NCBI GenBank assembly: GCA_949130485.1
Contig: OX422193.1
Coordinates: forward strand, 2,358,371 to 2,422,370
Source of the DNA: Agelas oroides
Taxonomy: Eukaryota; Porifera; Demospongiae; Agelasida; Agelasidae
Direction: 5' to 3'
Length of the DNA stretch: 64,000 nucleotides
In this document: one piece after another, positions 1 to 64,000 of the stretch
Position numbering within the stretch: position 1 is the stretch's first letter
How the letters are laid out: every line of letters begins with the position of its first letter
Translations under genes and position numbers: made by a program
Notes under the pieces: generated by a model
Databases searched by the model: none
Told to the model about the DNA's origin: nothing
The model's input: only the letters and a program-made list of their open reading frames with translations

Positions 1-219
1 CACAGAATCACCCTACGCCTATTTAATTAGCTATAGCTAGTTCAAAATATTATAAGTTTTGTCATTCTCTTATTTAAGTAAAAATCATACCTCACATGCT
101 AAGGGCTTTGACTCTTTGAGTCTTTTCATGGCAGAAATTAAGCAGTAACGAGTCCTCACTCACTATCCTATCAATTATGTTAAGTCCTGACAAGGTATGT
201 GTGCATCAACACCCCACAG

Positions 220-7014
<6,795 letters not shown>

Positions 7015-7284
7015 ATGTATGTACAACTGACTGCACTATACTTATCTTCATCGTCATCATCATTGCATGACATACCATACAAGCTGTTGTAACCTTACTA
7101 ATTTGATCCAGCATGAAACCTCCATGTAGTTATTACAGTTAAGTGGTGGACTACACTTCCAGTTATGTGGTAGGATCACAAATAACCACTTCAAAATGAC
7201 AATCAAGTTCTTTTCTGGACTGTAAACGTAACTACCATAACCAAGATGGTGAGTCATCATACCATATACCTACTTTCACACTTT

Positions 7285-7660
7285 TAGCGTTTACTAACAA
7301 CCATGGCTTTGGGATATTTGTGAACTCACACTATTCTGGACTCACCTGTATTTTTGGAGCTACATGATGTTCTGGGCGACATGTCAAAACTGGCTAGACT
7401 GCTGCATCAGCAGTGATGGTGCAGTTGAACAAGCAGCTGCATTCTGCAAGAATGCTACATTCAAATGTAGCATTCTTGAGCAACATCACATCAGAAGGCA
7501 TGAGGAGTAACTGCAGTGTTAATAGAGAACACAGTTGAGGTTGCATGACTGCCACATTGATGGACAGGCTACCTGTGAACTGCAGGCAGCTGTACTTAGC
7601 AATAACACAACTGTGGAGATTTTGAACAGATTGCAAACCAATGGCCGAATCACTGTAAGT
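7285..7660 (+). pseudogene. Decayed NLR fragment 1 (LRR part)
   Basis: Stretches resemble the LRR-coding 3' half of the NLR at 19226-22581 at nucleotide level, such as the parts reading GACTGCCACATTGATGGACA and GCTGCATTCTGCAAGAATG. The reading frame is broken by many stops and indels and large parts of the LRR region are missing. It lies in the segmental duplication and matches fragment 2 more closely than the intact gene. It is a dead host gene fragment showing that an NLR once lay next to receptor A. Confidence 0.8.
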
Positions 7661-9718
7661 AGCTAACTTCGAACTATGCATGATATCCAGTTACTGAGAT
7701 GTTTGTACAATAAACTACTTTCAACAGCATGGACTTCATCTTGACAGGTCACAATGACATCCCGTCTTGGTAGCTATATGGCTCAATGGTTTAATATTTT
7801 CTGATGGTGACAACAATAAGAAATTAGTTGATTGTCGACATTGTAAGGATTGTTGTGGTTTGTGCATGTGTTAAAGACAACAAAATTAATGTTTGCAGAT
7901 TGCAAAGAAAGACTGGCTATTGCATCAGTGTGTGGGATGGCCACCATATATCATGTGGCAAGCCTGAGAAAACCCAACACCAACAGCATGCAGTTTGCAG
8001 AACTTACATATAGCTATGACAGTTACTGTAAAGATAGCAAATCCACACTTGCATGACCTATACATATTACAATGACCGAAAATTAACACTTGCACAACCT
8101 ACATATGACAGTCACTATAACGACAACAAATCTACACTTGAAATGTGTGATTCATGATGTTTTCTTTAGGGTGATATGAATTCTGTTGTTTGCTCAGCTC
8201 AGATGGATGATCCACCAATGCAGTTGATCTGAACAGAACCACTGCTGATTGTATTATTTCCCCTGCATGACATTGCAAGGAGCTCCTATGACATGTTTGC
8301 TAATTAGCCCTCTGCAAAAACAAGTTGGTTGATTAACCAAAAGTAGTTACCTTGGTTACATACAAGCTGGAGAGACAGTGGTTATGACAGGTTTACTTTG
8401 GTATGGAAGACTATTAGCATAAAGCAACCTGAGAGGCTGCTGTCCAGTTCATCTTACAACCACAATATACACTGACAACCCTCAGAACATCCTGTGAAGG
8501 AGTCATTACAAATGCACTTCAAAGTTATACAGTAAGGAACTTCCATGCTCTTTGAAAGCAGGTGATTCCCTCACACCTCACAGAATCTGGTAGTTCTGAG
8601 GGCTGCAACCAGGGCAACCAACCAATTTATTTTTGCACATGTGTGCACATATGTGTTATATATAACAAAGTATTTAAACTACAAAGTGTTTCCTTGAGGA
8701 ATTCCAGAGTATGTATCAGGGAGGCACTCCATTACATTACTACAGAGTACATCATGTACATATATCCAACATCAGCTGGTAGTCAGCTCCTATCATTGGA
8801 ACTAGTCATCAGATGCAGAACATACATAGGCATCTTGTATATAACATGCTTCATACATAGCTAGATATATAATTTGTTTTAAAAGTTACTAACCATGCAT
8901 ATCATACATATAACGAGGTAGCGCAGACAAAGTGGAACAATCAGTGAAATATGTACACAACCTACCACGTATATGGGTGTGCCATCCTGTAATTGTAAAC
9001 ACTTGGAGGAAGTGATGACTAGGATTATACACTGGTAAGCTAAAATGTGTATGAGGAATCCACCATTTGAAGTCTGCTAGCTTTGAAATGTTATGATACC
9101 ACCTACATATTATCACATTGACATCACTGTTGATGCTAAGTTAATGGGCAGTGTACATATATAAGGGCTCCAACTAAAAGATATACAAAATTGGATTGAG
9201 GTTAATCCAGTTATCTTGAAACCCATCACTCATCTGGCATACTGGTTATATCAACATTGTAGTGTGCATGAGAAATGACAGACACGCAATCAAGATGTCC
9301 ACACCAGCTGTACTCTAGTTAAGTGCACATACAAGTTGTTTACCTCCACCACAGAGTACAGTATAGAATACCTACATGGACTCACATGACCTTTAAGAAC
9401 CAACATTCAAAGTTCCAATAACCACCCACTAATTCTAATGCTTTGAAGTGTAATATCGGCTATCGTAGATGTATTTGTAAGTGTAACACAAATTAACATA
9501 TTTGCTTTGCTGTGTCCACTTCTGTCTGGCTTCTGCAACCTTCCAGTGCTTCCACAACCTTCCTGTTGTGGAAGCCATGTAGACAGAAACTCCCTGTTGT
9601 GCTCCTAAACACTTCACAGCTGCAAACAAACTGCAAACATATTCTGGTATTTATGTAGTGCAAGTTCAATCAAACCTATATACAAGTTAGAACGAGAGAT
9701 GAAATGTGCTGGCTTACT

Positions 9719-9799
9719 ACATATTTGCAAGGCCCTATAATTGATGGTAAATGTTTGCTGCAAACATTTACCATCAATTTTAGGGCCTTGCAAATATGT
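9719..9799. repeat. Near-perfect 40-bp-arm hairpin
   Basis: Left arm 9719-9758 and right arm 9760-9799 are reverse complements with one mismatch and a one-base spacer. The equivalent place in block copy 2 (near 30983-31025) has only the left arm. It carries no ORF. It may be a local inverted duplication or a tiny fold-back element. Confidence 0.9.
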
Positions 9800-10475
9800 A
9801 TTTTTTATGTCTCAAATTTGTAATCAGGGTGGGTACAATTTTGTTTGGGGTGTTTCTTCAGACTGTGATATTACATCTACATGTGATTAATAACAAGGAA
9901 CCAAATCAAACACTGAAGACTATTTGCCACTCTGCCGACAGAACAGGTAAATACTCATGGACTGGGTATAGCTAAATTGAGCCTAAAATCACAACATAAT
10001 GACTTGCATTGCTCAACTCAGCCCATAATACATGGTGTATGTATGTAATATGCACAACAAGTACTAATTTAGTGATGTCTAAATCCAGAACAGTGCCACG
10101 GTAATAAAGGTAGTAAGAATACAGTATGAGACTAAATACACAGGCAGAATTTATACACTTCTGTATGCTCATGTTAGCTAACACTGTCGGCAAACAGAAT
10201 TGGAGACATGAATTAATACTTATATGTGCGCCAGAGATACTCCAATCTGATTAGTGTACATCTCCGTTCACTCACTCTCTCACAGCATGTATGGTGAATG
10301 CGTGTGTAATGACCTTATAAGGAATTGTTGATGTACGCATTTTATAAGTAGCCTTTGTCAGCATATCAAACAGAAGGCAGTCAGATTGCCTGCTTTGGAA
10401 TCCAAATAGAAAACAACTTAATCAGACTTACCATAAAGATGGATGGGGGGACACGCTTGATGGCAAAAGAGTTTT

Positions 10476-11880
10476 ATTTATGGGTGTCTCAAGCTTGCAA
10501 TCAATGCAATTTTGTTTGATGTGTTTCGGATATTGATTGAAAGCCTCAATAAGAGTAACTTGAAAACACTTTGGCTTTCAGAAGATTGCAAACCATATCC
10601 ATCATTTAGAGTGGAAGACCAGCTTCAATCCCGCCTTTCTTTCTGGTCGTCTGATCATCGACTAGCTCGTTATAAGCATAGAAATATATTAAGAAAAGTA
10701 TTAGAAGGAGCAATGGATCAGACTAGGTTGAGTTATATATCATGACTTAGAGTGTGTTGTACTACTGTCATGTATCACTCAGAGGTTATATACTTAACAA
10801 TAATATTAAGATACAAAGTTCCAAGGACTAGCCTGAGTGTAACTGTACATAATGCTATAGGAACATGCATTGAACATGCTGTTATGTACTGTTGGAAACC
10901 TGTATTACTGGAAATGCATCAGGTTGCAGTAAATAGTTAATTAATGTACATGTACATTTTACACCTGTATTTTTAAAATGGTCAAATAACCAAACTGGAC
11001 CAATCAGAGGGTCACAGTCTTTATAGACACTAGACAGGAAGTGAAATTGATCCAAAATTGCTAGTTACTTGTGCAAGTTATGCAATTTAAACCTGCTCGA
11101 ACTACACAAGGGTGATAGCTGCAACTGCTATTAGATCTTAAAATACTGAATGAAAATTTAATTTCATATACACCTGCAATTAAGTTGAAATTAGTCAGAT
11201 GGCCCCTGCATGAGTGGAATAATACGTATTGCACAAGGATGATCTATTGTATCTAGTTGCAACTTTCTGAATTATTGTGAAGTTGGCTTTTTTAAATTTA
11301 TTTGCAGTACATCTATTCACACACAAGTGCATGTTCACCTCTGTTTGTCTTGATAATGATCAGAGCATTTAATCAAACTGTTGTATAGTTTACTACATAT
11401 TGAGAGCTGGACTTGCACGGAGAAGGTACAAAATTAACTTAAATAATTATGCCTGGAACTGTATGAGAGAAATGCTCAAAGCGGTAGTAGCTGCTTGTTC
11501 CGATATGCCAATAATACCCTGGCAGCAATATGTATGCCAATGAGGTGGTGTGTGTGTATGCTGTGTGTGTGTCTACCTTGTTACCATCACTACTCGAGAA
11601 TAATGTATGTTTAATAATAATTATGATGTGACATTTTGTTGGATTTGATTCACAGTGAATTGAATTTCTTATGATTGTATGCTGCACAAGAATTACATGC
11701 AGTATGTGGAAGTGCATGTGCGTCAGACCTCTTCAAACTCTGCACCCAATGACAACAGTATAACCTGTAAGAGACTTGTATAGCAAGACCCCATAGGAGG
11801 CCAGCTGCAAACTGATTTCAAGAGAAAAATCGGGAGAGAGGCCTGGTAAATGGTGAACTCAGAACGTAATGTGGACTCGG
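10476..11880. other. Intergenic stretch with one doubtful ORF
   Basis: AT-rich. An open frame at 10512-10745 (+) begins with an LRR-like rhythm (FRILIESLNKSNLKTLWLS) but has no neighbouring exon I can join and is not in the duplicated block. It could be an NLR remnant. A (GT)n-rich patch lies near 11545-11575. Nothing else is supported. Confidence 0.4.
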
Positions 11881-11929
11881 TTTCGTAATGATGGCAACTG
11901 CGTACCCACGCAATATTCGCAAGCGATCG

Positions 11930-12405
11930 AACAACCAGGTTTGCCTAGACGCTTTGCAAAAAACTACGGACTTCGCAACATAAGTGGAAGGCATCATGCG
12001 TGTACGTCGACGGAGGAAAGCAGCAGGCTGAGGGCAAGCGCATCGCTCCGTGTTCAAGTGTCTGACTCGGGTCACTGTCATCAAGGACGGGGAAACAGAG
12101 GGCAAGCCTACTTGCTACTTGTAGGTATGTACATAGGTCATATATCTATGGTATGTACAAGTTATCTAGGCCGTTGTAGCCCTGGCTCTGAGCCTCCTTG
12201 ATGATAGTGGCCCGAGTGCAAGGAAAGTTTGCCTAGACACTTTGCCAACAGCTACGGACTTCGCAAGTACCAAGTAGCTATTAAACGAACGATATGTAGA
12301 CATAAGGGGAAGGTGTTATGCGTGTACGTCGACTGAAAGGAATCGGGAAAGCAGCTGGCCGAGGGCAAGCGCGTCGCTCCGTGTCAAAACAAGTGTTCTT
12401 GCCGT
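11930..12405. repeat. Direct duplication of a GC-richer segment
   Basis: About 140 bases from 11938 recur, diverged, from 12228. Shared runs include TTTGCCTAGAC, ACTACGGACTTCGCAA, GCGTGTACGTCGAC and GAGGGCAAGCGC. Both halves are richer in CpG than their surroundings, as expected of a promoter or first-exon region. Short ORFs exist, but none continues or matches a known family. Confidence 0.7.
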
Positions 12406-12483
12406 AGGCATGTTGCTATCATTACGAAAAACCGAGTCACCACTTCCGGTCCGTGACGTAGTAATGGTACAAGGCCATTTCTC

Positions 12484-12787
12484 TAGCCTCGTTCCCAGGC
12501 CTACCCCGTTTTTTGTTCTTCGGTTTGCGTTCAATATAATCATATGACTATATCACAGTCCATACTTAAGCTCCATTAACAACAGTGCAATAAATGCCCA
12601 ACTACAAATAACGTACTAGACTTCATCATCGAGCGCTCCAACGATAGCCCGGACCCCAGACGTTCATCCCGACAGTACTTGACTTCACCGGTAAGAAACT
12701 CGCTCTATTTCGCGTCTTCCACCTCCGTGTATTATTTTGAACGCAAACCGAAGAACAAAAAACGGGGTAGGCCTGGGAACGAGGCTA
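12484..12787. mobile_element. MITE with 9-bp target duplication (Mutator-like type)
   Basis: Termini TAGCCTCGTTCCCAGGCC and its reverse complement belong to inverted repeats of about 60 bp, separated by about 190 bp of unrelated DNA. CCATTTCTC occurs on both sides (12475-12483 and 12788-12796). A 9-bp duplication with long TIRs is typical of Mutator-like elements; with no transposase, this is non-autonomous. Confidence 0.85.
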
Positions 12788-12796
12788 CCATTTCTC

Positions 12797-14286
12797 CATG
12801 GCTGCGCTGCGAGATAAAATCCGGAAGTGGCCTGGGAACGAGGCTAATCTACTCCCATGTTAGTTTTAAGCCTCATTCCCAAGCCCCTTCTGGGAAGTCT
12901 ACTTGAGCGAGAAGCTCGTCCACAAAGAATAACGCACAGGACCCGTGGGCAATCTGAGGTGTCATCCAAAAACTTAGGTAGGTGCTTGATTCATTGTCCG
13001 GCAGTCTTGCACGCATTCATCGTATGTACCTAATCGCTCATATGACACTGTTGTCCTCAGTATAGCTACTGGCGTAAAGGCATAGATAATAAAATAGAGC
13101 CGTAACCTATAATAGAGCTTGTTTTATGTGTGGTAAAAACTGTCGTCACACTCTCCTGGCGTGAAAAAATGATGGTAACACTGTTGGACAATGCTATCAT
13201 TATCTTTATAGTGTTGCGAGGCAATTTTATCATAACAGCAAGGCCTATACATGTCACATCATTGTATATCACAACCATAAATTATCAAATCACAAGTAAG
13301 TTTGCATTCACATATCTATGTAACTGCTAATTATGCATCAGTATGAGCTTTATCTTGAGAGGCAGGGTTTTTTTTCTGGTGTAGCCTTGTCTGACCCAGT
13401 GAGTAAAAACTAAAACAGGGAGAAGTGTCTGGTGGTCACTAAACAAGTTTTTGTATGCATGTCATCAGTGCTAGTCTAATTGTAGTACTTGGAAAATCGA
13501 TAATCTGCTACTATCTCACCCACATAACCTCAAACCTTCAAGGACATGCCATATACGTACACCCTCTTCAGCATGAGGCTGGCTAAGCTATGCCCAATAA
13601 ATGGAGTTAAGGATTAGTAACTGGTAACTGCAAAACAATTTGGGTTATCAGGTATCTTAACCTAGAGTGTTTACCCTCATTGCAGACAAGTTGAAAAGAC
13701 AGTGATCATGACAGGTTTATGACTAAATGTGTAAGAATTAAACCAGAGTGGAAGCTGGCAAATAATAGTTGTTGTAGCATGGGCTTCTAGGGTGTATGGG
13801 AAATGTACCCTGAGTACAGTTTTCACAAGGGCGAAGGGTAGAAAGCCGTACACTGTATCCCATGGTACCACATGCAGTTGACTTGAAAGCCGCATGTACC
13901 CTAGGGTACATGTGGCTTCCTAGGGTACATGGCTTCAAGTGCACCCCTTAGTGGACATGAGTATTGTCCTGTGGTGGCTTCTTCGAAACAAACAACACAG
14001 CATGATCTTATAATCCCACAGATAGTAAGGTGAGGTAGTCAGTCACCTGCCTGTACCAAGGGGTTACATAAAGCACATGTATTCAGTGACTCTCTCACAG
14101 ATGATATCAGCTAGACCACTATGATTATGCAATTCATCACTAATAGAAAGATGACCTCTAATAACCACTACATGTCACTTCAATTTGTCTGTAATCTGGG
14201 TAACCACTAAGAAAATCAGCCTACTTTTACAAATTCAATCAGGGCCAGTGTGCTATTTGGTGCAGTGTTAATTTGAAAGACGTACT
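12797..14286. other. Non-coding stretch with terminal-repeat fragments
   Basis: Contains a small fold-back made of MITE-type ends (about 12829-12885), a perfect 20-bp palindrome CATGTACCCTAGGGTACATG at 13893-13912 among related GTACCC copies (13807-13930), and otherwise unremarkable AT-rich DNA. No supported gene. Confidence 0.5.
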
Positions 14287-14461
14287 CAGAGCATCTTGCC
14301 TCACACTGGAAATAAAGGAATTTAGATGTTATGAGGCGAAAATAGAGGAAAGTCAAAAGGCCAGCAGTCACCGGGAGTCGAACCCAGGACACCTCTGCCT
14401 TGAGCTTCTATTTTGGCCTCATAACATCAAAATTCCTGCTTGAGGCAAGATGCTCTGAACA
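14287..14461. repeat. Fold-back repeat enclosing a SINE remnant
   Basis: Sequence near 14290-14338 (AGAGCATCTTGCCTCA...ATGTTATGAGGC) returns inverted at 14412-14460. Between them, on the minus strand, is a tRNA-type B box (GGGTTCGACTCC, 14374-14384) followed by the same tail as the SINE at 14640-14765. So it contains a SINE 3' part. Confidence 0.7.
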
Positions 14462-14639
14462 TTTAGAGTAGGAAAACCACTCAGCATGGCGTGGGTTCTT
14501 TCCTGATGGAGAGAATTTTCCGGTCGACCCCTAACGGAGTTCTGACGGCACATACTGAGTGGCTGCCAGGTGTGCAGCTGAGGCATTCAGTACCACCTGT
14601 GCAGTGCATATAGAGGATTGTGAGGGTTGGTGATTGTCT

Positions 14640-14765
14640 GGCTGTCATGGCTCAGTGGCAGAGCAGTGGCGGCTCAAGCCAGAGGTGTCCTGGGTTTGAC
14701 TCCCAGCCAACACTGACCTTTTCGCTTTCCTCTATTTTCGCCTCATAATATCTGAACTCCTCTAT
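14640..14765 (+). mobile_element. tRNA-derived SINE
   Basis: Pol III internal promoter: A box TGGCTCAGTGG (14648-14658) and B box GGTTTGACTCC (14693-14703, one base from consensus), followed by a tail CTTTCCTCTATTTTCGCCTC shared with the minus-strand copy at 14287-14461. There is no tRNA acceptor-stem pairing, so this is a SINE and not a tRNA gene. Confidence 0.8.
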
Positions 14766-17502
14766 ATGATATGTGTACATTGTCGTACCATATTTAGCTG
14801 TTTATGTTTGGTTGTTTATGGTGTGAGATTTAGGGGAGGTACAACATAGGGAATGTTTTGGGAGTATTGCAGACGGGATTTTTGAGCCACATGCAGTCCA
14901 ATACATTCTATAATTATGCTTCTGTCAGAAGTAGTCGTTTTGTGGTTTGGCAGTGTGTATAGCACACCTGATGTGAGTACTTTCAGTTCAGGTGTCCTCC
15001 AACTTTCAGTTAGGTTCAAAGGCAGCCAGACACATTGGAAGCCTGTGTAGTACAAGCTGTGTAAACCACATACTAGGAAATTTGTTTGCATGTGGTGTCT
15101 GACTTAAAGAAGTCCCACTGTATACCATCTGGTGGGTTTCAGTTTTTCGTGGAGTGTCAATTTTGTTATTTGAAGTAGTTAATCTACAACTCACAAGATT
15201 TTCCACCCACAAGTGCATACATGTGATTGGCTCTATTCCACTACCCTCATTTTGTTGACAATGATATCAATCCACAGAGACCTGGATCCTCTGTTATATC
15301 CAGTTGTGATTGATAAAGTAGAGAACTGAAGCTGGAAAATACATGCAAGTGAAATACCCAGCTGTGTGCGTAAGTGCATAAGTGCAGGGATCACCTCATT
15401 GTCAAGGTGGAAATCATGACAATCTGGACACAGCACAGTGATACAGGACTGGTGTTATAACACATATATACGTACCTCACCCTGTCTCCCATGTTGGAAG
15501 TAGTGATCAGAGCACACTGGTTCATGATCAGGGCTCGTTCAGCAAGGATTGCTGATTGGCCAGGAGTACCTGAGTGTGTGAGTGTGTACACAACACTATG
15601 TGCAGACAGCTGTACAAGATGTAAGTAGCTACATAGCTTCAAAATGTAAAGAAATAAATTTGCTACAAGAAATCATAAACGTCTTTGCTATCCATGTTTA
15701 CAGATGTGTGGGTTGTCTTGATGGGCAGGCATGATGTGTAGTGTTGGTGGATGAGTTTGATTGTGTCTAGAAAAGAGTTTTAGCTTCTACATGGCTTGTT
15801 TATGTTGGAAAGGTTTCCTGTATATCTCTGGTGTGCACTCTCATAAAGAGTTTTAGCTTGCTGTTTTCAGGATTTATGATGTCATCTTCAATATAGCCTT
15901 TTTATCACCTTCCTTTTTGCAGTGACTAGATTTTGCAAACTTCTAAAGGTATTCTATAAGTCATGTAGCCGTCTGTCTTGTGACACCTGTGAAGCATATA
16001 GCCTTTTTCTGCATCGATTTGATGTATTGTGCATTTGAGTACGTAATAAAGAGTTTGAATGATGTGGTTAGTGTCAGTGAAGACTGCTCTGGGAAACCTG
16101 TAAATCCGATCTCTACTACTGTAAACAATGTATCATCATAATTTATGGATTTCCGTGCAACTTTAACAATATCTTTACCTCTGCCAGGTGTAGTCATGTC
16201 CTCTTGGAGCGAGTTGTAACATGCATACTGAGATTGTGTCACTAATGGGTTGGTACTTATCACCTGTTCAGTATATATCAACGTGATCATTAACACCACA
16301 GGTAATGAGACCATTTCAATCTTGTGGCAATATAACATGAATGCCACCTCACATTTAATGCTGTCTACTAAAGTTTGCAGTGCATTTAAAAAGGTGCTGA
16401 AGTTCAATTAAGAAACCAACATTACATTAGTTAAGTATTTAGCTTACTACTGGTATTAAAAACATGTTTTCTTTACTATAAAGAATTTTTAACTTCTAGC
16501 TCCTTACAAATTCCATGTGCCAGTATGTGATTTTTTAGCATGCTTTGTGGTTTGTTTTAAAAGTTACTTTTACGAGGCTAACTGCACCCCAAGTGGAAAG
16601 AAAATGCTGACTCGAATGCAGGTGAACAAACCAGTTTGTCTTGTCTATATGGTGACATGAATGCGGGTGGACAAACCAGCTTGGTCTGTCTGTTTACAAA
16701 TTATTAAAGACCTTGTGTGGAAGCCTAGCTACATTAGGGCAATTGCGAAACAGGGAATTAAATCCAGTTGATCAGCTGGTCTAGGTACACAATCCAGCTC
16801 GAGCTCTTACCAAAAAGCATAGCCATTGCATGTAGAATGATGCTGAATGCCTGCTCAGGATGCCTGTGGGGTGATAATTGTAGCCACATAGAGGCGAGGT
16901 GATAAGCCAGCCAAATTCTATATACTGACTGCTGAGCAGAAGATTGATGTGCTACTGTATCCGTCTAAGTTGTGTAGTAGCTAAGAACACCACACAAAGC
17001 CTTTGAGAGACATTGGTTGGTATTCTAAAGAAGCGCTGTTGCATAAAAAGTGCTGTGGACACATAGGATGTGCTGCAGTGTAGCAAGGCAGTAGCTAAGT
17101 GCGGACTTCACCAAACTTTCAAAGTGACTCGTAGCTCCGTGTAGCTGTGCTGGATTGATCATCTGCTACCAAAAATGTGTAGCTAATGGATGTAGCTTGT
17201 GAATGGTGTACATACCTTAGTCTTTGTACATGGCATGAGCTGCAAGTTATGGGCAATCTTGGTGTGGTCACTGAAAGGACAACACTTTTGATCATGATTC
17301 AGGTTTGCAGTGGAAATGGGATATGCCCAGGTTCTGCAAATACAAGTACCTTCATGTTAAAATAGCTAGCTTGGTCATTGTGAAATCCTGTGTGACTGTA
17401 GGTCACTTGTGGGTGGCAAATATTTCACCTTACGTACTTGTCATAGATTAGTTCTCAGCCTTACCACTTGAGCCATAGATACTTCAGCTTCCAACTGCCT
17501 AA
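14766..17502. other. Long region without a supported gene
   Basis: AT-rich with scattered short frames. On the minus strand 15477-15603 looks exon-like (acceptor TTGTACAG, residues SAHSVVYTLTHSGTPGQ and on, donor GTGAGG or GTACGT), but no partner exon reads cleanly. A 148-codon minus frame at 15961-16407 has no recognised domain. No repeat structure was resolved. Confidence 0.35.
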
Positions 17503-17511
17503 GTAGGCCCA

Positions 17512-17787
17512 CGAGTTTATAACAGTAAGGGTGTGCAACTCCCATATGGTTTCTATACCCGCCATCTGGATAGGATGACGTATACATCTGCAGTGAATAT
17601 GCTTAGCTGTGAAACACAGCAATAAAGAGGTGGGCTTTCACATAGCTAATGTACACTAACACATAGAATGGCTTCATGTTAAGTACCTACTAAGCATATT
17701 CACTGCAGATTGCCTACGTCATCCTATCCAGATGGCGGGTGTAGAAACCATATGGGAGTTGCACACTCTTACTGTTATAAACTCTTG
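17512..17787. mobile_element. MITE with 9-bp target duplication and 93-bp TIRs
   Basis: The left arm (17513-17605) and right arm (about 17690-17784) are inverted copies with few mismatches, including CATATGGTTTCTA and CGCCATCTGGATAGGATGAC. GTAGGCCCA flanks both sides (17503-17511, 17788-17796). The middle, about 85 bp, carries no ORF. Mutator-like by target-site length. Confidence 0.88.
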
Positions 17788-18332
17788 GTAGGCCCAGTTA
17801 GCCAGGGAGAAAAAGGCTGAAATAGTAGGCATGTGCAAGCACTCATATGGTTTTTCTCAACATTAATTTATTCATTCAATCATTTATTACTATACATTTC
17901 TTTCTTTCCACCTGGGGTGTAATTAGTGTGCTGGATGTCAAGCTGACTATGCATGGAACCTTGCATCTAAGACATCTAAATTATTGAATGTTCACATTCA
18001 CCCCCTTTCTCTAGATGCCAATCAGAATTGAAGCAAAACACAACAAGCATCTACTGAAGACAACTGTGACTGTGTTACATCTACCAGCACTGCTACCTGT
18101 GTCATGTGACTCCTGGCCACACTGTGCCCTAGCAACTAAACACTCTATCACCCTACAGTTGCATGTTCACCTATGTCACATGGCTTTCAGCTACACATAT
18201 GCATCCTGGTGCTGCCATCCGCTACCAGCAATGGTAATCCAGAAAAGTGTAACAAGGTCAAACATCAGGTGTCCATCATGTACCTCCTCCCACTCTGGTG
18301 TCCATCATGTTCACACCATCCCGTGTCTCAGT
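17788..18332 (+). other. NLR 5' region with upstream open frame
   Basis: Between the MITE ending at 17787 and the preferred NLR start. A pyrimidine tract and CTAG (to 18014) look like a 3' splice site just before ATG 18015, so one or more 5' exons may lie upstream. The frame from 18015 to 18332 is open for 106 codons, but the residues (many His, Ser, Cys and Thr, no domain) look like translated leader. No TATA box or initiator could be assigned. Confidence 0.4.
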
Positions 18333-21300
18333 ATGTCATCTGGTGTGGAATGGAGGGTGGTGATGGTTCTGTTGTTGCTGCTTAGTGGTGACATAGAGAA
18401 AAACCCAGGGCCTATGTTAAGTGTTGCTGACTTGCATATCTTAATGAAAGAGTTGAACAATGTGCGTGCGAATTGGAACAATATTGGCTTGCAGCTTGGA
18501 GTAAATATTGGCACACTGGATGCCATCAAGAAACAGTACAATGATCCCTCAGATTGTCTTAGAGAAACTCTCACAACATGGCTGAAATCCTCACACCCTA
18601 CATGGAGTAACATTGCGGATGCCCTACGCGTTGTTGGTGAAATGAGGCTGGCTGCAGACTTGGAATGCAAGTACTGCTCAACGCAAGACATTGGCACTGC
18701 TGCCACCCACCATCTTGCACCGCCAGTACCAGCTGTGCCTCCATCACAAGCTCATACCTGGATGACTTCACCACCTCAGTCAAATTCCCTTACACGACCA
18801 CCAGTCTTTGGATTCCCCTATTTTATGCCACCACAGTCACACCCCTTTTATCCCTCATCTTGGCCTGCCCCTTACTACTATACTCCACCAACCAGTTACC
18901 CACCTTTTCTACCTCCAGCCATATCTGGGGCAGTTAGCACTGCTACACCTGCCAGTATCCATTCCATGTTCACACAGCTGTGTCAAGTTACACCTGGCCC
19001 TATTCAATCTGGACCTGTCCCACCCACACTAGCACCTGCCCAGCCTACTACCTCCCAGTTTCCAACCTCTGATGCTCTACAGGCTGTGACTGTATCTGAA
19101 CAACCAGAACAACCAACAGTAATAGCAGGTATGCAGTTTCAGCACTAGATATACCATCTATTTCTGCATACTAAACACTAGCATAAAGAATCTTTGTGCA
19201 CATGTCTATTTCCACACCTCTGTAGGATGGTCAGACATTGAATTCCAGGAGTACTTGGCCAATACACCTGTTCCTAAACGTATTCAGATCATAGAGGATA
19301 AGTTTTATCAACTTGTGAGTAAAGTTCAATATGGACTAGTTCAAGAGAATATTCCACTGCGGAATCTCAAGCACTGCATCACACTGCTTCCAGCTTCCAT
19401 CAGATACCAACACAAGGCTTTCATTGAAGAAAAGGTAAAAGCTATCGCCAATTCCGAAAGCATAGAGGAGATATTTGGAGTGGTCAACTTATACTGGGAC
19501 TTTCTCAATTACACACTGCTAGAAAACATTGTGAGCAAGTTTGGAAATAATGACACAAAAGCTGCTATGACTGAATATGTCACGGAGCTGGTTGCGTTTC
19601 GCAAAGTCACAAAACTGTCAGATTTTATCACACATTGGCCATGCACAGGAAGAGTGCCACCCGATATGTCCAATCTTGTGACCAAGATAAAAGATAAAAT
19701 GGGGAAAGATTGGTCTAATTGCACTCTGCAAGATGTGGAACACTTCAAAATAATGCTCACACAGAAGCTTTTGCTTCCGTCTTTTGGAGTGATACTTAGA
19801 GAAGCAGAACAGGGTTGTATCTCCCTCACCTGGCTGATTCCTACAACGATTGTGAAGTATCTTTCCAAAGATATCCACGATATCAAGCCAGAGTGGTTTA
19901 AGGAACACCACATTGAGAGACTGGCTATTGATGGACAAGACCTGTACAGCTCAGCGACATTCAAATATGGCATGTTCCTCAAAGAACTTTACACAACCCA
20001 GGGTCCTCCTCCAACCCTTATTGGCTCCAGTTCTCCACCCCCAAAATTGCTCCCCTTTAAGCTAGCCAAGATCGAGAAAGAACAAACTGATTTACATTCA
20101 GATGAGTTCACAAAATGGTACCTAAGAGGGGATATAGATGATGTTGGTTCACATGGTACCATTTACAAGAAGTCACCAATCAGATTTGAAGACATTGGCA
20201 AACTCTCAATTGATTCCCAACAAAGGTTAATTTTCATTGAAGGTGCCCCTGGGGTGGGAAAGACCACATTCAGTTGGGAGTTCTGCAGTAAATGGGGCAG
20301 GGGTGGAATCTTGCAGGAGTATTCCTTGCTCCTCCTCCTCCCACTGCGAGATAACAGCCTAAAGGAGGCAACGACTCTCTCAGATCTCTTCCAACACACA
20401 AACCAGGAGCTCCAGCAAGCAGTGGTTCGGGAAGTTACAGGCAATCAAGGCCAGGGTGTGGCCATCTGGTTGGAGGCATGGGATGAACTAGATCATGAAC
20501 TACGAGAGAAGGCCTCTGTGTTTCTCAATCTTATCCATGGCAGAACTCTACCCCTTGCAACTGTTTTTATCACTAGCAGACCCGGGGCCAGTGAGCCACT
20601 CAGAATGAAGTGTGGACAGCGTATCTTACAGCATGTTGAAATCCTGTCTTCTGCAAAAGACCAGATTGCACATTACATCAGCAAGGCTGAAGCTGAAGAT
20701 CAGTCTAGTTCATTTGCTTCTAAATTTACTGACTACCTCTCTTCTAATCCTGTAGTCAGAGCAGCCATGTACACACCTGTTACAGCAAAGATGTCAGCAG
20801 ATGTGTTCATGCGGAGCCATTGCACTGAGTCACCCCCTCCCACCACTATGTCTGAACTATTTACTGCCTTTACCCTCACGACCCTGGTAGACCACCTCTC
20901 AACACACCCAGTGCATTGTAAACAGCAGTTGAATGTTGCTACCTTTGATGACCTTCCCACAGATGTGTATAAACAATTTCAAGGCCTTTGCAAAATGGCC
21001 TGCGAAGGTATACTAAACAAGCAACAATTGGTTTTCTCTGCAACCAACCTTCCAACTGAGTTTACTCCCCTTGGCTTAATGCAAGAGGTCCCTCAACTGT
21101 ACGCTAAGGGCGGTACTATTTCCTATCATTTCATCCACTTGACACTACAGGAGTATTTAGCTGCTGTCTACATATCACAACTTCCTGTGCATGATCAAAC
21201 ACAACTGGTACAAAAATATGTAGATTGTGACCATTTCAAAATCACACTTAGGTTCCTGGCTGGACTTACAAAATTAGTAAACATACCACCTCGAGGGTTG

Positions 21301-22581
21301 GTGCTGAGTCATGATACCAAACTTGCCTATTTTCACTTTTTGTTTGAAGCAAAGGACATTTTAGTGACTACCAGAATTTTGGGTTCAGATGAGATGGTTG
21401 TCAAGTCGCACTACTCCTGGACTCCCTTGGACTTCTATGTGACAGGGCATGCTATCTCTCATTCCAACTGCATCTGGAGACTGTACTTCTCCAACTCTTT
21501 CATTGATGATGAGAAGTTTCAACTGTTTTACCAGGGATACACGACCTCAGGGGAAACTGACTGCAGTTACCACATTCCATTTGCCGACTTCAGTAGGAAT
21601 AACATCACCTCCAAAAGCATACAGTTATTTGTAAGTACCCCTTTGCAAATTCTACAGGATATGACAGTGCTATTGCTTCATCACAACAAACTGGATAATA
21701 ATGCATGTGACCTGCTGGCCAAGGCAGTACCACCAATGTCTAGGTTAGAGGAGCTTTGGCTCAGCTACAACCCGATAGAAAGTGGTGGTGCTGTGGAGTT
21801 AATTAGAGCACTTTGTGGCAGTGGACTGAAACAGCTGTGGTTAGTCAGCACTGGGATTGGATTGCCAGATTGTGAAGCCCTGTGTGAATTACTGAAAGCA
21901 AGTGACTCACTTCGAAACCTTCATGTTGACTGCAACAGCTTGTCCTCAGAGAGTGTAGCCAGTATCATTGCTGGACTTAGTCACAACAGTTGTTTGGAAG
22001 ACCTAGACATTTCAAACTCCCACTTTAGCATGGCAAATGTGCATAGTTTAGCATTTCAGGTTCTGAATGACAAGTCAAAGCACACACTGACATTGAGGTT
22101 AGAAGATTGCCACATCAGCAGTGAAGGTGCAATTACATTGGGGGCTGCACTCTGCAAGAACACTACACTCAAATACTTGAACCTGAGCAAAAATCCCATT
22201 GGAAAGTATTTGAAGGGAGTAACTGCAGTAGCAAAAATGTTCGTAGAGAATGAAACACTGAAAGAGTTGAGGTTACATGACTGCCAGATCAGTGGACAGG
22301 GTGCTTGTGAACTGGCAGCTGCACTCAGTAAGAACACAACTCTGGAGATTCTGAACCTAGATTGCAACCTGATCGGTGCAGAAGGAACCTTCTCAATATC
22401 AGACATGCTGCAATACAATACATCATTGATAGAACTTCACCTGTGTGATGACTCAGTTGGGGAAGAGGGTGTTCACCAGCTCATTAACAAGCTTAAACAC
22501 AACCAGACATTAAGGAAACTGCGGCTACCAGAGAAGTATAAGTCAGTTCCCAGTGACCACAGAATTACTTGGTATGACTGA
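18333..22581 (+). CDS. NLR-type receptor: 2A peptide, Death-like, NACHT, LRR
   Basis: Intracellular immune-type receptor of the NLR (STAND ATPase) class. Exon 1 runs to 19128 (donor GTATGC, phase 1); exon 2 is 19226-22581, ending TGA. The frame is already open at ATG 18015, directly after a possible acceptor (TTTCTCTAG), but that ATG has T at -3. ATG 18333 (A at -3) and ATG 18363 (G at -3 and +4) put the 2A peptide at the N-terminus, as in known NLR cases, so I prefer 18333. Order: hydrophobic leader and DIEKNPGP (18363-18413), Death-like helical domain (about 18420-18690), Pro/Tyr/Ser-rich linker (to 19128), a conserved-looking helical region with a WDFLNYTLLE stretch (about 19280-19960), NACHT with Walker A GAPGVGKTT (20242-20268), Walker B WLEAWDELD (about 20467-20493) and sensor FITSRP (about 20567), then RI-type LRRs (about 21700-22530). 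From 18333 the product is about 1383 residues. Decayed relatives lie at 7285-7660 and 26240-27095. Confidence 0.88.
18363..18413 (+). other. 2A ribosome-skipping peptide at NLR N-terminus
   Basis: The translation MVLLLLLSGDIEKNPGP matches the 2A core D(V/I)ExNPGP exactly and is preceded by a leucine-rich stretch. In 2A families the ribosome fails to form the Gly-Pro bond, here before Pro at 18411, releasing the leader and continuing with PMLSVADL, the start of the Death-like domain. Established knowledge: sea-urchin NLR-type genes carry N-terminal 2A sequences that double as signal peptides when skipping fails. Activity of this copy is inferred from the motif. Confidence 0.9.
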
Positions 22582-23064
22582 TACTACAACCAAGGAATCT
22601 ATTTAGTTTCCGTGAGCAGGATGTTACAAACAGTCTGTTTTCACCCATTCCATGAAAGTATCTCATGCAATTCTGATTTCAAATAGCACCATCTCTCAAG
22701 TAGCAACATTTTGATGATTGATTATTTATCACATTACATGTGCTTCAGATTTTTTTTTACTGTGCAGTTATTTCTATTCATGCAGGAGGTACCTCCACTA
22801 GCTTGTCTTTTGGGCTCTAACTGTATCATGCTGAGCAGGCCCATAGCCAGACTGAGGGGGGTTAGCTAAATGGATGTCTGATGTGTATGTATGACTAGGG
22901 GCGTCTGGGGGCATGCTCCCCCAGGCAATTTTAGAAATTAGATGCTCTGATATTCCTTCTGAGGCCATTTTGGGAAGGAAGCAGAGCTGCAGTAGCTACA
23001 TAGCTCGCAGAGCTTTGCCTCCAATTTTTGTTACAACTAACTGCGCTATATACATAATTATCAT
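22582..23064. repeat. NLR 3' flank with dispersed repeat
   Basis: After the NLR stop comes AT-rich flank, then from about 22838 a dispersed repeat (AGGCCCATAGCCAGACT..., GGGGGCATGCTCCCCCAGG, TTCTGAGGCCATTTTGGG). The same family occurs inverted at about 38790-38956 in an intron of receptor B and partly near 55840-55920. Class not determined. A short (ATC)n run ends at 23075. Confidence 0.65.
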
Positions 23065-23268
23065 CATCATCATCTTTACCATACAAGCTGTTGTAACCAT
23101 ACGCTGTATTTCAAGTCACTTGGAACATAACACTTAAAAAAATAAAACGTAAAACCGTGGGAAAGGAATTTGCCGGAACCACTTACCTATGCGGTGGCGG
23201 CGCGCGCGTTGCTGTTTGTCTTGCACATGCTAGCTAGCTACCAATCATTGTGTTGTGCGAAGTCTATC

Positions 23269-24238
23269 ATGGGCGAGCCTGGACGACGCAAAAGTTACAG
23301 TGAAGATTTGCGCTGGAGAATTGTCTACCAGAGACACCTGATGGGACTGAAGTACAGGGAAATTTCACAGAATTTGACGGTTTCAGTCTCCACTGTTGCG
23401 AGAGTTGTGGACAGGTTTGAACGCACCAGAGAAGTAACTCGGAGGGTAAAACCTGCTACTGAACGTATACTTCATGAACACGATGTGTTCGTTTTGATGC
23501 AGATAGTTTTGGAAAGACCCAGCACGGGCTACAGCGAGCGCTTGCACAGACTACAGGAATGTTTGTCTCTGAGGCTACAATCTGTGTATAGGACGATTAA
23601 ACGCTTTGGATTTTCCCGGAAGAAAATGAAGTATACTGCTCTGCAGAGATCAGATCTAATTAGAGCTGAATATCAGGCAGAAATAGCGATTTATGATCCA
23701 AGTATGTTAGTGTTTGTAGATGAATCAGGCACTGACCAACGCAATGCTACACGACACTTTGGATATGCTTTAAGAGGCTACAGTCCACGATCCTTTATAA
23801 TAAGTTCTTTAGTAGAGGAAAAAGACTATCTGCTATTGCTGCCCTCAGTGTTTCTAAACTGTTGTGTTATAAGTTGCATGAACAAAATGTGGATGGTGAT
23901 ACTTTCTACCTATTTGTTCAGAGAACCCTCCTGCCGACACTGCTGCCATTTAATGGATATAATCCGAACTGAGTGGTCGTAATGGATAATTGCAGTATCC
24001 ACCATGTACCTGAGGTGATTGAACTGATTCGTAGTGTTGGAACTATTGTTGTGTTCCTTCCCCCATACAGTCCTGATTTTACACCTATTGAGGAGATGTT
24101 TAGCAAAATCAAGAACTTTGTTCGGCAGCACAAGACTGTATTTGAGGTAGCCCCCAAAGAAGTACTTATAGTGCTGCTTTTGATTTGGTGACTGAACAGG
24201 ACTGCATTGGCTGGTATAAAGACTGTGGATATGTGTAG
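23269..24238 (+). pseudogene. Tc1/IS630-type DDE transposase, inactivated
   Basis: Begins MGEPGRRKSYSEDLRWRIVY, then a helix-turn-helix (YREISQNLTVSVSTVARVV), a linker with ERPSTGYSERLHRL, and the catalytic core: VDESG (first Asp), VMDNCSIHH (second Asp) and PPYSPDFTPIEE (Glu) with 34 residues between Asp and Glu, a DD34E arrangement. It acts by cut-and-paste at TA. The frame shifts near 23815, meets an in-frame TGA near 23975 and shifts again near 24165; the original C-terminus reads CGYV then TAG at 24236-24238. No intron needed. Source of the TIRs seen in the MITE at 25761-25845. Confidence 0.88.
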
Positions 24239-24342
24239 CTTTTATTGGCATGCAATTATTTTGTGTACATACTGGGTGGGACTTGTTGGGATACATGATA
24301 ACCTACAAAAGTCAGTTTATATAAATGCACTATAAGTAAAAG

Positions 24343-25611
24343 CTACAGGCTGTGAAGTTTCTCCAAAATGGGGGCCTTCTGGCTGTTGTACTCCTCCAGG
24401 CTAATAGCGCCAGCTTCAAGTAGCTCATGAAGTTGTTTGATCTGGGTAATCAACTGCCCTCTCAGTTGTACCTGTTTGCCTGGAGATACATCTACACATG
24501 TAGTGGTGGTAGATTGAGAGGCAATTGATGCATGTGTAGGTGACTGAGTTCCGGAATGTGGTTTCAAAGCCCTAACAATACCCTCTGCAATTCCACTTAA
24601 AGCATCAACAACTTCCAAGTGTTTTTCACACCTCTTTTTACCACCACCAAACATAGGGACATCAGGAGGCATACTTAGTCTATCAAGCTAGACCCTCTCT
24701 CACCCTCCAGAAACGTGAGAGAGGGTCTAGCAGATGTTATTAGTATGCATGAGATGCTGACCAATCAGATCCTACTGTTCCATTTTGAGACAGTAGCAAC
24801 ACCTTGGCTTCAGTATGTAAGACTAATTACTGGGTGCAGTTTTAAGGTTGCAAATTAAACAAGCTGTGAACTATGAATACTAATAACATCTGCTAGACCA
24901 TCTCTCACCTTTCTTCTCACTTTTCTGGAGGGTGAGAGATGGTCTAGCTTGATAGACTAGAGGCATACTGTAATCTTTATGGGTCCCTATCTGCAACATG
25001 TTAGCCCATAGACGCAACTGTGCAGGTGTGTATTTGTCAGCATGTTTTTCTTTCAATTTCAGGTGAATCTCTCCAACCTCCTCTTGTATTGCTGATCGTT
25101 TACTGTTGCATGTATCTTGCCTAGATTTCTTTTTAGGTGGCTCAACAGAGTCAGTATTGTCCAGTTCTTCACATCTACCATCACACCACAGTTGTATCTC
25201 TTGGGCTTCAGCATACTGGGAATACATGGTATCCATATCATTCTCATTGATAAGGAATATTTTGCTATTACCACGCCCCTTTTGATAATAGCCAAGAGAA
25301 AAGTTATCCGATTCTGGAACAACCATTGAGAATTCCTCCTTTATACATGACCGAAGCTCCCCCGGAAATTGAAACCGACTTTCAGACATAAACTTTTTCA
25401 TTTCAAAAAGTGACTTTCTTTTGGGGTTTATTACTCTTAGGAAGTATACATACTTCTTGCCCCGCTGACTTGATGCGGGCTGCGGATGTGCTAGATGTGG
25501 TCCTTGCACACTTCCAGAAGTTACAAGGGAAACACCATAGTTGTAGTAGCTGTACTGCTGTGAATCGCCGCTGGTAGATCCACGTGGCCCTCCATACCAG
25601 TACGGCTCCAT
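24343..25611 (-). pseudogene. Uncharacterised ORF interrupted by a MITE
   Basis: Minus-strand frame from ATG at 25611 (MEPYWYGGPRG) to the stop at 24343, split by an inserted MITE at 24676-24959. The first part has a Gly/Tyr/Gln-rich N-terminus, a compact region (KKYVYFLRVINPKRKSLF to EIQLWCDGR), a basic nuclear-type patch PPKKKSR and a motif KYTPAQLRLWANMLQIGTHK. The second part continues PPDVPMFGGGKKR and ends in a helical segment (LHELLEAGAISLEEYNSQK). The KYTxxQLRLWAxM pattern is familiar from uncharacterised cnidarian and sponge proteins; I know of no function. It lies between Tc1-type ends, so it may be an accessory gene of that element or a trapped host gene. Outside the insertion the frame is open. 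Confidence 0.65.
24676..24959. mobile_element. MITE inside the minus-strand ORF
   Basis: Starts TAGTCTATCAAGCTAGACC and ends with its inverted copy, with a further inverted CTCTCACCCTCCAGAAA segment inside. GAGGCATACT flanks both sides (24666-24675, 24960-24969), giving a 9-10 bp duplication. No ORF. It introduces a stop after about 24 extra codons in the host frame. Confidence 0.88.
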
Positions 25612-25663
25612 AGTGACCTATATATCCAGTCTATAGACAGTAGCACAACGGAAGACTGGGTAG

Positions 25664-25942
25664 CAAGTTGTGATCCTACCACATATCTGGAAGTGTAGTC
25701 CACCGCTAAACTGTAATAACTACATGGAAGTTTCATGCTGGATCTATTCAAATTATAGTACACTGCATTTCAAGTCACTGGGAACACGGCGTGTAAAAAG
25801 TAAAACGTAAAACGCGCCGTGTTCCCAGTGACTTGAAATGCAGTGTACTATAATTTGAATAGATCCAGCATGAAACTTCCATGTAGTTATTACAGTTTAG
25901 CTGTGGACTACACTTCCAGATATGTGGTAGGATCACAACTTG
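25664..25942. repeat. 279-bp near-perfect palindrome
   Basis: Arms of about 139 bp centred on 25803. The outer 95 bp of each arm is the receptor-downstream sequence also seen at 7103-7178. The inner part is the Tc1-type MITE at 25761-25845. Hence flank and transposon end are inverted together. Mismatches are rare. Confidence 0.9.
25761..25845. mobile_element. 85-bp Tc1-type MITE
   Basis: CACTGCATTTCAAGTCACTG at both ends, inverted, arms about 33 bp, TA on each side, and a short A-rich middle. The TIR matches the left end of the transposase-bearing element at 23102, so that transposase family could have mobilised it. Confidence 0.8.
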
Positions 25943-26239
25943 AGTTCAATGGGACCGAAACCCGTAGTCATGCGATGACCAGAAAGGGTACTCCCCTGAA
26001 GACCAGTGTTTTTTGAGCACATCTCCCAAAAAACAATAGCTCACTTTGCCACAACTGCCCCACCCATTTGAGCCATAAATGCCCCACCCAGGCCATTTAA
26101 GCCATAAATGCCCCATCCCCATATCCCATTATGTTTTAACTTCACACTTTGTGTTTGCATGAAAATTTTTACATAATGAACATCGATGTGCCAGCTGGTG
26201 TTAGTGCTCCCCCACTTGACACACAACTTTGTTTAAAGC

Positions 26240-27095
26240 ATTTACTAACAACCATGGCTTTGGGTTCAGATAAGATGGTTGTCAACTTGCACTATTCCTC
26301 ACCTGGACTTTTGTCACAGGCCGGCATGGATTCAGGTACTATACCTTGTATGACAACTTCAGAAACAATTAAATTACTTGCAAATGCATAAAGTCATTTG
26401 TAAATGTACTGAAATTTTGAGGCCCCATGTGAACCACTGGCAGCAAGTGACTCACTTCCAAACCTTCACAATGACTGCAACAACTTGTCCTCAGAGAGTG
26501 CAGCCCAACATCATCACTGAACTCAGTCACAATTAACAGACTTTGACTGACCTGGACCTGGATATGTCAAACTCTAACTTCAGCACTGCAAGTGTTGATA
26601 CTTTTGTACATGATGCTCTGGGTGACATGTCAAAACTGGCTACAAGACTGCTACAGCAGCGATGGTGCAGTTGAACTAGCAGCTGCATTCTGCAAGAATG
26701 CTACATTCAAATGTAGCAGTTGTGAGCAACATCACATCAGAAAGCATGAGGAATAACTGCACTGTTAATAGAGAACACATGCAGTTGAGGTTGCAAGACT
26801 GCCACATTGATGGACAGGGTATACTTGTGAACTGCAGGCAGCTGTACTCAGTAATAATAGTTGTGGAGATTTGAACATAGATTGCAAACCCATTAGTGTG
26901 AAGAGAGCCTCCTCAATGTCAGACAAGCTGCAACACAAGCACATCACTAAGGAACTCCACCTGTGTGTAAACTCAGTCAGGGAAGAAGGGGCTTGCCATC
27001 TCACTAACAGGCTAAAACACAACCGCCACTGAGAGTCTATGGCTGCCAGAGAAGTATACCAATAACCAGTGACCATAGAAATTACATGAGATTGG
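26240..27095 (+). pseudogene. Decayed NLR fragment 2 (LRR part and 3' end)
   Basis: Follows the NLR coding sequence from the equivalent of about 21370 to the stop, with gaps. Recognisable pieces match the NLR at AGTGACTCACTTC, TTGTCCTCAGAGAGTG, GACTGCCAGATCAGTGGACA, TCAGACATGCTGCAATACAA and CAGAGAAGTATAAGTCAG. Stops and frameshifts are frequent. It retains more of the 3' end than fragment 1. Another short LRR-like stretch near 27260-27345 (SCPALEQLRLNSS) may belong to it. Confidence 0.85.
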
Positions 27096-27109
27096 TAGTA
27101 CAATTATGT

Positions 27110-28257
27110 ATACAATCATTTTGTGTTGAATTTGTTGTGATTGCCTACAAAAGCACACAGGTATATATTGCATTGTAGCTACCTGTTGGAAGCTGAAATT
27201 CGACAAACATTCTCTGACTGTTAAAAGTATAGGTCCAACAAAATTTCCCGAGTGCTTTGCATGAATAGCCTGACCATCCTCAGCTGCCCTGCCTTAGAGC
27301 AGCTGCGATTGAACTCCAGTTTCCTAGACACAAGTCACAAGACACAAGTGTGAAGATCATTGACCACGACCGTTGCAGCCAAGAGTGAGCTCAAGTATAG
27401 TGAGAAAATCAGTATCACTGTTGCTTGCATTTTACCATATAAAGAATGCTGTAGGTATAAGGAATACAAAATTTGCTTAGATAGATACACTCAGAACTAG
27501 CTATGCGTACAGTTGCATTAGGTTGGTACATAACATTTCCATTTTGTTCCGAGCTCATGCACAAGAACTATTGACCACATGCTGTTATGGCCAAACTATG
27601 CATGATATCTAGTTACTGAGATGTTTGTACAATGAATTACTTTCAACAGCATGGACTTAGGTCACAATGACACCCCATCTTAATTGGTAGTTATATGGCT
27701 CAATGGTTATAAATATTTTCTGATGGTGACAACGGTAAGAACTTAGTTGATTGTCGTCATTGTAAGGATTGTTGACATGCACAAACCACAACTTGTGGTT
27801 TGTGCATGTTTGCAGATTGCAAAGAAAGACTGGCTATTGCATCAGTGTGTGGGATGGCCTCCATATACATTTGGCAAGCCTGAGAAAACTCAACACCAAC
27901 AGCATGCAGTTTGCACAACCTACGTAGCTACGACCATCATGGCTTCACTACTCTCCACCCCTTGAGGGCTTCTAGACCAAACCCCACATATTAATAGGGG
28001 GGCCCCCAACCTAACCACAGACTGAATATCAAAGCTGTTGCGATTAAGGATAGCAAATCCACAATTGCATGACCTATACATATTACAGTGACAGAAAATT
28101 AACACCAAGAAACAATGCGCGGGCGTCATTTTTGGTACACCAGGTACCGCGTACCTCCGCTATAGTCTTGCGGTATCGCCAAATGTTTACGCAGTTTTTC
28201 CTCCGCGTTTGAGCGTCCGAATATACCTGTCGTCCGATGATTGCTAACTTACTCTAC
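27110..28257. other. Non-coding part of duplication copy 2
   Basis: From about 27595 this follows 7680-8110 of block copy 1. 27110-27590 has no clear counterpart there apart from the LRR-like scrap near 27260. No gene supported. Confidence 0.6.
27776..27808. repeat. Perfect 16-bp-arm hairpin
   Basis: CATGCACAAACCACAA, one C, then its exact reverse complement. The matching position in block copy 1 (near 7850-7870) has only the second arm, so the inverted arm was gained in copy 2 or lost in copy 1. Confidence 0.9.
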
Positions 28258-28993
28258 ATGATGGTAGCCAGCTCAGCTATCATTGGAATAACCATCTTCT
28301 ATATAATATGCTTCATACATAGCTAGATATATAATTTTGTTGTAAAGGTAACCATGCATATCATGGCGTACGGTAGTACGCCATATGTAGGGATGACCCC
28401 GAAAAAAAATGGCGGCCACATTCAAAGTGCACAAATGACACGCTCGAAATGTCCGCGTTAGATAAGTCAACGGCCTCCATGAGCCATATCAGACATTATC
28501 GAGTGCTTCCATGGGCAACAGGATCGTTAAATTTGCTGGAAAGCATCGCTAAGTACCTGACAGTCAAGTCGCTAAAAAAGGCAAATCGTCTATCTTCTGA
28601 CTTCTTCTTCTTCTTCTTCTTCTTTTGCTCACCACGATAGCACGACAACGGCTGAAGCTATTACAACGATTCAAACGCGAAAGATCAGCATAAATTACTG
28701 GGTATTGTACCCACCACTCATCGTTCTCAAAGAAAGAAATCGAATTAATCGGCGATTCTCAGGTAACCCCACGCTTATGCTTGCTGCTATACGCCATTTT
28801 GTTAGAATAGAATATTCATAGCGATTACGTCAACAGAAGTTCAACAGCTACAGCACGTGAAGTTGGCATGCAGCTGCGGTTATTCTACTTCCGTAGAGAA
28901 CTTGACGATCGATTGATTCCCAAACGATTGCATATGTTGCTACTTTCATACAGCAGTTGACGTACTTGTGCTGGATTTGACAAGGAACGCAGT

Positions 28994-29155
28994 ATGCGTA
29001 ACGTCCACAAGAAACGGGCGCGGGATAAGCAGAACTATCTGCGAAACAAAGAAAGCAAAAGGCAAGCGTCCCGTAACAAGTACTGGAAGAACCCGGAAAA
29101 ACACTCTTACTCTCCAAGGGTTCCTTTACCACAGTTATGCCTTACCTCTTTATGA
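28994..29155 (+). CDS. Short basic ORF, transposon-associated type
   Basis: ATG 28994 to TGA 29153-29155, 53 codons. The residues are very basic with the repeat-like pattern KRARDKQNYLRNKES and KRQASRNKYWKNPEKH. Such RxxYxxNPEK repeats occur in N-terminal parts of proteins tied to large invertebrate transposons. It may be a remnant exon. A second possible exon start is ATG 28449 (MSALDKSTASMSHIRHYRVL). No splice chain could be confirmed. Confidence 0.3.
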   Translation: MRNVHKKRARDKQNYLRNKESKRQASRNKYWKNPEKHSYSPRVPLPQLCLTSL

Positions 29156-29506
29156 CCTATGTACCTGCCACCCACCATACACAACCTACACACACCTGCC
29201 CACAATGTATAACCAGCTATAGAAACTGTTCCTTGGACAACACACAACATACAGTGTTACAACCCTGTCATACAACAGAACAGGTAGACAGTCATGTATA
29301 TACCACAGTGCCTTAGAACAACCACTCACACACACATGCACATACCCAATTAGACAACAGTTACACCCATGATTCCATTGTCAAGTGGATAAGTGCAAAC
29401 AGCTAACATCCTCCAGAAATCCATCAACATCAACAATAAACTACATAACAAGTCATTTCACTTGGGGTGTGGTTACACAACAACAAAAAAAAAAACAACA
29501 GAAACA

Positions 29507-30180
29507 AGTCACAAAAAAGTTTGCCAAACGCAAACAAGCACATGTAGGGATGAAATCCTCAAAAACCAACCAAACAAGACAGGAACGACACCACAATACT
29601 TTTACACCATCCCTACATCTTGTGCCATTTTGCCACCTGTACACAACACAAAACCCTCTACATTTGTACTTATTAGCCCACACCAACCACAAACAAACAT
29701 AGTACTTCACTCCATTCAACTATCTCACAAAATAACCCATCCTTCACAAAGCATTACAAAATTACCACTACTCACTTCACAGCCACCTGTATACAAGACA
29801 ACCCATATCTATCATGCTAAACAGGCATAAAACTTAACAACATAATGCACATTCCAACATAACACACACACTCACCACTCCTCACTCACTCCACACCTTC
29901 TACACACAACTTGGACCATACCTGCTACACTCAGTAGCAACCACCAACAACACAACATACTCACTATGCACAACACACCCATGCCACACCCTTCCATCTA
30001 CAAGACAACCCTCTTCTACACACAACTAAAAAACAAATACAAACACAGTTTTGGCAAAATGGCACAAGATGTAGGGATGGTGTAAAAGTATTGTGGTGTC
30101 GTTCCCGTCTTGTTTGGTTGGTTTTTGAGGATTTCATCCCTACATGTGCTTGTTTGCGTTTGGCAAACTTTTTTGTGACT
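29507..30180. mobile_element. Long-TIR MITE (129-bp arms)
   Basis: Left arm 29507-29635 (AGTCACAAAAAAGTTTGCC...) and right arm 30052-30180 are near-perfect inverted copies, each with two GTAGGGATG-type motifs. The 415-bp middle is A/C-rich on the plus strand. It has no transposase. No target duplication was identified. Confidence 0.88.
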
Positions 30181-31302
30181 TTCATACATATAACCAGGTA
30201 GCGCAGACAAAGTGGAACAATCAGTGAAATATGTACACAACCTCCCACGTATATGGGTGTGCCATCCTGTAATTGTAAACACTTGGAGGAAGTGATGACT
30301 AGGATTATACACTGGTAGGCTAAAATGTGTATGAGGAATCCACCGTTTGAAATCTGCTATCTTATGATACCACCTACATACTATCACATTAACATCACTG
30401 TTGATGCTAAGTTAATGGGCAGTGTACATATATAAGGGCTCCAACTAAAAGGGCTCCAACTAAAAGATATACAATGAGGTTTATCCAGTTATCTTGAAAC
30501 CCATCACTCATCTGGCATACTGGCTATATAAACATTGTAGTGTGCATGAGAAATGACAGACACGCAATCAAGATGTTCACACCAGCTGTACTCTAGTTAA
30601 GTGCACGTACAAGTTGTTTACCTCCACCACAGAGTACAGTATAGAATACCTACATGGATTCACATGACCTTTAAGAACCAACATTCAATGGTATCAATAA
30701 CCACCCACTAATTCTAATGCTTAGAAGTGAAGTATCGTCTATCATAGACGTATTTGTAAGTGTAACATGCAATTGCTGTGTCCACTTCTGTCTGGCTTCT
30801 GCAACCTTCCAGTGCTTCCACAACCTTCCTGTTGTGGAGCCAGACAGAAACTTCCTGTTGTACTCCTAAACACTTCACAGCATAAAAATCTTCAAAAACA
30901 TTCTAATATTTATGTAGTGCAAGTTCAACCAAACCTATATTATACAAGTTAGAACGGGAGATGAAATGTGGTAGCTTAATACATATTTGCAAGCCCCTAA
31001 AATTGATGGTAAATGTTTGCTGCATATGCATTTTTATGTCTCAAATTTGTAATCAGGGTGGGTACAATTTTGTTTGAGGTGTTTCTTCAGACTGTGATAT
31101 TACATCTACATGTGATTAACAACAAGGAACCAAATCAAACACTGACTATTCTGCCACTCTGCTGACACCTAGAACAGGCACGTATATACTCATGGACTGG
31201 GTATAGCTAAATTGAGCCTAAAATCACAACGTAATGATTGCATTGCTCATTGCTTGCAACTCTGCCAATAATACAACATAGTACTATAATTTAGTGATGT
31301 CT

Positions 31303-32040
31303 AAATCCAAGCCATGTAATGAAGGTGATAAGAATGCAGTATGAGACTAAATACACAGGCAGAGTTTATACACTTTAATTTAATATGCTCATGTTGTGCT
31401 AACGCTGTTGGCAAATAGAATTGGAGACGTCACTCTATGTACGCCAGAGATACTCCAATCTGATTGGACTCAGAGTGTACCTCTCTGTTCACTCACTCTC
31501 TCAAAGCATGTATGGTGAATACTTGTGTAATCACCTTATAAGGAATTCTTGACGTATACATTTTATAAGTAGCTTTTGTCAGCATATCAAACAGAAGGCA
31601 GTCAGATTGCCTGCTTTGGAATCCAAATAGAAAACAACATAATCAGACTTACCATAAAAATGGATGGGGGGAACACTCTTGAAATCCAAAACAGTGTAAT
31701 GAAGGTGATAAGAATGCAGTAGGAGACTAAATAGACATGTAGGCAGAGTTCACACACTTTTGTATGCTCATGTCATGCTAACACTGTTGGCAAATAGAAT
31801 TGGAGACACCACTCAACAACGCAGGAACTTTCTGATTTCATCTCTTTGTTCACTCATATACATTTGGAATCGCCTTAAAAGGAATTGTTCATGTGTTTTT
31901 TTTTGAAGATATAGCTGTTGTCAGTATCATTGAATGGAAGGAAGCCAGATTGCCTGCCTTGGAATCCTTATAGAAGACAACTTACCATAAATGTGCATGG
32001 GAGGGAACACCCTTGATACCAAAAGAATTTAATTATGATG
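31303..32040. repeat. Tandem direct duplication of about 360-380 bp
   Basis: 31303-31680 and 31683-32040 share AAATCCAA, GTAATGAAGGTGATAAGAATGC, GAGACTAAAT, GGCAAATAGAATTGGAGAC and GGAATCC landmarks in order. Block copy 1 (10080-10475) has a single unit. It ends about 170 bp before the start codon of receptor B and so may form part of its upstream region. Confidence 0.75.
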
Positions 32041-32211
32041 TAATAAAACATTGCTAGTGTCTTGCTGCATGTGTTCTAGGGAGGGAGTAGTTTACTTCTG
32101 TAGTAGTGACAGCATTAACCATACAATAGTCAGTAAGTCATTAATTTTGATAACTATCGCTCTGATTCTATCGAACAGACAGCTAGCTATATACAAAACA
32201 GAGTTGGAGAG

Positions 32212-42757
<10,546 letters not shown>

Positions 42758-43035
42758 ACTACATGCATGGACAACTTGCACGCCACTTGTATTATTATCA
42801 TGCATATATCGTCACAAATGCATACTATTATTGTACAAACTGTCAGAGCTGTACTAAAATTTGTCAACAATAGGTCCAGCATGAAACTTGCTTACATATT
42901 GATACTACAGTTAAAGTGGCCATTACACTTTCACCTATTGAGAACATTTTGTGGCTTCAACTACCTAAATTTTGCACTTAGCGTTGATATCTTGGGTTGA
43001 ATTAGTAATGCAGCAATACAGCCTGACAATATGCA
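42758..43035. other. 3' flank of receptor B
   Basis: Diverged counterpart of 7015-7170 (shared GTCCAGCATGAAAC and ACTACAGTTAA). The NLR-fragment block that follows receptor A is absent; an Academ-like element begins at 43040. Confidence 0.6.
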
Positions 43036-43245
43036 ATTGCAGTCGAACCGCAACCGTACATTTACGTTGCGATTTAATTTCGCGGAAGTGGGCGTTTTTC
43101 TACAAAATGGCCGACTTTTGAAGCACGTGAACCACTTGAAAGAAAATGGCGAGGCAGCTGCTTCTTGACTGCTATACCAAGATTTAACCGTTTGAAATGA
43201 TGACAGAGTGGTTACAGATATATACTGTGGTGTTTTGTTTGTAAC

Positions 43246-43340
43246 ATGCAAGATGACGGTGGTATTATACGTCAAAATAGCGGCCTGGCAGTCGACCAAG
43301 AAGAGCTCCTGCTACGACACGGCGGCGCCTACTCCGGCAC
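43246..43340 (+). other. Possible first exon inside transposon left end
   Basis: ATG 43246 opens MQDDGGIIRQNSGLAVDQEE and ends at CTCCGGCACTG followed by GTGAGTGG at 43341, a strong donor. It is GC-richer than its surroundings and opposite to the transposase. No downstream exon was found. It may be a captured host exon or an element-encoded leader. Confidence 0.35.
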
Positions 43341-44168
43341 TGGTGAGTGGGACAGTAGATTTTGTTCTGTTGGAGTAAAGTTCAGTAAGTACTCTATTGT
43401 TGAGTATAAGTATAAACATCATAGCTTTGCAGAAACGGCAGTGTGCAAACAGAGTTTGAGGGTATGTTAAGAGTAGTAAAATTATGGATTTTGCTGCGTC
43501 ATTTTTGGTGGTCGAGCCTGACGATGACCTTTCAAGGAGGGTAGGTAGGTAGCCTAAAAAGTGATGATGATATTTAAGTGTGCAAGGTTTTGCTGACAGT
43601 CTGTATCATTAGCTGTGTTAACCATCTCAAATGCTTGCTGATCTTCAGGCTTCTTTTGATAAGTACGTTTGTCACTAGCCTCATACCCAGGCCGCTCGTC
43701 AAAAAGCAAAACAAAATGGTCTGGTATCCACTGTTTGCGCATGTGCGGCAGTCACAGTACACTTCCGTAAAATCGTTTGGTTCACGTAGCTAACTCCTCG
43801 TGAATCACATCCAGAGGAAGTCTGCAATGTAGTAACGTGGAGATGGCTTACCTTCATATACCTAGCTACTGTGCTTGTCTGGCAAAAGCGCAAGTTTAGA
43901 GTACTTTGAGAGCAGGCTCACGCTCATGAGAATGTTGACGATAATTTTGAATTTGTGACTTACATCTTTCCCCCATATTGAGATTGACACATGTGGAGTA
44001 TGTATACAAATAGTGCTTTCAAAATTATGCCCAGTCAACATTGGTATGGCCTTCATTAGGTTGGGCAGCAATTGTTGGTTACCGGTTTCATGCAATGTTT
44101 ATATCAGTACCACAATTACTGGCTGAGTGTTTTTAATCATTACAAATAACAAATAAAGGATAAATGAA

Positions 44169-47100
44169 TTAAAAAAATAAATCATCCAAATCCGTTATAA
44201 TTTCTTCATCCATGACAATGGTACTATCTTCCTCCTCAGAAACAGGACTGCTGTCCAGCTCTATGCTGTCATCACTTTCCTCTCCACTGTCCTCCTCACC
44301 TTGCTGTTCAATGCTTGGTAGGTTCAAGCAACTTTGACATTCACAGCCTGGCCCACAGAATCTTGAGTTTTTCACACAGCCACATGCAGACTTTTGGTGG
44401 CATTGTCTCTTCTTACAGGAGCATCCTCTTGTCAAGAAATCAATGGTGTCTTGGACCCTCTGCTGTACTTCTTCTGACTCCCAATCAAATTCATACTGGT
44501 GATTTCCAGCTATCTTCCACCCACTATGCTCAGGTGGAGGGAGCCCTTCCAGTGCATCTTCTTGCGGTGAGTTAGCCCACATTTGACTAACCCAACAGGT
44601 CCTTAGCCAGTGGCGCCACAGTGCACCATCTGATGGGACTCTTTCTTCTTCACATACAATGCGGTCAGCTACGACATTTCTAATTTTCTCAATCCAACTT
44701 TTGTGCTTGTGAGGTACAGTGTCTAGTGAATTAAACAGTTGGTTAGGTGTTGCAAATCCATATTCTGAAACAAATGCTGGCAAGTTCTTTTTAAAATATA
44801 ACGTACCAACAAGGCGAAGAAAGGCTTGAAATCCTGAGTTCAGGTTGTATGTCTGTGTTTCTGAAAGACACCCTGGCATGTGGCTACTGTTTATAAAGTC
44901 TGCATGTTGAAAGAAACACTTTAACACAGAAGCTTTCCCGAAACCACTGATATAAGAGATATAGTCACATCCTGAGGTTATGAAGAGTGTTTGTAAAATT
45001 TTGCCCAGTTTGTGGGATGGAAGTAAGGCTGTATCGGGGTCATTCTCAAAAGCTTGAAGGAGCTTGTTTAGTTGTAGGTATTGTTCATCACAGTGAGGAG
45101 GATTCAGTTGTATGATGTGCTCAGCAGAAAGCCCATAGATGAGACCTAAGCCAATGTTATAAACATCTGTGTCTGGAGAATATATGAGGATGTTGTGTGC
45201 TTGTGAATTAATGGCATGTCTCCATAGTCTTATGTCTGCTTCCTGTGCAGTTGACCTGTACATGGGTTCTGGCTGGGGAATTAGGTCATCTGCCGTTATC
45301 CTCCATGCAGTATTTTCTGCTGTTCCTGAGAAACAACCAGCAACAACCAGCTGCTGCCGTGAATGAAGCAAAAGCCTGGCTGTCTGAAGGTATGATAACC
45401 CTATGGCTTCAACCAGGGAACGCTTACATTCTCGGCACTGTAAGTATTCCCTCCATGGTTTGGGAATGGTCGTTTGTGGTGTGAACTGTATGTGTGTGTG
45501 GTGCTCTTTCTGTTTGTAGCTGTCATCTCTTCTCTTTTGTTCACAACTCTTTGGATTAAAGGTTTGCTTTCCTGGTTGATCAAAAATCATGTGCACCTCT
45601 TTTGCTCCTCTCTTGAAATACGGGATTGCAAAACGATTCAGAAGTGTTTTTGCATAGGCACTAATATTTAGAGTGTGTTTGAGAGGAGTTGTGTTGATCG
45701 TGAACATGGCATCAATCATGACTGCATCAGGCATCCATCCGTCAGGAAGATGGTCTGTAAGCACTGGGACACTACTGTACCTATCACTGAGCTTCTTGGT
45801 CCATGTTGCTTTGGAGCCTTTGTTGGGGTTGCCATCACAATCAGCGAGAGCTCTGGGAAGGAGGGAGTATTGCTCTTGAGATGAATCATAAGATCTCCCA
45901 GTGCTGTTACACCATGCTAGTCTTCTGCGCAAACATTTTGTTACACGCTTCTGCTCTTTCTCTTTTATTGAAATTCTTCTCTTTCCTATTTTTGCAGGAG
46001 CCATTGTCAAGAGCCTGTGCTTCCTCACTGGTGCTGCAGAAGAGCTTGGCTGTCGGAGGATGCGGTGGAGTACAAAATTTTCCACGTCCTTGATCCCAAC
46101 TTTGCGAAAGGTGAGCAGATCATGTGACTGTTCAGGTGTTGCCTTTGCACCTGTGAAAACATTCAGTAGTCCACGATTGGAAGCAGGGGAAAAGGGCAAC
46201 AACTTTTTACTTGAAATTTCAAGCTGCATCTGTTCAATGTTCTCCTCCCTTTGGTGCGCCTCCGTTGTAATGTTGAACAGTACTTCTGTGTGCTTTCCTG
46301 GTGTTTTGTTGTCAGGAAACAGCTGTGCTAGCAGATTCTTGTAAGCTGCTATTCTATAACTGAAAAAGTGAAGGGTTTTTTGGAGATATGGTTTGGTGGG
46401 GCGAACAATTGCAGATTTCATATCTTTATTGATGCACATCTCATGGCATTCATCAAGGGCCACTGAATGGCCTGGACAACCCGTTATACTGATCACAAAC
46501 GCACCACACTCAAAGCATTGCCGTATCTTCTCAGGGTAAGTGAGGATGTCTGCTAGATGGTGTGGAATGATCTTTTGGTATGATGGCCTGTCAAATGCTG
46601 CAAACAGTGGTGCCATTTGCTTGAGGCTTGACAATCTCAATTTCCAATTAGCACTTCTGATGGCTATGAACAGACAAACGTACGCAAAGCAGTCTTCAAG
46701 CACGAATTGTTTCCAGAAACGCCATGTGTCATCTGCAGTTGACTGTTTGTCTAAAAAGTTGTAGAAGTGACTTTCCAGTGCAGCATCACCTACCTTTGCC
46801 ATGATGTCAGTTTGCAGCTGAGAAAATGATGTTTTGGTTTGCAGATGTTGTTGCACCTCACTTAGTATAGTGTCAAACACTGGTGGAATAGTTTCTTGAT
46901 GAGTGTTTTGGAAAGCCTTCAACATTTCCCGATAAAGTGCTTCCCACACTTGCATCAGGAAAAGATGTGTTCGCTTGAAGTTTGAGCACTTCTCAAGTGA
47001 GGTAAGTGTCTCAGCTCGAAACCCTGAGGCCTTTGCTAACTCCTTTAGCCCACAGCTGTAATACACCTTCATCAATACCTCTTGGTAGTTTTTGAGAATA

Positions 47101-49868
47101 TGCCAGTCACCTGGAAAAACCAAGAGCCTGTCTAGCTCTGACCCGTAGTGGCGTTTGATGTTCTTGAGGTGTTCATACGTCTTTCCGTCTCCAACTATGA
47201 TAAGGTGGCTGTTTCGATCTTTAATTTTTAGCTCATCCATAATTTTCTCTGTTACCAACATCATTGTTTCATCTGAGTCAGCATTTTCATCAACAAGCCC
47301 CATGTAATAGATGTTTGACTGACTGATGCTGGATTGACTTTCAGCCGTTAGAAATTCTCGTAGTGGTTTCACTGTTTTCTCAGAGTATTGTGGACAGTTT
47401 TGAAGTGTTGATATCTCTATCTGATAGGCAAATATCTTTGAGGCCAGTTGTTGCTTTTCTGCACATTCTGCCTGGGATTCATTGAAGTCCCCTAAGTGTA
47501 GTGTAGGCTCTGTTTTGGTGTGGCCTTTGTGGGTATATGTAGTTGTTGGGACTGTATGATTTGTGGTTGTACATTGTCTGACATTTAGTGTGCGCCTACG
47601 CTTGGGACCAATTTTCCCAAGATTGTGTGGTGATCTGGATGGAGACGAAGTGCACTGTCGTTTTGTGTAATATCTGTAAGTTGGACTGCAGACAGGTTGA
47701 TCCCTAGTAACAGTTGTTGACGATTGTGATGTGGTGACACCGCAGGTTTTCAGGATCCTGCCACAAAATATAGGGGATTCTTCATCATTTGAACCCCACC
47801 CTGTTCTCTCCACGTCTGTTCTTCCTATCTCCTTTCTTCTTCTGTCATCCTCTCTTCTCTCATCCTCTCTTCTCTCATCCTCTCTTCTCTCATCCTCTCT
47901 TCTGTCATCCACTCTTCTGTCATCCTCTCTTCTCTCATCCTCTCTTCTCTCATCCTCTCTTCTGTCATCCACTCTTCTGTCATCCTCTCTTCTCTCATCC
48001 TCTCTTCTCTCATCCTCTCTTCTCTCATCCTCTCTTCTCTCATCCTCTCTTCTCTCGTCCTCTCTTCTCTCATCTTCCTCTCTTCTCTCATCCTCTCTTC
48101 TCTCATCTTCCTCTCTTCTCTCATCCTCTCTTCTCTCATCTTCCTCTCTTCTCTCATCCTCTGTTCTATTCCCATTTTCTGTTCTTCCATTTCGGATCTC
48201 TATCATTGGATTGGGTTGAACTAGCTGGATAGTAGTGCCATGGTAGCTTCTGTGTTGATCCCCACAGTAGACTGCAGCATGACTTTGCAATACATCAAAA
48301 TTATCCACAGTAGCAACTGTGAATACTTGTGCAGACAAGTCATCCAACACACTCTTTTCTTGTTGTACTTGAGCTTTGTGTGTGACAAAACGATCATGGG
48401 TGTCATTTGATGATGTAGCTCCAAGCCTGTTCAATATTTTAATGAGCTGTCGAGAGCCTCCACAGACTTCCACTGTGTCAGCAAGGAGTGTGTGGATGGG
48501 GGAGGGGCATGATGGGTTGATACAGAACATGAAAAGGCAGAGGATATAAAATCTCCTAACCTTTCGCAAATTTTTGCCTGTATCTGACTGTATGGAGAGC
48601 AGTGGGTTGTACCGTTCACGCACTGTTGATGTTGCACATGAGATTAGCTGCCATAGCTGTGGGTTTACTTTGTCTACAAACGAGTCAAGATTGAACTCCT
48701 TCAGTTCATTGGCATCTGTGGACAGTCTCCTGATCTCATTGTGTAGGAGATCATTCATGATGTAGCCGGCCTCATGCATGACGTGTGCTGTGTTCATGTC
48801 CAGGCCCCCATCAATGTACTCTAACTGTTCAGTAGCCGGTACTTTAGGACTTCCTAGTGCCCAAGAGAGGCTGGTCAGGAGGTCACCTCCAGTTCTGTAC
48901 AAAATAGTACCGAATTTTCGGTGAATGCATCTATAACTTAGGTGAGCCTGGAGGTATAAGATGAGCTGATGTAGTAGCCATTGAGAGGTGATTTTAATGG
49001 TGCTATCACTCGCCTCAAGCTGTAGCTGATTTGTTGTAGTTGCTGGTGAAAGATAGGCCTTTGTGAAGATTTGCCAAGCTTTTGGGAGGAGGATTGCACG
49101 TTGGTGCAGAATTTCATCTGCCACAAACAACACTGTTTTCAAGACTGCCCTTGTTAGCTCATCTGTGTCATCATCACCCACTTTTGCAATCCATATATCT
49201 ATATTGCCCTTCAATGCAGTGTCACTAGATGTAAACTCACTTTCAATTTGTTGTAGGATCACTAGGTGGAGTTTGTAGCAGGTGGAACAAATGTAATCAT
49301 CTGGTTGTATAGTGGCCCCAAACCCAGTTGTTTCACGAAGATGTTGGCTTACTGTGTGTGCGTCAGGGCTGTGTCTGTTGTATTGAGTTGGAAATTTAGG
49401 TTTAGCCCCGCAGCATGCACATGGTGTTGGTGCTGTAAATATTTTGTAAAGTTGCTGGTAATGTCGTTGACAAACAACAAACGGCTGGTCACAAGTTGGT
49501 TGTATTCTGATTGCTGCCTTGAGTCTGTGTAGGGGTTGAAATGATGGTTTGATCAGTTTCTCCTCAAGAGATGTCACCTCACAGTCAGGGTGTATACATT
49601 GCCTCACTCCTACCATGTCTGTTTGTCTCGCCTTTTTCCACTTTGGAATGTAGTTGTAGTCTGAGAGGTGACGCTTGACCTCCAATTGATCAGCCCTGCA
49701 AATGCAGCTGTCAGGCTGTACCTCCTTCTCATAGTGTCGTGTTAGGAAGGCTTTTTCGCTTGCACTCCATGCAGCAAAGTGTGTGAAATATGCCTGTGAC
49801 TTACCACATAGTAGACAGGGCGTGCACTCTCGATTGGGGTGGTAACGTCTTGGTCTTTGGGTTGACAT
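44169..49868 (-). CDS. Academ-like transposase (1899 aa, open frame)
   Basis: Single open frame starting MSTQRPRRYHPNRE at 49868. N-terminal Cys-rich region (CTPCLLCGK, CICRADQLEVKRHL, CIHPDC, then CACCG and CSTCYKLH) suggests zinc binding. The middle has VDNFD (about 48290), VGDGKTY (about 47195) and FPGDWHILKNYQ (about 47110), candidate acidic residues of a transposase core. Near the C-terminus there is an XPG/FEN-like series: IFDQPGKQT (about 45570), EADIRLW (about 45225), SPDTDVYNIGL (about 45150) and SGCDYISYISGFGKASV (about 44950). A CXC/tesmin-like cysteine cluster follows (44320-44425), then an acidic tail. Residues around 600 form a charged DERRE repeat. It probably cuts and inserts its own element. 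No frameshift seen. The domain assignments are from motif reading. Confidence 0.82.
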   Translation of the reverse strand: MSTQRPRRYHPNRECTPCLLCGKSQAYFTHFAAWSASEKAFLTRHYEKEVQPDSCICRADQLEVKRHLSDYNYIPKWKKARQTDMVGVRQCIHPDCEVTSLEEKLIKPSFQPLHRLKAAIRIQPTCDQPFVVCQRHYQQLYKIFTAPTPCACCGAKPKFPTQYNRHSPDAHTVSQHLRETTGFGATIQPDDYICSTCYKLHLVILQQIESEFTSSDTALKGNIDIWIAKVGDDDTDELTRAVLKTVLFVADEILHQRAILLPKAWQIFTKAYLSPATTTNQLQLEASDSTIKITSQWLLHQLILYLQAHLSYRCIHRKFGTILYRTGGDLLTSLSWALGSPKVPATEQLEYIDGGLDMNTAHVMHEAGYIMNDLLHNEIRRLSTDANELKEFNLDSFVDKVNPQLWQLISCATSTVRERYNPLLSIQSDTGKNLRKVRRFYILCLFMFCINPSCPSPIHTLLADTVEVCGGSRQLIKILNRLGATSSNDTHDRFVTHKAQVQQEKSVLDDLSAQVFTVATVDNFDVLQSHAAVYCGDQHRSYHGTTIQLVQPNPMIEIRNGRTENGNRTEDERREEDERREDERREEDERREDERREEDERREDERREDERREDERREDERREDERREDDRRVDDRREDERREDERREDDRRVDDRREDERREDERREDERREDDRRRKEIGRTDVERTGWGSNDEESPIFCGRILKTCGVTTSQSSTTVTRDQPVCSPTYRYYTKRQCTSSPSRSPHNLGKIGPKRRRTLNVRQCTTTNHTVPTTTYTHKGHTKTEPTLHLGDFNESQAECAEKQQLASKIFAYQIEISTLQNCPQYSEKTVKPLREFLTAESQSSISQSNIYYMGLVDENADSDETMMLVTEKIMDELKIKDRNSHLIIVGDGKTYEHLKNIKRHYGSELDRLLVFPGDWHILKNYQEVLMKVYYSCGLKELAKASGFRAETLTSLEKCSNFKRTHLFLMQVWEALYREMLKAFQNTHQETIPPVFDTILSEVQQHLQTKTSFSQLQTDIMAKVGDAALESHFYNFLDKQSTADDTWRFWKQFVLEDCFAYVCLFIAIRSANWKLRLSSLKQMAPLFAAFDRPSYQKIIPHHLADILTYPEKIRQCFECGAFVISITGCPGHSVALDECHEMCINKDMKSAIVRPTKPYLQKTLHFFSYRIAAYKNLLAQLFPDNKTPGKHTEVLFNITTEAHQREENIEQMQLEISSKKLLPFSPASNRGLLNVFTGAKATPEQSHDLLTFRKVGIKDVENFVLHRILRQPSSSAAPVRKHRLLTMAPAKIGKRRISIKEKEQKRVTKCLRRRLAWCNSTGRSYDSSQEQYSLLPRALADCDGNPNKGSKATWTKKLSDRYSSVPVLTDHLPDGWMPDAVMIDAMFTINTTPLKHTLNISAYAKTLLNRFAIPYFKRGAKEVHMIFDQPGKQTFNPKSCEQKRRDDSYKQKEHHTHIQFTPQTTIPKPWREYLQCRECKRSLVEAIGLSYLQTARLLLHSRQQLVVAGCFSGTAENTAWRITADDLIPQPEPMYRSTAQEADIRLWRHAINSQAHNILIYSPDTDVYNIGLGLIYGLSAEHIIQLNPPHCDEQYLQLNKLLQAFENDPDTALLPSHKLGKILQTLFITSGCDYISYISGFGKASVLKCFFQHADFINSSHMPGCLSETQTYNLNSGFQAFLRLVGTLYFKKNLPAFVSEYGFATPNQLFNSLDTVPHKHKSWIEKIRNVVADRIVCEEERVPSDGALWRHWLRTCWVSQMWANSPQEDALEGLPPPEHSGWKIAGNHQYEFDWESEEVQQRVQDTIDFLTRGCSCKKRQCHQKSACGCVKNSRFCGPGCECQSCLNLPSIEQQGEEDSGEESDDSIELDSSPVSEEEDSTIVMDEEIITDLDDLFF
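47825..48190. repeat. In-frame 15-bp coding minisatellite
   Basis: Repeats of CTCATCCTCTCTTCT on the plus strand, coding on the minus strand for DERRE, DERREE and DDRRVDDRRE variants, more than 20 units. All length changes keep the transposase frame. Confidence 0.9.
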
Positions 49869-51707
49869 ATTATCCTATTGTATGAGAACACCTATTATGT
49901 TATCATGCTATCATATTGAGCTTTCTAAATTATGCTGATTTCACAATGAACCTATGTGGGGTGACATCATATTGAACACTGAGTGGGTTGACAGTCCAGA
50001 GCTTCATTCTGCTACACATAATGATTTTATTCAACTCCACCCCTTTATTGTGTGAGTTTTGTATAATACTTACTGTAACAGAAATCAAGAAGCTTTGTAT
50101 TAAACTTTGCATCAAAACTGTCAGTCAGTGCGTAATGCACTCTTTACCGGTCCATTGTTCTAGTATGGTATGTGTGTTTGCAGCCCCCGCCTAGCTTTCC
50201 ATTGCTTGCAGTACAGAAAGTAGGGAAGGCCTGTTATCTTACTCGTGTGAGTGATGTCAGGATAGAAAGGATGGTAGAAAGTGTTGAATTGTGTGTAGGT
50301 GCACAGGCCAAGAAGAGGTGTCAGGTAACCTACTACACGTATCTACGTAGCGGTGGGCAACTGTCGTACACACATGTTGAGCGTGTAGTCGGTTGAACAG
50401 TATGTGAAACATTGCCTGTTTGTTCTTAGTCTCGTCCCCAGACCTAATTTTTCGTGCGCGCCCTGCGGACTCGTCGAAAAATAGGGTCTGGACACTTTCA
50501 CTATGAAAACTGGGGCAAGTTTACATACGGCGGTCCGTAAATTGGGTAATTGTAGGTGTTAATTACATTATCAGCTACCGGCAGAGTTTGCTTTGGCCCC
50601 CAAAAATTTGCAAGCTGGCTATTTGTGATGACGCATAACGCAATTTACTTTACCTGAACAATCTGATTGGTGCGACAACAAGCCAATACGCTCGTATGAT
50701 TACGCCCCAGTTTTACCAGTGAACGTGTCCAGACCCTATTTTTCGACAAGGCCGCAGGGCGCACGCGAAAAATTTGGTGTCTGGGGACGAGACTAGTTTG
50801 TTCTGGAAATTTTTGTGATTACGTCATGCTCACATGAGGAAAGATACTAGGTTATCATACTGCAAGTGATGTAAAGTTGGGCGGGGCCTGGGAACAAGAC
50901 TACTTGTATAGTTCCAGCAGCAATAACCACATAATGCGAACATGCTGTTTCAAAAAACCTTCGCAAATATTGTTCTAACACAAGCATTGGTTAGTGCTGT
51001 TGTAACTCACAAATGGTGTTCATGTTACACATTATTGATATCCCAGGGCCTTTCCCAATTCACACACACACACACAGAGAAGAACAGGACTGAATGTATC
51101 ATGCTGACAGTGATTGAGTGACAAGTGATGATAAAGTTGCCTTGTAGAGAGCTTACGTTCAGTGTCTGTGCTTCCAGGTTTCAAGACTTTGTTGTACTGA
51201 CCCGTGTCTGTATAAATCAGTGCATTTTTGCATCCATGTTGTGTCATTTTATTCAATAATTCATGCCTACAGGCAATAATATTGCTACTTACTGTTGTGC
51301 TGTATTTCTTGGTGGAAGTTTGCGGGACAAAATCATTCATAGCACGTACGGACACACCCACCTTTGCAGCTGTCGGCTGTGGGTAGCATGACCGCCAAAA
51401 TGTACAGAAACGGAAGTGTGCAAACAGTTCGCGAAGGCTGTCATTTTGGTACCTGTTGGCTTCGGCTATAATTTGCTACTACATTTTACAGATTTTGTTG
51501 CCTTTTGTTTCATAGTAGTACTCTATACTAAATGAAGTAGCAGCGTGCTATGTCGAAGGGGTTGAAAAATAATTTGGGAAGAAGGTAAAGGAAGTTTTGT
51601 TGCGATGCGCGAATTGATGAAACGCCGTTTTTTTCATAAAACGCGGAAGCAATGCGAAAATAAATCTCTCGTTTTAAACGTAATACGGTACGGTTGCGGT
51701 TCGACTG
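49869..51707. other. 5' region of the Academ-like element
   Basis: Contains the MITE at 50427-50795, a short (CA)n run at 51058-51073 and a minus-strand frame (51361-51032; MNDFVPQTSTKKYSTT before GTAAGT) that could be a leader exon. No other gene supported. Confidence 0.45.
50427..50795. mobile_element. MITE with 9-bp target duplication, nested in Academ-like element
   Basis: Ends TAGTCTCGTCCCCAGAC and inverted copy; arms of about 95 bp, including AAAAATAGGGTCTGGACAC. GTTTGTTCT flanks both sides (50418-50426, 50796-50804). Ends are related to the MITE at 12484-12787, so one family. No ORF. Confidence 0.88.
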
Positions 51708-51931
51708 ATTGTTTGTAATATCTTAGTTTGATAACTGATGTTCGCCAGTATTCTCACCAGAATTTACAAACCAAAGGGCACGAAATAGCCTCTCATGACC
51801 ACTTCCCTAATCTTGATTGTCAGTACCAAACACTTGTTGCATGTCAACAAAGCATTTTTCAATGTTGTCTTAGCTCTATGTTCAGAGTCCAGACAGTTTG
51901 TAAGTTCAAGTAGTTCAAGTGACTGTTAAAA

Positions 51932-52075
51932 TATGTTGGTTTTGGGGTGGACCTAAAGGGCACACTGTTGGTTTTGGGGCAGATCCAAAGGGCACATTAT
52001 TGGTTTTGCATGGGCAGACCCAAAGGGCATATATATTAAAGCCCCCAAAGGGCACAGTGCCCTTTGGAAAAGGCC
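51932..52075. repeat. Short minisatellite
   Basis: Three to four irregular units of about 35 bp built on TGTTGGTTTTGGGG(CA/TG)GA..CAAAGGGCACA, ending in an inverted CCAAAGGGCACAGTGCCCTTTGG. Open on both strands by chance because the unit is close to a multiple of three. Confidence 0.75.
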
Positions 52076-52906
52076 TAGCGAGAACCCTGATGTTCGTATG
52101 CAGTTGAGACCATCCATATAATACATTAATAAATATGTGCATTCTAACAAGGGCACATTTGCAAACTACCAGTCTATGCTCATAATGTTTACTGTTTGTC
52201 TAAATCTGGTAGCCCATTGCCTGTTCCATAAATGCTGACGCAACTGCTCTGAGTATGGAGTTACAGGCGTCCAAATTCTGTTCCTCCACCAACTGGGGGG
52301 AGTTACCTGCAGTTAATGAGCCAGACAAAACAGCATTACATGGTGGTCATAATACTCCATGCTAATTATCAGGTACTGTAACAATATAATGGTTTAATTA
52401 TTAGTGTGAACTTTCCTCCTTTCAGGAAGGGTGTTACTTATATAGTCTAGCATAAGCTCATTTTTGTGTATTCCCCACCTCCAGTTTTTGATTGCTGGCA
52501 GTCATATTCCACTTTTGCATCCTACAAGCAATCTAAAGCAGATGTGATGAAGGCCTGCATGGAATCAAGTTTGGAAAGTAGCCTCCTTTTTGTTGATGTC
52601 TTGATATGCTTGTTTTTACTAATGGTAGCTATATATAACAGCTACAGGCAAGGAGACTCAAACTAAGAAAAATAACAGTGACAGAGAGGTCTAACTAGCT
52701 GGACTAAGGCAGGTAGTGTAACTTTCACAAGTGAATTTTAACATACAAATCTGGCATATAACTGAATTGTCGTCCATCTACTACAAAATGCAGATAATCT
52801 GCAAGACTGCATAATGTTGATTATCTGAGTTAGGGCAGTGATTACCCACTTTCTTGATAGCAATGCAATGGCAAATTCAAAGTACTATTATAAGTACAGC
52901 ACTCAC
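52076..52906. other. Region 3' of the CUB gene
   Basis: A plus-strand frame at 52466-52666 ends in a hydrophobic stretch (LLFVDVLICLFLLMVAIY) but has no supporting partner exon. The terminal exon of the CUB gene may also lie here on the minus strand; a possible acceptor is near 52640. Neither could be confirmed. Confidence 0.3.
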
Positions 52907-55199
52907 CATCAATTGATTGTCTTGCAGTCACCAGAGAGGAACAGTCTTTTCTCCCTGTGAAGAATTTGAAATTTAATGTACCAGTGGCTGCAGCCAATAA
53001 GCACAATCTTAGTATGTACAGCCGTAAAAATAAAGTGCAGTAACAGTTTTTGCTGATATTAAGATGAGGCTTGGACTATTTTTAGTGCACAACTGATGCC
53101 TCATGCAAACCCAGCTGGAAGCTCTCCGGCTGCTCAAGGCATAATCCAGATATAACAGAAAAAGGAAGCTTCATTACAAATGTTTAGCTATAAATTTTAA
53201 TAGGTGCAGATCTGTTGTAGCAATATACCGACCATTGCCAGCTACATTGCTTGGAAGAGGATCATTGGGTGCATTAATGTTCATGAGCACATTCTCAAGT
53301 AAAAAGTCCACCAGTCGCTTCTCTGGATCTGCTGGAATACCCTGTAAGTGGAACACCAAATACATATATAGGAGAACTATTGCTAGCCACACTTCCCAAA
53401 AATATACAAACAGAATTAATATCTGCTTCAGTTGGCATTATGTTGGTTGTCATGCTTGTGGTATTGTAGTCACATCAAAGGTGTAATTGTAGCGTTTAGT
53501 CTCAGACATCTCCAATACCATACCAATATTGATCTTATGGGTAATGTGTTTAAGTCTATAGCAGAGACATATGTTCAATATCATACCTGTGGAAACACTC
53601 CCAGAAGAATGTAGTACACAACATGGTTTCCAATCATCAAAACACCTGTGGGTAAAGACCAAGCAATTATTCATTAGTACCTACAGTAAAAAAGTTTTAT
53701 GATGAATTCAGCACAAAGAAAGAAAGGCTATTGAAAATCTTTTTACTGACAATAAAATGTCACAATGCCCAGTATTCTTCAGTATGTTAGTTGATACACG
53801 TATGCTCCCTATCTCAATAACAATCACAGGTCAGACAATATAACTAGAGTACAAGCAATGACATCATACCAGTAATCAAATTCAAGTAGGATGCACCTCT
53901 GAAGCAGTTCGTGTGCAACTATTATAAAAAAAGTTCTCACAAATTATTTAAGTCATGGCATCCTTAGCTATTGTATTGTCCTCATTAGAGTAAAAGTGAC
54001 ACGTCCATTTTACTACTTCCCCACAACAGTGAAGAGTTATAGCTACTCGGAAAAGCAACTTATTTTTGATGATAGTACTAGCTTTACATTTTGGGTGGTC
54101 ATATTGCAATAATATTCACTACTGAACATGTAATGTCTTCTAGAACAAATACCTTTTCCTGGAAAACACTCATTAGAGCTGCCATGAAAGACTCGAAATT
54201 CACTAGGTTGGTTGAATGTTGAAAGAACTTGTACACCTCGAACCGGCCCCATGAGGATCACATCCGAATTGTTCCTTTGATTTATAGAGACTCCACCACC
54301 CTGATAGCAAATTTGTTCATCAATTGCAATTGAGACTCGAGTCAATCGAAAGCTCCCTTTTCTTTTCTGTCTGTTGTGCCAAGTGGGCTGTTAAGGTTAA
54401 GAAATATGCACATCACATCAATGTGTTAGCAGCTAGAGCACATTGCTTCATCTGAACAACAGTATGACACAACATTGTGTGCTTGGTAAGCAAACGTGAA
54501 GTTCCAAGCACAACATTAAATATACAGCTATGTACTTGCTGGAAAAAGTAAAAGTACATGAAAAGTGCCCAACACCAAGAGTATCATCATGCAGGCATGA
54601 CTTACAATATTGCTGAGTATAGACTGTGGAAGATGGGTTTCTCTTTTCCCCCTGAGTGTTCCAGAATTTGTCACATTAGGATTAGAACAGCCAGGGGCAT
54701 TTAGTGTTGAGGGATCAAAGCATACTGCAGACATAAAGAAGCCACAGTCTGTCACGTTACTGTCTGTACTGAACACCACATTGAGTGCTCCTGCTTCGAT
54801 CCCCTGAAATCCTTCCAAATCCGAACCACAAGTGACCAACTGTCGGTTCAGAGAAGGCCTGTTAATCTGGATGAAGTCAACACAACTGCCATTAACGGGG
54901 TCCTGAAGTTTCTCTCTTACAATGTTGAAGTACACCAAGTGTCCAGAGGAACACCTCACATTGTACACACAGAGTAAGTTGTTGGGATACGTCTCATTTG
55001 CAGCAAAGAATCCTGGTGAAAATAATCCAGACACAAACTGTCCTTGCTGGATTTGGTATGTAAGAATTGTTCGATTCTGGAATAAGGGTGTTGCTGTGCA
55101 CACAGCTCTGCCTTGCTCCCCACGAACATTGGTTTGGTAGCAAGAGAATGTGCTGAATATAAGTGGTATAGAAACCAATGTTGTGTATAGCTGAATCAT
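52907..55199 (-). CDS. Secreted CUB-domain protein (3' end unresolved)
   Basis: Minus-strand exons 54606-55199, 54153-54387, 53587-53645, 53233-53341 and 52907-52954, joined at GT/AG sites in consistent phase (0, 1, 0, 1, 1). Exon 1 starts with a signal peptide (MIQLYTTLVSIPLIFSTFSC) and then a CUB domain: GLFSPGFF, YPNNLLCVYNV, CVDFIQI, LVTCGSD, NVVFSTDSNVTDCGFFMSAVC. Exon 2 is cysteine-poor and unrecognised (FRLTRVSIAIDEQICYQGGG). Exons 3-4 read GNHVVYYILLGVFPQ and GIPADPEKRLVDFLLENV. The start was chosen as the Met that gives the leader; an upstream Met in frame (55241) would hide it. CUB domains bind proteins or glycans outside the cell. The donor of exon 4 (GTCGGT) is weak and the stop was not found. 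About 350 residues are visible. An alternative exon at 53450-53533 would end the protein early. Confidence 0.72.
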
Positions 55200-55523
55200 T
55201 AATTTTAGCTCAAAACAGTGTGTAGCTAAGTACAAGCACAACCAGTGTTCGTACTAGCTACGAAACAGTTAAATTCCAACTGGCTGTCACTTTTGTTAAG
55301 CAGACCTACTCGTTCCAACTTGGAATTCTATGCAGATTGATACAGTTTCACTAAATGGGTTGGAAGACAACACATGCACTTGAAGTGGACGCTGCACACA
55401 TAAAGAGTGGAATGTGCAGTAGGTATTCCATCAATTGCCTCTATTTGTGTAGTTTGGTCATCATTCCTAGATGCTTCATGTATTTGCACAATAAAGACTA
55501 CTAGAAGCACCTTTATAGTCATA
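55200..55523. other. Upstream flank of CUB gene
   Basis: Presumed promoter and 5' leader of the minus-strand CUB gene. No TATA box placed with confidence. Confidence 0.3.
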
Positions 55524-56245
55524 TACCGTATTTCTTCGAATAGACGCCGCCCTCGAATAGTAGCCGCACAATCAGGAGCTCTGAGCGAAATAAACGCCGC
55601 CCTCGAATAGTAGCTGCACAATCAGGAGCTCTGAGCGAAATAAACACCGCCCTCGAATAGTAGCCGCGGCTACTATACGCGGCACACTCTCACGTAGGCG
55701 AATAATTTCTGACGACGGTCAGCACGCTAACGCTAGGGCTGTTCGTGTTGTTGGCGTAGTCAGGATAAGCAAGTTTAATACGTGGGCACAGCATGGGCAC
55801 ACTCAGTGCGTGTGTAACACGCATTTGCTAGGGGACATTGGGGATGCTCCCGCCATGAAATTTTTTTTAAATTATACACTCTGAGATCGCTTCTGAGGCC
55901 GTTTTCGGCCACAAATACCATTCTTCAGACTTACCTGCATGCTCGCTTCATGTCCGCATGAAACTTGCGATCGCACATGCTAATAACTTATCTTTGACCT
56001 TAGCGTTCCACATTGTTTTTACCCGGGCACCAGCGAATTTAACGTGGGCACAGGCCCGGGTATGCCCTGGTGTAGCTACGCCACTGACTGAAAGAGTGTA
56101 ACAGTCGTTACTGAATCGCTCGTACGTACCTTATCCAGCCGTCGTTGATGTCGGCGGGTTTCCCAATGAAATAAACACCGCCCTCGAATAGTAGCCGCAC
56201 AGAAACGTGCAGCGAAATGCGGCGTCTGATCGAAGAAATACGTAT
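55524..56245. mobile_element. DNA transposon fossil with internal tandem repeat
   Basis: Left end ACCGTATTTCTTCGAATAGA and right end reading GGCGTCTGATCGAAGAAATACG are inverted copies, with TATA/TA at the edges. At 55540-55665 a unit of about 52 bp (CGCCGCCCTCGAATAGTAGC...AGGAGCTCTGAGCGAAATAAA) is repeated 2.5 times and appears once more near 56165. The interior 55740-56095 holds the end of another repeat (GTGTAGCTACGCCACTGAC). No transposase. Superfamily not assigned. Confidence 0.65.
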
Positions 56246-56827
56246 ATTACACACTCATCCAGTTAACTCACTTGGGAGGTGGGAACTGCACATCTCCACA
56301 ATCCAACTGGGAGGCTACAACTGTGATGCACAAGACTGCATTCAGCAGGTAATAAAGCAGCACAATCGACATTTTATCCATTCAAATTCTTCATTGAAAA
56401 TTGTAGCACATAGCCATACAGTTGCGTGTACACTAGTGATATGTAACTACAAGCAATGCTATATACAACAATATGATTGTTATGTAAAATTTAAAGTCAA
56501 AACTTCCACCATGTGTCCTCAGTATTTGGTCATGAAGCCAAATCAAGGATATATACTAGAACATGCATTATGTCGATATCTCATAACGATCCATGTGTTT
56601 GTTTCGTTCCCAAACCACCTGAGCTTCAGTGAGTGTATGTAAAGTATGACTATGAGGCAATGCCAGTTGCTCAGAAAAGCCTTCTATACAACTACAAAAG
56701 AGTCCTTATAGTAATCATAATACATTAATATTAAAGCCATAACACAATGCATAGTAACTATGATTTTGGCAATGAGAACAAATCTGTGCAATAATTTAAT
56801 AGGCAAATAATAATAATAATAATAATA
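56246..56827. other. Intergenic, one exon-like stretch
   Basis: 56265-56350 (+) is open and exon-like (acceptor ACTCATCCAG; residues SLGRWELHISTIQLGGYN; donor CAG|GTAATA) but has no partner. The rest is AT-rich; an (AAT)n run at 56808-56826 adjoins the next MITE. Confidence 0.35.
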
Positions 56828-57457
56828 ACAAGACTTAAAAAACATTAAAAAATGTAAAAAGATGTAGGGATGGCATGCCAAAAAGTATGCAAACAAGGTA
56901 GGGATGATGCATGAAAGCAAAGGTCTACATATTGGCAAAGCCCCATCCCTACATCTTTTTCACACTGCAGTTAGACAGTGCATGGGTAGTTTTTACTGGC
57001 AGTTCATGGCTGTAGCCTCATTCTCAGGCCATGCACTTCCTAGCTCCTCCCACATGGCCTGGGAACGAGACTAATATGAGCGTACAGATATGTGTACCTT
57101 GTAGGTGGCTACCAAGGTTAGTAGTTTTATTGCCAACATACTACTTGTAGTGACAGTGGTACCCTTGTTATATGCCTCTGGTATAACCTAGACAGTGAGC
57201 TCGAGTGGGCTGCAGACTGGTCATAGTAACAGTGTGTAAAACTCAAGCACTCATGCACAGCGTTAATAACTGCATGGATGGGTGCAGATTCAGCTCTCAA
57301 GCACGCTGTCTAACTGCAGTGTGAAAAAGATGTAGGGATGGGGCTTTGCCAATATGTAGACCTTTGCTTTCATGCATCATCCCTACCTTGTTTGCATACT
57401 TTTTGGCATGCCATCCCTACATCTTTTTACATTTTTGTATGTTTTTTAAGTCTTGTT
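56828..57457. mobile_element. Long-TIR MITE (about 150-bp arms)
   Basis: Arms 56828-56978 and 57305-57457 are inverted copies, starting ACAAGACTTAAAAAACAT, each with three GTAGGGATG-type motifs. The middle carries a small fold-back of MITE-type ends (57010-57074, CCTCATTCTCAGGCC...GGCCTGGGAACGAG). No ORF. Confidence 0.85.
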
Positions 57458-58041
57458 TCTGTACTTTTTTGATGTTAATCTCAGCATAGATAGTGGATCT
57501 ATGATCTCAGTTACAGTTAGACCTAAGCCTAAGAAGAATGTTTCAAGTGTAACCATGCACAACACCAGAACTTGGAACGGCATTGACAGTTTAGTAGTGA
57601 TTCCAGGCATGTAATAATTATGTGCAATATAGCCAGCTAGAACCTGATGAAGGGCCAGCCACTCTCCGTACCAAACTTTGTGAAACCAATTTCATGATTC
57701 AGTTGTCAATCACATGATGACTGACCAGCTGCAGCACGAAAACTATCATACTGATAACTGACCATCCTAGCTTTACAGTTCACTAAAGCTGTGAGTAGGC
57801 TATTTTAGTGTAGCTACAAGTAGACAGCTGAATGCAGCGCCTTACCTACGTGGTGTTCATAAGCCTTGCCCAATGCCGCGGGGGAAAAAGACCGTGTCAG
57901 CCATGCCCGCTCGCTTGTGTACTCTCGCTTCCAGACCAATGACCGTGGTCTTTGGTCTGGGAACGAGACTTTGTGTGCGCATGCGTACAAAATTAGAAAA
58001 TGGCGTCCTAAGCAACGGACAGCAGTCTCAGAGTGTTGTGA
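57458..58041. other. Intergenic with CpG-richer end
   Basis: AT-rich until about 57840, then GC-richer and ending in a plausible promoter/leader for the exon at 58042. Contains one MITE-type end (TCTGGGAACGAGACT at 57956-57970). Confidence 0.4.
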
Positions 58042-58140
58042 ATGGCTTTTGTTGACCAGGATGAATTTGAAGCTATGAAGACGCTGAGTGGTTGTAGAGC
58101 TCTGCGCTGTGATAAGCATCAGTTTCGTGCTAAAATGACG
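58042..58140 (+). CDS. Candidate first exon of an unidentified gene
   Basis: ATG 58042 opens 33 codons (MAFVDQDEFEAMKTLSGCRA and on to KMT) ending exactly at a GTGAGT donor (58141), phase 0. It follows a CpG-richer leader. No downstream exon or family was recognised; the next 1.5 kb on this strand reads as repeats. Confidence 0.4.
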
Positions 58141-58436
58141 GTGAGTACTTAAACACTTTGCGAGATATCGTTGTTTGAACAAAAGTCGTAACAAGAAAGA
58201 AAGAATACGAAAAATGGCACTTTTGCTATCGCACACTTTTGAGTTTAGCTGTCTTCCGCGTAGCTTTTGGCCACTTATATGAGTCTTGCTGATCACAAAG
58301 GCACTCAAAGAGGGGGCCTGGGCGCTTAAATAAGCGTTTAGCGTGTTTGTGGTGAAGTTATACGGCTTTTGCTTAAGTATTGCATATATTGAGCGTCGGC
58401 GCCATCCCTACATAGAGAGTCTACCGACTCTCCGAT

Positions 58437-58560
58437 AATAATAATAATAATAATGATAATAATAATAATAAGAAGAAGAAGAAGAAGAAGACGAAGAAGA
58501 AGAATAGTAATAATAATAATAATAATAATTAATAATAAATAAATAAAATAAACTATCTCA
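58437..58560. repeat. TAA/GAA compound microsatellite
   Basis: (ATA)n, then (AAG)n with one CGA interruption, then (TAA)n and AAAT runs. Preceded by CCATCCCTACAT (58405-58416), the same motif as in the two long-TIR MITEs. Confidence 0.95.
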
Positions 58561-58918
58561 GGAACTATATTATACTACTTCATTTCACAAGATAATCATA
58601 CTGTAATAATATAGCCAATTGAAATATCATTCTGTTGGGCTTTTCAATTCTGTATGTACAGCAAATCACTCTACCAGGGGATTGGGAGAAGGATGACGCA
58701 ACTATAGGACACTGCTGCACAATAGAGTAATGAACACAATCAACGGGAGATTAGTGGACAATAATTATGCAATAATTGTGATGGTCAATTACATCTCTAC
58801 TAGTGTTAGGATCAGTGGTAGCTATACTAGCTAGTAGCATCAGAAGTTATGCTGAAACTGGCTCTGCATTCATAATAAATAATATGGACTGACAGACACA
58901 TCATCAGTTCAGTTCTAA

Positions 58919-59190
58919 ATTTCATCCTCAGGTTCTACCTTAACTGCCTCTTTCAATAACCTGACAAGACTGTCATTGTAGAATCTGATACACTCCTTGA
59001 TGATCTTGATAGAATTGCCCTGTCTGCGAGCATACCTAGAAAGCGAGTATACCTCTCATTCATAGCACTCTTCCGGCCATCCTCAGTGCAGCTTACTCAC
59101 TCTGCGCACTGAATCAATATCCAACCTATTCAGCCTTCTCACAATGTTCACTATCATGTAGTGATGAGCATTCTTTCTTGTCAAGCTAAC
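58919..59190 (-). pseudogene. Decayed coding fragment, unidentified
   Basis: On the minus strand two clean peptides (MIVNIVRRLNRLDIDSVRR and GNSIKIIKECIRFYNDSLVR to EPEDEI then stop) are separated by stops. It looks like the end of a broken gene or transposon ORF. Family not recognised. Confidence 0.35.
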
Positions 59191-59643
59191 AAGTGATTAA
59201 ACCTGTGTTTTGAGTTAGTCTTGAGATAGCTGGAGGTGTTCCCAGGCTCTCCGCCACGCAAGAGAGCTCTAGCCTGGGAACAAGGCTAGTCTTGAGGTTG
59301 ATCTGAGTGTGTGCATGTCACCACATATATCAGTGTCGGTTGTCCAGTAAACTTCCTCTGTATAATACCCAAACCTACGCTAATTGTCTCGCAAGCCGCA
59401 TCCTCGGGGGTGGTGGGGTGGCTTGCAAGACTAAACGCACAGGACCAGCCCTACCCCTCCCTTGTCCCGTCATGGACTTCAATTTGCGGAATATTAGTCT
59501 CGTGTCCAGGTCTGCGCACGAGACTAAGGGGAGATCCGTTCCGCGATCCATATCCGGCCATCTATTGATCACGTGCTGATCGTTATGCTCATGAGAGAAA
59601 AAATTACGGGTTTACCCCCAAATTTAGATTTTAACCCTCTCTT
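59191..59643. other. Scattered MITE-type ends
   Basis: GTTCCCAGGCTC...GCCTGGGAACAAGGCTAG (59230-59291) and TTAGTCTCGTGTCCAGG...CGAGACTAAG (59494-59529) are small fold-backs with the termini of the 12484 and 50427 elements. No gene supported. Confidence 0.5.
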
Positions 59644-60455
59644 TACGAGATTTAACTTCACCGAATTCTGCATACAAGCATGCTGCATTCAGAGAGTATG
59701 CAGCACATCAAGGGAGAAGAGAACAAGTAAGCATGGTATCAGTATAGTATTAAAACTAGTCAGTATTGAATATCAGAAAAGGGATGCATTTCTGGCAGCT
59801 GTGTAGCTAGGGGAAAACAAACTGACATTTCAGAGCAACCCTCACAGCCTATTAATCAAGGTGATCAGTATGGACGCCTAAGTTTTGTGTTCTCATGGGC
59901 AGCAAATGATCTTGAATTGTGTTTTCTATTTCTATCGATGACTGATCAACACTCTTGTGTTTGGTGCATAATTAGCAAACCTGCTGTGCATTGCTGCAGT
60001 GTGCATTTGTGCGCTACGTTGCTGTACACTGCAATCTAACTATGCACCAAGGGTCAAACATTGTTGAAATTGTCGACACTGTGTTGAAATCAGGCTTAAA
60101 AATGAAGCAATTTTATGTCTCTTCAATGTGTTCATGTTCCTATGCTATCTGTAAATTTGATGAAGTCCTTTATATTTGTGTAATCCATGCATGTGACAAA
60201 TATTACTGAGTGTATTTCCGGGTAAAGCCCGTGTGTAGGCGTGCTCTAACTAGCTTGTATCCTGGCAACAGTACTATTGCTAAGTAACATCTATGACGTC
60301 GTTTGTGTTTCTAAGCAATGCCTAGCAACGATTGACGTCATTCAAATGAAATTTGTATTTTGTAGGGCGAGTTGTAGCTAGCCTTGTGGTGTTTCAGCCT
60401 GTATAAGTCGTTGGCTGACTCCAGTTTCATTGGGATTTGTGTGATAGCGTGCTCT

Positions 60456-61045
60456 ATGGAGAACGAAGACCCTGATTTTCAAATACCTCGTTCAAAAAAG
60501 CCGAAAAAGAACACGGCCGTGGCTACTAAAAAGCGCTTTGGCAGCCCTCTGAAAGACAATGACATGAAGACAGTGATGAAAGGACATGTGCCGCCAAATA
60601 CACAAAAGAATACTCTTTGGGCTTTGAACCTTTTTTCGCGAGTGGATGTTAACCAGAAATGAACGTGCACAAAGCGACGGAAACGAGGATCGCTGTCCTG
60701 AGGATCTATTCGATAACCACTGGTCACCGATCAATAGAGGCACTGCGATCCTATGAGTGTATTTCTGAAGAACAGCACAGGGCTGTATCGAAGGTGATGA
60801 TGATGAACACTGAATATGAGGGTGCACATAGTGGATTGCGTACTGAAATTCAGTGTCAAGAGAATCGGTCGGTACAGTACAATGCCGGTACAACTGAAAG
60901 CCTGGGTAGATTGTTCGGTGACCTAACCAACTGCACTATTGGAAGTCTCACTGTAAATGTCAGACCAATATTTAATGTACAATCTGCTGAAAAAGTTGAC
61001 AAGGAGTTTGATGAACTAGTTCAATATGCAGATTTTGACTATTGA
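60456..61045 (+). pseudogene. Tyrosine-recombinase fossil (Crypton-like type)
   Basis: The N-terminal part (MENEDPDFQIPRSKKPKK, then HVPPNTQKNTLWALNLF) resembles the N-terminal helical domain of Crypton-type and ZMYM/QRICH1-related recombinases. A separate downstream stretch (TGHRSIEALRSYECIS) resembles the end of the catalytic domain with its Tyr. Most of the catalytic core is missing. It is broken, and its association with long inverted repeats is unusual for Cryptons; a DIRS-like origin is not excluded. Confidence 0.55.
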
Positions 61046-61989
61046 CTGTTGTATGGAGTACAATTATTGCATAGAATGTTTGTTTTACTACAATTTCTGT
61101 GACTGGGAATTATATATATTTCCCGATTTATTTCCCTCCTAATTGCAGTGGGTAGGGAATCTATACAAGTTAATGCATGAGCGGTGCCTTTCATCTTATG
61201 GCTTCCCAGGATACAAGTACAAATGTACTGCTGTTTGCTTGACCATGAAACAAACAAGCTGTGCATATGAATATAATTATGTGGTAAACTTCTTTACAGG
61301 CTAAATGGGAAAATTAATTTTTTTGGGGGGGTTTGTATTTTGCAAGGTCAATGCACACAGCAGTGAATACAGACATCCTTCTCAGAGACTACATATAAGT
61401 TCTCTCCTAGCACCCCTTTCAGAGCACCAGAGGACTGGACACACTGCGCACAGATGAACCTCCCCCTAGCATCCTCTCTTTGAGCACTGCATAATCAAAG
61501 AGAGGCTGGGTACACATTTACACCTTTACTTCAAGTGTTAGGCATCCCATCCATTTGACGGATATTCACTTGTTTAATTGATGTCATAGACTTAGTACAT
61601 GCATGTACTTGACAAAAAATTCAACTTGATGAAGTAAGTATACGTATGTTTAGCATACACGTATGCTCAGTAATGATGTTCGATAAATGCATGATTGTAT
61701 ATTTCAGCAACCACTTTGCCTTACCTGCCCAGAGCTCGGCTTGTAGTGTGTGGCTACACAACTCAATGACAGATAAACTAACCCCTATATATATAGCACT
61801 CCCTCAAACTATCTTCCTGACTTATGAGGTAGAGTTCAACATGCTTCTTTGGATTCTTTGTATGTTCTATCATCGAACATGGCAGCTAGCATGCAGACGT
61901 GCAAAACGTCTGCAAACGTCTGCATGTGCACATGCTGCCATGCGGAGTCAACTCTTATTTTGTCCACTCCATCATGTTCATAAACAATA
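61046..61989. other. Interior of inverted-repeat element without gene
   Basis: AT-rich, with a local repeat of GCAAACGTCTGCA type at 61897-61930. Nothing coding supported. Confidence 0.4.
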
Positions 61990-62041
61990 TTATACTCGGA
62001 CAAATGCACACCACAGCATTGCACAGCAGGTTTGCTAATTA

Positions 62042-63187
62042 CAGTGGAACCCTGCTTTAACGGACACCCCTCAACAGCGGACACCCACGATATAACGGAC
62101 AATCCCGAAAGTCCCGACTGTCCTTCCGTTCACTTCAGTACTTAAGCAACCCCTGAATAGCGGACACCCCGCTACTCCGTATAACGGGCAGTTTTCGCGG
62201 TCCCAATTGTCGGCAAACAATACTTAACGACCCCGATTTAGCGGACACTCGTCGACCTTTTCAGCAAGATTGTCCACCATCGCTGCTGTAGTTTTTTTTT
62301 TTTTTTTTTTTTTTTTTTGTGTATAATAATTCTGCATGAGATTACATGTCAGGGATACATACAATAGCATACATGTCGCTAATACATGGTATGTACCCAT
62401 CTAATATTACACAGTTAAAGTATATTTAAAATAGAATTTTTAAAAGAGTTATAATTTGCCAGAGCCACATCAGATGGTAGTAAATTCCAAGGCTCAACGG
62501 AGTGAGGAAAGAAAGAGTACTTAAAGCTGTCTGTCTTAGCAGTAAATCCTGACAATGTATGGGGGGCTAAGCTTCGTAGATTGAAAGGGTTGTCTCTTGC
62601 AGAGATGGGAACATTTGGAAAGTCAGCAAGACCATGTACAATTTTGTACATTACACTGAGTTTCATCTGCTTTCTCCTGGCAGCGAGAGTCGGGAGATTT
62701 AGGCTACTGCACAACATAGAATAACTAGCATCCCACTGTTTTGAACAGACTCGCAAGGCAAACTTCTGAACTGATTCTAGCATATCTATATCTTTCTGTA
62801 GGTAAGGGTCCCAAACTTGACAGGCATATTCAAGATGGGGTCTGATGTTAGAGACATAGAGTTGCTTTAGGGTGGTAGTATCTGCATCTTGGTAAAATTG
62901 CCTATAGAGCATTCCAACCAGCCTTCTTGCTTTGGTGCATATCATATTTATGTGGGCAGCTTAACATTAGATTAGTGCTGTTATCGTAGCATTATCCTCT
63001 GCTTAGCCTTCCCTGCCAGCGTACAGCAAAGGAAGCTCTGAAAACGCAGCCACGTTGTGCTCAACAGCCCGATTACAAAGTACCACGCCTACCGGAAATA
63101 TACCGGAAGCCCCTCAGTTAGGGACACCTCGCTATAAGGGACAAAATGTTGGTTCCCGATGGTGTCCGTTATAGAGGGGTTCCACTG
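62042..63187. mobile_element. pogo/Tigger-like element, split by a LINE
   Basis: Left end CAGTGGAACCCTGCTTTAAC and right end reading GTTATAGAGGGGTTCCACTG are inverted copies with TA on each side (62040-62041, 63188-63189). Internal sequence repeats the GGACACC/GGTGTCC motif several times. CAGTGGAACC ends with TA target sites are typical of the pogo branch of Tc1/mariner. No transposase. It is inserted in the right arm of the larger element and holds the LINE at 62292-62960. Confidence 0.75.
62292..62960 (-). mobile_element. 5'-truncated LINE (non-LTR retrotransposon)
   Basis: Minus strand: frame 62945-62415 is open (LYRQFYQDADTTTLKQLYVS, IRPHLEYACQVWDPYLQKD, ESVQKFALRVCSKQW, YKIVHGL) and matches the C-terminal tail that follows the reverse transcriptase in CR1/L2/Jockey-type LINEs. 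A run of 27 T at 62292-62318 is its poly(A) tail. The catalytic RT motif is absent, so it is 5'-truncated. The retained frame has no stop. Confidence 0.85.
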
Positions 63188-63483
63188 TATATGCACCAAA
63201 CATAAGAGTGTTGATCAGTCAAGGATCATGGATGGAAATAATTCAAGCTTTTTTGCTGCCCATGAGAACACAAAACGTAGGCCTCCGTACTGATCATCAA
63301 TTAATAGGCTGTGAGGGTTGCTCTGAAATGTCAGTCTAGCTACACAGCTGCCAGAAATGCATCCCTTCTCTGATATTCAATACTGACTAGTTTTAATACT
63401 ATACTGATACCATGCTTACTTGTTCTCTTCTCCCTTGATGTGCTGCATACTCTCTGAATGCAAGCTTGTATGCAGAAATTCGG

Positions 63484-63975
63484 CATGTGGGGAAGTTTGA
63501 GCTATTTTAGGACATTTGGTTGTCAATTAACACATAGAATCATCAAATGGAAGTACAATTTTAACACTTGACTGCTTCTAGTGTAGCTGTATACTGTTGG
63601 GTACTTCACTTCAGTCCTAATTGTACACTTCTAAAGTTGTTTTGATTTTCCTGAAAGTCACATCAAATACTCTGGAAAGCTTAAGATTTGGCCTCCTTGC
63701 TTCACCTTTTGCAAATTCTGTTCAGATTTTCTGCTATGATCCTTTCAATTTTACACCTATATTTAAGCAATAGAGATTTGCAACAACCTTCAAAGTCAAA
63801 AGTAGCTACAAGCCTAAACCTCAGTCAATTCTCTTCATATGGTATCAAATGAGAGCTGCCTTCAATGTTTGAGTTCTAGTAAAAAGTTACACTCAAAAAT
63901 GTCTATATTTCTTTGATTTTATATGGTGTGATGGCACCTTTTAATGTGTTAACAAGACCAAATGTCCTCCAACTT
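63484..63975. mobile_element. MITE in right arm of the inverted-repeat element
   Basis: The ends CATGTGGGGAAGTTTGAG and, inverted, CATATGAAGAAGTTGGAGGA share imperfect inverted repeats including GGACATTTGGT. It separates two pieces of the outer arm. No ORF. Confidence 0.55.
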
Positions 63976-64000
63976 CTTCATATGTGAAGTTAAATCTCGT

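Follow-up and report, generated by a model that had tools for sequence, protein, structure and literature searches.

A predicted StopGo (2A) leader at the N-terminus of a Death-NACHT-LRR receptor gene of the sponge Agelas oroides

What does a short hydrophobic leader ending in NPGP do at the start of an innate immune receptor gene? The question is raised by a stretch of 64,000 bases of Agelas DNA (the window; 41.8% G+C). In its six frames there is a single NPGP, at 18402-18413 on the + strand, and this terminates the leader MSSGVEWRVVMVLLLLLSGDIEKNPGP, the translation of 18333-18413. The initial annotation described an exact 2A core after a hydrophobic leader and ahead of a Death-like domain. 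We find the same arrangement, with DIEKNPGP at 18390-18413 and a Pfam Death domain seven residues downstream. The leader had been given there as 17 residues, which is too short, as the annotation's own start coordinate of 18333 gives 27; the translation of 18363-18413 is MVLLLLLSGDIEKNPGP. From ATG 18333 the in-frame translation around NPGP reads MSSGVEWRVVMVLLLLLSGDIEKNPGPMLSVADLH... We are confident, from the sequence, that a functional StopGo (2A) element makes up the N-terminal leader of a Death-NACHT-LRR receptor gene.

The gene is composed of two coding exons, 18333-19128 and 19226-22581, that are joined by a predicted intron and encode a product of 1383 residues. Pfam scans were run on each exon separately. 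Death, NACHT and LRR_6 all exceed their curated cut-offs, and all three are present in the one gene. Its parts are:

18333-19128, + strand: coding exon 1, with leader, Death domain and Pro-rich linker (open frame and in-frame splice)
18432-18662, + strand: Death domain (residues 34-110, with Met 18333 as residue 1), Pfam PF00531, E 2.9e-7
19129-19225, + strand: predicted intron of 97 bases, GT...AG and frame-keeping; a few alternative GT-AG pairs preserve the frame too
19226-22581, + strand: coding exon 2, with a region lacking assignment, NACHT domain, leucine-rich repeats and a stop codon ending at 22581
20224-20688, + strand: NACHT domain, Pfam PF05729, E 3.1e-15, with PDB matches to NLRP3 and NLRP1
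21670-22539, + strand: leucine-rich repeats, Pfam LRR_6, E 7.9e-11, the extent being taken from the match to ribonuclease inhibitor

The Walker A motif, or P-loop, is intact (GAPGVGKT, 20242-20265, residue 605), and the best 60 of 82 PDB matches of the receptor include NLRP3, NLRP1 and ribonuclease inhibitors. PDB matches to the Death domain are weak, the first being a phage DNA activator (E 0.0048), followed by FADD death domains (E at least 0.0055). About 290 residues ahead of NACHT (19228-20103) have no Pfam match, and the region from the start of exon 2 to NACHT is helical in a single-sequence fold of low confidence (mean pLDDT 46). With the splice as predicted, the locus is an intact-looking innate immune receptor gene of the Death-NACHT-LRR type (NLRD).

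Around its start we distinguish the following elements:

18015-18332, + strand: upstream extension of the same frame without stops, composition score -0.29, probably non-coding
18333-18413, + strand: N-terminal leader of 27 residues by translation, Met 18333 being the most likely start
18357-18383, + strand: hydrophobic core VVMVLLLLL, a possible signal h-region (9-residue Kyte-Doolittle mean 3.72)
18372-18389, + strand: LLLLSG hexamer of a StopGo upstream motif class (match to the motif in PMC12846837)
18390-18413, + strand: StopGo/2A core DIEKNPGP, containing the unique NPGP
18408-18410 and 18411-18413, + strand: Gly and Pro between which the StopGo break is predicted

Counted from 18333, a start that rests on weak composition tests, DIEKNPGP forms residues 20-27. 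The core conforms to the rule (D/G/C/N)(V/I)ExNPGP given for nearly 10,000 viral StopGo sequences in PMC12846837 (2026). Four major groups of upstream hexamer are reported there, one of them LLLLSG-like, with 28% of sequences unclassified. By eye, LLLLSG-DIEKNPGP agrees exactly with that published class of upstream motif, followed by the core. The L-rich classes end in (A/S/C)G and prefer D at p12 and S at p15. The Agelas leader follows them at p11 (G) and p12 (D). At p15 it departs from them with K for S, which argues against StopGo activity, although K is overall one of the favoured residues there (PMC12846837). Four of the six motif classes, including one that is L-rich, were assayed in reticulocyte lysate, and gave from about 92.7% to almost 100% separation (PMC12846837). 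Length also counts against the element, since the native FMDV sequence is fully active only at a length above 30 residues (PMC12846837) and 26 precede the Pro here. In a sea urchin leader, mutation at Leu positions 13 and 14 or the change R11A substantially lowers activity (PMC4981915). The Agelas leader has Leu at 13 and 14, in keeping with StopGo function, but Leu also at position 11, where the urchin leader has Arg. What favours the StopGo reading is the occurrence of the exact LLLLSG and core in an NLR that has a P-loop, on a leader of 27 residues compared with 26 in the urchin.

A match of this kind is not expected by chance. Calculated from six-frame residue frequencies, D[VI]ExNPGP should occur 4.8e-5 times per window. 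In 200 first-order Markov resamplings of the window NPGP arose at a mean of 0.4 per resample, and D.E.NPGP did not occur. The longer pattern LLLL[ASC]GD[VI]ExNPGP, composed after the match was seen, has an expectation of 6e-11 per window.

From the sequence we infer a course of events in which the splice, the start codon, skipping and how efficient it is, and what becomes of the unskipped form are all predictions. LLLLSG-DIEKNPG would occupy the exit tunnel of the ribosome during translation of the first 26 residues. The Gly-Pro bond would be left unmade, freeing a peptide of 26 residues while this is still within the ribosome, and on resumption of translation a cytosolic receptor of 1357 residues would be made, with the N-terminus Pro-Met-Leu-Ser. 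A minority of ribosomes would make the bond, giving a receptor of 1383 residues that retains the hydrophobic leader. With a start at 18333 this unskipped minority could pass into the secretory pathway. Bond skipping at 18408-18413 is very likely. With the start at 18333 it is quite possible that skipping would be partial rather than full, because the Pro is preceded by 26 residues instead of the more than 30 native residues of the fully active FMDV sequence.

The skipped and unskipped products might then be targeted differently, as the initial annotation proposed, skipped chains being cytosolic and unskipped chains using the leader as a signal, so that receptor would become exocytic in meaningful amounts. 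This builds on the StopGo reading, and we regard it as possible, with the balance leaning somewhat against it. The skip is decided before a chain of 26 residues has emerged from the exit tunnel, and hence before contact with SRP. Only unskipped chains should therefore be targetable, which suits dual targeting. Only a start at 18333 (or 18363) is compatible with a signal-sequence reading. Read from 18333, the leader is shaped like a signal, with an n-region ending in Arg, a hydrophobic core of nine residues and a polar end, and the hydrophobicity of its core is unmatched by any 27-residue window in the remaining protein. The comparison with the urchin leader SpNLR2A6 points both ways. Taking the best nine residues, hydropathy is higher in Agelas (VVMVLLLLL, 3.72; SpNLR2A6, 3.31). 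With 11 residues the order is reversed (2.94 for Agelas, 3.19 for SpNLR2A6), and the uncharged stretch of Agelas is 11 residues long compared with 13. Moreover, the leucine run is part of the StopGo motif, which alone accounts for it, so by itself it is no evidence for a signal peptide. The rest of the receptor gives no hint of the secretory route: N-glycosylation sequons are in little excess (10 found, 7.9 expected), and by hydropathy (best 19-residue mean 1.30) no membrane span follows the leader.

The initial annotation invoked sea urchin NLR proteins as the precedent for two fates, in agreement with PMC4981915. In Strongylocentrotus purpuratus a 2A-like sequence is reported at or near the N-terminus of about 35% of NLR proteins (85 of 241); the 26-residue N-terminal form was found in 14 of 87 NCBI entries, 12 of these 14 having predicted signal sequences (PMC4981915). 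The tested leader, similar in design to that of Agelas, gave about 80% skipping in vitro by a qualitative estimate, and did both things in mammalian and plant cells. A skip-disabled version sent its product to the exocytic route, clearly so in the skip-dead mutant. With the wild-type leader, however, most of the reporter was cytosolic and the extracellular signal in plants was very faint (PMC4981915).

A signal role of the leader depends on the start codon. There are in-frame ATGs at 18015, 18180, 18231, 18333 and 18363, and we think that translation probably begins at 18333. If instead it began at 18231, 18180 or 18015, or in an exon joined at 18014, StopGo would split the receptor from a preceding polypeptide (60, 77, 132 or more residues), in the manner of a viral polyprotein, and there would be no ordinary N-terminal signal; from 18231, for example, the hydrophobic run would lie more than 40 residues in. 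We consider an upstream start unlikely, even though it has several attractions. The frame lacks stops back to 18015, as would about 3% of random stretches of this length. Of the 2183 + strand YAGs, just 3 have 14 or more pyrimidines out of 15, and the acceptor-like site at 18014 is among them. Around ATG 18231 there is G at both -3 and +4, and longer sequence ahead of the core would be favourable to StopGo efficiency. Against this, the composition of 18015-18332 is unlike that of average protein: its score of -0.29 is reached or surpassed by 98% of a null set of 3000 stretches containing no more than one stop. The test is a weak one, as segments of the gene itself score -0.07 to 0.05, values that the null distribution (mean -0.06, SD 0.12) also covers. 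The two remaining frames score -0.26 and -0.25, so that the stretch is odd in all three. Over 40-codon windows, again a weak test, the score climbs from -0.31 (start 18255) to 0.02 (start 18315), and in the Pro-rich linker it drops back to about -0.16. A codon-usage model trained on the gene was non-discriminating (held-out gene segments -0.11 to 0.05, null mean -0.04, 18015-18332 -0.11). Acidic residues make up just 2 of 106 in 18015-18332, and G is not enriched at codon position 1 (0.17, compared with 0.25 in exon 1 and 0.27 in exon 2). The weak composition tests favour a start at 18333, and 18015-18332 is probably non-coding.

Translation mainly from ATG 18414, right after the NPGP codons, would leave the leader of little weight. 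It could result from leaky scanning, a downstream transcription start or a splice at the AG ending at 18385. A Met does follow NPGP immediately, and the leucine codons resemble a pyrimidine tract ahead of that AG (11 of 15). We nevertheless find this very improbable. The ATG is in poor context, with C at -3, as many as 156 of the 2183 + strand YAGs are equally or more pyrimidine-rich, and an exact StopGo motif would be unlikely to persist in an unused leader. It is just as improbable that the match is an inactive fossil or a chance resemblance: chimeric StopGo sequences are frequently inactive (PMC12846837), but the chance expectation of the core is minute and it is placed where an otherwise open NLR frame begins.

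The preferred reading is a StopGo leader that starts at 18333 and heads the NLR. No relative with an intact 5' end, from which conservation might be judged, was found in viral_contigs, genome_contigs or the NLR relics within the window. Searching with six peptide patterns for close relatives of exon 2 gave 3 pattern matches in viral_contigs and 71 in genome_contigs, neither collection being intended for animal genomes, and none in either was confirmed. The pattern DIExNPGP matches eight loci of viral_contigs, two of which (L007 and L008) have identical local sequence. By eye none of the eight has an LLLLSG-like upstream hexamer, and we take them to be chance matches. The leader might conceivably be of viral or retrotransposon origin; of the 23 ORFs in 15,000-26,000, Pfam scans covered those of the NLR and the ones at 23146 and 24880, and detected no reverse transcriptase in these. 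Rfam (gathering threshold) and tRNA scans gave no matches, nor did two scans with a repeat taken from the region upstream of the NLR.

Two NLR relics in the window, at 7361-7642 and 26414-27088, are decayed and consist of C-terminal LRR parts only; the latter and 21869-22571 of the intact gene share 71% identity. They sit in one duplicated block (7361-10478 and 26607-31682, three aligned pieces). Another duplicated block is colinear between 224-7028 and 35588-42776, in nine aligned pieces of 76-89% identity. It contains an SRCR gene, with SRCR above cut-off at 2566-3060 and Ig matches below cut-off at 3450-4058; in the second copy (35588-42776) there was no Pfam match in the two ORFs scanned. 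This SRCR gene, together with the architecture of the receptor and its one short intron, is suggestive of a demosponge. The inverted repeats at 17495-17805, upstream of the NLR, and at 25664-25942, with 131-base arms that are 98% complementary, look like small non-autonomous transposons. Between the NLR and the relic, at 23146-23982, lies a transposase-like ORF with HTH_23 above cut-off and a Sleeping Beauty HTH model below it. On the - strand, 44169-49874 is an uninterrupted ORF of 1901 residues. It carries DUF6589 (E 1.1e-20) and a low-complexity repeat built of R, E and D, and has a match to the CXC domain just under cut-off. The - strand ORF at 62415-62960 resembles the C-terminal end of the reverse transcriptase of a non-LTR retrotransposon; Pfam gave only a weak sub-cut-off match to an unrelated family.

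In the literature searched, of which coverage was partial, we found no report of StopGo in sponge NLRs. A 2025 survey by Rao et al., reportedly a systematic one of eukaryotic and viral 2A sequences, may include cases. One candidate report of NPGP in a sponge (PMC9925728) was discarded, the 'NPGP' in it being the enzyme name NPGPx. An N-terminal StopGo leader on an NLR is an arrangement already known from sea urchins, to which the Agelas gene, as predicted, adds another case. A second animal lineage with StopGo at the start of an NLR would make the urchin case a recurrent control of immune receptors and not a curiosity, and why immune receptors use StopGo would become testable by comparison of species. 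One may go further and suppose that, in a sponge-type animal far from echinoderms, StopGo leaders of NLRs set the share of receptor that is cytosolic or secretory, that this is ancient in animals or has evolved repeatedly, and that the 27-residue leader is tuned to incomplete skipping; we offer this as a rather doubtful conjecture.

Comparison may be made with three known systems. StopGo is rare in cellular genes (PMC12846837). The L-rich viral sequences (MEME motifs 2 and 6) have the same upstream hexamer and core as the Agelas leader, but they come from viral ORFs no shorter than 1,500 bases and lie between virus proteins (PMC12846837), whereas the Agelas element belongs to a cellular gene and is found at its start or close to it. 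In the demosponge Dysidea avara there are 126 NACHT+LRR genes, 25 of them of the Death type, and the Death-NACHT-LRR order of its NLRD is common to the Agelas receptor. Some D. avara NLRs are reported to have transmembrane domains, unlike the Agelas receptor, which by hydropathy has no downstream span; the main text of the paper on D. avara makes no mention of NPGP, StopGo, 2A-like sequences or 2A peptides, nor of skipping or recoding (PMC12909245).

The closest parallel is with the SpNLR2A leaders of the sea urchin (Roulston et al. 2016, PMC4981915), whose host is probably of a different phylum. In both, a StopGo core follows a hydrophobic run, in 26 residues in the urchin and, with the predicted start at 18333, 27 in Agelas, ahead of Death, NACHT and LRR. 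Aligned from the C-terminal Pro, SpNLR2A6 and the Agelas leader have in common the ending SGD-[VI]-E-x-NPGP and Leu at positions 13-14. They differ in the upstream hexamer, LLMRSG in SpNLR2A6 and LLLLSG in Agelas, position 11 being Arg in the one and Leu in the other. Unlike SpNLR2A, the predicted Agelas leader has Glu and Arg ahead of the hydrophobic run.
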